A DNA stretch of 64,000 nt from Sycon ciliatum (taxonomy: Eukaryota; Porifera; Calcarea; Leucosolenida; Sycettidae), in the NCBI RefSeq assembly GCF_964019385.1, contig NC_088644.1, positions 18,578,636 through 18,642,635 on the forward strand, given 5' to 3'. Of this stretch, positions 1 through 64,000 are shown piece by piece. Below the pieces are notes generated by a model. It had not been told where the DNA came from. It worked only from the letters and a program-made list of their open reading frames with translations, and ran no database searches. Every line of letters starts with the position of its first letter. Positions within the stretch are counted from its first letter, which is position 1. A program made the translations under genes and the position numbers.

Positions 1-339
1 ACGGGAATGACGTTTGCGCTGGCTTGGACACGTGGCACGGAGGGAAGATCACCGGTTGCCGAAGTGTGTTCTCTTCGGTGAACTGCCTGCCCCGCGCCCC
101 GCGCGTGATCCACGGAAGAGGCGGAGGGACGTTGTTATGCATGACTTTGCGTCGGTTGAGCCACCGGTACCAACATGTGGATGGTAAATGCAGCCCAGAA
201 CCATCCGGAGTGGCGTGCCATTGCCCGTCGACCACACAAGGCACCCTCTGCTGCTGGCTACGGTTGCGCCTGCGGCCGCATGTTCCGTCGAAGCGGCGAC
301 CTGAAACGCCATCAGTCATTCTGTCGTGGACTGGAGAAA
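1..339 (+). pseudogene. 3' end of a non-LTR (LINE) ORF2, frameshifted
   Basis: Frame 2 from about base 11 reads LRWLGHVARREDHRLPK, then a GELPAP-like stretch and a basic RKRRRD stretch. This is the hallmark C-terminal region that follows reverse transcriptase in many CR1/RTE/Jockey-type elements. The frame stops at about 185 after TCGW, but frame 1 from 178 continues and ends YGCACGRMFRRSGDLKRH...C before TAA at 337-339. That tail is a CxC...H...C zinc finger typical of LINE C-termini. A frameshift near 178-185 therefore breaks the ORF. The RT core lies left of the window. The family assignment is by motif memory, not by a search. It is a dead copy and not a host gene. Confidence 0.7.
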
Positions 340-704
340 TAACAATGCGGTATCTTTGCTACGCAATGGGCAAGGTCAAGGTGTGTTTATGGTGGTACAG
401 GTAATGCTATGTACGCCTCTTTGGTCGCTCACACATTATCCATTGCCGGCATTGGTTACACGTTATTATCAATTTGTTATGACCTTCGCTGGTCTGCACA
501 CCCACCCACTCTACTCTCTACTCTACTCTCTGAAGTTGAGACTTTCGTTTGCCATTTCATCCAGTAGTTTGACTCTCTGAGAATATCCCTGCTACATGTA
601 TATGTATAATATAATTTATACTTTACAATTATCCTTGTCTTATCTATCTTCTTGACACCATGACTTTCTTTGAAGGTCTTGTAGCTATGAAATGTTATTT
701 GCTG
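340..704. other. no recognisable gene
   Basis: AT-rich spacer after the LINE remnant, probably including its 3' untranslated tail. Short CTCTA repeats occur at 520-535. No convincing ORF, RNA gene or inverted repeat was seen. Confidence 0.5.
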
Positions 705-1233
705 CAGGCCATGTGTGTGTGTGTGTGTGTGTGTGTGCATCCGTGAATGTCCCACGCTTGGCCCGTGGGTAAATATACAGTCATGTATATGTTATGTGCC
801 ACACCAATTTCGCTATCTGTATAATATTATGCAGCACAGTGGCAGGCATAGAGAGAGAGAGAGAGACGTTTTAATGTCTCTGATGTGAATTCTTCACTAC
901 TACATAATCTACATTGTACTTGTATGATCGAGCGAATGAGTGTGTGTGTGTACTTGTATGATCGAGCGTACAAGTGTGTGGGTGTGCATTTGCAGATTTG
1001 GTGCTTCTCTTGCGACGGGCGTATACATGGTGTGTGTGTGGGTGCATCCGTGAATGCCCCACGGGTGGGTAAATATACAGTCATGTACGTGTTCTGTGCC
1101 ATTCAATTTCACTAACTGTATATGCAGCACAGTGGCAGGCATAGAGAGAGAGAGAGACAGAGAGATACGTTTTAATAATGTGTCTGAGGTGAATTCTTCA
1201 CTACTACATGTACTTGTATGATCGAGCGTACGG

Positions 1234-1274
<41 letters not shown>

Positions 1275-1385
1275 CGTGTGAATGTCCCACGCATAGCCAC
1301 GTGCGCGGTACCACACAATTTCATTATGTGTAGAACAGCGGCTGGTAGAGAGATAGAGACAGACAGACAGACACAGAAAGACAGA
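705..1385. repeat. three diverged tandem copies of a ~230-310 bp TG/GA-bearing unit
   Basis: The anchor GTGAATG(T/C)CCCACG recurs at about 743, 1049 and 1278. Each time a (TG)n tract precedes it, and a cagtggcaggcatagagaga-like segment with (GA)n follows it. Copies 1 and 2 also share GTGAATTCTTCACTACTACA and TTGTATGATCGAGCG. The spacing differs (about 308 and 229 bp) because the microsatellite parts differ in length. Translations through it (THTHTH, SLSLSL) are microsatellite artefacts. Confidence 0.75.
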
Positions 1386-1848
1386 AACGGAGGGATGCTG
1401 CGCATAAAGAGCGACAGACAGAGACTCAGAGAGAAAGAGACCAAGACAAAGCACAGACTGAGGAGAAAACAGACAGAGACAGACAATCAGACGCAGAAAG
1501 ACCGAGACAGAAACAGAGGGACGCACATAATGAATGACAAAAGGAGAGACAGACACAAAGACACAGAGAGCCAGAGACAGAGGGTCCTTAGGGAAAGACA
1601 GAGAGAAAAAAAACTGAGAAAGGGAGAGGCAGATCGAGAAGGAAGAAGACACAGAGACTGAGAGAGGGACAAAGAAAGACAGAAGAAGAGAAGCAAACGG
1701 AGAAACAGCAACATAAGTACAGGGCCAAGAAGACAGACAAACATAGAGAGACAAGCATAGAGAGACAAGCAGAGACAGACCAAGACAGGGAGACAGCTGG
1801 AGAGTTACACAGACAAACACAGATAGGCCGAGACGAAGATTCAGAGAA

Positions 1849-1928
<80 letters not shown>

Positions 1929-2345
1929 GAAGAGAAGAGAGAGAGAGACACGCGCACACGCACGCACGCACACACACACAGAAACAGAGAGAGAAAAGTG
2001 ACAAAGTAAGAGACAGAGAAAAGTGACCGAGTGAGGGACAAAGAGAGACACACAGAGAAAGACTGAAGAAGAGAAGCAGACAGAGAAACAGAGACAGACA
2101 GATGGAGACAGAGAAACAGAAAGGAAGACAGACAGACAGACAGACAGATGGACAGACAGACAGGGACAGGCACACGGACAGAACGAGATAGGCAGACAGC
2201 TAGAGAATGACAAAGACAGGCATACAGAAAAATCAAGACACAGACAGAGACACATAGACACAGAGAGAGAGAGGCAGACAGATAGATAGATTAATAGAAT
2301 ATAGAGACAGACAGACAGAGAAACATGTGGAGACACACAGATACG
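1386..2345. repeat. AG/CA-rich low-complexity tract with (GA)n core
   Basis: Nearly a kilobase of imperfect GACAGA, GAGA and CACA motifs with a pure (GA)n core at about 1851-1926. Long open frames exist on both strands (the minus one reaches 547 codons) only because the repeat lacks stop codons. They encode Ser/Leu/Val/Cys-rich or Arg/Asp/Gln-rich monotony and show no domain. Probably a decayed expansion of the GA tract in the preceding repeat unit. Confidence 0.8.
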
Positions 2346-2811
2346 AGAGATTTCGTTCGTTGGATTTCTAATACTGAAGTAGTATAATACAAGTAGGTAG
2401 CAGCATAATGCACACAGATCTAGAGTGCTGAGAGTTGTCGAATGCGGCGAAAGCAAAGTGTAGTAGACACTACTGTACAGGAGTGAAGCAAAGCTGATTT
2501 GTTGTAATGCTGCCTGACTGCTTGCCTGTGTGCAATAATGAGGTGAACTCATAAAACAGTGAGCCGAAAAAAATACGATTAAAAAGCCGATTCACAAACC
2601 AGGTAAAGACAGGAAGAGAAGGAAAGATATGTGCGCATATACCCTGCACCCGTGCACGCACACACACACACACATACACACAGAAGGGAGTTGATAGGTG
2701 GAGAATTGCGAAAACAGGGGACCCAGTGTGCCCTCAAGGAGATAAAGAGATAGAGATAGATAGAGAGATATTTTTGGCACAGTATATTCGGCCCTGGTTT
2801 AAATATGGCTT
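2346..2811. other. no recognisable gene; short CA tract
   Basis: Mixed-composition spacer with a (CA)n tract at 2658-2680 and GATA-rich bases at 2741-2770. No supported coding sequence. Confidence 0.5.
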
Positions 2812-2906
2812 TGGAATTTATTTTTCATTGCAATCAGGTTCGGCCTCATTTCTCTGTGCTGTGCTAATGAGTCCACAAAGGACGAAACAGTTCTGTCCCC
2901 AGATTG
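2812..2906 (+). ncRNA. decayed hammerhead-ribozyme repeat fragment
   Basis: Matches the two copies near 12.3 and 12.9 kb from the ATTTTT(A/C)ATT-like stretch through CAGGTTCGGCCTCATTT to the end of the ribozyme. The core here reads CTAATGA at 2864-2870 where a hammerhead needs CTGANGA, so the essential G5 is A. Stem II (GTCC/GGAC, loop ACAAA), the GAAA box (2884-2887) and stem III (CAG, TT, CTG) are intact. Stem I (CTGTG with CCCAG) has one mismatch. Predicted inactive. Confidence 0.75.
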
Positions 2907-2931
2907 GATAGATAGATATAGATGAAGATAG

Positions 2932-3069
<138 letters not shown>

Positions 3070-4710
3070 CATAGGCAGCTGTCTTGGTCATTATCATCCG
3101 ATGTATTCCGTGTGGCGTAGACCAGGTGTGCATTGAGAATCCTTTCACAAGGCATCGCAATAATTATATTTACGGAATTGGGCAGTAATGCGGTGCTAGT
3201 CTTGATATGTTTCACTCAGGTCATGTCTGATATCGTTGGCATAAGAGAAAATCAGTGGGTGTACATCCACTGCACTTGCAAACTTGCGTGTCTCTCTTGC
3301 GACGAATGCACATGGTACTTGATGTCTGTGTCAATTGGCTCATTCTGTGGGCGAGTGGTTACTGCCTGAGTTCAATGTCGGAAAAGGTAAGTAGCTCTAG
3401 GTGCAGTATAGAGAAAATTATGCCAAATACGCGGTCATTAGGAGAGACTATACCAGCAACTTCGACTCATATACTTCAATATCTAATTGGATCTGTATAG
3501 AAGACGCTGCTCAGTGGTATTGGAGTTGTGGTTGATCAACAGCGTATCTTTTAGGTACATGTGGCATCCATTGGTCTTGTGTGAGTGACACTAGGCATGC
3601 AACCGGACAACGTTGGTGAAAGGTTTCATTACCAAAGAACTTGATTGGTTTGCCATTTAGCTTTCTGTGTGGCGTCACATCGTTTCCGTGGACTGGTTTA
3701 GATTCTTGCCCACGTTTCCAGGAGTCCAGCCAATTAATAGCAGCCGAAGCTATTTGAATAGCCAGACGTTATGTCTTCTTATCTGCTCTGCACTCCATCC
3801 GCTTGCATCAGTAAGCAATGCAAACACGTTGTCCCCTGCACAGGCATGTGACTTCTGCAGGGAATTCCGGGAGAGCGTAAAGTGGCAGGACGAATTACCG
3901 TGAAGTTGCCACATGATCTGAGTACAATCGTAGCACATCAAGTCTTGACACTACTAGTACTTGTGACATGATCAATTCTGCTATGCTCTAATGCAGACTA
4001 GCAATAAGAGGCATTTGTCAGATACTAGTAACCATGAGGTACTGAGATGATTCTCTTCGGCAAGCCACCCACTCTGCAAAAAAATGCGCCAAAATTAATA
4101 ATCTGTCATCTGCCTGCTCCAACTTGACTGTCCTCCTGACAAGTGAAAACCGCTGGCGTTGTCCGGCCATAAACACCATTATTGGCATCAATCCAACGCA
4201 TTAATCCAACGCCTTCGTTGCTCCTCATCTCTGCAGCTCATACCAATAGGTCTGGCACGTCGAAAAACTAAAATACTCGGAGCTACAAGCTACATTTTCA
4301 GAGACAGGGTTGCAAATGGCAAGAAACCCAGCTTCCCTTCACCTTTGGCATCACGAGCAATGACCATTTATCAGCCAGCAATGTTTTACTAGAGCAAAGG
4401 CGCTGGCGGGAACAGAAACAGCAACGTTTCTTTCTCAGCAAAAACAAATAAAAAGGAAAGGAACAAAAAAGGATCAACACCAGGGATTCGTCCATACCCG
4501 GTACCCAGGCCAGGTGTGTACTACTACTACCCCTGGAAAGGCTCTCCCACAGATTGCAGTACAAAAGCCACGGCCAAGTGTCCCACTGAGGTGCGGTCGC
4601 TTGCCCGGACCGCTGGGACGCGGACACCTACGAAGAGCAGCCTGTGACGTTTATTTTTTATGACAGAAAATCCGCAAAAAAAGTTGGGCTTGTCCCTTTA
4701 GGCTTTCGCC
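3070..4710. other. 1.6 kb without recognisable gene or repeat
   Basis: Mixed composition. Open frames of 60-110 codons (for example minus-strand 4298-4627 and plus-strand 3667-3903) carry no motif I recognise and lack repeat copies elsewhere in the window. It could hold unannotated host exons. I see nothing that supports one. Confidence 0.4.
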
Positions 4711-6800
4711 TCTCTATAACATGACCCAGCTGTAATGTCCGTGCTCGCATTGATTTGATTTTTGGTTGGCTTTGAGGGCGCTGGCACCCACATTCAGTGA
4801 CCCAGAAAATTTGGCACTGCTGTGAATAGTTTAGTCGGAAAGTGAAGATTCACGGGTAAAAAGCCTCAATTTGTGAGATAGGCTATTTTTCAGCTTTCAG
4901 CAGCCCTGGGCGAATTCTTTAGAGACATGTGGCTGCTTTTCTTGGTGCACTTGTCTATGTCCAGCTACACAAGGACATGATGACGGTCATTGTCATTTTC
5001 TGAGCTGCGAACGGGCAGAAAGGTGAGAAAATGTCGGATTTTGACCATTTGTGCTGACCTTTGAATTTCATTGTACCTCTCTATAACATGACCCAGCTGT
5101 AATGTCAGTGGTCGCATCGAGTTGACTTTTGGTTTGCTTGGAGGGCGCTGGCACCCACATGCAGTGACCCAGATAATTTGGCACTGCTGTGAATAGTTTA
5201 GTCGGAAAGTGAAAATTCACGGGTAAAAAGCCTCAATTTGTGAGATAGGCTATTTTTCAGCTTTCAGCAGCCCTGGGCGAATTCTTTAGAGACATGTGGC
5301 TGTTTTTCTTGGTGCACTTGTCTATGTCCAGCTACACAAGGACACGATGACAGTCATTGTCATTTGCTGAGCTGCGAACGGGCAGAAAGGTGAGAAAATG
5401 TGGGATTTTGACCATTTGTGCTGACCTTTGAATTTCATTGTACCGCTCTATAACATGACCCAGCTGCATTGTGAGCGGTCGCATTGATTTGATTTTTGGT
5501 TTGCTTGTAGGGCGCTGGCACCCACATTCAGTGACCCAGAAAATTTGGCACTGCTGTGAATAGTTTAGTCCCAAAGTGAAGATTCACGGGTAAAAAGCCC
5601 CAATTTGTGAGATAGGTTATTTTTCAGCTTTCAGCAGCCCGGGGCGAGTTCTTCAGAGAAATTTGGCTCTTTTTCTTGGTGCACTTGTCTATGTCCAGCT
5701 ACACAAGGAGATGAGGATGGTCATTGTCATTTTTTGAGCTGCGAACGGGCAGAAAGGTGAGAAAATGTCGGATTTTGACCATTTGTGCTGACCTTTGAAT
5801 TTCAATGTACCTCTCTATAACACGACGCAGCTGCATTGACAGCAGTCGCATTGATTTGATTTTTGGTTTGCTTGTAGGGCGCTGGCACCCATATTAAGTT
5901 ACCCAGAAAATTTGGCACTGCTGTGAATAGTTTAGTCGCAAAGTGAAGATTCACGGGTAAAAAGCCCCAAACTGTCAGATAGGTTATTTTTCAGCTTTCA
6001 GCAGCCCTGGGCGACTTCTTTAGAGAAATGTGGCTCTCCTTCTTGGTGCCCTTGTCTATGTCCAGCTACACAAGGAGATGAGGATGGTCATTGTCATTTT
6101 CTGAGCTGCGAACGGGCAGAAAGGTGAGAAAATGTCGGATTTTCACCATTTGTGCTCACCTTTCAATTTCAATATACCTCTCTATAACATGACCCAGCTG
6201 TAATGTCAGTAGTCGCATTAATTTAATTTTTGGTTTGCTATCCCGCGAATTATTATTATTACTATTTATTATTTGTAGGGCACTAGTGCTCGCATAGATT
6301 GGATTTTTGGTTTGCTTGTAGGCCGCTGGCACCCACATCGGGTTACCCTGAAAATTTGACACTGCTGTGAATAGTGTAGTCGCAAAGTGAAGAATCACGG
6401 GAAAAAGAGGTCGGTGTGAGTTTCTGAGCTTCGAACGGGCAAAAAGGTGAGGAAATGTCAAACTTTCGACCTGTTGTGCCCATCTTTCACGCTTCAATGT
6501 ACCTCTCTATACCATGACCCAGCTCTAATGTCAATTGTCACATTGATTTGAGTTTTGGTTTGCTTGTAGGCCGCTGGCACCCACATGCAGCGACTCAGAA
6601 AATGTTGCACTTTTGTGAATAGTTTAGTCGCAAAGTGAACAATCACGGGACAAAGCTCCGAACTTGGAAATAGGTTATTTTTCAGCTTTCAGCAGCCCTG
6701 GGCGAATTCTTTAGAGAAATGTGCCTCTTTTTCTTGCTGCACTTCCAGCTATACCCAGCTGTAATGTCAGTGGTCGCGTAGGTTTCATTTTTGGTTTGCT
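4711..6800 (+). repeat. satellite array 1, subfamily A (~366-bp monomers, ~5.5 copies)
   Basis: Tandem head-to-tail monomers share landmarks such as ATAACATGACCCAGCTG, GGGCGCTGGCACCCACAT, TTTGGCACTGCTGTGAATAG, GCAGCCCTGGGCGA and GCGAACGGGCAGAAAGGTGA. The copies become more divergent and partly deleted towards 6800; an AT-rich (TTA)n-like insertion lies at about 6247-6280. The short minus-strand ORFs of about 80 codons inside monomers belong to the satellite. The left edge at 4711 begins within a monomer. Confidence 0.9.
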
Positions 6801-6863
6801 TGTAAGTTGCTTGATCATTTTTGACAATGTGTGTCATTTCTGTTGCGCATTTCCCTTTTGTGG
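6801..6863 (+). repeat. satellite subfamily B fragment left of the LTR
   Basis: TTGACAATGTGTGTCATTTC and the following GCGCATTTCCCTTTTGTG match subfamily B, whereas the sequence up to about 6795 is subfamily A, so an A/B junction lies here. The same B sequence resumes at about 8740 (CCTTTGTGTGCCGATTTCAG), which shows the gypsy element entered a B monomer. Confidence 0.75.
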
Positions 6864-7063
6864 TGTCAGATAGAGTTCATTCACAACTAGCAAGGAGGAC
6901 AACAAACGAAGAACAACATTCCAAGCAGTGTGCGAACACAAAAGGGAAGTGTGTACGAACACCAAGGAAAGTGTGTACGAGCGCATATGGAAGCAGGAGC
7001 TCTAGGCGGGTGCATACGGGGTGCGGGAGTTGCACCATATACGGAAGTATGCCATATACATCA
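6864..7063 (-). mobile_element. 3' LTR of Ty3/gypsy element (200 bp)
   Basis: The interval starts TGTCAGATAG and ends ATATACATCA, that is TG...CA. It sits directly downstream (in minus orientation) of a purine-rich tract and of the integrase ORF, with satellite outside. Only one LTR is present in the window, so the boundaries rest on the TG/CA ends, the polypurine tract and the satellite flank. No paired LTR was available for comparison. Confidence 0.65.
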
Positions 7064-7077
7064 TGCCCCTCCTAAGA
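7064..7077 (-). promoter_or_regulatory. polypurine tract of the gypsy element
   Basis: On the minus strand the bases read TCTTAGGAGGGGCA immediately before the LTR start TGATGTATAT. This is the expected position and composition of the plus-strand primer site. Confidence 0.6.
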
Positions 7078-7289
7078 TAAAAACGTACAAGTGTTTATCT
7101 AATCAACAAAAATAATGTGAAAATTGCATGTGCGTAGCAAATGACATGTCGCGGAGCAGCAGCAACTTCCAACAGACTTGTAAAAGGGATAATTGCAAAA
7201 ATTATATACATGAAGGTTTTCAACTGCGAAACAATGGGAATGACAATTGAATAGGTACAATGGACATCAACAACTGAACAGAGCGAGTG
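7078..7289 (-). other. 3' untranslated part of the gypsy element
   Basis: About 210 bp between the pol stop codon and the polypurine tract, AT-rich and without an ORF on the element strand. Confidence 0.55.
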
Positions 7290-8734
7290 TTAATTGTACG
7301 ATTGTCCACGCGTTGAAATAATGTTAAAGGGGACATTCTGTCGCCGGGGACGTTGGCTTGTTCGAGGTGGTACCTGAACAGTTGACTGTGGCGACGACTG
7401 AGTCACAGGGACTGCTTGTGGTGCAGCGTCGGGTACGGGAGACGATGCAGGCATGGCTGTTGAAGCTGGAGTAGGAGGACGGTACGGGCGGAGGTAGCGA
7501 CGGTTGCGCCAATATACGCGTCCACTCGGTAGCTTGACGTAGTAGTCGCGGTGGTCACCGATAGCCACGACAACGAAGCGGGAAGACCACCGTTTTGTCT
7601 TCGGGTGCTGAATGTCAACGTGCGTCCCGATAGACAAGTGGGGGAGCTCTCGGTGAGGCTGACTGGGAGGCTGGTCTACGCGATCAACATCATCCATGTC
7701 AGATGCGGTGTCTTGCCAGTGGGAGTCGAACTGGCTCCATTGGGCGAGAACGAAGGAGACGAGTGGGCGACCATACAGTAACTGGGCAGGACTCTTTCCC
7801 GAAGTGCCAGGAGTATTGCGCCACTCGAGAAGGCCACGCTGGAAAGCATCGGTGTCTAGATTACCATCATTGGTAGTCTTTTCCACCAGGTACTTCATTG
7901 CCTTCACGGCTGCCTCCGCATGTCCGTTCGACTGTGGGTAGTGAGGGGACGACTTGATATGACGGATTCCCCAGCGCTCGCAAAATTCAGCAAATCTGTG
8001 AGACGCAAACTGAGGACCGCCGTCCGTTGAAATGACCTGTGGTACGCCTACATCTGGGAACCACCTGCGGAAATGACGAATGACGTCAGCTGACGTGGCT
8101 GAGTGACCAAGCTTGGCGATGCATGGCCATCCGGTTAAGCGGTCGACGAATACCAAATACTCGCAACCTTGGCAACTGAAAAGGTCAGCACTAACACTTT
8201 CGAATGGCAAAGTGGGCTTGCGGTCAGAAATGGGCGGTTCGGCAGACTGAGACGGCTGAAATTCACGGCATGCATCACAGCTGCGGACTAGCGTGTCTAA
8301 CTCACTGTTCATTCCGGGCCAATACACTGTCTGACGGGCACGTCGTTTGGTACGGGTCAGACCTTGGTGGGCTGCGTGAAGGTCGATCAGCGTTGACGCA
8401 CGCAGAGAGGCTGGGACGACTATGCGTAGACCTTTCAGGACTATGCCATTGTCGGTGGACAAATGTTCACGCACGTTCCAATACGCACGAAGAGGCTCGG
8501 GCAGCTGCTTTTGTGCTGAGGGAAATCCGTTCTGGATATACCCAAGTAGCATCTGGTAGTCAGGATCAGATGCTGCTGCGGCACGGAGCTTAGCGAACTG
8601 GAGACTCTGGGGACCATCTTGGAGTAAACAGATACGGATACTGCGGCAGGACAGTGCTGGATCTTCTCCAAGTTCATCATCACTAGTCGGGATTGATACA
8701 GGATGCCGTGAGAGGGCGTCTGCGAATACGTGCT
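7290..8734 (-). CDS. Ty3/gypsy Pol fragment: RNase H end plus integrase, 5'-truncated
   Basis: Open without a stop from 8734 to 7290 (about 480 codons). The first in-frame ATG (8552) is internal and is not the true start. The upstream end reads HVFADALSRHP, the usual RNase H-to-integrase connection. Numbering from the 8552 Met, the integrase has the zinc-binding H59-H62...C92-C95 and the catalytic triad D123 (SADLF), D177 (STDGGPQF) and E213 (NGHAEAA). A C-terminal chromo/GPY-like region then leads to a Pro/Ser/Gln-rich tail ending RGQSYN. Integrase inserts element cDNA into chromosomes. Protease, RT and most of RNase H are missing: at about 8735 the coding sequence abuts satellite B, and the codon just outside is a stop. 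The frame is intact, so truncation looks recent. Confidence 0.92.
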
Positions 8735-10485
8735 ACATCATCACCTTTGTGTGCCGATTTCAGGAATTCACGGCGGCCAATGTCCATTTTGCAGCCGTGA
8801 ATAGTCGGAAAGGTGAGAAATGGTGAATTTTTTGGAAAGATGAAGGATTAGGCCATGCAATATATACAAAAAGATATGAAAAATGTAAAACACACAGCCA
8901 GTGGGGCTCTATTTTATTTTTATGCCCAGAAATTGCTATTCACCACATAGGCAGTGCCCCTGGAAATTTGACCCTGCTGTAGCTGGCTTGAGTTCCAAGT
9001 CCGGATGTACACGCAAAATGCCCCAATCTTGGAGACAGGTTATTTTCAGGGTTCAGCAGCCCTGGGCAAGTCGTTTATGACAATGTGTGTAATTTCTGTT
9101 GTGCACTGCACTCTGTGTGCCTATTGCGGGAATTCACGGCGGTCACTGCCCATGATGCAGCTGCGAACGGGCAGGTGAGAAATGGTGAATTTTGGCCATT
9201 TGTGCGCACCTGTTCATTTCAATGTACCTGTGGGTTAATGGGCCCAGCTACAATGTGGATCACGAAATTGCTTAGATTTTTGGTTTGCTAGTAGGCGGCT
9301 TACACTAGTAGGCAGTGCCCCAGGAAATTGGACCCTGCTGTAACTGGCTTGAGTTCCAAGTCCGGATGTACGGGGAAAAGCCCCAAACTTGGAAATCGAT
9401 TATTCTCAGATTTCAGCAGCCCCGGGCAGGTCATTTCTGACAATGTGTGTCATTTCTGCTGTGCACTACACTTTGTATGTCTATTGCAGGAATTCATGGT
9501 GGTCACTGTCCTTGTTGCAGCTGTGGATAGTTGGAAATGTGAGAAATGGTGAATTTTTGACCATTTGTGCATACCTGTTCATTTCAATGTACCTGTGGGT
9601 AAATGGGCCCAGCTGCAATGTGGGTGCTGGAATTGCTTAGATTTTTTGGTTTGCTAGTAGGCCGTTTGCACTCGTAGTCAGTGACCCAGGAAATTTGACC
9701 CTGCCGTGACTGGCTTGTGTCCCAGCTCCGAATATACGGGGCAAAAAGCACCAAACTTGGAGATACGGTATTTTCAGGGTTCAGCAGCCCTGGGCAGGTC
9801 GTTTAGGACAATGTGTGTCCTTTCTGATGGCCACTGCCCTCTGTGTGCCGATTTCAGGAATTCACTGCGGTCACTGTCCATGTTGCAGCGGTGAATAGTC
9901 GGAAAGGTGAGAAATGGTGAATTTTTGACCTTTTGTGGGCACCTGTTCATTTCAATGTACCTGTGGGTAAATGGGCCCAGCTGCAATGTGGATGCAGGAA
10001 TTGCTTCGATTTTTGGTTTGCTAGTAGGCCGCTTGCGCTCGTAAGCAGTGCTCCAGAAAATTTGACCCTGCTGTAACTGGCTTGAGTTCCAAGTCCGGAT
10101 GGAAGGGGCAAAAGCCCCAAACTTGGAGAGAGGGTATTTTCAGGGTTCAACAGCCCTGGGCAGGTCGTTTATGACAATGTGTGTCATTTCTGTTGTCCAC
10201 TACCCTCTGTGTGCCTATTGCAGAAATTCACGGCGTAAATGGGGCCCGCTGCAATGTTGGTGCTGGTATTGCTTAGATTTTTGGTTTACTAGTAGGCCGC
10301 TTGCACTCGTAGGCAGTGCCTTAGGAAATTTGAAAAAAAGCCCCAAACTTCTGTAACTGGCTGGAGTTCCGAGTCCGGATGCACACGCAGCCCTGGGCAG
10401 GTCGTTTATGAAAATGTGTGTCATTTCTGTTGTGTGCTATCGCAGGAATTCACTGTGGTCACCGTCCATGTTGCAGTGGTGAATA

Positions 10486-10699
10486 CTGTAAAAGCCATAT
10501 ATAAAACGAAGTGCTAACTCTAACGAGTTAACGAGGAGAAATCTGTCGTTAAAATAGAAATCCTTATACTGAAATCGATACATATAATGTCCTATTCAGC
10601 ATTGAGAATGAGTGAGAATCGTTACCTTTGGTACACGTAAACTAGTCAATTTTGGGAAATCGTTATATATGCGCCTCGTTAGAATAATGGCTTTTACAG
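10486..10699. mobile_element. TA-flanked MITE, family CTGTAAAAGCCAT
   Basis: Terminal inverted repeats CTGTAAAAGCCAT and ATGGCTTTTACAG, flanked by TA (10484-10485 and 10700-10701). Removing the element and one TA rejoins the satellite B sequence GTGAATAGTCGGAAAGG exactly. A second copy lies at 19868-20063 in the opposite orientation. TA target and TIR form indicate a Tc1/mariner/pogo-type non-autonomous element. It has no coding capacity. Confidence 0.88.
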
Positions 10700-11478
10700 T
10701 AGTCGGAAAGGTGATTGGTGAATTTTTGACCATTTGTGCGCACATGTTTTTTTAATGTCCTTTGTGTAAATGGACGCAGCTGCAGTGTGGGCGCTGGAAT
10801 TGTGTTGATTTTTGGTTTGCTAGCTGATTTTGTGAGGTCTGCATTTGCCACTAAGGTGGCCTGCGAAAGCGAAGGCTTGTGTGTTTCTGACCATTCAAGT
10901 GATGCTAAACTCGAATCTCGGGAATATTATTGTAATAGTAGGCCGCTTGTACTCGTAGGCAGTTCGCCAGAAAATTAGACCTTGTTGACCCTGTGACCCC
11001 GTTCCAACTCCGCGTGCACGGGCGAAATGCCCGAAACTTGGAGATGGATAATCTTGAGCTTTCTGCGGCGCATAATGCGTTTGATTTCTGTGGTGCACTA
11101 CCCTTTGTGTGCCTATTGCAGGAATTCACGGTGGTCATTGTCAGTGTTGCAGCTGTGAATAGCCTGAAACATGAGAAATGGTGAATTTTTGGACCATTTG
11201 TGCGCACCAGTTGGCCAAGCTGCAATGTGGGTGCTGGAATTGCTTTGACATTATTTTGGTTTGCTAGTACGCCGCTTGTACTCGTTGGCAGTGCCCTAGG
11301 AGATTTGACCCAGCTGTTACTGGCTTGAGTTCCAAGTCCGGAAACACGGGCAAAAAGCCCCAAACTTGAAGATGGTTATTTTCAGCTTTCAGCAGCCCAG
11401 GCAAGTCGTTTATGGCAATGTGTGTCATTCCTGTTGTTCACTTCTCTTTAGTCGGAAGGTTGAGAAATTGTGAATGTA

Positions 11479-11677
11479 CTGTCGTGGACGTGGAAATCCG
11501 GTCGCACGTCTAGCGGCCCCAGGGCGCTAGCCATGCAGCCGAGGATAAGCGGAATGCTGAATGTATATGCACTGCAGCGCGCTGGTCGCATCGGATCAAC
11601 ATGACTGCACGCAGCGTTCTGTACGCGCTGAGGGCGGCGGTCCCGGTCAATCGACTGGATTTCTATGTCCGCTACAG
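11479..11677. mobile_element. TA-flanked MITE, family CTGTCGTGG
   Basis: Begins CTGTCGTGGACGTGGAAATC and ends in an imperfect inverse (GGATTTCTATGTCCGCTACAG), with TA at 11477-11478 and 11678-11679. Excision restores the satellite B sequence AATGTACCTGTG. Relatives lie at 13554-13758 and 32359-32524. The copies share a GC-rich interior (CTAGCGGCCCCAG, GCGCTGGTCGCATCGGATCA). No ORF. Confidence 0.88.
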
Positions 11678-11750
11678 TACCTGTGTGTAAATGGGCCCAG
11701 TTGCAATGTGGGTGCTGGAATTGCTTTGATTTTTTGATTTGCTGGTAGGG

Positions 11751-12207
11751 CCGGAAAGAAAGAATTTGGTACAGCACTCACACTTTTCCCTTAACATACC
11801 AACACTCGAATACCCACCCACACACATGTACCTCACCTGCATTTCCCCAATCTACACTTACTTCAACACTACTCGCTGCTCACGTAATAGCCCATCCAAT
11901 AGTGCTAGCTTTAGATTATCAGTGTTGGTTGTATCAGTTTTACTTCGAAGTAGATCTAAACTTTATGGTACCATAATCAATATCTTTCCTTCGTCGTCCA
12001 ACTCTCGGTGTGATGAAGATTTCGTTCAAATCATATTGTCCTGTTGTTCTCAAGTATGAGTGCGAACACTTTACTTTCATCGATATGAAGATTCTTGCCT
12101 GCCGACTTTTTGATCATTTTTTAGCTTATCCTACCTCTGAACTTCCCACCTGAAATGTTTGGTCAACCGCCCTCAGCTACCACTCTTGCTATTTATTTAT
12201 TATATTA
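11751..12207. other. no recognisable gene
   Basis: CA/AC-rich then AT-rich spacer between satellite and hammerhead repeats. One open frame of about 100 codons on the plus strand (11739-12059) has no recognisable motif. Confidence 0.45.
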
Positions 12208-12433
12208 CTTTGCTGTTTGCGTTATGCAGAGCTCACTGACTTGTCGGTTTGAGCACTCTGGCAAGGTACGTTCGGACCTGATTGGAAATTTTTATTTCCA
12301 TTGCTGTCAGGTTCGGCCTCATTTCCTCTGTGCTGCGCTGACGAGTCCACAAAGGACGAAACAGTTCTGTCCGCAGATTGAGTATTTCGCTCCTGCTCTT
12401 GTAGCAGTTGAGCACTCTTGCGTGGGGTAGTGC
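12208..12433 (+). repeat. hammerhead (retrozyme-like) repeat, unit 1, ~226 bp
   Basis: From CTTTGCTGTTTGCGTTATGC to just before the same string recurs at 12434. It contains a complete hammerhead ribozyme (listed separately) and has no coding capacity. Unit length follows from the 597-bp spacing of the two ribozymes minus the 363-bp MITE and its 8-bp target duplication, which gives 226 bp. Small direct tandem repeats with a type I hammerhead are the known architecture of animal retrozymes and of hammerhead satellites. Whether this one is transcribed or mobile is not shown here. Confidence 0.82.
12326..12382 (+). ncRNA. type I hammerhead ribozyme, intact core (copy 1)
   Basis: Conserved core CTGACGA at 12338-12344 and GAAA at 12358-12361. 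Stem II is GTCC (12345-12348) with GGAC (12354-12357) and loop ACAAA. Stem III is four pairs, A-C-A-G (12361-12364) with C-T-G-T (12367-12370), closed by a two-base loop. Cleavage is expected after C12371 (GTC). Stem I pairs CTGCG (12333-12337) with CGCAG (12372-12376), then after an internal loop CTC (12326-12328) with GAG (12380-12382). All core positions fit the consensus. A very short stem III is the form known from Penelope-like elements and retrozymes and usually cleaves best as a dimer. Confidence 0.9.
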
Positions 12434-12453
12434 CTTTGCTGTTTGCGTTATGC

Positions 12454-12816
12454 TGTCCCCGGGGAAAATTGCGATTCCGCGGCCGCGTTTTTTTCCGCGT
12501 TTTTTGCGATTTTTTAAAAGACCGCGTTTTCCGCGATTTTCCCGCGTTTTTTGAACTTTTTGTTGTACTACACGTACACACAGTGCACTTTTCGGTCAGC
12601 AACGTCTCGTCGTGGCGGCTTTTTACTCAAATAATGGGTGCTTTATACACCAGAGACTTGTAACTGATTGATTTCACTACATACTCACTGAAAATTGCCG
12701 CATTCACCGCATATTTACCGCATATTTACCGCAAATTCACCGCAAATTATGCCATATTATGCCGCGTTTTTTTCCGCGTTTTTTGCGATTTTTTTCCGCA
12801 ATTTTCCCCGGGGACA
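12454..12816. mobile_element. ~363-bp MITE (hAT-like, 8-bp TSD with one mismatch) inside the hammerhead repeat
   Basis: Perfect 20-bp terminal inverted repeats TGTCCCCGGGGAAAATTGCG and CGCAATTTTCCCCGGGGACA. Flanks CGTTATGC (12446-12453) and GGTTATGC (12817-12824) form an 8-bp duplication with one mismatch, and unit 1 shows the uninterrupted site GCGTTATGCAG. The interior is built of CCGCGTTTTT, GCGATTTTTT and ACCGCATATTT motifs and has no transposase. The 8-bp duplication suggests a hAT-type transposase in trans. Alternatively the TIR may begin one base earlier, giving a perfect 6-bp duplication GTTATG. Confidence 0.88.
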
Positions 12817-12922
12817 GGTTATGCAGAGCTCACTGACTTGTCGGTTTGAGCACTCTGGCAAGGTACGTTCGGACCTGATTGGAAATTTTTATTTCCATTG
12901 CTGTCAGGTTCGGCCTCATTTC

Positions 12923-12979
12923 CTCTGTGCTGCGCTGACGAGTCCACAAAGGACGAAACAGTTCTGTCCGCAGATTGAG
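12923..12979 (+). ncRNA. type I hammerhead ribozyme, intact core (copy 2)
   Basis: Same sequence as copy 1, offset by 597 bp: CTGACGA at 12935-12941, stem II GTCC/GGAC, GAAA at 12955-12958, stem III CAG-TT-CTG, expected cleavage after C12968, and stem I CTGCG (12930-12934) with CGCAG (12969-12973). No core change relative to copy 1, so both copies should be catalytically competent if transcribed from the plus strand. Confidence 0.9.
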
Positions 12980-12985
12980 TATTCC

Positions 12986-13177
12986 AAGCAATACATGGCT
13001 GGGGTAGCCAATGACCACTTTGCGTGGCGATTGCAGGGTTTTTATAGCCAACCACGGCTATCATGCACAGTGTACGGGTTCATCACATGATGTGAAGTTC
13101 TGCCGTCGCGGACCCCATACTCCATAGACTAGAGTTGCACACTCTTGGGGGTTACCGGTATGTACTCTTGATGTTAG
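12986..13177. other. spacer, no recognisable gene
   Basis: About 190 bp of unique sequence between the hammerhead dimer and the minisatellite. Confidence 0.5.
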
Positions 13178-13551
13178 GCATCTGAATGTGTGGGATCTGA
13201 ATGTGTGGTGGGCATCTGAACGTGTGGTGGGTATCTGAATATATGGTGGGCAACTGAATGTGTGGTGGGCATCTGATTGTGCGGTGGCATCTGAATGTGT
13301 GGTGGGCATCTGAATGTGTGGTGGGCATCTGAATGTGTGGTGGGTATCCGAATGTGTTGTGGGTATCTGAATGTATGGTGGGCAGTGGGCATCTGAACGT
13401 GTCGTGGGCATCTGAATGTATGGTGGGCATCTGAATGTGTGGTGGGTATCTGAATATGTGGTGGGCATCTGAATGTGTTGTGGATATCTGAACGTGTGGT
13501 GGGCATCTGAATGTGTGGTGGGCATCTGAATGTATGGTGGGTATCTGAATG
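13178..13551 (+). repeat. 19-bp minisatellite, block 1 (~20 units)
   Basis: Consensus CATCTGAATGTATGGTGGG, 19 bp, with TAT/TGT and CAT/TAT variants. As 19 is not a multiple of three, three units translate into a 19-residue peptide repeat in all frames. The long minus-strand ORFs rich in HTFRCPP and HSDA come only from this. Confidence 0.95.
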
Positions 13552-13553
13552 TA

Positions 13554-13758
13554 CTGTCGTGGATATGGAAATCCGGTCACACGTCTAGCGGCCCCAGCGC
13601 GCTGGTCATGCAGCGTGGATAAGCGATACACATGCATTGTACTAGTAAGTAGTATGCGGTCTAGTGCGCTGGTCGCATCGGATCAACAAGACTTGCACTG
13701 CAAGCAGCGCTCTGTATGTGCTGAGGGTGCCGGCACTGGATTTCCATGTCCGCTACAG
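13554..13758. mobile_element. TA-flanked MITE, family CTGTCGTGG (copy 2)
   Basis: Begins CTGTCGTGGATATGGAAATC and ends GGATTTCCATGTCCGCTACAG-like, flanked by TA at 13552-13553 and 13759-13760. Inserted in a TGAATGTA unit of the minisatellite. Closely similar in the interior to the copy at 11479. Confidence 0.87.
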
Positions 13759-13766
13759 TACATTTA

Positions 13767-13961
13767 CAGTCAACTTCGCTTATACATGTAACGACACTCG
13801 GCGGGGCGTCAAAAAGGTGTCCTTATTCGCGAAGTGTCGTTATATCCGAAGTCTCATTATTATGTATTACAGTGGGATGGGACTTTGCTCCGGGCATGGA
13901 AATTCTGTCGTTATTCGCGAATTGTCGTTATATCCGCAGTCGTTATTAGCAAAGTTGACTG
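13767..13961. mobile_element. TA-flanked pogo-like MITE, CAGTCAACTT termini
   Basis: Termini CAGTCAACTT and AAGTTGACTG with TA at 13765-13766 and 13962-13963. The interior repeats GTCGTTATATCCG and TTATTCGCGAA, the CAGT...TCGTTATA type of end seen in pogo/Tigger elements. Only six bases separate it from the TA of the preceding MITE, so two MITEs stand side by side in the minisatellite. Confidence 0.85.
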
Positions 13962-13963
13962 TA

Positions 13964-14291
13964 CATGGTGGGCATCAGAATGTATGGGTGGGCATCTGAA
14001 TGTATGGTGGGCCGTTACCCCGTAAAAAAAAAAAAAATCTGAATGTATGCTGGGCATCTGAATGTACGCTGGGCATCTGAATGTACGGTGGGCATATTAA
14101 TGTATGGTGGGCATCTGAATGTATGGTGGGCATCTGAATGTATAGTGGGCATCTGAATGTGTGGTGGGCATCTGAATGTGTGGTGGGCATCTGAATGTAT
14201 GGCGGGCATCTGAATGTATGGTGGGCATCTGAATGTATGATGGGCATGTGAATGTACATGTACATGTATGGTGGGTATCAGAATGTACTGT
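13964..14291 (+). repeat. 19-bp minisatellite, block 2
   Basis: About 15 units of the same CATCTGAATGTATGGTGGG repeat, interrupted at about 14010-14037 by a short GCCGTTACCCCGT followed by 14 A residues, possibly a tiny poly(A)-ended insertion. Confidence 0.93.
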
Positions 14292-15387
14292 ACGGTGGCA
14301 GTGTTGCCAACCGCCCGCATTTGTCTGTAGTTTTGTCCGCAGTATGGATTTCAATCGAATTATTCGGCAAACTATCGTGTATGATAGATTACTAAAACCT
14401 TTGTGTTGGGTTCAGTCAGACAAGACAACATTGGTGCTAGTTTCAGTTCTTGTCCAAAACAAACTCAAATCAAATATCCGAATCCAAAAACCTAGTGTAC
14501 GAAAACAGTGCCCATGCGCTTGCGCATCAGTAAGCACGCAGAACTAAGCGATGACATGAAAGATCCGCTCACAAAACATGCATAAAACACAGAATAACAA
14601 TAATAAAAAAGAGACCCATGACGCATAATGTACACAGCACATACATGTACATGTACATGACGTTACATTGTATAAGTAGGTGGGAATCACACTCCTGTGA
14701 TCACAACACTTCGTAACTCCATCGTTTCTTGTGCAAATTCAACACTCGAATGGTCTACGTGGTAGCGAAACCTCCAAGCTGTCCAATGCAACAATCGCCG
14801 AAGAGTGACGATGTTGGATTCCAGAGATATCAAGCGCCGTGTTCCGGTATTCCTAGCTCGGCAGATCCAAATTTTTGATCGATCTCTTTTGGAGAAAATG
14901 CCTTTTCGCATGCTCTTGGAGCGACTGAGCACATCATAATGGCGTAGCCGGTTGAAGTCTGAATTGCGTCAAAAACATTTGAGCGTTCTGTGATGAAGGA
15001 GAGTGGAATGGTGATGATGGGACAAATATGCTTGCATATTAGGCTTGAGGACGAGTTAGCTGTGTTACGGCGCCTGATTTGTGGCAGCTTCATAATGGAG
15101 CTTGGTATCCTGGCGTTGCTCCTGCCAAGAGCTTTCCAACGAGCCCTAGATTGTGATAATCAAGCTACGTAGACCACGGTTATGACCTGGTGAGGTTGAA
15201 AATTGTACTGAATCTGTGAGGTTCACAAGTGAACTCTGTGACTGGAAAAGTAGTTGTACAGTATCTCGTTTGTTCCTCCAAATTACACTACAAATCAGTC
15301 AAAATGTTGACCCAAAAAACGAGGACGCAAAACTGAAAAATGGCACTGGGCAATACGCTTGGGGGTAGAGCGCATTTGGTAACACTG
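14292..15387. other. unique 1.1 kb between minisatellite blocks
   Basis: No gene recognised. On the minus strand adjoining frames (15093-14830 and 14932-14687) overlap and look moderately protein-like (IQTSTGYAIMMCSVAPR, KEIDQKFGSAELG), but I cannot assign a family and stops break it. TACATG repeats at 14642-14657 are low complexity. Confidence 0.35.
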
Positions 15388-15406
15388 TGGTGGGTATCTG
15401 AATGTA
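15388..15406 (+). repeat. 19-bp minisatellite, single unit at left edge of a transposon
   Basis: GTGGTGGGTATCTGAATGTA-like unit. Its TATCTGAATGTA (15395-15406) is repeated directly at 17023-17034 on the other side of the element at 15407-17022. Confidence 0.8.
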
Positions 15407-15467
15407 GAGAGGGCCCAAATATGCTTGCGCATATTTTGGTCCTTTTGACACAAGGTCGGATAAAGTA

Positions 15468-16604
15468 CTTGGTCCGCCCAGTTAAAATTGGCGCTTATCT
15501 TCTCACTTGGTTTTTGGTGTTCTGCCTGTGCCATACGGCATGGAACCACCGATTCACCATCCGAACATGACCATTGACCATTGCATCCGACGACATGGCA
15601 GCACAAACCATCACAGAAGTTGCGATCAGTTCGTTTGAGTCTTTTTGACGGAGCTGCCGCCGACGAACACTTCCGTCAGCGCAAGAAAACACTGCAACCT
15701 CCGCTCGAGTCCGTAAAATAGATCAGGATGTTCGCATTTCAGAGCGTTGGAGAATACAGTTTCTGTCTACTTCCAGCTGTCTGATGGCAAGGATTGTTTA
15801 CTCCGGGGAGGTATAGAAAAGCTGAAAAAGCGCTTCGCGAGCTTGAATTTCAGTGCTTGCACAGTACAGCGCCTAGTGAAGGGCTATCACCAGCAAATCG
15901 CTGACGAAGAAACTGCAGCTCATGTCGATGTCTCCAGTAAGTGAGACCAATCCGGCGGACACACTTTGAAGCTCACAGAGGACAGGGCAAAGGAGCTAAT
16001 CAAAGGAAACACCAAGTCCTGAGAGAAACACTCGTGCAAAGGACTTTCAGGAAACTAGCCGAAAAGCCTGGTGCACGGCGTTGTAGGTGCAGTACGCACA
16101 GGTGCTACATCAAGCGGAAGCTATCACTGCGCTGCATGTACAAGCACCAGCGGCTCGCGTGGGTACGGGTGCTGATCAGCAAGTCCGACAAGCGCAAGAG
16201 GCGATTTGAAAAAAGGACACTGATATGGCGTTGCCTTTTTGTCTCAAACAAAGTCGCATTATTGCGACGAACGGGGATAACACTTACAGTCAACATGCGG
16301 GCAGTCTCACTCAGCTTCTGATGGGAAGGCTGCCTTTGAGCGTGATTCGAGATGAGGAGAAGTGGAACAAGCTATGAAACGACCTGTGCAGCAGCTGTCC
16401 AGATCGTACGTTTTGAGCTCTTCCTCCAGCGACGATAGTGGCGAGGAGGATGTGTAACTTGCTTGAATTTTCGACTGAGTTGCTTACTGACATGTAAATA
16501 ATCATGTATATAGTGCTTTGTGATCGTAGCTTGCTTCAAATATTAGTATTTCTTTCCTGAGACAAGTGTGAAGATAAGCGCCAATTTTAACTGGGCGGAC
16601 CAAG
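15468..16604 (+). mobile_element. Tc1/mariner-like transposon, 1137 bp, long near-identical TIRs
   Basis: Terminal repeats start CTTGGTCCGCCCAGTTAAAA and are perfect for 35 bp (ending CTTATCTTC), near-perfect beyond. TA lies at 15466-15467 and 16605-16606. It sits inside the GAGAGGGCCC element. TA target, size and internal transposase relic agree with Tc1/mariner. Confidence 0.88.
15747..16321 (+). pseudogene. relic of a Tc1/mariner-type transposase
   Basis: Two overlapping plus-strand frames are open (15747-15944 and 15941-16321), and a third frame reads LTEDRAKELIKGNTKS near 15970. Together they look like the helix-turn-helix half of a transposase, with frameshifts and stops. YIKRKLSLRCMYKHQRLAWV (around 16110-16165) resembles the stretch before the first catalytic Asp in Tc1/mariner proteins (x-P-x-L-x-x-x-H-x-x-x-R-L-x-W). 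No complete DDE triad can be read. The assignment rests on position inside the TA-flanked TIR element plus this similarity. It would not encode a working enzyme. Confidence 0.5.
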
Positions 16605-17022
16605 TAGCAAATCTAGCATACGAAATGTAGCATATTTTGCTACAAGGAGCATAGAATTCGCATAATTATAGGGCAGATTGCGGAAATGGACAAGGAAACT
16701 TACCACAGCACGCTCGGTCAGGGAACACTTCCAAACTTAGCCCGGAAGGAAAAATGCCCATTCAAACACGTGGCGAAACTTTGACCCGAGAAGGGAGTGT
16801 CCACGATTCAAGGTCGCATAAAGTAGCAAATGTAGCATATTGTACCAAATGTAGCATATTTTGCTACAAGGGGCAAAGAATTCGCATAATTATCACTGAT
16901 ATCAGTTCATATTTCGAGCATATTATTCTGCTTTTGTGTGATTTCGAAGCATATTTTGAAACAAATGGCCAATATGCGAAAAGCATAATATGCGAAATTT
17001 TTGAGCATATTTGGGCCCTCCC

Positions 17023-17052
17023 TATCTGAATGTATCGTGGGCATTGGAATGT
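17023..17052 (+). repeat. 19-bp minisatellite, remnant right of the element
   Basis: TATCTGAATGTATCGTGGGCATTGGAATGTG, about one and a half units. This confirms the element at 15407 inserted into the minisatellite. Confidence 0.8.
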
Positions 17053-17532
17053 GAGCCGCGCCAAGCTAAAAAGTGGCTTAGCGTTTTGCCAACAAATCGA
17101 GAAAATCACCAAAACGTCACAGTTGGCAACAATCTACTCGAGCGCAGTTGCAAAAATATTCACTTTCGAGCACCCTTTCAAGTAAATAGTTTGCCAGTCG
17201 AGAAGAAGAAAGAGGACTTTCTATTTTTGAGCAACACTTCTTCAGTGCTCCCTCTTTCATCGTTGTGGTGATTTCTCGGCGCTGCCAGAGATCATAATGG
17301 AGCGTTCTGGAGAATGTGGAGGTGAGCAGGACGACACTTTATCTCCCTGTGCGCCCAACCCTACTTGACGAGGAAGTCTCGCTCATTCATAATGGCCGTA
17401 TTTCTCATCGTGGCCATGACGAGAGCGGCTAGTATAGCTATGGGGAGACGTATACAAGCTGTCCGACTATCATTCTGACAAGCTGCGTAGTGAGTTGGCT
17501 CTTGCTGCGATGTTTCACTTTGCTACTTTCAG
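17053..17532. other. no recognisable gene
   Basis: Unique sequence upstream of the candidate exon. The polypyrimidine-rich run at 17516-17530 precedes an AG at 17531-17532 and could be an acceptor. Confidence 0.4.
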
Positions 17533-17857
17533 ATGTTCATGACGTGGCGTACTGTATTCCAAAATCTCCTCATTTCAAGGCCAAAAGTGCCACACGACGA
17601 AGCGATGCATTGACTCTACCTGCTAGCATATCGTCCCGTGGTGCCTTCTACCACTACCTACACCAGGGAAGGAGAGTGACATGGACTAGCACGGACAAAG
17701 AATCAGTGCCGCTTTTTAGCGATGTGCAGTCTGCTGGACCTACGTGCAAGGGATCAATGGAGCTCGATCTCTGGCACAACACTACGAGCTACATGAAAGG
17801 ATTAGTAACTGTTCATTTTGGTGTAGGTGATTGGAGAGAGTATGACGGACTGTCTTG
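17533..17857 (+). CDS. candidate spliced exon, possible MAM-like domain
   Basis: A 108-codon open frame bounded by an acceptor-like TTGCTACTTTCAG and a donor-like TTG|GTAAGA (intron GTAAGA starting 17858). The predicted peptide has the extracellular-type pattern SAGPTCKGSMELDLWHN, then LVTVHFGVGDW, which recalls the middle of MAM domains (cysteine, then alternating hydrophobics, then short strands). No signal peptide or neighbouring exon could be attached: joining to the next acceptor-like site at 19284 in the required phase runs into a stop after about 35 codons. The splice-site and codon pattern are visible. The MAM assignment is a guess. Confidence 0.3.
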
Positions 17858-18455
17858 GTAAGAATAGTCACAGACTCGTGCACAACATGAAGGATATGAA
17901 AATTCGTGTTGCGTGATGAAATGAGATGAGAAACATAGATCAATTATTTCTTATTTCTTGGATCTTCTAATTAGCCTTTTACTTCTCAATATGTCTCTTT
18001 TGGAAGCGGAGCAACTTGCCTCAGACAGAACGCACTGGCTCGACGTTGTCGACAGATGCATGACCCTCATTTGATTTTTCATATGAGCTATATGCGTGCT
18101 GTATTATTATTATTATTCTAATTAAAAAACAAGTGCTCGTTCTTCTTGTATTGCTTCCACACCTGCTAGGCTTTGTCTCCACTTGGTGTCCCATGTTTTT
18201 TGGAGTTTGGGCAGGTCTTCAAATCCTTAGTGTCATTGATACCAGGCATGCTGTGACATGTGCGCAATGTACATGTATACTTATTTATGGCACATATACA
18301 TTTCAGATGTATACTTATTTATGGCACATTTACATTTCAGATGGGCACCAAAATTTCCATGATGGAAGTTGGATAGGTAGACATCACTTTGGCATGAAAA
18401 AATAAAATTCCAAAAATTGTGCCTAAGCTACCTTTTTGCTTGGCTCGGCTCATGT
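17858..18455. other. unique spacer with a short tandem duplication
   Basis: AT-rich. (TTA)n at 18102-18116, and TATACTTATTTATGGCACAT repeated at 18276 and 18308 (about 32 bp apart). No gene recognised. Confidence 0.45.
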
Positions 18456-19112
18456 TGTATTGTGGGCATCTAAATGTGTGGCAGGCATCTGAATGTATGG
18501 TGGGCATCTGAATGTATGGTGGGCATCTGAATGTATTGTGGCGGGCATCTGAATGTATGGTGGGCATCTGATTGTATGGTGGGTATCTGAATGTATTGTG
18601 GGCATCTGAATGTGTGGCGGGCATCTGAATCTATGGTGGGCATCTGGAAGTGTGGTGGGTATGTGACTGTATGGTGGGCATCTGACTGTATGGTGGGTAT
18701 CTGAATGTGTGGTGGGCATCTGAATGTATGGCGGGTATCTGAATGTATGCCAGGTATCTGAATGTATGGTGGGTATCTGAATGTGTGGAGGGCATCTGAA
18801 TGTATGGTGGGTATCTGAAAGTGTGGTGGGCATCTGAATGTATGGTGGGTATCTGAAAGTGTGGTGGGCATGTGAATGTGTGGTGGACATCTGAATGTGT
18901 GGTAAGCATGTGAATGTGTGGTGGGCATGTGAATGTGTGGTGGGTATCTGAAAGTGTAGTGGGCATCTGAATGTATGGTGGGCATCTGAATGTGTGGTAA
19001 GAATCTGAATGTGTAGTGGGCATCTGAATGTATTGTGGGTATGTCAATGTGTGGTGGGTATCTGAATGTGTGGCAGGTATTCAAATCTATGGTGAGCATC
19101 ACAATGTGTAAT
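18456..19112 (+). repeat. 19-bp minisatellite, block 3 (~34 units)
   Basis: Same 19-bp consensus as at 13.2 kb, slightly more diverged at the ends. All long minus-strand ORFs here are its translation. Confidence 0.95.
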
Positions 19113-19867
19113 GTATATCACAGTGTATGCAGTGACGTCACAAATAAAATGGTGGACCATCCTGAAAAATTTGGCGATAGGTTCACCCCTATTATCAGTT
19201 TTTAGAAGTTTTTTTAATTTTCTGTTAATATTTTTTGACTATCTGCCTCCCCATTTCCACATTCATTTTACCCTGGGTGACAGGTGTTCCGTTCCATCTG
19301 GGCTTTGCATAATACAGATCCGAAAAATGGCTCCTCAAGTGGCACTATTGAGCAAGGAAATTGTGAAAATATCTGCAAAAGCCACAAAATAGAGCCATTT
19401 CTCTATCACTGCAGAATGCATTTTAGAGTGAACTATGGAGATGCTGGTGATTCCATGACGTCCTTTATTCCGAGGAGATGCAACTGTTCCTGTACTGGGA
19501 AAATCTACATTGACATGGAAAGTATCAATGTCAGCGCTTCGCATCAAGACACTATAACACTTGGCGTATGTCATCACTGCACAATTGCATACACTGTCAA
19601 GGTGCACACGTATAATTATAACAGTCGACTCCAAATATAACAAATACCATTGTGCAAGATAATTACTCCCATATACATGTTAGCCAAAGTTCTCTGTAGC
19701 AGGAGTGACATGTGTGGCCCATGGCAGTCTGAGTGCACTTGGCTAACGTGCAACCCTACAAGATAATGTTCGTTATAAACGAAACCTGTTCGATATAAAG
19801 GGTTAGTTTTGTGTGGGTTTAAACATGGACATGAACTATGTTTCGCTATATCACGAAATTCCCTATA
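19113..19867. other. unique sequence; weak exon-like ORF at 19284-19601
   Basis: After an acceptor-like CCCTGGGTGACAG at 19271-19283 a frame encodes a Cys-rich peptide (NCENICKSHK, RRCNCSC, GVCHHC) to a donor-like AAG|GTGCAC at 19602. No family recognised. It may be chance. Confidence 0.25.
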
Positions 19868-20063
19868 CTGTAAAAGCCATTATTCTAACGAGGCGCATAT
19901 ATAACGATTTCCCCAAATTGACTAGTTTACGTGTACGATTCTCACTCATCCCCAACGGTCAATAGGACGGTATATTTATCGATTTCTGTGTAACGATTTC
20001 TATTTTAACGACAGATTTTTCAGATTTCTCCAGACTTCATTACATATATTATGGCTTTTAGAG
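19868..20063. mobile_element. TA-flanked MITE, family CTGTAAAAGCCAT (copy 2)
   Basis: CTGTAAAAGCCATTATTCTAA start and ATGGCTTTTAGAG end, TA at 19866-19867 and 20064-20065. The sequence is the reverse complement arrangement of the copy at 10486 (CGAGGCGCATATATAACGAT matches its right arm). Confidence 0.85.
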
Positions 20064-20510
20064 TATTCGAGTTCATTACAAGCGGAGTCGACTGTGCCGT
20101 AAATATATCCCGCAATAAAGTTGTGTCTCATTTCTGTCAAACTCTTTCCAAGCGCACGCGTGGAAAAGCAAATGTGTCAGGTGTTTCTATAACCAATGTG
20201 TTTTGCACTGGTACATGTTCAGAATGGACAGTACTTGCACCTGTGCAGGGCGAAACATTTCACCGTGGTTAACGGACAATAGGTAGCAGGGTTGACGAGG
20301 AAGGACTGTTTTGAAATTTATACACACCCTCTTTGGCTAGTGGAGATATCGACTGTGTCACTACTGCTAGGTTTCTATCCACAACAAAGAGTATCACTCT
20401 ATATTTCAAAGCATTGCACGACTTTCAGTTCACTGACGTCTGCGGCCATGTGTAATAAACGCCTTGGAATATAATGAGAACGAACTAATGGCGATCTCAT
20501 TGTAAGGCTA
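20064..20510. other. no recognisable gene
   Basis: Unique sequence between two MITEs. Short plus-strand ORFs (20051-20272, 20292-20474) without motifs. Confidence 0.4.
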
Positions 20511-20795
20511 CGGAGGATTAGCAAGACGAAATTCGCGTTCCCATTCGCTCTCCAAGGAAAGTCGAACTCAGTGACCGAATTCACGTTATGAAAAGGATTA
20601 GCAAACAGAATTCGCACATGCATGACGTTGACATGACGTACATGGTGTACAGACAGTACAGCGTGGTAAATTTATGACTGCCCTGACACGAGTCGAATCC
20701 GACTACTTTTCCGAACGAAAAATGCGAAAGTTCGCAATCCAGTTCGCAAACTGAAAAATGTTTGCGAACGCGAATTTCGTCTTACTAATCCTCCA
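20511..20795. mobile_element. TA-flanked MITE, family CGGAGGATTAGCAAGACG
   Basis: Inverted termini CGGAGGATTAGCAAGACGAA and TTCGTCTTACTAATCCTCCA, flanked by TA (20509-20510, 20796-20797). Inner motifs TTCGCGTT and AACGCGAA extend the inverted repeat. A second copy in reverse orientation is at 36380-36681. Confidence 0.88.
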
Positions 20796-20797
20796 TA

Positions 20798-21139
20798 CTA
20801 TTTATGCGCAAAGTCTCTAGGTAATAAATTGCTGGCACACAACACCATGTGATATTTACCTTGTAGTTAGTTGGGATGGGGACTTGTGTCCGCTGCCCCC
20901 ATCCCTGGCGTTAGCGAAACTGATGGTGTTGATAGCAGGGGTGTGTGCCTAGCAGTGACGGTGTTGACGGCATTGCTGTTGACGCTGACGTCCCTTATGC
21001 ATGGGTGGAATCACACGTGGACACAACCATCAGACTCATGGCGGCATTTTGAGAAGGGGAGACTTTCAGACACATGCAGTACATTGGTGTTTTTGAAGGA
21101 TTGTGAGCAGGATAGAAATAGGCAAAAAAATCTGTAATT
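20798..21139. other. no recognisable gene
   Basis: Unique sequence. Plus-strand ORF 20871-21137 has no recognisable domain. Confidence 0.35.
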
Positions 21140-21770
21140 GCCAAGTAACTAGAGCAGGCAGGAAGGCACCCAATACAAGCAAGCATCTGGAGACATGATA
21201 ATAAACAATGCCAATTGCAGCTTTTTTTGCTGTTTGCTTATCTCATCTCCCCACAACTTACCTATATTGAGCACATTCCCAAAAACTGGGTCATTCAGAT
21301 TCAAGAGAGCAAATGCATTTATATCTGCTAATTGCAAAGACATCTCATGCACGGGGGATCAACATGCACACAACACATGCAATTCTGACGCACCTGTTTT
21401 CAAGGTATACATTACCATCTGGCAATATGCTGCCAGGTTTAGAAATCTTGGGTGAGATTCGGCATGGATCCATTACCACCTACCTGGGTAGTTGTGAGCA
21501 AAACATAAGACAATCGCTTAGCAGCACAAGCCCATGCAACAACGGCCTAAGATGGCCACTGCTGCATGGAATTCCCTAGACTTAGCAGCTTCACTGAAAC
21601 ATGCAATAGCAACTAAATTTACATCATGCACAGGTCAAGAGAAGGCACCCAACACAAGCAAGCTGCTGAATAACAATGCCAATTGCAGCTTTTTTGCTGT
21701 TTGTTTATCTCACCTCCCCACCAACCACCCATGTTGAGCACGTTCCCCAAAACTCTGTCAGCCTAGTTGA
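21140..21770 (+). repeat. dispersed duplication, two copies ~490 bp apart
   Basis: Segments at about 21163-21290 and 21650-21770 share AGGCACCCAA(T/C)ACAAGCAAG, AACAATGCCAATTGCAGCTT and CTCCCCAC...TTGAGCAC. The second copy is diverged. Function unknown. Confidence 0.7.
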
Positions 21771-21884
21771 AAGAAAAAGTATTGCACGTAAATCAATTTG
21801 AACTGGCTTGCGTTTAACCAAACCCTTAAAAATAGGGAAGAAAAATGGGTGATTTGCACCCTGCACTTTGATGACATGCAAATT
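21771..21884. other. spacer
   Basis: Short unique sequence before the next tandem repeat. Confidence 0.4.
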
Positions 21885-22720
21885 AGTATACATACCAGGA
21901 TATATTTACCAAAGACGACAGTAACGGAAGACCCTTGAGCAGGATGTAGCGCACCGCTGGATGTTGAAGAGATGGCCTACAGGGTTTACCTGACCCCGAT
22001 CTATACTTAACTAACCCAGGGCCAACCCATTGCATGCATCCAGGACAAAAACTCCCTTGCACCCAACGTGTACCCACCCACATGCACCAGGGACCAACCC
22101 ATTGCGCACAAGAGGTTCCAGCCCATGCAAGAAGGGAAACAAGGTTACAAACACAACATGATGTGGTACAATACACCGGGTACAAAACAGAACGACATAG
22201 TTACCAAAGACAATGATGGTGGGCCCGTGCCTTGAGCTGGTTGTAGTGCTGGATGTTGAAGGTTGAATACCTACAGGGTTAACCTGACCCTGATCTATAC
22301 CTAATTAACCCAGGGCCCAAGAATTGCATGCACCAAGGGCCAAACCTCCCTTGTACCCAAGGTGAACCCACCCACATGCACCAGGGACCAACCCATTGCA
22401 CACAAAGAGGTTCCAACCCATGCAAAGAAAGGAAACAAGGTTACAAACACAACATGGTGTGGTACAATACACCGGGTACAAAACAGAACGACATAGTTAC
22501 CAAATACAATGGAGGTGGGCCCACCGCGCCTTGATCTGGTCGTAGCGTAGTGTTGGATGTTGAAGAGATGACCTACAGGGTTTACCTGACCCTGATCTGT
22601 ACCTAACTAACCCAGGGCCCAACCTATTGCATGCACCAAAGACCATGTCCTCCCACTGCACTAATGGCCAACCCAGCATGCACCAGGGACAACACTCCCC
22701 ATGCATAGAGATAAAAGTTT
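21885..22720 (+). repeat. ~297-bp tandem repeat, three copies
   Basis: CTGGATGTTGAAG recurs at about 21957, 22249 and 22551. CTACAGGGTT(T/A)ACCTGACC and AACCCAGGGCC follow each. ATACACCGGGTACAAAACAG closes copies 1 and 2. The third copy is truncated after TGCACCAGGGACAACACTCC. Confidence 0.85.
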
Positions 22721-24369
22721 TTTAAAAAAATACACGCATCAAATATATCAGATCAAAGTTTAGAAGTGAATAAATGAAATGCTAGGATAGACCAAGTAGA
22801 ATGTGGTGATGGTGATGGAAATTGATGGGAGTGTAATGGGTTGATGTTACTGTTCCGCATCATCTGGCTGCTTCTTCAGTCCAAGCCAGGAACTATGTAA
22901 TAGCACTGCAATGTTCGGCAGTGTGATGGCATCTGTTTGGAGTGAAAAAGCAGCCATGCAGGTACAACTTTAATCAGGGATTGTTCTGTTCAATGCAAGG
23001 GTGGGAAACCAATAGCTGAGTATCAAGCAAACTCAATATCATGCGCACAAATGTTATTTACTTACGGTGCATTCCTTATAATTATACAACATGGAGATGG
23101 AACATTTAGTCTTTGGTGGTTATGTTCAATTCCTGTCTGCCATTCACAAATCCGCTCTAGTATGCAACTTTTGAATACCAACCGTACTGTTCAAAATCGC
23201 TGTCTGCACCTTAGACATCAGATTTGTTTTCTTCACAACCCATTGCTGTGACGAAAACATCATAGCCATGGACCTCAAGCAACGTTTTCACAAGTATTTT
23301 GCACACATCTATGCAATATTTGTTTTTGTTTCCAGCCTGTTTAGACCAGAAACCGGAATTGTCATGGAATCACCAGCAGATCTCCTTTTCCCCCCTGCCC
23401 TGCCTAGTATCCCTCCAAGCCCAGGATGGAACGGAACACCTGTCATTTTTTGGCAAAACACTGCCGCAACCGTAGATTGCCACAATGTATTGCTCCCTTT
23501 TAGAGGATGGTGAAGGATGTAGACACATGACATGTTGACCTGGAATAACACACACATAACACACAACACACAACACAGAACGTAGCTCACCATAGCTCCC
23601 CCCCCCCCCCCTCCCACACACACACCGTACAAGAAACCATCCATTACGTGGCTGGCAGCTAAGAGAAGCCACCCGTCAAAAAAACTCACACAAGTATAGG
23701 GAGAAGGTGTAAACAAAAATGATGGCAAGGTTGAAATTTCCCATTATGTAGTCCATAACTGCTATTGAATTGACTTACAGGGTTCACAAAGTAGGCCTAC
23801 CTCGACTTGTTATCAAGGCCATAATAACCTTGACCTTTGTATCGTTGTAAGCTGAATTATTGACTGATAGGTCCAACCTTCTCCCCCTTTGGCAGTCCAA
23901 GATGGTACCATTGCTACAAATATTTCTTGCATGATCTGTCCTAAGTAGAGCAATGAACAGTGGAGAAGAGATGTAGACAGGGGTGGTGTATATGGGGTAC
24001 TGCACACAAGAGTGGGAGTACTTAGCAAGAATCCATTCCAGCAACTCTTCTATTGGACAGTACACACCACTGGTGACTGTGGAGCACTCCAGAGGGCCTC
24101 AAGAGACAATCTACAAGGTGACACGTAAGAATCAGACATGTTATACCTAAAGTCTGCGTAGACCAAAAGCGTATTGGCAAACACAGCAGGGTTGCATTTC
24201 AAGGTCTTTGAATAGGAGAGCCATGGGAGGGGGAAGGGTTTTTGCAGACTTGCCCCACACCCGAGTGCAACTCCCAATGGCAGCTAGGAGCACGTGAAAA
24301 CTATATTCAGAATGAGTATTGCAGTCGCAGCTTGGATGCTATGTGCATCACAGTGAACATCACGCGCAA
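22721..24369. other. 1.6 kb unique sequence, no confirmed gene
   Basis: Contains C-runs at 23600-23611 beside a CA-rich stretch, and a plus-strand frame at 23268-23513 that crosses a possible acceptor (GTTTTTGTTTCCAG at about 23335). No family recognised. A host gene may lie here, but codon-level evidence is weak. Confidence 0.35.
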
Positions 24370-24960
24370 CAGAGTATCGCGACAGCAGGTGCACAGTTAG
24401 CATGGCAACCAGTGGATTCAAACTCTCAAGGCCCAAGTCACCTGATCAACGGGCCAGCAAGCGACAACTTTCACACTAAGGTTCAACTCGAGTTCAACTC
24501 CAGTGACAGGAGTGCACCTAAAAAGGTCAAAAAGGCTGTAAGTTGTACCTTGTAGGCGCTAGGCTGGCACGGTGACCAGGTGACTGGTGTACGCTGGAGC
24601 ACATGACCGCTTGCTCAACCATGTTAGATTGGGAATAAAGGAGGAACGCTGCTGCAATGAACGCTGCATCTGCATCGCAGCATTCTCGGACGAAAACCAG
24701 TCGACTCAGCGTCCAAAAGACTACAACATATGGGCCAATCGCGGTCATCCGTGCTTTTATAAGAACGACATAGCGCTTTTTGTGATATTTTGCACACAAA
24801 TCCCCATCTAGTAGGGCGCGGTCACCCAGTTTCGGTGGGAGTGCGCGAGTTTGATTGGGAATAAAGGAGGAATGGAGAGTCTCAGCTTCCTCGGACCAAG
24901 ACCATTCGACTCACCACCCCGAAGACTACAACTGGTGAAAATTTGATTTTAGGCTTCCCC
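24370..24960 (+). mobile_element. TTAA-type foldback element, right half copy
   Basis: Matches the right portion of the palindromic element at 33924-34784: CGACAACTTTCACAC, GTTCAACTCGAGTTCAACTC, ATGTTAGATTGGGAATAAAGG, GACTACAACATATGGGCCAA and CAACTGGTGAAAATTTGATT, ending TTCCCCTTT at about 24965 without its TTAA. The left arm is missing or replaced. Confidence 0.78.
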
Positions 24961-26685
24961 TTTCCCATTGATAATTTAGGGTTCACGGATTGGCATGCTA
25001 GCGTCGCCGGCTACATCTTGCACGTGACAGGTGCGTGCATATACTGTACCACACAATCGGTCAGTGCTCAAATCGCATTTTCCCATCAATATCACTCACT
25101 TTCAACTCTACGGGATTCATTACGGTTGGCTCAAACTGCCTGAATTTTTGAATCCACACGCACGAAAGACGTTCCAAGACTTCACCGTTCGTATTTTTTC
25201 AAAGGAGTTCCGGGTTTACCAGTAACTTTGGCTTAAGTTCGGCTAAAAAAAACAGGGGGAGCCGTTGCGTTTCCATAAAATATTGAACGGTAGAAGGATA
25301 GCCAAGGTCGAGAGCAAAACAACAAGCCATTATTTGTCAAAATCGAACAAAAAATGGCTCAGCGCATCTATTTTCCGTGCACGCGCGCACGTACTTTGGC
25401 CGACAAGGTGTGCAGAATTTCTGAAGAAGAAGAATAACAAGAGGAGCAGCGCTCGGAACAGCCGTGCTGGATACTTCCAATCCCGACACGATGGAGCGTG
25501 TTGGCTGTCGTGAGCTGCTGAAACGACCATGACATTTCTTTTTCTTTATATACCCTACATATCTTGACGTTCCCTTGCTCAGTTTCGGCCTCTTTACAGG
25601 AAGAATATTTTCTTCCTTGGCATCAGCGGCCAAACAGCAAGAAGAGCAACAGATCGAGATGTACAGGGCAAGGATGCGTGCAGCTACATCTAGTCAGGTT
25701 CGATGCAGCTGCGCTTTGCCAGAACCTCAGCAGATAGGAAAATACGACAGAATGTCTCAGAAGGAACTGGATCTTTCGCCAAGACAGCCACCGCCGCCAT
25801 CATCAAGTCCAGGTCAGTCAGAAAAACCGAAGCAAAAATGCAAAGCCCGAGTGAAGTGAAGCCACTGAAGCCAAGGAAAAATTCAAAAAGTACGCTCTCC
25901 GGCTAGACTTCGAGTCAATATTTTTTTTTTATTTGATAGGCGCTGTCGCGGCCTGTAGCGAGCGTTCATAATCCAAAGTGGAGGCGCACGTGACGGGTGC
26001 TTTTAGTGGCAAGCCGTGAACCCTATAATTATGGTCACCAAAGACATGAAAAGACTACAGCTGTAGAATGCAGACAATCTGTGGGGGCAGGAAGTAATAA
26101 TGGCTTAGCAATGCTGTTGGACATAATTACCAACACATGCACTAAAACCATCAGACCAGCAGAAAACTGCACAGTAGACATGTACGTACCGTCAGGAGCA
26201 TGATCTGACTGGAATCACTGCTATCCAGCTATAGTGAAGTTGCGCATAGTGACGATCATCAATGACCAACCATGGGAAATCTTTGCACGTCTGTCTACTG
26301 CACCCACCTGGTGATGACCATAGCTGGAGTGAAAACGCAAATGCACGAGAAACCCCAGAGGAGGAAATGAGGAGTTGATGGACAGCAACAGGAGAATCTC
26401 TCGTGCAATAACATCCACGCTTGATTCAACATTTCTGTTCAAAAATATGTTGAATCAGCAGGCAATCGATGTCCTATAAACAGCTGAAGTCCAGCAGGGA
26501 TTCTAGCTCATGACCTAGCAGTATTTTTTTATGACACCGAAGTTACGGAACTTTCCCTGTAGAAAGTGGAAACCTTTCCTGTATGCAGTCCATGTTTCTG
26601 TCAGTTGGATTTTTGGAAAGATTAACTGTTCGCTTGATCCAGCAATCATGGACTGCGCTGGACAGCTTTAACTGTGTCTCAGGAT
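24961..26685. other. 1.7 kb unique sequence; weak ORF at 25575-25859
   Basis: The plus-strand frame ending KCKARVK encodes a Gln/Glu-, Pro/Ser- and Lys-rich low-complexity tail (AAKQQEEQQIEMYRARMR), preceded by an acceptor-like TTCCTTGGCATCAG at about 25615-25628. It could be a last exon of an unknown gene. No domain recognised. The remaining stretch shows nothing. Confidence 0.3.
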
Positions 26686-26689
26686 TCAA

Positions 26690-26922
26690 CTACTTCCTCC
26701 GTTAACAAAAACTTCGTGATGGATTTTGATGGATACGAAAACAATTAGAACAGGTGAAGAATAGTTTGTATCGACTGTAAATCACTGGACGAAGGTAGTT
26801 CAGCCTATGTACAGCGTCTGTACAAGAGAAATTGTTGGCGAAGCAGAGAGTTCAGTTTGCGTTGCTTTCGCTTGACTCATTTTTGACCCTGCGTCGCCGT
26901 CGTCATCTGCTGCACGCGAGTC

Positions 26923-26963
<41 letters not shown>

Positions 26964-27666
26964 AGCTCTCGCAGTTCTTGTTCAGCTCTTTTCAGCCTTG
27001 CTTCAGCTTCTTTGATCACACGTCGCTGAACTTTGGTGACGTCGCCGTCGTTCTAGTTAGCTGGCATTCAAGCTGCGTGGTTCGCCGCTGTGGCGATAAC
27101 TCGTTTCCACCAGGGCGTCCTCAAAATATTTTACGACTTCCTGGTTTCACATCCACTCTCCAGAACTACACAAAACGAGGAGCAAAGGCACAGCCAAACT
27201 GATTCCATTTTCTCTGATGGATACTCCTGCCAGCACTGAACGGCAGCGGCTTGCAAGTCCCCTCAATTCTCCTCAGCCACGAGACTCGCGTCGGACTGCA
27301 GACTTCTAAAGAATGCATGGTATCAGCATTCAAATCTGGGCTCTGTGACGGTTTAGCTTGAATTCAGAATCATTTCATTGTGTTTGTGGGATCAGAGCAG
27401 CTCGGAACTTGCTCACTATGTGGGCTTGCTGCTCCGTTCTATCGCTCTCTACCACTCTCAAACTCAGTGCCATAGCTGTCATCACCTGTGTTGCCACAGC
27501 GTAACCATCGATTCCGCTCGGCTTGTTGTGAAAGGTCGCTTTCCTTGCATCGCATCTCTTTCATGGCTAAGGCTGAGAGAGTGATTTCGACTCAATTTAT
27601 GGCAGTTTGTGCGCAAACCAGTCCCTCAAAAATCCATCACAAAGTTTTTGTTAACAGAGGAAGTAG
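26690..27666. mobile_element. ~0.98-kb inverted-repeat element, copy 1
   Basis: Left end CTACTTCCTCCGTTAACAAA and right end inverse (TTTGTTAACAGAGGAAGTAG), with about 40 bp of imperfect TIR including AACTTCGTGATGGATTTT. No transposase ORF. Contains a (TC)n microsatellite at 26929-26959. The second copy spans 29049-31335. Target duplication not clear. Confidence 0.8.
26929..26959. repeat. (TC)n microsatellite
   Basis: About 15 TC dinucleotides within the inverted-repeat element, absent from the other copy. Confidence 0.95.
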
Positions 27667-28005
27667 CCACAAGGACAACAGTTTGCTGTGTTGGAGTCTT
27701 TCCCTCGCTGAACTGAAGCTAATGGAAATGATACCATCACCACTACCACCACCTAGTCAGTAGATATTTTGGTAGAACTTGACAGGGTTTGGGGGCCAGC
27801 TAGCTCTGGGGAAGGAAAGAAATTCATGTGGCGCTAGACCTTTGGTACAAATACAAGTTTATAAAATGGTGTAGTACCAGTGTATTGCATCAGTTACGAT
27901 TTCAAAATTAAAAAAGAGGACCAAACGTTTACAAGTTATCCGTTTTTTCCAACACTTACGGTTATAAGCAGAATACTGTTGAGTCAAAAATGTGCAACAA
28001 ATATG
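27667..28005. other. no recognisable gene
   Basis: AT-rich unique sequence. Confidence 0.45.
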
Positions 28006-28345
28006 CATGAGCACATGGATTATTCAATCATGTTCGATTGGGAATGAGGGCCGAGCGCTGCACTGCGGCCTTCTCGGACCCAAAACCAATCGACTCGGCA
28101 TCCAAAAGACTACAACATATGAGTCTATCGCGGTCATCTACGTTTATATAAGAACAAAATGGCGTTGTTAGTGAAAATGCATACAAATTCCCATCTAATA
28201 GGGTGCAGTAACCCAGTTTCGGTGGAAGTGGTGAGTTCGAGTGGGAATAAAGGAGGAAGGGAGCGTCTTAGCTTCCTCGGATCAAGACCATTCGACTTGG
28301 CACCCCGAAGACTACAACTGGTGAAAATTTGATTTTAATCTGCTT
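28006..28345 (+). mobile_element. TTAA-type foldback element, right-end fragment
   Basis: ATGTTCGATTGGGAATGAGG, AAAGACTACAACATATGAG, CCCAGTTTCGGTGGAAGTG and GACTACAACTGGTGAAAATT match the 33924-34784 element. The fragment stops at GATTTTAATC, before the terminal CTTCCCCT. Confidence 0.8.
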
Positions 28346-28865
28346 TTATAAAGCTCATTTCTGAATAATCGGTGTGGAGTGGTTTGAACAGTTTGGTCCT
28401 AGCAAGTTGCCTTCAGGGTGCGCCAGCCTTTTCTGTCTTGGCTCACCAGCTATTATATCAATGAACTAGTAATTTTCACCTTTCTGTAGCGCATCCTATC
28501 GATCACAGCTATTGTTCTCTGCAGCATTGTTCTTCAAGATTCTGAGCTTTCTGTTTGTCTTTCTCTTTATCATCATCCTGAATGGCACAAGTGAAGTAGG
28601 CATCCCCGCTCACATTGTGATAGTGCTTATAATAATAATAATTTTAAAGCTCATAGCTGTACTGATGGGGCTTTTTTCTATTTTCTTTTTTTACTATGTT
28701 CACATAACCAGCTCGAAAAGGATAAGTAAAGACAATGGTACAGAGACTAGGATAAACGTGACAACTAATGAGCAGGCGCTGCACCGAGATGCAGCAGTGA
28801 TGGTGGGGCATTGATGACTCTGGCGACCTGAGGTCTCGGCGTCACGGCCACAAACACGCACCAAA
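28346..28865. other. AT-rich, no recognisable gene
   Basis: A plus-strand 100-codon frame (28512-28814) is strongly hydrophobic (FLFIIILNG, IVIVLIIIIILKL), but the run is driven by ATA/ATT repeats. I do not call it a gene. Confidence 0.4.
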
Positions 28866-29048
28866 AGCAATGAAAAAAAGAAGATAGCCTATATTGCAGA
28901 AACAACTTGCTGTCTACAACATTGGGTAGGACAGTGACTGCATACTGGGAATCCAACAACACTATCTATACTGATGGGGCCTTTATGGCTGAAACAGCTT
29001 GCTGTCTACAATATTGGGTAGGACAGTGACTGCATACCGGGAATACAA
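28866..29048 (+). repeat. short tandem duplication (~108 bp) beside a transposon
   Basis: CTTGCTGTCTACAA(C/T)ATTGGG...GACTGCATAC(T/C)GGGAAT(C/A)CAAC occurs at 28906-28962 and 28992-29048. The first copy continues AACACTATCTATA. That same continuation appears at 31336 on the far side of the inserted element. Confidence 0.8.
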
Positions 29049-31335
29049 CTACTTCCTCCGTTAACAAAAACTTCGTGATGGATTTTGATGGATATGAAAA
29101 TGCTTAGAACAGGTCAAGAACAGTTTGTATCAACTGCCAATCACTGGACGAAGGTGATTGAGCCTATGTACAGCGTCTTTACAAGAGAAACTGTTGGCGA
29201 AATGAGCAGAGAGTTCCGTTTGCGTCGCTTTCGCTCGATTCATTTTTGACCTGCGTCGCTGTCGTCATCTGCTGCACGCGAGTCGTCATCTGCTGTACGC
29301 GAGTCGACATCTCTCTCGAGTCGTTGTTCAGCTCGTTTCAGCCTTGCCTCGGCTTCTTTGATTACACTCCGCTGGCCTTGATGTCACCGTCGTTCAAGTA
29401 AGTTCAGGGCTGGTATTTGGGATCACAAAACGGGAAACACGTCAGAGGCCATCTTGAATCACGCTACGTCATATACCCGCACGTGATGCGGGGCCGCGAG
29501 ATCGCGACTGCGCAAAAGTGTACTTGCCAGTGCAGTCTTTGACCTACAAGAGCAAGTGCTAGTTTTTATCATAGTTTTATTTTTTGGTGGTGCTGGAACT
29601 AGTTCGAACTGCTTCCCTTCGACTTTCTTTGACTGAGCGGGTGCTGTTAGGGTTTCCTGTTGTCAGTTTGTATCCACCACCGGTCTTGTATGTCACTGCT
29701 TGTACAAGGAGGTGTTCAGTAGCTATTTTCAGTCCGCACCATGGATCGCATCCAGGGTAGGAAATCGCACTCTGACCGGCTTGATTATCCCGAGTCGAGA
29801 AAGAAGCGAACTAGTGGCCAGTTCGGCTCAGTATCATGGCCAGCTGGACGTAGATCAGATCGCCCCGAGGTCGAACAAACCGACAGTAGTCCTGAAATCC
29901 TTACCTCGCAGAACATTGACGATGTGGAGCGCGGTGTTCAAGAACAAGGAACCATGGTAATAATTGGATTCGCTCCAGAAAAATTATTCTCGTGGTTCCC
30001 GGTTCCTTTCCCAATATTTCCTATGGTCTGGATATGTGCATCACGCTGAAGCCTAGATGAATCAGATTGTAAGTCAGTCTTCTCTCTAGCTCAAGATTTT
30101 GCAAAGCAAAGGACACAGTGCAACAAATGGAAAATGCACGTCTCCTTCTTTTCCTTGCCGTGCGCACTGCACTGTCACAGTCTGCAGTTCTGACTGGAAG
30201 GTGTCTTCCGTTTGTGAAAGAACCAGCGCAAGTCGCGCGTGGCGCGGCGTCCTTCAAAACGACACAAGTGAGCTCCACATGAGCCGATTTTGACAATCGA
30301 TGGCTCAAAATTTTCAGTAGGAGATGCTCCATACTTTCACCGAAGCGAATTTCGCCAAAACGATCCTAGAGGTGGGACACGTTTACCGAGTTTTAGGGTG
30401 TTATTTGAGGTCTAAATTGCGAAAATCAAAAAATCCTTCGGTGAATCCCTTTGCCCACATCTGAACTCGGTGCCTGCAAAATCTCAGCCTGCTAGAGAGA
30501 ACTGTGGCTCACTTGCGTGGATTTGAACAGGCCAGAGTCGACGCGAAGTACGGCAAGATTCCCTGTACACAGCATGGTCTGACACATGTCACGTGAACCA
30601 AGATGGCGCCCACGTGTTTCTGTACAAGTACTAGCCCTGAAGTTGGCTTTCAAGCTGCATGATCCGCCACGATGGCGATTACTCGTTTCCACCACGGAGC
30701 CGTGAAAAAATATTTTATGACTCCCTGGTTTCATCTTCGCTCTCCAGAACTCCGCGGGGAACGAGGAGTAAAGGCACAGCCAAACTGATTCTATTTTCTC
30801 TAATGGATACCAGCACTGAACGGCAGCGGCTAGAAAGTCCAGTTGACTTTCTTTAGCCAAGAGACTGGCATTGGACTGCAGACTTCTGAAAGAATGCATG
30901 GTCATCAGCATTCGAATCTGGGCTTTGCGCAGGTTGAACAAGAACTTGAGTTCAGAATTATTTACACTGAGCCGTGCGATCGGAGCAGCTCTTTGTTCAC
31001 TCGCTCATTATGTGGGTTCGCAGCTCCGTTTTATCGCTCTCTATCACTCTCCAACTTACTCAGTGCTAAAGTGGTAGAGAGGCCAAGCAGCGCAATATCC
31101 CCTCGGAGAAGTGGTATTTCAGTTTTGCTTGCCATGACTGTCATCACCTATGTTTCCACAACGCAACCATCGATTCCGCTCGGCTTGTTGTGAAAGGTCG
31201 CTTTCCTTGCATCCTACCTTTGTCATGGCATACCAGGTAAGGCCAAGAAAGTGATTGCGACTCATTTCACGGCAGTTTGTGCCCAAATCAGCCCCTCAAA
31301 ATTCCATCACGAAGTTTTTGTTAACGGAGTAAGTA
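29049..31335. mobile_element. inverted-repeat element, copy 2, split by a hAT-like insertion
   Basis: Left TIR CTACTTCCTCCGTTAACAAA, right end TTTGTTAACGGAGTAAGTA. Colinear with 26690-27666 once 29405-30639 plus one AAGTT is removed. The duplicated flank at 28950-28975 acts as an empty-site homologue. Confidence 0.82.
29405..30639. mobile_element. hAT-like element, 1235 bp, 5-bp target duplication
   Basis: Ends CAGGGCTGGTATTTGG and (inverse) CAGGGCTAGTACTTG, with further inverted similarity including GCCATCTTG. Flanked by AAGTT at 29400-29404 and 30640-30644. The homologous place in copy 1 (about 27055, TAGTTAGCTGGC) is uninterrupted, which confirms the boundaries. Interior frame 29741-30049 starts with a good Kozak context and is charged, but no BED or hATC domain is visible. 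It may be a first exon fragment of a transposase. CAGGG termini are usual for hAT. Confidence 0.8.
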
Positions 31336-32356
31336 CACTATCTATAGATGCTGTAGGGGCATACCGTCCGACTGTTTCAGGATTTAGACTGCATACCTGA
31401 CTCCCGACTGCCTACCGAGTCTAACACATATACACCACGAAGCTGCCTACCTGTGCACACTGAGTGACAGATGGCTCACAAACACGGCCACCATTGAGAG
31501 AGCATGTTATTGCAGTCCTGCATCCTGGAATACACTCTCCCATGCCCATGTGGTCATTGGAAGGGAACAAAGAGAGAAATGCAGAACATTAGGATTATGT
31601 GATACCAAACAAGCATTACACTCATCCAGCTGAAAAGGACATCTGCAACTAATAGGTCATCCACAAAAGTACGTGAACCACAGGGAAAGTACACAAGAGA
31701 GATAGCACAGGATGTCGCAACCACAATGGATCATGGCGAACATTGAATTGGCAGAATTTCATTGCACTATTGGTTGCTTTGAAGCCAGGATTCACGACCA
31801 TCTCGGGAGATGGCGAAAAATTCTATTGCCATGGAGTTATTGCCCATACAGCTCATGCAGTTACCAAGTTTCCCTCCTTCTTATGAGTATTCCTATGTTA
31901 ATCAATTAGTTCTGATTGGAATTTTAGCCATAGTTCTTATTAACTTCACTGTATGGTTAGTTCGAATAGCAGTTTTAGCAACTAAATTTAGTATGGATTA
32001 GGTCAGCTCCAGCGAATCTATCTGCTGGAAATCAGCAGCATTTACTTCACTGTTTGGCGTATATTGTAGTTTTAGGTTCAGGTTATATTTCTGCCGAAGA
32101 TCAGCAGCATTTTAAACTTATTACCTTGGTTTATAAAATAATTAGCTTTTAGATTAAGATATTACTGTTCAGTGGAGTATCCATCAACATTACAGTATAG
32201 GTACTCTCGATATTAGGTTTAGAAATTAGTCAGTTTAGTAGCGATTATTGGAAACTCATGAAAAGCAGATAAAGAAAAGCATAAAATGATAAAAAGCAAA
32301 CATTTAGCACATTTTACAGGCTCCTGATTTCGGTTGATCTATGTCATTATCCTAAC
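31336..32356. other. no recognisable gene
   Basis: Unique AT-rich sequence. Small plus-strand ORFs at 31712-32001 without motifs. Confidence 0.4.
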
Positions 32357-32358
32357 TA

Positions 32359-32524
32359 CTGTCATGCACCTGGAAATCTGGTCGGAGGTCAAGCGGCCCA
32401 GGACGCTGGCCATGAAGCCGAGAGTACGCATACGAACAATATAATTATACACTGCATGCAACGTTCTGTACACACTGAGGGCGCCGGCCCTGGTCATTCG
32501 ACCGGATTTCCAGGACCACGACAG
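32359..32524. mobile_element. TA-flanked MITE, family CTGTCGTGG (copy 3, diverged)
   Basis: CTGTCATGCACCTGGAAATC at the left and GGATTTCCAGGACCACGACAG at the right, with left TA at 32357-32358 and the right TA lost to GA. The interior keeps GCGGCCCAGGACGCTGGCCATG and ACGTTCTGTACACACTGAGG relatives of the other two copies. Confidence 0.75.
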
Positions 32525-32570
32525 GAGATACGGAACCATAAACACCAAGCAATAGCAGGCGGAATCATAC

Positions 32571-32572
32571 CC

Positions 32573-32603
<31 letters not shown>

Positions 32604-32605
32604 AA
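32571..32605. repeat. poly(C) plus (CA)n microsatellite
   Basis: A run of about 19 C followed by CACACACACACACACAACAC. The Gly-rich minus-strand peptides crossing it are artefacts. Confidence 0.95.
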
Positions 32606-32991
32606 CACAAGACCTACATAAGCTGTATGGACAGATAGGTCCCAAGGTGGAGCAACAAACCGTCGCTAGGTTTCTGAAACAGCGCCACGATATAATCGAA
32701 CAAATCTCTTTTTTTATGAGAGGCAATACCAGCAGTGCGAAGTGAGTTGTAAGAGCGCACATCCTGTGCTGTCTTCCCAAATGGAAATAGATAGGTTTGA
32801 GTGGAAACTCATAAAAAACTACAGGTTCATGGCCCAGATCCTATTAATTATATTTTGGCGTCGATGCCAGAAATGCAAAATGCAGCTAGGAAGGAGCAGT
32901 GAAAACACGGACAAAGGCATTGTAGTAAAACTGATCCAACATGGGTACTGTACCTGAACGAAAGGAGAGCACCCCTTCCAGCGATGGATAC
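32606..32991. other. no recognisable gene
   Basis: Unique sequence downstream (on the minus strand) of the candidate exons. Confidence 0.35.
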
Positions 32992-33403
32992 CTGGAGTTC
33001 AAAGGTTCTGGCCGCAAAACATCCAGACGGTACGACAGCGTAGCAGGTGTTTGTGACCGACAAGGTGATATGAGTGGCGCACCCGCAGGGCAATCCCAGT
33101 GTCCGCAATAGCTAGCGGTACACAGCAACATGTTTTCCTACAAAACAACAGAAATAACGCTTGTTAGTAGATAATCGTGTGCTTGTTGAACTGCTAGTTG
33201 GCAAGAGTGAAGGAGAAAGTGGAGGTGCATCCTATTCACGATTCAATAAGGTGGTCAACTAGGACACCAGAATCCCCTTACGACATAAGAATGATAGTCA
33301 ACAAAGGAAATTCTTACCTCTTGGGAAATGTAAAAAGATGCAGCCAGAAGTGTGCCGCCGTCGCACCGCGCATGCGCATCAAGCCTCTTGATACACTCCT
33401 TGG
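32992..33403 (-). CDS. two candidate minus-strand exons of an unknown gene
   Basis: Exon a, 33403-33318, lies between a strong acceptor (pyrimidine tract CTTTCTCTTTTTCTTTGCAG) and a consensus donor (GAG|GTAAGA), and reads KECIKRLDAHARCDGGTLLA. Exon b, 33137-32992, lies between an acceptor (GTTGTTTTGTAG) and a weak donor (CAG|GTATCC). It keeps the same phase and reads NMLLCTASYCGHWDCPAG with many Cys. A further 35-bp mini-exon-like segment (GTGCAG acceptor, GAAG|GTAAAT donor) lies at about 33596-33630. No family recognised. The splice-site quality is the main evidence. Other frames of exon b are also open. Confidence 0.25.
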
Positions 33404-33919
33404 CTGCAAAGAAAAAGAGAAAGACAACAGAAGACAGGGCTGAATCATCACAGGACAGTGTTTTACATTTACTGCGGACCCACACGAAGACGCCACATGT
33501 TGTTATGCGGGCAGGAGTGTTCCTGTAAAGCGCAAAGATGGTTCGCGAGGAATACACAACACGTGGTGAAAGAGATGAAGGCCAAAATTTACCTTCTTCG
33601 CTCCCCGTGGCGCTCCAGTTGAGAAACCTGCACACGATAGTCGGAATCCTTCAAAAATAAGCCTATCGACTACATCTTATCTTTGCTCTGTACACACCTA
33701 TCAAATGCTGGCCGGCTTTACAGTGTCTCGGGTTAGCCTCAAAGAAAGCAAACAGAGAAGAAGGACATTACGTGCTTCCTTCCAAACAACAACGAATAAT
33801 GAAACATGTTCTTGATCTACAAGGAAAAAGTAATATTAGTTAGTAAGTTGATTCAACCCGGCCTCGCTGGCGAGCGGATGCAGCTGCTAGCATTCTTCGA
33901 GCGTGAACTTACTTTGACC
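33404..33919. other. no further recognisable gene
   Basis: Unique sequence up to the foldback element, apart from the possible mini-exon near 33.6 kb. Confidence 0.35.
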
Positions 33920-33923
33920 TTAA

Positions 33924-34784
33924 AGGGGAAGTATACCCTAAAATCAAATTTTCACCAGTTGTAGTCTTCTGGGTGCTGAGTCGAATGGTCTTGGTCCGAG
34001 GAAGCTGCGACGCTCCCTTCCTACTTGAATCCCAATCGAACTCGCGCACTTCAACCGAAACTGGGTGACTGCGCCCTACTAGATGGGGATTTGTATGCAA
34101 AATGTCACTAAAAGCGCCATTTCGTTCTTATAAAAGCACGGATGACCGCGATTGGCCCATATGTTGTAGTCTTTTGGACGCTGAGTCGACTGGTTTTGGT
34201 CCGAAAAGGCTGCAATGCAGCGTTCCTCCTTTATTCCCAATCGAACATGGTTGAACAAGCGGTCACGTGCTCCTGGGTGCCCAAATCACCTGGCCACCGC
34301 GCCAGCAGGCGACAACTTTCACACCAAGGTTCAACTCGAGTTCAACTCGAGTGACAGGACTGCACCCAAAAAAGGTCAAATAGGCTAGTAAGTTGTACCC
34401 TGCAGGCACGGTGACCAGCTGACTGGTGTACGCAGGAGCACGTGACCGCTTGTTCAACCATGTTCGATTGGGAATAAAGGAGGAACGCTGCATCGCAGCC
34501 TTTTCGGACCAAAACCAGTCGACTCAGCGTCCAAAAGACTACAACATATGGGCCAATCGCGGTCATCCGTGCTTTTATAAGAACGAAATGGCGCTTTTAG
34601 TGACATTTTGCATACAAATCCCCATCTAGTAGGGCGCAGTCACCCAGTTTCGGTGGAAGTGCGCGAGTTCGATTGGGATTCAAGTAGGAAGGGAGCGTCG
34701 CAGCTTCCTCGGACCAAGACCATTCGACTCAGCACCCAGAAGACTACAACTGGTGAAAATTTGATTTTAGGGTATACTTCCCCT
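33924..34784. mobile_element. complete TTAA-flanked foldback element, 861 bp, arms ~360 bp
   Basis: Begins AGGGGAAGTATACCCTAAAA and ends with the inverse, flanked by TTAA at 33920-33923 and 34785-34788. Long arms of several hundred bases pair almost throughout (TGGTGAAAATTTGATTTTAG, CCATATGTTGTAGTCTTTTG, GATGGGGATTTGTATGC in inverse order), leaving a short central segment with AACTCGAGTTCAACTCGAGT. TTAA targets are used by piggyBac and Kolobok. The AGGG start suits Kolobok better. No ORF of its own. Partial copies lie at 24.4, 28.0 and 38.0 kb. Confidence 0.9.
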
Positions 34785-34788
34785 TTAA

Positions 34789-35657
34789 CATTCTCGGAAG
34801 CCGTCCAACGGCCCTTGCCCGTGGCAGTCTAGCAGTGCTAGCCGCGTGGTCTACCACTGTACCAGTAACAATACAACCGCTTCATCGTGTAAAGCACTCG
34901 CTAATGCATGGAAAGGACATCGCGGTCTGGTGTGAACTTTGAAATGGGCCAATCAGCTACTCACACGTAGTTAGCACGTGGCACGGTGACTTCTGTACAG
35001 AGCTAGAGAATTCCACCAGACAACGACAATCACCTGGTTGGGAAGTAATTGCTCGTCTGCTAGCATTAGATGCAGCCTAGCCTACGGACACTCAAACTAG
35101 TAGCACTAGACGTAGATCTACTCAGAAGATTCTAGACTGCGCGAACAGCAGGCAGTGCGCCGGCAGATTCGGCTCGGACAGACGTCCGTAGATCTTCACA
35201 CCTCGACCCGATCGACCGAGCCGCAATCGCTGGCTCATCAAAACGCAAACCACGCAGGGGTCCGCTAGCACACGAAGGAACGAAAATCAGTCGTGACCTG
35301 CTCTCGAAGAAGGAATACTAATGCAATACGGTTATGAGTCGTACATATAATTATGTTTATTGAAGACTCAAGTGTGGATACGTCGACGAGTTCATCAAAA
35401 CTCGCCACAGCTTCGATACATCCATGCATCTCGATCTCTGGACGGAATACAGCAGCACAATGCATTAATGGAAGGCGGCTTTCACAGAAAAACCATGCCA
35501 CGCGCTTTGCAGCTCATACGCTAGGCTTCCTAAACTGCTCGGCCACACCTGCGAAACTAGGATATTGCGACGTCGGCGGTAATATCCGAAAAAAAAAGAT
35601 GGCTGCTCCTCAGGTTGGAACTCGCGCTGCCGACACTTGACTGACTGAGGACTGCCG
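34789..35657. other. no recognisable gene
   Basis: Unique sequence. The plus-strand frame 35353-35640 has no motif. Confidence 0.4.
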
Positions 35658-35665
35658 TCCGAAGC

Positions 35666-36082
35666 TAGGCCCCGGTGTAATATGCCCGAAACTTTGCCGA
35701 AAATGCTTTTGGGAAATTCTCGTAAACCTTGCCGAAAATGCTCCCATACCTTGCCGAAAATGCTCGGAAATGCTCACTTTTTTGTAATCCTCAGCACACG
35801 CCGTCAAAACCAGGGAGTCAGAAAATACTCAATAAGACTTAACTAAGAGGCTTGCTCGAGTTGCCATGGGAAACAATTCATAAACTACTCAACAAGAAGC
35901 TAACCCACGGAATGCGGAAGTGACGTTCTTGTTTGGGAAGTTTTTCTTCTCTCAATCTTGATACACAACGGCCAAGTGCTCCGTTTCCCCCAAAATGCTG
36001 CATCAGCAGCCCAAATAATTGCTGGGTTTGCGGATTGTACCGAAAATGCTAAAAAAAATGCCGGCATATTACACGGGGCCTA
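35666..36082. mobile_element. hAT-type MITE, 417 bp, perfect 8-bp TSD
   Basis: Inverted ends TAGGCCCCGGTGTAATATGC and (inverse) TAGGCCCCGTGTAATATGCC, flanked by TCCGAAGC at 35658-35665 and 36083-36090. The interior repeats CCGAAAATGCT-like motifs (35696, 35735, 35755, 36043). No transposase. The 8-bp duplication is typical of hAT. Confidence 0.92.
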
Positions 36083-36090
36083 TCCGAAGC

Positions 36091-36362
36091 ACACGAGAAG
36101 CACGTCGAACCTTGCAATCGGTAAACCGGCACAAACCACCACTCCTGCTCAATAAACTATCCCTGTGGGAATTTGCCGACAAATTCTCGAAAACGGGCGC
36201 AATAAATTGCGGCAGAAAACAACAACAAAATGCGGCGAAAAGTGCCGAACTTGCCAGGAGCTTGCGGAATTATTGGCAGAAAATTGCAGATTTGGGCCAA
36301 ATCACGAAATTTGCTGCATCCTTAGAATCGCTATTTTGTGTGCTGTGCAAATAACCTACATA
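36091..36362. other. no recognisable gene
   Basis: Short A-rich unique sequence. The ORF across it overlaps the MITE and is not supported. Confidence 0.4.
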
Positions 36363-36930
36363 CCGTATTATCTCTAATACGGAGGATTAGCAAGACGAAA
36401 TTCGCGTTCGCGTTCGCAAACATTTTTCAGTACGCGAACTGGATAGCGAACTTTCGCATTTTTCGTTCGGAAAAGTAGTCGGAACACGAATCGCGGATTC
36501 GTGTCAGGGCAGTCATAAATTTACCACGCTGTACTGTCTGTACACAATGTCCGTCGTGTCAACGTCATGCGCATGTGCGAATTCTGTTTGCTAATCCTTC
36601 TCATAACGCGAATTCCGTCACTGAGTTCGACTTTCCTTGGAGAGTGAACGCGAACGCGAATTTCGTCTTGCTAATCCTCCGTAATATAAGCACAGTCTCC
36701 AATAATAGCACATCAGCAATGATGGCCAGATTTGGCTTATCAAACGTCTCTGCTTCCGCAAAATTTAGTGCGTCTTCCGTCACAACCTCAAACAACTCAC
36801 GATCCATAATAATTATCATTCTTCTCAGCCGCATCCATGGCAGCGTCATCACCTTCAGACGGGTCCGAGGGATTGGGGGCAGTTTCCATGGTTTCAGGAG
36901 AGGCAAAAGTACAGTAGTAGATTCTACGCG
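36363..36930. mobile_element. pogo-like element end carrying a nested MITE
   Basis: Starts CCGTATTATCTCTAA after TA (36361-36362). After the nested MITE (36380-36681) it continues ATATAAGCACAGTCTCCAAT, the same end as the MITE at 54336-54648. Next to this end, on the minus strand, a frame reads ETMETAPNPSDPSEGDDAAM... and stops within NDNYYGS, an acidic tail like pogo-type transposase C-termini. Its other end was not found, and the right boundary given is arbitrary. The transposase reading is tentative. Confidence 0.55.
36380..36681. mobile_element. TA-flanked MITE, family CGGAGGATTAGCAAGACG (copy 2, nested)
   Basis: Perfect ends CGGAGGATTAGCAAGACGAA and its inverse, TA at 36378-36379 and 36682-36683, inserted in the first 20 bp of the pogo-like element. 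Reverse orientation compared with 20511-20795. The ORF 36575-37033 starts inside it and is an artefact. Confidence 0.9.
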
Positions 36931-37469
36931 CAAGTCGCTGCACCTGAAACCACACAATGACATGTGTGACTGTGAGTGTGAGCAGCTACTGTCTGTAGGC
37001 ATCACTCCGATTGATCCGGAGGTAACCTGGTAACGGAATGGCAATGACGTCGTTAGCCACTGTGCCAGTACAAGAACGGTGCATGCAGCAGGTTCTTCGG
37101 AACATGGCAAGGTCACAAGGATGATAGGAAACTCTTTTCGTCTTTACTTCAGTGACGAACGCAAAGACTTGGTCTCTCTCTCTCTCTTTCGGGTAAGCCG
37201 TGAAAGCGTCTCATCTTGCGAACACCAGCTGCTTATTCAGTTTGCCAGGAAAGCTGATGGGAATTCTTGTAGAGTGTGATGCATCTGCTGCAGCGTTTAC
37301 TTGGCCCGCCAGACATATCCATTATTATTATTTTTGTTTCTTTGCGATTTTCGGTGTTGTTTACACATTGCTCTCAGAATGGTCACCGACGCGACGCCAT
37401 CCCTCTCTCAATCGCAGCTGAAGCTCACAGCTCCGTTATTAGGAGACAGGAGAAGTAAAGGAGTGACAG
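36931..37469. other. no recognisable gene
   Basis: Unique sequence with a short (TC)n at 37170-37187. Confidence 0.4.
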
Positions 37470-37985
37470 TACGGTGAGTGCAAGCTGAGACACTCGGCAC
37501 GCTAGAGAGGTTAAGCTGCACGCTATTTTCGACGTGACGCGAAAGTTCCTATGGCGATATTTGGCTCGCGCGTTAGAAAACAACGCGAGAGAGCTACCAC
37601 TCACGTCGAAAGTAGGCATTAGCTATAATAGAGAGGCTAAGATGCACGGTATTTCCGACGTGACGCGCTATTACACGTCAAATTTGGCGTAGAACTCCAA
37701 ATTTCGACTTGAGCTGCAGGTCACTCGCGTTGTTTTTCGACGCTCGTGCCAAATAACGCGAGCTGAACTTTCGCATCATGTCTGACGTGACGCACAATTT
37801 CACGTCAAATCTGGCGTAAAACTCCAATTTTCGACGCGAGCTGCAGGACACTCGTGTTGTTTTCCAACGCGCGTGCCAAATAACGCGAGCTGACCTTTCG
37901 CGTCATATCGTAAATAACGTGCATCTTAACCGTTGTTTCCGATGTAACGGGCAATTTCACGTCAAATTTGGCTAAAAAAGATGAC
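37470..37985 (+). repeat. tandem repeat with ~129-bp unit, CG-rich motifs
   Basis: Units contain GACGTGACGC, TTTCACGTCAAATTTGGCGT, AAAACTCCAATTTTCGACG, CGAGCTGCAGG, GCCAAATAACGCGAGCTGA. Two clear units at about 37652 and 37781 plus partial units on either side, and more beyond the insertions at 39082-39320. Confidence 0.78.
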
Positions 37986-38475
37986 ATGATGACAACTTTC
38001 ACACCAAGGTTCAACTCTAGTTCAACTAGAGTGACAGGAGTGCACCCAAAAAAGGTCCAAACAGGCTGTAAGTTGTACCCTGCAGGTGCTAGGCTGGCAC
38101 GGCGACCAGGCGACTGGTGTACGCAGGAGCACGTGACCTCTTGTTCAACCATGTTCGATTGGGAATAAAGGAGGAACACTGCATTGCAGCATTCTCGGAC
38201 CAAAACCAGTCGACTCAGCGTCCAAAAGACTCTAACATATGGGCCAATCGCGGTCATCCGTGCTTTTATAAGAACGAAATGGCGCTTTTAGTGAAATTTT
38301 GCATACAAATCCCCATCTAGTAGGGCGCAGTCACCCAGTTTCGGTGGAAGTGCGCGAGTTCGATTGTGAATAAAGTAGGAAGGGAGCGTCTCAGCTTCCT
38401 CGGACCAAGACCATTCGACTCAGCACCCCAAAGACTACAACTGGTGAAATTTTGATTTTAGCCTTAACTTCCCCT
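37986..38475 (+). mobile_element. TTAA-type foldback element, right portion
   Basis: GACAACTTTCACACCAAGG to ACTTCCCCT, followed by TTAA at 38476-38479. Closely similar to 34310-34784. The left arm is missing: the element abuts the 129-bp repeat at about 37985. Confidence 0.85.
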
Positions 38476-38479
38476 TTAA

Positions 38480-39081
38480 CCCTTATCCGTCCGACAAAAT
38501 CGCTGCGAAGGCCAAAATTGCAATTTCACGACATATTAATAATTATTTTTACCTTCAAATTATCATAACTTTAGTCTCCATTGGCCGAATTCCAGGATCT
38601 TATGCTTTCTGGAAAGGTCCTTCCGCGACGAATGCACAGAGCCCACATTCAACATCTATAAAGCCACAAGTCAAGCGCCGCCACTTGCCAAACTTGCCCC
38701 AGCGCCAGATCTGCGGGCAGAATCCAAATTGTCTCGCCATTTCACTCTCCTCCATCGCTGGACTTTGAATTTTTGTGTACGGAACACTTTTTTGGTTTTA
38801 CGTCATGAGCATGTGCTTGGTGACGTAACTGTCATGCAAAAAAAGAAAAATCTGACTTTGAAATGTTCACGAGCGCAGAAAAATCGCAATTTCCGTGAAT
38901 TTACTTTCGGCAGACAATTTCGTTGCAAGGGAGCGTCGTAGCTCTTCGGCGATTGTTCGAGACGATAGCATGGTGTTTTCTAACGGCGATAGACCCCGTG
39001 GAATTTGGTCAAGAAATGACTGAGATATGATGGGTTTACTGATCGACGGATAGTCGTAGATTTTTGACTGGTCGGACGGAT
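38480..39081. mobile_element. probable TTAA/piggyBac-type MITE, CCCTTATCCGTCCGAC end
   Basis: The left end CCCTTATCCGTCCGAC follows TTAA directly. An inverted GTCGGACGGATAA lies at 39071-39083, where the 129-bp repeat (AAAACTCCAATTTTCG) resumes, so the last bases and the right TTAA seem lost. CCC(T)n starts with TTAA are typical of piggyBac-type ends. No transposase seen inside. Confidence 0.6.
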
Positions 39082-39320
39082 AAAACTCCAATTTTCGAAG
39101 TGAGCTGCAGGTCATTCGCGTCGTTTTTCGACGCTCGAGCCAAATACTGTGAGCTCAACTTTTGCGTCACCTCAAAATAATGTGCAGCTTAGCCTCTCTA
39201 TTAGCTGCGCACGTCATTTGAGGCGTGACGGGCAATTTCACGGCAAATGGGTCCAAATTTGGTGGAACACACCAAATTTCGAGGTGAGATGCAGTTCTCT
39301 CGCTTGATAGGGTCCAAAGA
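39082..39320 (+). repeat. 129-bp tandem repeat, continuation
   Basis: AAAACTCCAATTTTCGAAGTG, GCTGCAGGTCATTCGCGTCG and the partial unit GACGGGCAATTTCACGGCAA continue the repeat seen at 37.5-38.0 kb, so two elements (37986-39081) sit inside it. Confidence 0.75.
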
Positions 39321-39603
39321 ACACTAATTGTACTTCTAAAATTATTGAAATTCGAATGACTCCGCAACCGTGACATTGGCTAGCCGTATGCAGTGTGTTG
39401 GCTAAGAAGGTGGTGAAGAATATTGAGAGAAGAGGCGAGCTAGCAAGGCGGCCTTCTCTACACCACGTGTAGCCGTCAAAGTCCATTTCACAGATCGGGA
39501 ATCGGAGCGCCGGGCTTAGAAAGATTGCATATTTGTTTGGCTCTTCGCCACAACTTCTGTCCGCCACGGCCTTCCTCAACACCGGCCGACATGTTAGCAT
39601 AAT
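39321..39603. other. no recognisable gene
   Basis: Unique spacer before the second satellite array. Confidence 0.4.
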
Positions 39604-40290
39604 TGCAAGAATTCACGGTGGTTGACCCTGCTTTGATTGCCTTGAGCTCCAAGTGCGGAAGCACGGGCAAAAAACCCAAACTTAGAGGTAGGTTATTTTC
39701 AGTTTTAAGCCACCCTGGGCAGGTCATTTATAACAATGTGTGTCATTTCTGTTGTGCACTACCCTTTGTGTGGCTATTTCAGGAATTCACGGTGCTCACT
39801 GTCCGTGTTGCACATGTGAATAGTCGGAAAGGTGAGAAATGGTGAATTTTTGACTGTTGGTGCGCAACTGTTCCTTTCAATGTACGTGTGTGTAAATGAG
39901 CCCAGCTGCAATGTGAGTGCAAGAATTGCTTAGATTTTTGGTATGTTAGTAAGCCGCTTGCACTTGTGTGAAGTTGCCCAGGATATTTGACCCTGCTGTA
40001 ACTGGCTTGAGTCCCAAGTCCGGAAGCACGGACAAAAAGCCCCAAACTTGGAGATAGGATATTATCAGGGTTCAGCAGCCCTGGGCAGGTCGTTTATGAC
40101 AATGTGTGTCATTTCTGTTGTGCATTACCCTTTGTGTGCCTATTGCAGCTATTCGTGACGGTCACTGTCCATGTTGCAGCTGGGAATAGTCGGAAAGGTG
40201 AGAAATGTTGAACTTTTGACCATTTGTGTGCACCTGTTCTTTTCAATGTACCTGTGGGGAAATAGGGCCAGCTGCAATATGGGTGCAGGA
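39604..40290 (+). repeat. satellite array 2, subfamily B, left part
   Basis: About two B monomers (AGTCGGAAAGGTGAGAAATG at 39822 and 40188). It stops in GGTGCAGGAAT where the ISL2EU-like element begins and resumes at 42724. Confidence 0.9.
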
Positions 40291-42723
40291 ATAGATGACT
40301 TGCACAAAGATTGTCTGGGTTCGAGACGGGGCAAGTGGACCTTCTGACTCTGACTTCCCCACCTTTTGAGTTCGTGACTTTCGAAGTTTCGCTTTTTGCC
40401 TGAAGAACACTGAGCTAGTTTTTTTGGCTAGAGAGTAGAGTTGTTTTGATTCGACTTGTATCGTCATGCCGAAGCGCTGCTGCGCTCCTGAATGAACTAG
40501 CAGACGAGAGATGGAACTGAGGCTCCCATTCCATACGTTCCTTTCCGAGCCGGCCGGGCGGGAGGCAGAAAAATGAGGGAATATTATTTTAGTATCATTG
40601 GTGTAGGCTGCAACAAGCACGTCGTGGTCCTGAAGTGTGACTACTAATGTCTTTCCCGCAGTGGAAGCGAAGTCAAGCACAACGAAAGTTTGTGGACGTG
40701 TGAGAAAGAACTCGATTCCCTTTCAATCGGCTGCACTAGCTCCAGAGCGACCCTCTCCTGAGGACAGACTGCGGAGAGGCCAGGAACCTGCCGAGTGACG
40801 AGTGGAAGCCTAAACCACGAAAATGAAGGGTGGAAGGACTGAGTATGAGAGCCAGATGGCGTTTAGTAGTACTTCAAGTAGTATCTGAGTTGAAGGAGAG
40901 AACAAGTGTGCTGGAGAAACGCTGCGAAGTCCTCAGGCCTAATGTGTACTAGCTACTGTTGAAGTCTCACTTGTTCCGATATGAACATTTCATCAGCCCT
41001 TACTCTGAGCAGCTGTATCTAGGCTTGGATCTAGGCCAGAGACATAGCATTGTAAACCTTACTGAAGCCATAATGTATCCGATGCCTGGCTCTAGTGAGA
41101 AAGCAGTTCGGCGCAGGCTCGCAAACTATGATTGAATCAGGGAGTGGTGGAAAGTCACATTATACTTCTTCATGATTAGCTGGTAATGACGACGATGCGG
41201 CTCCGGCTGGGTCTCATGGGAAAGTAACTTGCATACCTGTTTAGTTGCAACGAGGCAACGGTACCCCATGTACTAAAGACATGATTGAACTACATTTCAT
41301 CTCCTCCTGGGAGAATGTGGAACAAATAATGCCAGAGTGTGTCTGATACACATCACAGTCTGCTGAGTATGTTCATTATTGTGGACGTAACAGAACTGCG
41401 CTGTGAGGTACCTTCTGCGTTGGACCTACAGTTGAGCCACTACTCTTCTTACAAATTCCATACAACGGTGAAAGGATTTGTTGGAGCATCATCAAACAGT
41501 GCATTCACCTTCATCATATACTGGCTCCGTTGCCTACAGTAATTCACATTTTGACAGGGCGCGCTGGGACGATACGGAAGGAGCGGCGGGAACCATTGAA
41601 GTGCTCATGATGCTGGTTAGCGGAGACGGATGTGAGTGTCAGGAACGGGAACGCGACCGCACTACTGTACAGATCAGGAAGCGATGGAAGAGTTGAATCT
41701 GTTCAGCCTTCCATGCCGTGTACAGGGACACAAGCGTAAAAATGGCTACATTTCGAATGTGAACTGGCGATGGCATTGTATGGCGACGAACACACCTGCA
41801 ACTGTTCAAATTTCAGCATTTCGAACATTATGCTTCCCACCGAATGGCTCACATGACGGAGTTGGACATTACCAGGCTAGGATTATCATTTGCTGTATTT
41901 ATGGATAGTCCTTGAGTTTTCAGATGAAGTGCTTTATCTTTTACCTGTCGTTCCTTTAGTGTGGCACAATGTCCATGGCTGCTTTCTTGTCTTCATAACA
42001 GACTGGTATAATCAGCATGATTCTGCTTTATTAGAGAAGAAATAAAAATTTCCTTTCGGAAAGGAAGCCCAGAAACGTCAACCCCATGAACTGTGCTTTA
42101 TGACTCTCGTCCATCGACGTTAACCGTCGCAATAATTGCTGTATGTATGTTGTGCTGTGCGAACCGTACAAGATTTTAACAGCTCACCCACGCCTTCCCA
42201 ACAGGCTCCTATATCCCGTACCGATAGCGTTACATTGAATATGAACTAGGCTAGCACAGTTATCCTTCGTTCTTTTGATGGCGGCGGGTAGCATGGAACT
42301 TGACGTGTTCTTGGGATCCTCGTGCAACACTTGCTGTTCCCGGATGCCATATTATTGGGTGCATCGAGGTTGCTTCTATGCTCACTGTTGTTTAGTAAGA
42401 CACATTTTTTATAACTATTTCACCGAAAAATATGGCAAGAGTATTTTGGGTTGGTTTGGACGCCTGGCTTCTCTTCACATAATACAGTCATGTACTTCCA
42501 CTAACCCTACAAGTGCACATGACTCATGAGCTGCTGAAGTCGTGAAGACAGTGACGGTACTGATCATGTACATGTACATCATGTACATGCCGTGCACCGT
42601 TCATTCATGCTGACAAAAAAAGTACACTACAGACGGTGTACTGTAGGGTGCCCGCAGTGTAGCCTGGGTGCACAGGGTGCACTTGCCCCGTCTCACTCGC
42701 GGCTCGGATCTTTGTGCAAGTCA
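40291..42723 (+). mobile_element. ISL2EU-like DNA transposon, 2.43 kb, in satellite B
   Basis: Ends AGATGACTTGCACAAAGAT and its inverse ATCTTTGTGCAAGTCATCT, followed inwards by a second inverted block GAGACGGGGCAAGTG. Satellite flanks GGAAT and ATTGTTTAG rejoin to the normal GGAATTGCTTAG if AT is the duplicated target, the 2-bp duplication known for ISL2EU. It carries a decayed DDE transposase on the plus strand (separate entry). The rest, including a 145-codon minus frame at its left end, is unassigned. Confidence 0.8.
41195..41640 (+). pseudogene. DDE_Tnp_4-type transposase relic (ISL2EU/Harbinger-like)
   Basis: One frame from ATG 41195 reads MRLRLGLMGK, stop, LAYLFSCNEATVPHVLKT, the helix-turn-helix that precedes this transposase type. 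Downstream FIIVDVTELRCEVPSALDLQ and YSSYKFHTTVKGFVG carry the first catalytic Asp (D in VDVTEL) and the YSSYKxHxTVKxLVG signature. After a frameshift SSYTGSVAYSN continues the usual strand. The last acidic residue is not evident. Stops and at least two frame changes make it inactive. These enzymes cut DNA at element ends. Related sequences are common in fish, cnidarians and sponges. Confidence 0.78.
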
Positions 42724-43470
42724 TCTATTGTTTAGATTTTTGGTTTGCTAGTAGGCGGCTTGTACTCGTAGGCAGTGCCCCAGAAAATTTGACCTTCCTG
42801 TAACTGGCCTGAGTTCCAAGTCCGAATGTACGGGCAAAAAGCCCGAAATTTTCAGGGTTCAGCAGCCCTGGGCAGGTCGACATTGACACCTGTGTCATTG
42901 CTGTCGTGCACTACCCTTTGTGTGCGTACTGCAGGAATTCACAGTGGTCACTGTCCATGTTGCAGCTGTGAATAGTCGGAAAGGTGAGAAATGGTGAATT
43001 TTTGACCATTTGTGCACACCTGTTCATTTCAATGTACCTGTGGGTAAATGTGCCCAGCTGCAATGTGGGTGCTGGAATTGCTTAGATTTTTGGTTTGCTA
43101 GTAGGCCGGTTGCACTCGTAGGCAGTGCCAAAGGAAATTTGACCCTGCCGTAACTGGCTTGAGTTCCAGCTGCGGATGTACAGGCAATATGCCCCAAACT
43201 TGGAGATAGGTGGATTACAGGGTTCAGGAGCGCCGGGCAGGTCCTGAACCCTATGCCTATTGCAGGAATTCACGGTGGTCACTGTCCATGTTGCAGCTGT
43301 GAATAGTCGGAAAGGTGAGAAATGGTGAATTTTTGACCATTTGTGCACACCTGTTCATTTCAATGTACCTGTGGGTAAATGGGCCCAGCTGCAATGTGGG
43401 TGCTGGAATTGCTTACATGTTTGGTTTGCAAGTAGGCCGCTTGCACTCGTAGGCAATGCCCCAGGAAATT
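42724..43470 (+). repeat. satellite array 2, subfamily B, right part
   Basis: Two B monomers (TTTTTGGTTTGCTAGTAGG at 42738 and 43087). The first includes an internal deletion and the second a GGACCTGCC-type rearrangement near 43230. B gives way to A at about 43470-43480 inside one monomer (GGAAATTTGACCCAGCTGCC). Confidence 0.9.
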
Positions 43471-43860
43471 TGACCCAGCTGCCTTGTCAGTGGTCGCATT
43501 TATTTGATTTTTGGTTTGCTTGGAGGGCGCTGGCACCCACATTCAGTGACCCAGAAAATTTGGCACTGCTGTGAATAGTTTAGTCGCAAAGTGAAGATTC
43601 ATGGGTAAAAAGCCTCAAACTGTCAGAAAGGCTATTTTTCAGGTTTCAGCAGCCCTGGGCGAGTTCTTCAGAGAAATGTGGCTCTTTTTCTTGGTGCACT
43701 TGTCTATGTCCAGCTACACAAGGAGATGAGGATGGTCATTGTCATTTTTTGAGCTGCGAACGGGCAGAACGGTGAGAAAATGTCGGATTTTGACCATTTG
43801 TGCTGACCTTTGAATTTCAATGTACCTCTCTATAACATGACCCAGCTGTAATGTCAGTGG

Positions 43861-44025
43861 TCAGAAACAGACAATGACCATCCTCATCTCCTTCTGTAGC
43901 TTGACATAGACAAATGCACCAAGAAAAAGAGCCACATTTCCCTAAAGAACTCGCCGAAGGCTGCGGAAAGCTGAAAAATAACCTATCTGACAGTTTGGGG
44001 CTTTTTACCCGTGAATCTTTTCAGC
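43861..44025 (-). repeat. inverted satellite A fragment 1
   Basis: AGAAACAGACAATGACCATC to TTACCCGTGAATCTT is the reverse complement of the GGTAAAAAGCC...GTCTGTTTCTG part of a monomer. Confidence 0.88.
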
Positions 44026-45285
44026 TTCTCTATATCCATCTACACAAGGAGATGAGGATGGTCCTTGTCTGTTACTGAGCTATCAACGGGCGGAAAGGTG
44101 AGAAAATGTCGGATTTTGACCATTTGTGCTGAACTTTCAATTTCAATGTACCTCTCTATAACATGACCCAGCTGTAATATCAGTGGTCGCATTGATTTGA
44201 TTTTTGGTTTGCTTGGAGGGCGCTGGCACCCACATTCAGTGACCCAGAAATTTAGCACTGCTGTGAATAGTTCAGTCGCAAAGTGAAGATTCACGGGTCA
44301 AAAGCCCCCAACTGTCAGATAAGTTATTTTTCAGCTTTCAGCAGCCTTGGGCGAGTTCTTTAGAGAAATGTGGCTCTTTTTCTTGGTGCACTTGTCTATG
44401 TCCAGCTACAGAAGGAGATGAGGGTGGTGATTGTCATTTTGTGAGCTGCGAACGGGCAGAAAGGTGAGAAAATGTCGGAATTTGACCATTTGGGCTGACC
44501 TTTGAATTTCAATGTACCTCTCTATAACATGACCCAGCTGTAATATCAGTGGTCGCATTAATTTGATATTTGGTTTGCTTGGAGGGCGCTGGCACCCACA
44601 TTCATTGACCCAGAAAATTTGGCACTGCTGTGAATAGTTTAGTCGCAAAGTGAAGATTCACGGGTAAAAAGCCGCGATTTGTGTGATAGGTTATTTTTCA
44701 GCTTTCAGCAGCCCTGTGCGAGTTCTTTAGAGAAATGTGGCTCTTTTTATTGGTGCACTTGTCTATATCCATCTACACAAGGAGATGAAGATGGTCATTG
44801 TCTGTTACTGAGCTATTAACGGGCGGAAAGGTGAGAAAATGTCGGATTTTGACCATTTGTGCTGACCTTTAAATTTCAATGTACCTCTCTATAATATGAC
44901 CCAGCTGTAATATCAGTGGTCGCATTGATTTTAATTTTGGTTTGCTTGGAGGGCGCTGGCACCCACATTCAGTGACCCAGAAAATTTGGCACTGCTGTGA
45001 ATAGTTTAGTCGCAAAGTGAAGATTCACGGGTAAAAAGCCCCAAACTGTCAGAAAGGTTATTTTTCAACTTTCAGCAGCCTTAGGCAAGTTCTTTAGAGA
45101 AATGTGGCTCTTTTTATTGGTGCACTTGTCTATGTCCAGCTACACAAGGAGATGAGGATGGTCATTGTCATTTTTTGAGCTGCGAACGGGCAGAACGGTG
45201 AGAAAATGTCGGATTTTCACCATTTGTGCTGACCTTTGAATTTCAATGTACCTCTCTATAACATGACGCAGCTGTAATGTCAGTG

Positions 45286-45445
45286 GTCAGAAACAGACAA
45301 TGACCATCCTCATCTCCTTCTGTAGCTGGACATAGACAAGTGCACCAAGAAAAAGAGCCACATTTCTCTAAAGAACTCGCCCAAGACTCCTGAAAGCTGA
45401 AAAATAACCTATCTGACAGTTTGGGGCTTTATACACGTGAATCTT
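45286..45445 (-). repeat. inverted satellite A fragment 2
   Basis: Same content and same two breakpoints (TCAGTGGTC|AGAAACAG and GTGAATCTT|TTCAGCTTC) as fragment 1. Confidence 0.88.
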
Positions 45446-46345
45446 TTCAGCTTCTCTATATCCATGTACACAAGGAGATGGGGATGGTCCTTGTCTGTTA
45501 CTGAGCTATTAACGGGCGGAAAAGTGAGAAAATGTGGGATATTGACCATTTGTGCTGACCTTTGAATTTCAATGTACCTCTCTATAACATGACCCAGCTG
45601 TAATATCAGTGGTCGCATTGATTTGATTTTAGGTTTGCTTGGAGGGCGCTGGCACCCACATTCAGTGACCCAGAAAGTTTGGCACTGCTGTGAATAATTT
45701 AGTCGTAAAGTGAAGATTCACGGGTAAAAAGCCCCAAACTGTCAGATAGGTTATTTTCCAGCTTTCAGCAGCCTTGGGCGAGTTCTTTAGAGAAATGTGG
45801 CTGTTTTTCTTGGTGCACTTGTCTATGTCCAGCTACAGAAGGAGATGAGGATGGTCATTGTCTGTTTCTGAGCTGCGAATGGGCAGAAAGGTGAGAAAAT
45901 GTCGGATTTTGACCATTTGTGCTGACCTTTGAATTTCAATGCACCTCTCTATAACATGACCCAGCTGCATTGTCAGTGGTCGCATCGATTATATTTGTGG
46001 TTTGCTTGGAGGGCGCTGGCACACACATTCAGTGACCCAGAAAATTTGGCACTGCTGTGAATAGTTTAGTCGCAAAGTGAAGATTTACGGGTAAAAAGCC
46101 CCAAACTGTCAGAAAGGTTATTTTTCAGCTTTCAGCAGCCTTATGCGAGTTCTTTAGAGTAATGTGGCTCTTTTTATTGGTGCACTTGTCTATGTCCAGC
46201 TACACAAGGAGATGAGGATGGTCATTGTCATTTTTTGAGCTGCGAACGGGCAGAACGGTGAGAAAATGTCGGATTTTGACCATTTGTGCTGACCTTTGAA
46301 TTTCAATTTACCTCTATAACATGACCCAACTGTAATGTCAGTGGT

Positions 46346-46505
46346 CAGAAACAGACAATGACCATCCTCATCTCCTTCTGTAGCTGGACATAGACAAGTG
46401 CACCAAGAAAAAGAGCCACATTTCTCTAAAGAACTCGCCCAAGACTGCTGAAAGCTGAAAAATAACCTATCTGACAGTTTGGGGCATTTTACCCGTGAAT
46501 CTTTT
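46346..46505 (-). repeat. inverted satellite A fragment 3
   Basis: Same breakpoints as fragments 1 and 2. Spacing from fragment 2 is 1060 bp against 1425 bp between 1 and 2, a difference of one monomer. Confidence 0.88.
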
Positions 46506-47304
46506 CAGCTTCTCTATATCCATCTACACAAGGAGATGAGGATGGTCCTTGTCTGTTACTGAGCTATTAACGGGCGGAAAGGTGAGAAAATGTCGGATTT
46601 TGACCATTTGTGCTGACCTTTCAATTTCAATGTACCTCTCTATAATATGACCCAGCTGTAATATCAGTGGTCGCATTGATTTTAATTTTGGTTTGCTTGG
46701 AGGGCGCTGGCACCCAAATTCAGTGACCCAGAAAATTTGGCACTGCTGTAAATAGTTTAGTCGCAAAGTGAAGATTCACGGGTAAAAAGCCCCAAACTGT
46801 CAGAAAGGTTGTTTTCAGCTTTCAGCAGCCCTGGGCGAGTTCTTCAGAGAAATGTGGCTCTTTTTCTTGGTGCACTTGTCTATGTCCAGCTACACAAGGA
46901 GATGAGGATGGTCATTGTCATTTTCTGAGCTGCGAACGGGCAGAAAGGTGAGAAAATGTCGGATTTTGACAATTTGTGCTGACCTTTGAATTTCAATGTA
47001 CCTCTCTATAACATGACCCAGCTGTGATGTCAATGGTCGCATTTGATTTAATTTTTGGTTTGCTTGGAGGGCGCTGGCACCCATATTCAGTGACCCAGAA
47101 AATTTGGCACTGCTGTGAATAGTTTAGTCGCAAAGTGAAGATTCACGGGTAAAAAGCCCCAATTTGTGTGATAGGTTATCTTTCAGCTTTCAGCAGCCCT
47201 GTGCGAGTTCTTTAGAGAAATGTGGCTCTTTTTCTTGGTGCACTTGTCTATATCCATCTACACAAGGAGAAGAAGATGGTCATTGTCTGTTACTGAGCTA
47301 TTAA

Positions 47305-48281
47305 CCCTTTATGTACCGCGCCCATCTCGAACCGTAAAAATATTTACGGTTCGGCGCGCCGCACTTGGACGTTCAGCGGCATCCTTTCTCTGATTGACTC
47401 GCGGTTTTTTGCAGTGGATAGCTGAGATCACACTGAAAATTTTGATGTATGGTATGGGTAGGTCGCCTTTTGAAAGTATGGAGACCGATCGCGGTGAAAA
47501 GTGCGTTTCGCAAATGCAGCTCTCTGCGATATATTTTGCCAATTTCGATCGTGTTTTCGTTCCGTCACGCTGCTGCTAATAGAGATATAGCCTTCTCCAG
47601 CTAATGTCGACGTCCTCTAGTCGTGGTAGACACCTGGAGAGAGCTGCAGCAGCGATATCTCCACAGGATCTGAATCGAAACTTCCAATTTTCATCGCTGA
47701 AGCCATCACAGCATTCGCTCTCCAAGTAGCATCGAGAGGGAGGGCAGCGATGGCATAAAATCACCAAGGCAGGCGGAGGTCATCCCCTAGTAACTATTTT
47801 TTGTCTTCTCAATCACCAATCCTCGCTCGACGTGAGTAGATCAGCAAAAACTACATATTTCAAATCTGAAATAATTGCAATAATTTGAATATTTGACGCA
47901 ATTGTTTGCGTCTGGTATTTAGACGATACATCCGTTTTCCACCCCTTCTGTTGCTGTTCATGCATGCGACTAGTGCCTGTGGTATCCTTCTGTCACTGTG
48001 CGTCCCGATGGCCGTCCCTGATACGTCCATACTTTATTTCAAATGTAGCGATCTCAATTGTCAGAATTACGCACAATTGGCTCATAATTGGGTATTCCGT
48101 GTATGCCCTCTACTTATAGCTGCATGCTGGATTACAGTATGTTGACAAATGGACCCATTCATTACTATAGATTCAGAAAAACATAACTTGCACATACAAA
48201 ATGCGTCTGGATTTTATCCTATAGGTCCATCATTGACGAGGAGTACCCTACGCATACATTAGATGCGCGGTACATAAAGGG
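47305..48281. mobile_element. piggyBac-like MITE, 977 bp, TTAA target
   Basis: Perfect 17-bp ends CCCTTTATGTACCGCGC and inverse, with TTAA at 47301-47304 and 48282-48285. Removing it restores GAGCTATTAACGGGCGGAAA, present in neighbouring monomers. An inner palindrome GAACCGTAAAAA/TATTTACGGTTC lies at 47328-47351. No transposase: ORFs of 60-80 codons inside have no motif. CCC-start ends with TTAA are the piggyBac pattern. Confidence 0.9.
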
Positions 48282-51200
48282 TTAACGGGCGGAAAGGTGA
48301 GAAAATGTCGGATTTTGACCATTTGTGCTGACCTTTCAATTTCAATGTACCTCTCTATAACATGACCCAGCTGTAATGTCAGTCGTCGCATTGATTTGAT
48401 TTTTGGTTTGCTTGGAGGGCGCTGGCACCAACATTCAGTGACCCAGAAAATTTGGCACTCCTGTGAATAGTTTAGTCGCAAAGTGAAGATTCACGGGTAA
48501 AAAGTCCCAAACTGTCAGATAGGTTATTTTCCAGCTTTCAGCAGCCTTGGGCGAGTTCTTTAGAGAAATGTGGCTCTTTTTCTGGGTGCACTTGTCTATG
48601 TCCAGCTACACAAGGAGATGAGGATGGTCATTGTCTGTTTCTGAGCTGTGAACGGGCAGAAAGGTGAGAAAATGTCGGATTTTGACCATTTGTGCTGACC
48701 TTTCAATTTCAATGTAACTCTCTATAACATGACCCAGCTGTAATGTCAGTCGTTGCATTGATTTGGTTTTTGGTTTGCTTGGAGGGCGCTGGCACCCACA
48801 TTCATTGACCCAGAAAATTTGGTACTGCTGTGAATAGTTTAGTCGCAAAGTGAAGATTCACGGGTAAAAAGCCCCAAACTGTCAGATAGGTTATTTTCCA
48901 GCTTTCAGCAGCCTTGGGCGAGTTCTTTAGAGAAATGTGGCTCTTTTTATTGGTGCACTTGTCTATGTCCAGCTACAGAAGGAGATGAGGATGGTCATTG
49001 TCTGTTTCTGAGCTGTGAACGGGCAGAAAGGTGAGAAAATGTCAGATTTTGACCATTTGTGCTGACCTTTGAATTTCAATGTACCTCTCTATAACATGAC
49101 CCAGCTGTAATATCAGTGGTCGCATTGTTTTGATTTTCGGTTTTCTTGGAGGGCGCTGGCACCCACATTCAGTGACCCAGAAAATTTGGCACTGCTGTGA
49201 ATAGTTTAGTCGCAAAGTGAAGATTCACGGGTAAAAAGCCCCAAACTGTCAGAAAGGTTATTTTTCAGGTTAGCAGCCTTGGGCGAGTTCTTCAGATAAA
49301 TGTGGCTCTTTTCTTGGTGCACTTGTCTATGTCCAGCTACACAAGGAGATGAGGATGGTCATTGTCTGTTTCTGAGCTGCGAACGGGCAGAAAGGTGAGA
49401 AAATGTCGGATTTTGACCATTTGTGCTGACCTTTCAATTTCAATGTACCTCTCTATAACATGACCTAGCTGCGTTGTCAATGGTCGCATTGATTTGATTT
49501 TTGGTTTGCTTGGAGAGCGCTGGCACCCACATCCATTGACCTAGAAAATTTGGCACTGCTGTGAATAGTTTAGTCGCAAAGTGAAGATTCACGGGTAAAA
49601 AGCCCCAAACTGTCAGAAAGGTTATTTTTCAGCTTTCAGCAGCCCTGGGCGAGTTCTTCAGAGAAATGTGGCTCTTTTTCTTGGTGCACTTGTCTATGTC
49701 TAGCTACACAAGGAGATGAGGATGGTCATTGTCATTTTATGAGCTGCGAACGGGCAGAAAGGTGAGAAAATGTCGGATTTTGACCATTTGTGCTGACCTT
49801 TGAATTTCAATGTACCCCTCCATAACATGACCCAGCTGCGTTGTCAATTGTCGCATTGATTTGATTTTTGGTTTGCTTGGAGGGCGCTGGCACCCACATT
49901 CATTGACCCAGAAAATTTGGCACTGCTGTGAATAGTTTAGTCGCAAAGTGAAGATTCACGGGTAAAAAGCCCCAATTTGTGTGATAGGTTATTTTTCAGC
50001 TTTCAGCAGCCCTGGGCGAGTTCTTCAGAGAAATGTGGCTCTTTTTCTTGGTGCACTTTTCTATTTCCAGCTACAGAAGGAGATGAGGATGGTCATTGTC
50101 TGTTTCTGAGCTGTGAACGGGCAGAAAGGTGAGAAAATGTCGGATTTTGACCATTTGTGCTGACCTTTGAATTTCAATGCACCTCTCTATAACATGACCC
50201 AGCTGTAATATCAGTGGCGGCATTGATTTGATTTTTGGTTTTCTTGGAGTGCGCTGGCACCCACATTCATGACCCAGAAAATTTGGCACTGCTGTGAATA
50301 GTTTAGTCGCAAAGTGAAGATTCACGGGTAAAAAGCCCCAAGCTGTCAGAAAGGTTATTTTTCAGCTTTCAGCAGCCCTGGGCGAGTTCTTCAGAGAAAT
50401 GTGGCTCTTTTTCTTGGTGCACTTGTCTATGTCTAGCTACACAAGGAGATGAGGATGGTCATTGTCATTTTATGAGCTGCGAACGGGCAGAAAGGTGAGA
50501 AAATGTCGGATTTTGACCATTTGTGCTGACTTTGAATTTCAATGTACCCCTCCATAACATGACCCAGCTGCGTTGTCAATTGTCGCATTGATTTGATTTT
50601 TGGTTTGCTTGGAGGGCGCTGGCACCCACATTCATTGACCCAGAAAATTTGGCACTGCTGTGAATAGTTTAGTCGCAAAGTGAAGATTCACGGGTAAAAA
50701 GCCCCAATTTGTGTGATAGGTTATTTTTCAGCTTTCAGCAGCCCTGGGCGAGTTCTTCAGAGAAATGTGGCTCTTTTTCTTGGTGCACTTTTCTATGTCC
50801 AGCTACAGAAGGAGATGAGGATGGTCATTGTCTGTTTCTGAGCTGTGAACGGGCAGAAAGGTGAGAAAATGTCGGATTTTGACCATTTGTGCTGACCTTT
50901 GAATTTCAATGCACCTCTCTATAACATGACCCAGCTGTAATATCAGTGGCGGCATTGATTTGATTTTTGGTTTTCTTGGAGTGCGCTGGCACCCACATTC
51001 ATGACCCAGAAAATTTGGCACTGCTGTGAATAGTTTAGTCGCAAAGTGAAGATTCACGTGTAAAAAGCCCCAAACTGTCAGAAAGGTTATTTTCAGCTTT
51101 CAGCAGCCCTGGGCGAGTTCTTCAGAGAAATGTGGCTCTTTTTCTTGGTGCACTTGTCTATGTCCAGCTACACAAGGAGATGAGGATGGTCATTGTCATT

Positions 51201-54200
51201 TTTTGAGCTGCGAACGGGCAGAAAGGTGAGAAAATGTCGGATTTTGACCATTTGTCCTGACCTTTGAATTTCAATGTACCTCTCTATAACATGACCCAGC
51301 TGTAATATCAGTGGTGGCATTGATTTGATTTTTCGTTTCCTTGGAGGGCGCTGGCACCCACATTCAGTGACCCAGAAAATTTGGCACTGCTGTGAATAGT
51401 TTAGTCGCAAAGTGAAGATTCACGGGTAAAAAGCCCCGATTTGTGTGATAGGTTATTTTTCAGCTTTCAGCAGCCCTGGGCGAGTTCTTTAGAGAAATGT
51501 GGCTCTTTTTCTTGGTGCACTTTTCGATATCCATCTACACAGGGAGATGAGGATGGTTATTGTCTGTTACTGAGCTATTAACGGGCGGAAAGGTGAGAAA
51601 ATGTCGGATTTTGACCATTTGTGCTGACCTTTGAATTTCAATGTACCTCTCTATAATATGACCCAGCTGTAATGTCAGTCGTCGCATTGATTTGATTTTT
51701 GGTTTGCTTGGAGGGCGCTGGCACCCATATTCAGTGACCCAGAAAATTTGGCACTGCTGTGAATAGTTTAGTCACAAAGTGAAGATTCACGGGTAAAAAG
51801 CCCCAATTTGTGTGATAGGTTATTTTTCAGCTTTCAGCAGCCCTGGGCGAGTTCTTCAGAGAAATGTGGCTCTTTTTCTTGGTGCACTTGTCTATGTCCA
51901 GCTACAGAAGGAGATGAGGATGGTCATTGTCATTTTCTGAGCTGCGAACGGGCAGAAAGGTGAGAAAATGTCGGATTTTGACCATTTGTGCTGACCTTTG
52001 AATTTCAATGCACCTCTCTATAACATGACCCAGCTGTAATATTAGTGGCGGCACTGATTTGAATTTTGGTTTGCTTGGAGTGCGCTGGCACCCACATTCA
52101 TTGACCCAGAAATTTGGCACTGCTGTGAATAGTTTAGTCGCAAAGTGAAGATTCACGGGTAAAAAGCCCCAAACTGTCAGAAAGGCTATATTTCAGCTTT
52201 CAGCAGCCCTGGGCGAGTTCTTTAGAGAAATGTGGCTCTTTTTCTTGGTGCATTTGTCTATGTCCAGCTACACAAGGAAATGAGGATGGTCATTGTCATT
52301 TTTGTAGCTGCGAACGGGCAGAAAGGTGAGAAAATGTCGGATTTTGACCATTTGTGCTGACCTTTGAATTTCAATGTACCTCTCTATAACATGACCCAGC
52401 TGTAATGTCAGTCGTCGCATTGATTTGATTTTTGGTTTGCTTGGAGGGCGCTGGCACCCATATTCAGTGACCCAGAAAATTTGGCACTGCTGTGAATAGT
52501 TTAGTCACAAAGTGAAGATTCACGGGTAAAAAGCCCCAATTTGTGTGATAGGTTATTTTTCAGCTTTCAGCAGCCCTGGGCGAGTTCTTCAGAGAAATGT
52601 GGCTCTTTTTCTTGGTGCACTTGTCTATGTCCAGCTACACAAGGAGATGAGGATGGTCATTGTCATTTTCTGAGCTGCGAACGGGCAGAAAGGTGAGAAA
52701 ATGTCGGATTTTGACCATTTGTGCTGACCTTTGAATTTCAATGCACCTCTCTATAACATGACCCAGCTGTAATATTAGTGGCGGCACTGATTTGATTTTT
52801 GGTTTGCTTGGAGTGCGCTGGCACCCACATTCATTGACCCAGAAATTTGGCACTGCTGTGAATAGTTTAGTCGCAAAGTGAAGATTCACGGGTAAAAAGC
52901 CCCAAACTGTCAGAAAGGCTATATTTCAGCTTTCAGCAGCCCTGGGCGAGGTCTTTAGAGAAATGTGGCTCTTTTTCTTGGTGCACTTGTCTATGTCCAG
53001 CTACACAAGGAGATGAGGATGGTCATTGTCATTTTTGTAGCTGCGAACGGGCAGAAAGGTGAGAAAATGTCGGATTTTGACCATTTGTGCTGACCTTTGA
53101 ATTTCAATGTACCTCTCTATAACATGACCCAGCTGTAATGTCAGTCGTCGCATTGATTTGATTTTTGGTTTGCTTGGAGGGCGCTGGCACCCATATTCAG
53201 TGACCCAGAATATTTGGCACTGCTGTGAATAGTTTAGTCACAAAGTGAAGATTCACGGGTAAAAAGCCCCAATTTGTGTGATAGGTTATTTTTCAGCTTT
53301 CAGCAGCCCTGGGCGAGTTCTTCAGAGAAATGTGGCTCTTTTTCTTGGTGCACTTGTCTATGTCCAGCTACAGAAGGAGATGAGGATGGTCATTGTCATT
53401 TTCTGAGCTGCGAACGGGCAGAAAGGTGAGAAAATGTCGGATTTTGACCATTTGTGCTGACCTTTGAATTTCAATGCACCTCTCTATAACATGACCCAGC
53501 TGTAATATTAGTGGCGGCACTGATTTGATTTTTGGCTTGCTTGGAGTGCGCTGGCACCCACATTCATTGACCCCGAAATTTGGCACTGCTGTGAATAGTT
53601 TAGTCGCAAAGTGAAGATTCACGGGTAAAAAGCCCCAAACTGTCAGAAAGGTTATTTTTCAGCTTTCAGCAGCCCTGGGCGAGGTCTTCAGAGAAATGTG
53701 GCTCTTTTTCTTGGTGCACTTGTCTATGTCCATCTACACAAGGAGATGAGGATGGTCATTGTCATTTTTTGAGCTGCGAACGGGCAGAAAGGTGAGAAAA
53801 TGTCGGATTTTGACCATTTGTGCTGACCTTTGAATTTCAATGTACCTCTCTATAACATGACCTAGCTGCGTTGTCAATGGTCCCATTGATTTGATTTTTG
53901 GTTTGCTTGGAGGGCGCTGCACCCACATTCATTAACCCAGAAAATTTGGCACTGCTGTGAATAGTTTAGTCGCAAAGTGAAGATTCACGGGTAAAAAGGC
54001 AAAAACTGTCAGAAAGGTTATTTTTCAGTTTTCAGCAGCCCTGGGCGAGTTCTTTAGAGAAATGTGGCTCTTTTTCTTGGTGCACTTGTCTATATCCATC
54101 TACACAAGGAGATGAGGATGGTCATTGTCTGTTACTGAGCTATTAACGGGCGGAAAGGTGAGAAAATGTCGGATTTTGACCATTTGTGCTGACCTTTGAA

Positions 54201-54335
54201 TTTCAATGTACCTCTCTATAACATGACCCAGCTGTAATATCAGTGGTCGCATTGATGTGATTTTTGGTTTGCTTGGAGGCGGCTGGCACCCACATTCAGT
54301 GACCCAGAAAATTTGGCACTGCTGTGAATAGTTTA

Positions 54336-54648
54336 CCGTATTATCTCTAATGTAAGCACAGTCTCCAATAATAGCACTTCTCCAATAATAGAACACCTTG
54401 GGGCGGCATTCAAAAAATAAAGTGCTCAGTCTCCATTATAAGCACACTGTGTAAATTCATTATCTGTACCGGCGAAAAAAACCCTGAAACGTGTGTGTTA
54501 TACATGAATTTAGCATGGCAACATGCTTCTGAAATGAGGTTGAAATAATAATGGAACAGTCTCCAATAAAGGAACGTCTCCATTAATAGCACGGGGCGGA
54601 GGTACATTGAAAAAATAAAGGACCGTGCTTATATTAGAGATAATACGG
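54336..54648. mobile_element. pogo-like MITE, 313 bp, TA target
   Basis: Ends CCGTATTATCTCTAATGTAA and (inverse) CCGTATTATCTCTAATATAA, TA at 54334-54335 and 54649-54650. Excision restores GTGAATAGTTTAGTCGCAAAG of the satellite. Interior CAGTCTCCAATAATAGCAC and related strings occur in both arms. Same end as the element at 36363. Confidence 0.92.
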
Positions 54649-56150
54649 TAGTCGCAAAGTGAGGATTCACGGGTAAAAAGCCCCAAACTGTCAGATAGGT
54701 TATTTTTCAGCTTTCAGCAGCCTTGGGCGAGTTCTTTAGAGAAATGTGGCTCTTTTTCTTGGTGCACTTGTCTATGTCCAGCTACAGAAGGAGATGGGGA
54801 TTGTCATTGTCTGTTTCTGAGCTGCGAACGGGCAGAAAGGTGAGAAAATGTTTTACCCGTGAAGATTCACGGGTAAAAAGCCCCAAACTGTCAGAGCGGT
54901 TATTTTTCAGATTTCAGCAGCCCTGGGCGAGTTCTTCAGAGAAATGTGGCTCTTTTTCTTGGTGCACTTGTCTATGTCCAGCTACAGAAGGAGATGAGGA
55001 TGGTCATTGTCATTTTTTGAGCTGAGAACGGGCAGAAAGGTGAGAAAATGTCGGATTTTGACCATTTTTGCTGACCTTTGAATTTCAATGTACCTCTCTA
55101 TAACATGACCCAGCTGTAATGTCAGTCGTCGCAATGTTTTGATTTTTGGTTTGCTTGGAGGGCGCTGGCACCCACATTCAGTGACCCAGAAAGTTTGGCA
55201 CTGCTGTGAATAGTTTAGTCGCAAAGTGAAGATTCACGGTTAAAAAGCCCCAATTTGTGTGATAGGTTATTTTTCAGCTTTCAGCAGCCCTGTGCGAGTT
55301 CTTTAGAGAAATTCTGCTCTTTTTCTTGGTACACTTGTCTATATCCATCTACACAAGGAGATGAGGATGGTCATTGTCTGTTACTGAGCTATTAAAGGTG
55401 CACTCCGGCTTCATTTTCGACGCCGAGTTTTCGATGCCAAGACGTAGGTTGGTGAAAGAGAAGACCCCTCGAACAAGAACGAGTCTCCAGAAGCGATCGA
55501 GTCGAGCAGGAAGACGACTTTTGAATTTCGCCGAGCGAGCGCTGATGACGTAATGAGGGATTAGCTTGCCAGTGGAAATGCATCTGCGCACATACATTTC
55601 ACACACATTTTGGCCAATTTTCTATCGAAGAGGAGGTTGTTTGCTATGTTCTCTCACCGTCGTGAGCGATCCCGCCTTCTATACCCTTCCAGGTACCCTG
55701 AAGGTCCTCCAGAGGAGAATTTATCTCCAGCAAAGCGTTGTTGATCCGCTAAATTCGTCTTGAGACATAATTATTCACCCAGTGCAGTGCTGATAAATGT
55801 AGAATGTTGATTCTGTGATAATTGTCGACGATGGAGAGAGAGGTTGATAGCCGCTGTCGCAGGGAGAGTGAAGCTGCTGGAAGTAACAACGGGGAGCTTG
55901 TTAGCATCACATGAGCATCCAGACTTCAAAGCAGCTTGACGGAATCGGGGAGTACTGACTATTTGTCTCGCCCTCAGTTTAGCCTGTGAATTTTTTGACC
56001 AGAAAATTATTCGATCAGGATCCCTTCTACAAGATGTGTAGTACAGGTGATTTCTGAACTTGACAATATGGAGACCGACCAGTAGACCTACCAACAACGT
56101 GTACCTGCAGGAAATTCACCCAAGGCTATTGCTATCCTCTTCAGTGGCTG

Positions 56151-56441
56151 TTGTTTTTAGTAAAAATATGTTCACTTCTCTCAACATACTCCTGCATGGC
56201 AGCAAGAAGGTGCACTATGGAATTCAACGCCACAATCTTCGCCCAGCTGTGGATGAAGCATGGTCAAGTCATGGCAGTACATATACTTGAAACACATGAG
56301 AAATTGAAGTTCATTTGTGATGGGAAGTTTGACAGCCCCAGTGACCGAGTCAAGCGTTTTGCCGTGGCACAAATTGCTGGAGAATCCGAGATGGTCTTGG
56401 AATTATGCACATGGATACTGCCAGAAATAATGGTGGCATGA
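56151..56441 (+). pseudogene. possible Kolobok transposase relic
   Basis: Open for 96 codons. Residues 51-64, KLKFICDGKFDSPS, recall the GDGRxDSPG block that carries the first catalytic Asp in Kolobok-type transposases, with VKRFAVAQIAG in place of the usual AKYxTYxxxD stretch. The reading ends at a stop soon after, and no further blocks were aligned with certainty up to 57.8 kb. It is flanked by other short frames (57066-57365, 57562-57837) of unknown origin. Based on a short resemblance plus its position inside a TTAA element, so moderate to low confidence. Confidence 0.4.
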
Positions 56442-57841
56442 AACATTGTGGAATGGGACAGCTCACGCAGAATACTGGAATAGCTCAAGTATCTCTAGAT
56501 GATTGTAAATCCTGTTCTGGCTGATAGCTTCGGCCTGCTGCGCCCGTCCATGTACAATGATGGGATCATGCATTTCTGTTTTCTACATATTTGCCAGCTA
56601 CTGTACTGTGCTATTACAGTTGTAGGTCCCTTATATAGAAATATGTTCAACCCCCCCCCCCCACATTATAAATATGAACTAACAACTTCACTGTTGGACT
56701 CGCCGGCGGCTAGAGAGCAAAGGATTGATTTATAGCAAAGAAAAGGACCAGGGAACTACAAGTTACGCTATAATGTCCGCGAACAATTTTACTGTATTTG
56801 AAATAATTTGTTTGAGACCCTGAGAACTCTGAAACTTTGCAGCACTGTGGATTATATGTGGATACAACATTTATGGAAGGAAAAGTGGAATAATTTCTAA
56901 CATATTGTTCAAATAATTATAGCAATGAATTGTTGAGATTGTGAGCCCATTCCAATCAGCACTCTACATATTTATAAGCGGTGGTAATCGTTAGGAATAG
57001 GTCGTGAGTTGTCAGAGTGCTCTAGTATATGAGAGAATGTTTTGTTTGTCTAACCGACGGCTCGTTTGAAGCCAGAGTTGTTGGAACTTGTTTCAGTCGA
57101 CTTGATTCTAGACAGTAGTCGAAGGAGTACTATGAAGTATACACCAGACGTAGTCTGTATGGTATCTCGTGAGAATTCTGTCGGTACACATCAGGTATCA
57201 GCTTGCAAAGGTGGCTCCTCTCTGTTTCTTGAAAGCCTGTATAGTTGGACTGTGGCTCCAGCGATTCTCTTCTCAGAGCAGATACCATACCCAATACGGT
57301 CAATGCATATTGGACAGACCTGTGTGCACAACAGAAATAGTGGAGAGAAATCTCTCAGCTCATGAACACATAAGTGAAGTTTGAACTGCCATTGTTTGTG
57401 GCCATCAGTATAAACCTATCGAGTATAAGAATAACGTGCAAAAAACCTCTATAACTACAGCTGGGGCCATGGAATTATAAAGCATCTAACTTAGGGAACT
57501 GCCAATTCTGGCCTGAGTTGCGTTTGAGGCCTGCAATTCATGATGGCTATCGTATGTTGCATTGACCAGAGATAGAACTTCCAAATGCCACATTGAAACA
57601 CGAACCACTTTCGAGTACTTTGGTATCCCCCACCAAATGGGCATTCGTTCCCGGGGTGGCAGGCGTCACCATTCGTTATGCCTGGATCAGATTTCATTGA
57701 CCCCAACTGTCATGAAGAATCATTTTCACTTTGACAGGATTTCAGTACAAGTTGTAGAACTGCAGAATCAATTTTGTTGTATTTGGGCAACCATTTCTCT
57801 ACGAACGCTCTATTTGGAAAATAGAATTTTTTTCTAAAAAT
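56442..57841 (+). other. rest of the Kolobok-like element body, unassigned
   Basis: Contains a C-run at 56651-56662 and broken frames. No recognisable domain. It continues to the LINE insertion near 57842. Confidence 0.4.
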
Positions 57842-59343
57842 ACATGTCCAAGTTGACAAGTATATTGCAAGACTGCCTCTGAACAAATCCCCCGGAGCTG
57901 ATAGGATCACCAATGAGATCCTCAGGAAACTGAGCTACTCAATTGCCCGCCCACTCTCCATTCTTTTTAACCTTTCCCTCTCCTCCGGCACATTCCCGTC
58001 ACGATGGAAGTCAGCCACTGTCATTCCAGTGTACAAAAATAAAGGCGACAAGAACAACCCGTCTAATTACCGACCAATCTCCCTCCTGTCCTGCGTCTCC
58101 AAACTGCTAGAGAGAATAGTGTACGACCGCTTGTACGACCATATCTCCCCTCTTCTTCACCCCGCACAATCTGGCTTCCGTCGTAAGGACAACACATCCC
58201 TGCAATTATCCCGCATAATCCAAGACCTCTGTTCCCTAAAAGACCAGCGGCAGGTCTCCTGCATCTGTTTCTTCGACCTCTCCAAGGCCTTCGACACCGT
58301 GTGGCACAAGGGCCTGATCGCCAAACTTCGTGCCCATGGTGTCTCCGGCTCCCTACTCGCCTGGATAACTAGCTATCTCTTGGACCGAAATCAGTGCGTC
58401 ACAGTAAATGGAACCTTATCTGACCCCGAGTCTGTGACATCCGGAGTGCCCCAGGGCTCCATTTTAGGTCCCCTGCTCTTCCTCACATACGTTAATGACC
58501 TCCCCTATTCAATTCCCAATATTTCTTTGTTTGCAGATGATACCACTGTCCTTGCTTCCTCCCCATCTCACGCCACCCTGTACCCCAAAGTTCAGACCTG
58601 TATCAACGACATTGTTCACTGGATGAGCACTTGGTACCTTAAGCCAAATGTGACCAAAACCGAGCTCCTCCTGTTTCCCCCTCCCACAGATCCAGTGCCC
58701 ATCTTCCACTTTCCCGATGATCCCGGTCACCCTATCTCTGTAGCGCCCCACCATAAACACCTTGGCATTGTCATAGATTCCGCCCTCTCCTGGTCTCACC
58801 ATGCTGATCATGTGTCGTCCAAAGTATGCCGATCTGTCGGCATAATGTCAAGTCACTTGTCCCATTTGCCCAAAAATTGCCGGATTAATTTTTATAAATC
58901 ATACATTCTTCCCCTCTTCACGTACGGCTTCCCTGCCTGGTCCACCATTAACAAAACCCACATAGGTAAATTAGAAGTTCTCCATCGCCGTATACTGCGA
59001 ATCATATTCCGTACTGATCGTTATACCTCAAATCTAGACTTGTATGCTGCTGCATCCACTACCACTCTGCAACATTACCTTGATGCTTCCAAGTGCACCC
59101 TGGCGCATTCAATTTTCCTTGACCAGCACCCTGCTCATTTACAGTCCCTTAATTGGTTCAATTCAGGTGGCACCACCCGAAGCTGCGTTCGTCTCCCCCT
59201 AGCTAGGTCTACCCTATTCGTAAATTCCCCTTTATTTTCCTCCTACTCCACGGGGCTCCAACTGCCTCCCAGTGTTAGACAAGCTCCAGATATGCCCAAA
59301 TTCCGTACCCTCGTCAGACAGCACTTCAGTATCTCCCAGTAAA
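57842..59343 (+). CDS. 5'-truncated LINE ORF2: reverse transcriptase (CR1/Jockey-like)
   Basis: Open in one frame from about 57842 (LPLNKSPGADRITNEIL) to TAA at 59341-59343, about 500 codons. The first GTG/ATG-type start, 58029, is internal. Numbering from 58029: YRPISLLSC near residue 14 (finger), FFDLSKAFDTVWH with catalytic D83, SGVPQGSILGPLLF at 138-151, and FADDTTVLAS with catalytic D170-D171. Then come the KTELLLF block, a thumb HLGIVID, and the C-terminal HRRILRIIFRTDRY region. The endonuclease and ORF1 are absent, as expected of 5' truncation during target-primed reverse transcription. The surviving frame is intact, so the insertion is fairly young. Confidence 0.93.
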
Positions 59344-59540
59344 CAAAGTCACAGTCACCACTTCCGCTGCATAGCTCGCTGAGCATCCCATTGCTTTGTA
59401 AGTTGCTAATCCCTTCCCACTTTGTGTACGTGCTCTTAATTTTCTTTTTTCTCTTCTTCCGTGGTTGGTCTCACCCTCTCCTCAATTCAATTGGCTGTCT
59501 TGACATGCCACGAGGTGCAGAAATAAATAAATAAATAATT
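59344..59540 (+). mobile_element. LINE 3' UTR and (AAAT)n tail
   Basis: Short 3' untranslated part ending in AAATAAATAAATAAATAA at about 59520-59538, a tandem-repeat tail instead of poly(A), common in CR1/Jockey-type LINEs. A target duplication could not be defined. Confidence 0.8.
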
Positions 59541-59714
59541 CCACATCTACCCAAATCGGAATACTTGATCACGTATTCAGTACTACACGGAATGTTTAGA
59601 AAACGCCAGGGAATAGGAATTTGCTAACAAGAACTCCAGGCAAGGGTACTAGCATACGAACAAAACAAGATAAAAACTCACCAGTAATTCATGTCGGTGT
59701 AATATTCACGATAA
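59541..59714 (+). other. Kolobok-like element body right of the LINE
   Basis: Unassigned sequence between the LINE tail and the right inverted arm. Confidence 0.45.
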
Positions 59715-60120
59715 GCAACGAGGCACCCTCCGATTTGGTCAAGCTGCTTTGAAGTCTGGTTGTTCAGGTGATACAAACGGGCTCACCGTTGTTACTTCCA
59801 GCAGCTTCACTCTCCCTGCGACAGCGGCTATCAACCTCTCTCTCCATCGTCGACAATTATCACAGATTCAACATTCTACATTTATCAGCACTGCACTGGG
59901 TGAATATGTTTCGAGACGAATTTAGCGGATCAACGACGCTTTGCTGGAGATGAATTCTCCTCTGGAGGACCTTCAGGGTACCTGGAAGGGTATAGAAGGC
60001 GAGATCGCTCACAACGTTGGGAGAACATAGCAAACAACCTCCTCTTCGATTGAAAATTGGCCAAAAGTGTGTGAAATGTATGTGCGCAGATGCATTTCCA
60101 CTGGCAAGCTAATCCCTCAT

Positions 60121-60496
60121 TAACAACCACACAACAAGCCGACCTGTTTGGGAGCTATTACGCGTTGTATTATCAGGGCATAGGCAACAATTGCCGCATA
60201 CAGTATGCAATACTATGGTCCAATGCCGTAGTATCGCAAGCACCAATGTGCGTTAGACTGGCCAATGCCAGGGCTAATGGGGGCAACAATTGCCCGGCGT
60301 GTCAATACACGAGCGTACGGTAGGGATGCACTTGTGAGCACATGTAGGCGCACTTGGCTCAATGCCGGCCTGACCCACGATCCCTACCGTTCTTAGGCGT
60401 GTCAATACGTGAGCATACGGTAGGGATGCACTTGTGAGCACATGTAGGCGCACTTGGCTCAATGCCGGCCTGACCCACGATCCCTACCGTTCTCCC
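60121..60496 (-). repeat. split direct repeat B2 of the YR element (376 bp)
   Basis: TAACAACCACACAACAAGCC to CTACCGTTCTCCC, identical by eye to 60783-61158 (offset 662 bp). It lies at the outer 3' end of the minus-strand element. Contains two tandem ~100-bp subunits, each with an 11-bp-stem hairpin. Confidence 0.9.
60319..60390. ncRNA. repeated hairpin in the YR-element terminal repeat (4 copies)
   Basis: ACGGTAGGGAT and ATCCCTACCGT form a perfect 11-bp stem around a ~50-base loop with inner complementarity (GGC...GCCGG). The same unit recurs starting at about 60417, 60981 and 61079. It may act as a terminal structure, recombinase site or RNA element. No hammerhead core (CTGANGA...GAAA) is present, and I could not match it to another ribozyme class. 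Confidence 0.6.
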
Positions 60497-60782
60497 TTCC
60501 GGGATGGCTTAGAATAGAATGATGGTTAGAGATGATGGGGTGGGTGGTGGTGCTCAAAAACTGGCCAAGGTTGTCAAGCGATCTGACTGTTGGCGCAGCA
60601 AGGATGAAGAAACAGCATCGAGAGCCGGAGTAATGCGCATGCTCCGCGTGGTCCCGTGCCGGAGCGCGTGTTCTGCACGGGCACGTGATGCGCTATGGCA
60701 AGTACGTGCAAATTATGTTAGGAATGTAATTGTTGGTGGGTTGCTAACTTCACTTACCGTGCCATGCACGGAAACTTATATT
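60497..60782 (-). repeat. putative A2 segment of the split direct repeats (286 bp)
   Basis: Lies between the two identical B repeats. In Ngaro/PAT-type elements the order at the 3' side is B1-A2-B2, and A2 is a copy of the 5' terminal A1. A1 would lie beyond base 64000, so the assignment rests on architecture. Confidence 0.65.
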
Positions 60783-61158
60783 TAACAACCACACAACAAG
60801 CCGACCTGTTTGGGAGCTATTACGCGTTGTATTATCAGGGCATAGGCAACAATTGCCGCATACAGTATGCAATACTATGGTCCAATGCCGTAGTATCGCA
60901 AGCACCAATGTGCGTTAGACTGGCCAATGCCAGGGCTAATGGGGGCAACAATTGCCCGGCGTGTCAATACACGAGCGTACGGTAGGGATGCACTTGTGAG
61001 CACATGTAGGCGCACTTGGCTCAATGCCGGCCTGACCCACGATCCCTACCGTTCTTAGGCGTGTCAATACGTGAGCATACGGTAGGGATGCACTTGTGAG
61101 CACATGTAGGCGCACTTGGCTCAATGCCGGCCTGACCCACGATCCCTACCGTTCTCCC
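60783..61158 (-). repeat. split direct repeat B1 of the YR element (376 bp)
   Basis: Inner copy, next to the recombinase gene. No difference from B2 was seen, so the element inserted recently or the repeats are homogenised through the circular intermediate expected for YR retroelements. Confidence 0.9.
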
Positions 61159-61310
61159 AAAAATACAACATGACCCAAACAGGAATTATCGGCATTACTA
61201 TAGTTATAGTAGCATTACCATAGTTATAGTATAATATGTATATCATATGTACACTACAGCTGTCGCTAGGGCCGTCCAATGCGGCTACCCATTAGCACAA
61301 CGGGCAGAGA
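61159..61310 (-). other. 3' untranslated segment of the YR element
   Basis: About 150 bp between the recombinase stop codon and the B1 repeat, with short TAGTTATAGTA repeats at 61199-61230. Confidence 0.5.
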
Positions 61311-62198
61311 CTAGAACAATGCCGCTGGCAATGCTCTGTCTGCGACAGGGGTGCGGACATAGCGGAGGTAGGCAGAGCTTTGCCACCTGCCGGCGGTCTT
61401 CAGCACATACTCAGGCACGCCAGCTTTGCCTGCCAGCGTTGCAGCGCCTCGTCTGAGGCTGTGGCTGCGCACGTCTTTGTTAGGCAAGGCTGTTTGTAGT
61501 AGCCTGTTGATGTTATGCGGCTTCAGGGGCGTGCCGTCATCATAGCGATAGAGCGGGCCAGGTGCCGAGCCACGGGCTGCTAGGTAGCTGGTGGCTGCCG
61601 TGTGCGGGCATGTCGGCGAGCCTGTCCTCCTGACGCTGATGTCCTGGCCGCTGCCGTATTGGCTCGTCTTTGTCACGCGCAGGCGCAGCTCCACGCGGTC
61701 TGGGTACATGGTCGCATCGCTGTACTCAAGGCCGGCGCCCCGTGCCGTGAAGGTGTACTCGTTGACTCTGAGCAGCCCGTGGAAGGCCAGAGTCACGGCG
61801 CTCCAGAGCATGGCGCGGTTGTGCGGGCTAGGCACAGTGGACTGCAGGTAGTGCTGTACGCCCGCCAGATCGTCCAAAGTTGCGGCCGTTAGCACTTTCC
61901 GGACTGCCGTCTGGGATCTGAGCGCCCCCTGCTGGAGCAGCCGGACACGCGGTGAGGCGAAAACATCCAGGCAGAGGCCCTGCAGGACGTGCTGATGTCT
62001 CAGCGCCTGGGTGTAGAGTTTCAGAGACGAGCCAGACGAGCCGGACGAGAATTTCCAATTCAGAAAGTTAATCAGGCTGGGCTCCGTCACCGGGTACGGC
62101 GCGACCTGCCGTAGGGCAGCAAAGCGTTCGTAGGAACGCTGCACTGAAGCGTACGTCGCGCTGGAGCTGTCTGCCAGGCCGTGACGGATGAGCTCCAT
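61311..62198 (-). CDS. tyrosine recombinase of a Ngaro/DIRS-like retroelement
   Basis: 295 residues, intact. The N-terminal core-binding part (ATYASVQRSYERFAAL, FLNWKF) is followed by the catalytic domain with Arg I at R144 (GLLRVNEYT), the HxxR motif H246-S-L-R249 (SHSLRRGAATLAG), W272 in GRWQSSAY, and nucleophile Y277 or Y280 (AYLRYV). It joins the circular cDNA of the element to the chromosome, so no target duplication is made, and integrase is not needed. The start overlaps the end of the RT ORF by 112 bp in another frame, the compact arrangement usual in DIRS-order elements. It is followed by the split direct repeats, which favours Ngaro/PAT-type over DIRS1-type inverted ends. Confidence 0.93.
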   Translation of the reverse strand: MELIRHGLADSSSATYASVQRSYERFAALRQVAPYPVTEPSLINFLNWKFSSGSSGSSLKLYTQALRHQHVLQGLCLDVFASPRVRLLQQGALRSQTAVRKVLTAATLDDLAGVQHYLQSTVPSPHNRAMLWSAVTLAFHGLLRVNEYTFTARGAGLEYSDATMYPDRVELRLRVTKTSQYGSGQDISVRRTGSPTCPHTAATSYLAARGSAPGPLYRYDDGTPLKPHNINRLLQTALPNKDVRSHSLRRGAATLAGKAGVPEYVLKTAGRWQSSAYLRYVRTPVADRALPAALF

Positions 62199-63838
62199 GG
62201 CTGCGTCATCAACTGATGGAGGGTGGACTGCGCTGGTGGTGTAGGCGCTGCGTCGGCAGTTGGGTTGAGGGTCCGGAAGCGCCGTACCTGCAGACGGGAG
62301 AGAGAATCAGCAAGATCATTGCAGTGTCCGGCGATGTGGCGAAGCAGGAGGACAATGTTATGCTGGGCGGCTTTCAATAAGCCGGCCCTGACCAAGTTCA
62401 TGACCGCTCTATTTGGAGACGTGCCAGAGCGCCAGATGTAGCAGATTGCTTCGTGGTCAGTGTAGAGTAGCACTCGTCTGTCCTCCAACGTGTGTGCCCA
62501 GGTACAGAGGGCCAACATCACGGCGTACAATTCTTTCCATTCAATAGTGTGCTTAGCTTGGTCAGGAGACCATGCGCCATAGGACCACTTGCTGCCGAAA
62601 ACCAGACCGAAACCGTGTCGACCTGAAGCGTCGGTGTACAGCCCGATGTCTTCGGCTGTGCTCCAGGACGGCTCGATGAGGGGCTTCCGACCATTCCATT
62701 GGCTGATGCAGGCATCCCACCACAGGATGTCAAGCTTCGCCTCCGAGGGTACGGCTACCGGTGCATCTAGGCTAGGGAGCGTTGCTGCGCTGTCGAACAG
62801 GCGTCTGCAGAACGTGCGACCCGCTGGAATGACTTTGGCTGCGAAAGACAGGCTACCGGCCAGGGACAGCAGTTCCCTCTTGGTGCACATCTGCTTCGAC
62901 AGCCACGCGGCAAGTGCTAGCCGTAGTTCCGCCAGTTTCGCAGCCGGGAGGCGCAGCTCCCAGGCGGCTGTGTCGAGCTCGATACCCAGGAACGTTATTG
63001 AAGTTGACGGCGGGCACACTTTGTCCTCTCCGTCGGCCAATGGGATGTTCAGCATGTCAAATACAGCCAGCAGTGTCTTGAATTTGAGCATAGCTGCGGA
63101 GTTGGGCGGCTGGACGTGAAAGAAATCATCTAGGTAATGCAGCAAATCAACAATATCGTAATTATTAACTGCAATCCATGCCACAGCGTCGGCAAGTCTG
63201 TTGAACAGAAACGGGGAGGATCTGAGGCCAAATGGTAGTACCTTATCGACATAGTACGAACCTTCCCAAAAAATGCCAAGTAGGGGCCAGTCGTCAGGGG
63301 AAACAGGGCAGAGCCGGAAGGCGTGCTTCATGTCAACCTTAGAGAGGAGAGCTCCGGGGCCGTGCTGGAAGATGCAGCGTATTGCGTCATCTACCGTAAC
63401 GTAATGCAGGGAGAATTCGTCAGGGTAAATGCCATCGTTAATGCTAGAGCCGCTAGGGGCAGATAAATGCATGATGAGGCGTACGCCGCCAGACTTCTTG
63501 GGCACGATGCCAACGCTAGAACATCGGATATTAGGGAATGGGGGTTGGGAATAAGGCCCGGCCATGTGGCCACGCGTGCATTCAGACTGAAGGTAAGCAG
63601 AGACGGCGGCAGGGTTGAGCAATGCGGAAGGGAGATTAGGGGCGATGAGGCGGGATCTATTACCGTGATAGCCAATGCGGGCCCCGAAGCGCATGTCGTG
63701 ACAGAGAGAATGCACAAAATCGTTATCGGGGTGCTGGGATAGCTCTTCAAACAGCAGGGGAACACTTACAGGGGACCAAGGCGCGTGTGAGCTAATTGGA
63801 GCTGCGGGGTTGGCCAGCAGAGCATGTGGATTGGCCAT
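62087..63838 (-). CDS. reverse transcriptase/RNase H polyprotein of the YR retroelement
   Basis: 583 residues, intact. RT: KKSGGVRLIMHLSAP (113-127), catalytic D169 in SKVDMKHAF, FGLRSSPFLFNRL, and YLDD at 235-238 (LHYLDDFF). Then a connection domain (FLGIELD) and RNase H with D403 (YTDASGRHGFG), E433 (IEWKEL), D461 (YTDHEA) and D511 (NDLADSLSR). A C-terminal extension rich in Ala/Pro/Thr follows. It copies element RNA into cDNA. No methyltransferase domain (found in some DIRS1-like elements) is visible. The ATG at 63838 lies upstream of the Gag stop codon, and the two frames overlap by about 47 bp. All catalytic residues are present. Confidence 0.95.
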   Translation of the reverse strand: MANPHALLANPAAPISSHAPWSPVSVPLLFEELSQHPDNDFVHSLCHDMRFGARIGYHGNRSRLIAPNLPSALLNPAAVSAYLQSECTRGHMAGPYSQPPFPNIRCSSVGIVPKKSGGVRLIMHLSAPSGSSINDGIYPDEFSLHYVTVDDAIRCIFQHGPGALLSKVDMKHAFRLCPVSPDDWPLLGIFWEGSYYVDKVLPFGLRSSPFLFNRLADAVAWIAVNNYDIVDLLHYLDDFFHVQPPNSAAMLKFKTLLAVFDMLNIPLADGEDKVCPPSTSITFLGIELDTAAWELRLPAAKLAELRLALAAWLSKQMCTKRELLSLAGSLSFAAKVIPAGRTFCRRLFDSAATLPSLDAPVAVPSEAKLDILWWDACISQWNGRKPLIEPSWSTAEDIGLYTDASGRHGFGLVFGSKWSYGAWSPDQAKHTIEWKELYAVMLALCTWAHTLEDRRVLLYTDHEAICYIWRSGTSPNRAVMNLVRAGLLKAAQHNIVLLLRHIAGHCNDLADSLSRLQVRRFRTLNPTADAAPTPPAQSTLHQLMTQPWSSSVTAWQTAPARRTLQCSVPTNALLPYGRSRRTR

Positions 63839-64000
63839 GACCGAGGCGGCCGCAAGAGAGGCAGCTGTGGGCGAAGCGGCAGTTGGAGCGGACGCACTTT
63901 CCTTGGTTGAAGAGGCGGCATACTTCTTTGTCGACCGTGTCGTTGCCGCTGCTGGGCCGAAAGGAACGAGCGTCGTTGCTGCTGTTGGGCCGAAAGGAAC
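63792..64000 (-). CDS. C-terminal part of Gag-like protein, CCCH plus CxxC finger (partial)
   Basis: In the frame that ends at TAG (63792-63794) the minus strand reads CRLFNQGKCVRSNCRFAH, then SCLSCGRLGHGQSTC. This is a CCCH-type finger followed by a Cys-Cys-His-Cys cluster, the nucleic-acid-binding end typical of Gag in Ngaro/DIRS-like elements. Upstream the short unit RSFRP(N/S)SS(N/G)ND is repeated twice up to the window edge. The N-terminus lies beyond 64000. The overlap with the RT ORF suggests that RT is made by reinitiation or frameshifting. Confidence 0.82.
   Translation of the reverse strand, partial: SFRPNSSNDARSFRPSSGNDTVDKEVCRLFNQGKCVRSNCRFAHSCLSCGRLGHGQSTCSAGQPRSSN

Follow-up and report, generated by a model that had tools for sequence, protein, structure and literature searches.

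The locus at 12208-12983 of the window (the whole 64-kb stretch of DNA analysed here) is, judging from its sequence, probably a non-autonomous animal retrozyme that was copied by reverse transcription and later struck by a MITE-like transposon. A retrozyme-like element is the best reading of the size of the unit, its tandem order, the type I hammerhead ribozyme within it, the lack of a long open reading frame (ORF) and its recurrence in the window. On this best reading the retrozyme looks young, and the element seems to be an ordinary addition to the animal retrozymes already described. An earlier, sequence-only reading had called the locus a retrozyme-like tandem dimer of a 226-bp repeat. The five points above fit its retrozyme-like character and the 226-bp period stands, but the copies are interrupted by a 365-bp insert and the second copy is partial, holding 179 of 226 bp. 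Observed directly were the build of the locus, the ribozyme match, the fact that the copies are identical and that the insertion came later, and another locus in the window, now decayed; the features are as follows.

12208-12433, plus strand: first copy of the 226-bp retrozyme-like unit, complete (repeat boundaries, blastn self-search)
12333-12376, plus strand: type I hammerhead ribozyme 1 (RF00163 at 30.1 bits, descriptor scan, letters checked)
12434-12452, plus strand: first 19 bp of the second copy (unit positions 1-19), closing with the left GTTATG at 12447-12452
12453-12817, no strand assigned: MITE-like insert of 365 bp with perfect 21-bp terminal inverted repeats, CTGTCCCCGGGGAAAATTGCG (inverted-repeat search, letters checked)
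12818-12823, plus strand: right-hand GTTATG of the 6-bp target-site duplication
12824-12983, plus strand: rest of the second copy (unit positions 20-179)
12930-12973, plus strand: type I hammerhead ribozyme 2, with the same letters as ribozyme 1 (RF00163 at 30.1 bits, descriptor scan, letters checked)
2788-2907, plus strand: third, older copy, 5'-truncated, with similarity perhaps from 2775 (blastn and alignment)

The letters of 12208-12227 are found again at 12434-12453, giving the period of 226 bp. The two units abut directly, and the insert begins 19 bp into the second. When the insert and one copy of its duplication are removed, the second copy covers unit positions 1-179 and is identical to the first at all 179 of them, and the retrozyme locus measures 405 bp, or 1.8 units. 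This identity between the copies suggests a single recent copying event. The 3' end of the dimer, at 12983, lies 15 nt past the second cut site. That the repeats hold no ORF, as had been claimed, was confirmed: no start-to-stop ORF of at least 180 amino acids was found across the repeat units, and the four stop-to-stop frames of 101-134 amino acids that run across them are all without a Pfam match. A retrozyme unit should be about 150-450 bp, tandem and non-coding, and should contain a type I hammerhead; what was found is a non-coding tandem with a 226-bp period and 1.8 units, in which the hammerhead scores 30.1 bits and shows the core and three stems. The G+C content is 50.0%, compared with 46.4% for the window.

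By their letters, the two type I hammerhead motifs are intact and real as motifs. Each consists of stem I (CTGCG/CGCAG), the core CTGACGA and stem II (GTCC/GGAC) with the loop ACAAA, followed on the 3' side by GAAA, stem III (ACAG/CTGT) and the cut triplet GTC. An internal loop and an outer stem I of CTC/GAG are additionally possible in the ribozyme region. The two full cores and the GTC triplets of the sequence-only reading both hold, with the triplets ending at C12371 in ribozyme 1 and C12968 in ribozyme 2, after which the cuts would fall. Infernal searching with the type I hammerhead model had been proposed as a check. RF00163 aligns to 12332-12377 and to 12929-12974 at 30.1 bits each, with an E-value for both of 3.9e-5 in a 1.2-kb stretch and of 0.0021 over the 64-kb window and all 4227 families, but these scores lie below the gathering (curated) cut-off of 34 bits. 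An Rfam search at that gathering score listed nothing. A general type I descriptor, composed after the motif had been seen, matches exactly two places on both strands of the 64 kb, which are the two ribozymes, and has no match in any of 100 Markov-1 surrogates made from the window.

Could these motifs be a chance resemblance, with no ribozyme at all? The score under the Rfam cut-off would allow it, as would a best predicted fold that differs from the hammerhead, although the Rfam consensus likewise does not have the hammerhead as its best fold in the same energy model. The E-value over the window and all families, the presence of the core and all three stems, the empty surrogates and a third copy that preserves most of the motif all argue the other way, and we find a chance origin scarcely credible.

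The 365-bp insert has the features of a MITE. It is short, its 21-bp terminal inverted repeats agree at 100% and GTTATG stands on both of its sides, at 12447-12452 and at 12818-12823; in its length, terminal inverted repeats and short target duplication it resembles MITEs and non-autonomous TIR DNA transposons. With such termini and a duplicated target, the insert must therefore have arrived after the dimer had formed. The order of events is readable at the locus, with the ribozyme dimer first and the DNA transposon second. It is set apart from these by a 6-bp duplication and a CTGTCCCC terminus that have no assigned superfamily. A blastn self-search found no second copy of the insert in the window, its terminus occurs at 0 loci in a collection of viral contigs, and the open-licence literature returned nothing useful on its features.

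The insert changes what the locus could release. Cleavage at C12371 and C12968 had been expected to free a 226-nt unit, an expectation that fails here: the two cut sites are 597 apart, and with the 365-bp transposon between them the RNA released would be 597 nt. Both ribozymes are intact in sequence, so cleavage of a transcript at the two sites is still possible.

The four-pair stem III with a two-base loop that the sequence-only reading assigned to each hammerhead did not survive folding. That form is disallowed in the standard energy model, and the three-pair hairpin of the stem III strand ACAGUUCUGU is predicted at +1.3 kcal/mol. Stem III has 3-4 possible pairs and its strands are nearly self-complementary, such that ACAGUUCUGU with a second copy of itself is predicted at -8.2 kcal/mol, in a duplex that includes a U.U,U.U mismatch. 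An unstable hairpin together with a stable self-duplex points to a double hammerhead, and in these models the ribozyme more plausibly acts as a pair of hammerheads than singly. The available parts of two papers report a double hammerhead for newt and axolotl repeats (PMC7229834) and suggest one for Penelope elements (PMC7761336).

As a whole, the unit is predicted to be strongly self-paired. The linear unit is predicted at -80.1, where shuffles average -67.5 and 1 of 200 does as well; the circular 226-nt RNA is predicted at -75.7, where they average -63.4 and 3 of 300 do as well. The stability of the 64-nt ribozyme region is not out of the ordinary, with 35 of 200 shuffles equalling it. Neither the unit nor the bare ribozyme has the hammerhead as its best predicted fold, and adopting the hammerhead fold in the predicted circle costs 8.4 kcal/mol. 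Within the predicted rod, the 5' half of the ribozyme pairs with an upstream stretch of the unit through 16 pairs (duplex -24.4 kcal/mol). Ribozyme-blocking pairing is reported in the literature for viroids and plant retrozymes. An evolved blocking arm was rejected here: the duplex energy is reached by 247 of 2000 shuffles of the rest of the unit and the cost of the ribozyme fold by 91 of 200, neither being above chance. An internal pol III promoter is not supported either. The A-box-like TGGCAAGGTACG and B-box-like GGTTCGGCCTC score 14/18, a value reached by 33 of 500 shuffles, and a TTTTT run separates them.

The third copy, which the sequence-only reading had overlooked, lies 9.3 kb from the dimer, embedded in a GATA/AG-rich simple repeat. 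Searching with the unit by blastn gave 2811-2906 (87.9% over 99, E 2.8e-29), which alignment widens to approximately 2788-2907, or possibly from 2775; the aligner set an 11-nt gap in it. Between unit positions 75 and 173 this copy shows 12 substitutions in 98 compared columns, along with a single gap, indicating that copies of different ages exist. Its core has changed from CTGACGA to CTAATGA and one stem I pair is broken; from what is established for hammerheads, the change at G5 should abolish activity. The best Rfam match at this copy is Hammerhead_3, at 19.1 bits (E 0.21) and far under its cut-off, and the Rfam search gave no Hammerhead_1 match there. In total, the 64-kb window holds two loci, with two intact ribozymes and one decayed. 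An nhmmer profile built from the three known copies, whose E-values for these same copies are not evidence, found no fourth copy over the window; six further rows with E-values from 3.4 to 8.6 were disregarded. The 3' ends beyond the ribozyme are similar, at unit position ~173 in the third copy and 179 in the dimer, while the 5' ends differ (~50 and ~1, respectively). Similar 3' ends with different 5' ends fit reverse transcription, weakly so with two loci.

The element is close to published descriptions of animal retrozymes. In the accessible portion of Cervera and de la Pena 2020 (PMC7229834), these are non-LTR, non-autonomous elements of many phyla, 170-400 nt long, with a type I hammerhead and tandem from dimers up. 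The same portion gives retrozyme repeats of 220-240 bp for the coral Acropora millepora, target-site duplications of more than 4 bp 'when present' and a G+C content below 45-50%. Likened to these metazoan non-LTR retrozymes by description and not by sequence, our element shares the type I hammerhead, a unit of ~230 bp, the arrangement as a dimer or more, the presence at more than one locus and a highly self-paired predicted RNA. It is unlike them in its G+C content of 50% and in having a dimer that is partial and split by a DNA transposon. Additionally, the ribozyme core is paired away in the predicted circle here, though not above chance; that portion of the paper reports this for plant retrozymes and some mussel circles, though not for most animal retrozymes (PMC7229834). 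Amphibian retrozymes (newt, axolotl), as covered in the same pages, are similar in their very weak stem III but have a unit of ~330-350 bp versus 226 bp (PMC7229834), and they differ further from the present element in its 3-4 possible stem III pairs and the U.U,U.U mismatch of its duplex.

Several observations count against the retrozyme reading. No target-site duplication of the 405-bp element itself was found, the exact matches touching its ends being no longer than TATT, and its right flank, where 9 of 20 bases are A or T, is not AT-rich. The ribozyme score is lower than the Rfam cut-off, the G+C content of 50% is at the top of what is published, and two loci only are seen in the window. 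The best predicted folds other than the hammerhead, the cost of the hammerhead in the predicted circle, the ordinary stability of the ribozyme region and the absence of a recognised Penelope-type helper among the 50 Pfam-scanned ORFs weigh on the same side. In favour stand the predicted stability of the unit as linear and as circular RNA and a left flank rich in A and T (18 of 20 bases).

The main rival, which we regard as unlikely, sees the repeats as what is left of the pseudo-LTRs of an autonomous Penelope-like element that has lost its coding part here. Such elements, in the available parts of two reports, carry tandem type I hammerheads with a short stem III, and their pseudo-LTRs are tandem or partial-tandem (PMC11167929, PMC7761336). 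Stem III is weak in our element too. One Penelope-like element described in those parts prefers AT-rich targets and starts reverse transcription internally (PMC11167929, PMC7761336), and an AT-rich left flank, with 18 of 20 bases A or T, fits that preference. However, published Penelope hammerheads are, in the accessible text of PMC7761336, minimal and without helix III or loop contacts, whereas the hammerhead here could form 3-4 pairs in helix III and perhaps an outer stem I. The two units also abut directly, with the insert 19 bp inside the second. Finally, no Penelope ORF was recognised: the 50 Pfam-scanned ORFs of the window (49 of the 89 listed plus one) include no GIY-YIG domain and no recognised Penelope-type helper, although decayed pieces could escape. 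Two of the scanned ORFs hold the reverse transcriptase domain PF00078 (RVT_1), which alone is not superfamily-specific, and we take these two to be LINE-like and DIRS-like.

Less likely still is an origin from satellite DNA bearing hammerheads, of which the unit would be a fragment; unequal crossing-over and segmental copying, not RNA, would then have spread it. Hammerhead satellites are known in newts (PMC6155905) and in cave crickets and schistosomes (PMC2837043, PMC8490949), according to the parts of these papers at hand, and the window does have large tandem arrays of another repeat. Against this, the unit amounts to just 1.8 copies at one place and a single truncated copy 9.3 kb off, and the similar 3' and different 5' ends speak for RNA, few as two loci are. 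We find a satellite origin very doubtful.

For the preferred reading, a retrozyme copied by reverse transcription, we infer transcription, cleavage, circularisation and a helper enzyme. The 226-bp unit, transcribed as at least two head-to-tail units, would fold two type I hammerheads, which would probably pair mutually via stem III and cut both sites. The unit-length RNA so released would then be closed by a host ligase, and a reverse transcriptase acting in trans would copy this RNA for more than one round, or an uncut dimer, into the present site. The outcome would be the 1.8-unit insertion, 405 bp long before the later insert. Since the dimer ends 15 nt past the cut site, the RNA template was presumably uncut there, or circular. 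The helper could be an element of either RVT_1 ORF's kind, or one outside the window. Afterwards the 365-bp inverted-repeat transposon landed in the second copy, duplicating 6 bp of target, and the locus would now encode a 597-nt product.

With this element the animal retrozymes gain one sequence family. Were the locus transcribed, it would offer a natural test of whether two hammerheads still cooperate 597 nt apart and can circularise foreign cargo; without transcription, it is ordinary. A bolder proposal is that an early-branching animal (sponge-like by one neighbouring element) has a retrozyme family not yet described, in which the transposon between the ribozymes gives a 597-nt chimeric circular RNA, so that ribozyme-flanked cargo is circularised and possibly re-mobilised; we hold this to be a long shot. 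Exact patterns for the ribozyme or unit occur at 0 loci in the viral and prokaryotic contig collections and have no match among phages, which says little for animal elements. Titles and abstract openings in the open-licence literature showed no study of hammerhead ribozymes in sponge animals.

The window contains other mobile elements and repeats. On the minus strand, an ORF (62090-63838) encoding a reverse transcriptase domain and an RNase H domain neighbours a second ORF (61314-62306). This neighbour has no Pfam match and is by its look presumably a tyrosine recombinase, suggesting a DIRS/Ngaro-like element. Of the 120 matches listed for the 62090-63838 ORF, three bear a name, and two of these are from the sponge Sycon ciliatum, at 49-50% identity. 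A further reverse transcriptase ORF lies at 57825-59339 on the plus strand, and an integrase ORF with an H2C2 zinc finger at 7293-8729 on the minus strand; we take these to be LINE-like and Gypsy-like, respectively. Among the matches listed for 57825-59339, the coral Paramuricea clavata is the best-ranked named organism (44% over 47% of the query), with molluscs, lancelet and bacterial bins ranked lower. The best matches listed stand at 99% for the 62090-63838 ORF and at 96% for the 57825-59339 ORF. Judging by these neighbouring retroelements, we take the host for an animal.

A 367-bp repeat forms arrays at 4709-6239, 44025-46346 and 48284-54335, with up to 16.5 copies and 93% matches, and has a diverged relative at 8948-10235. 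A minus-strand Rfam match to MIR2646 at 46142-46441 (105.9 bits, E 5.5e-22, far under the cut-off of 245) overlaps the end of one of these arrays. Arrays of a 19-bp minisatellite with a unit close to GGCATCTGAATGTGTGGTG occupy 13177-13552, 14037-14256 and 18462-19073. The retrozyme region is itself flanked by diverged direct repeats, ~75% identical, at 11471-11680 and 13546-13761.
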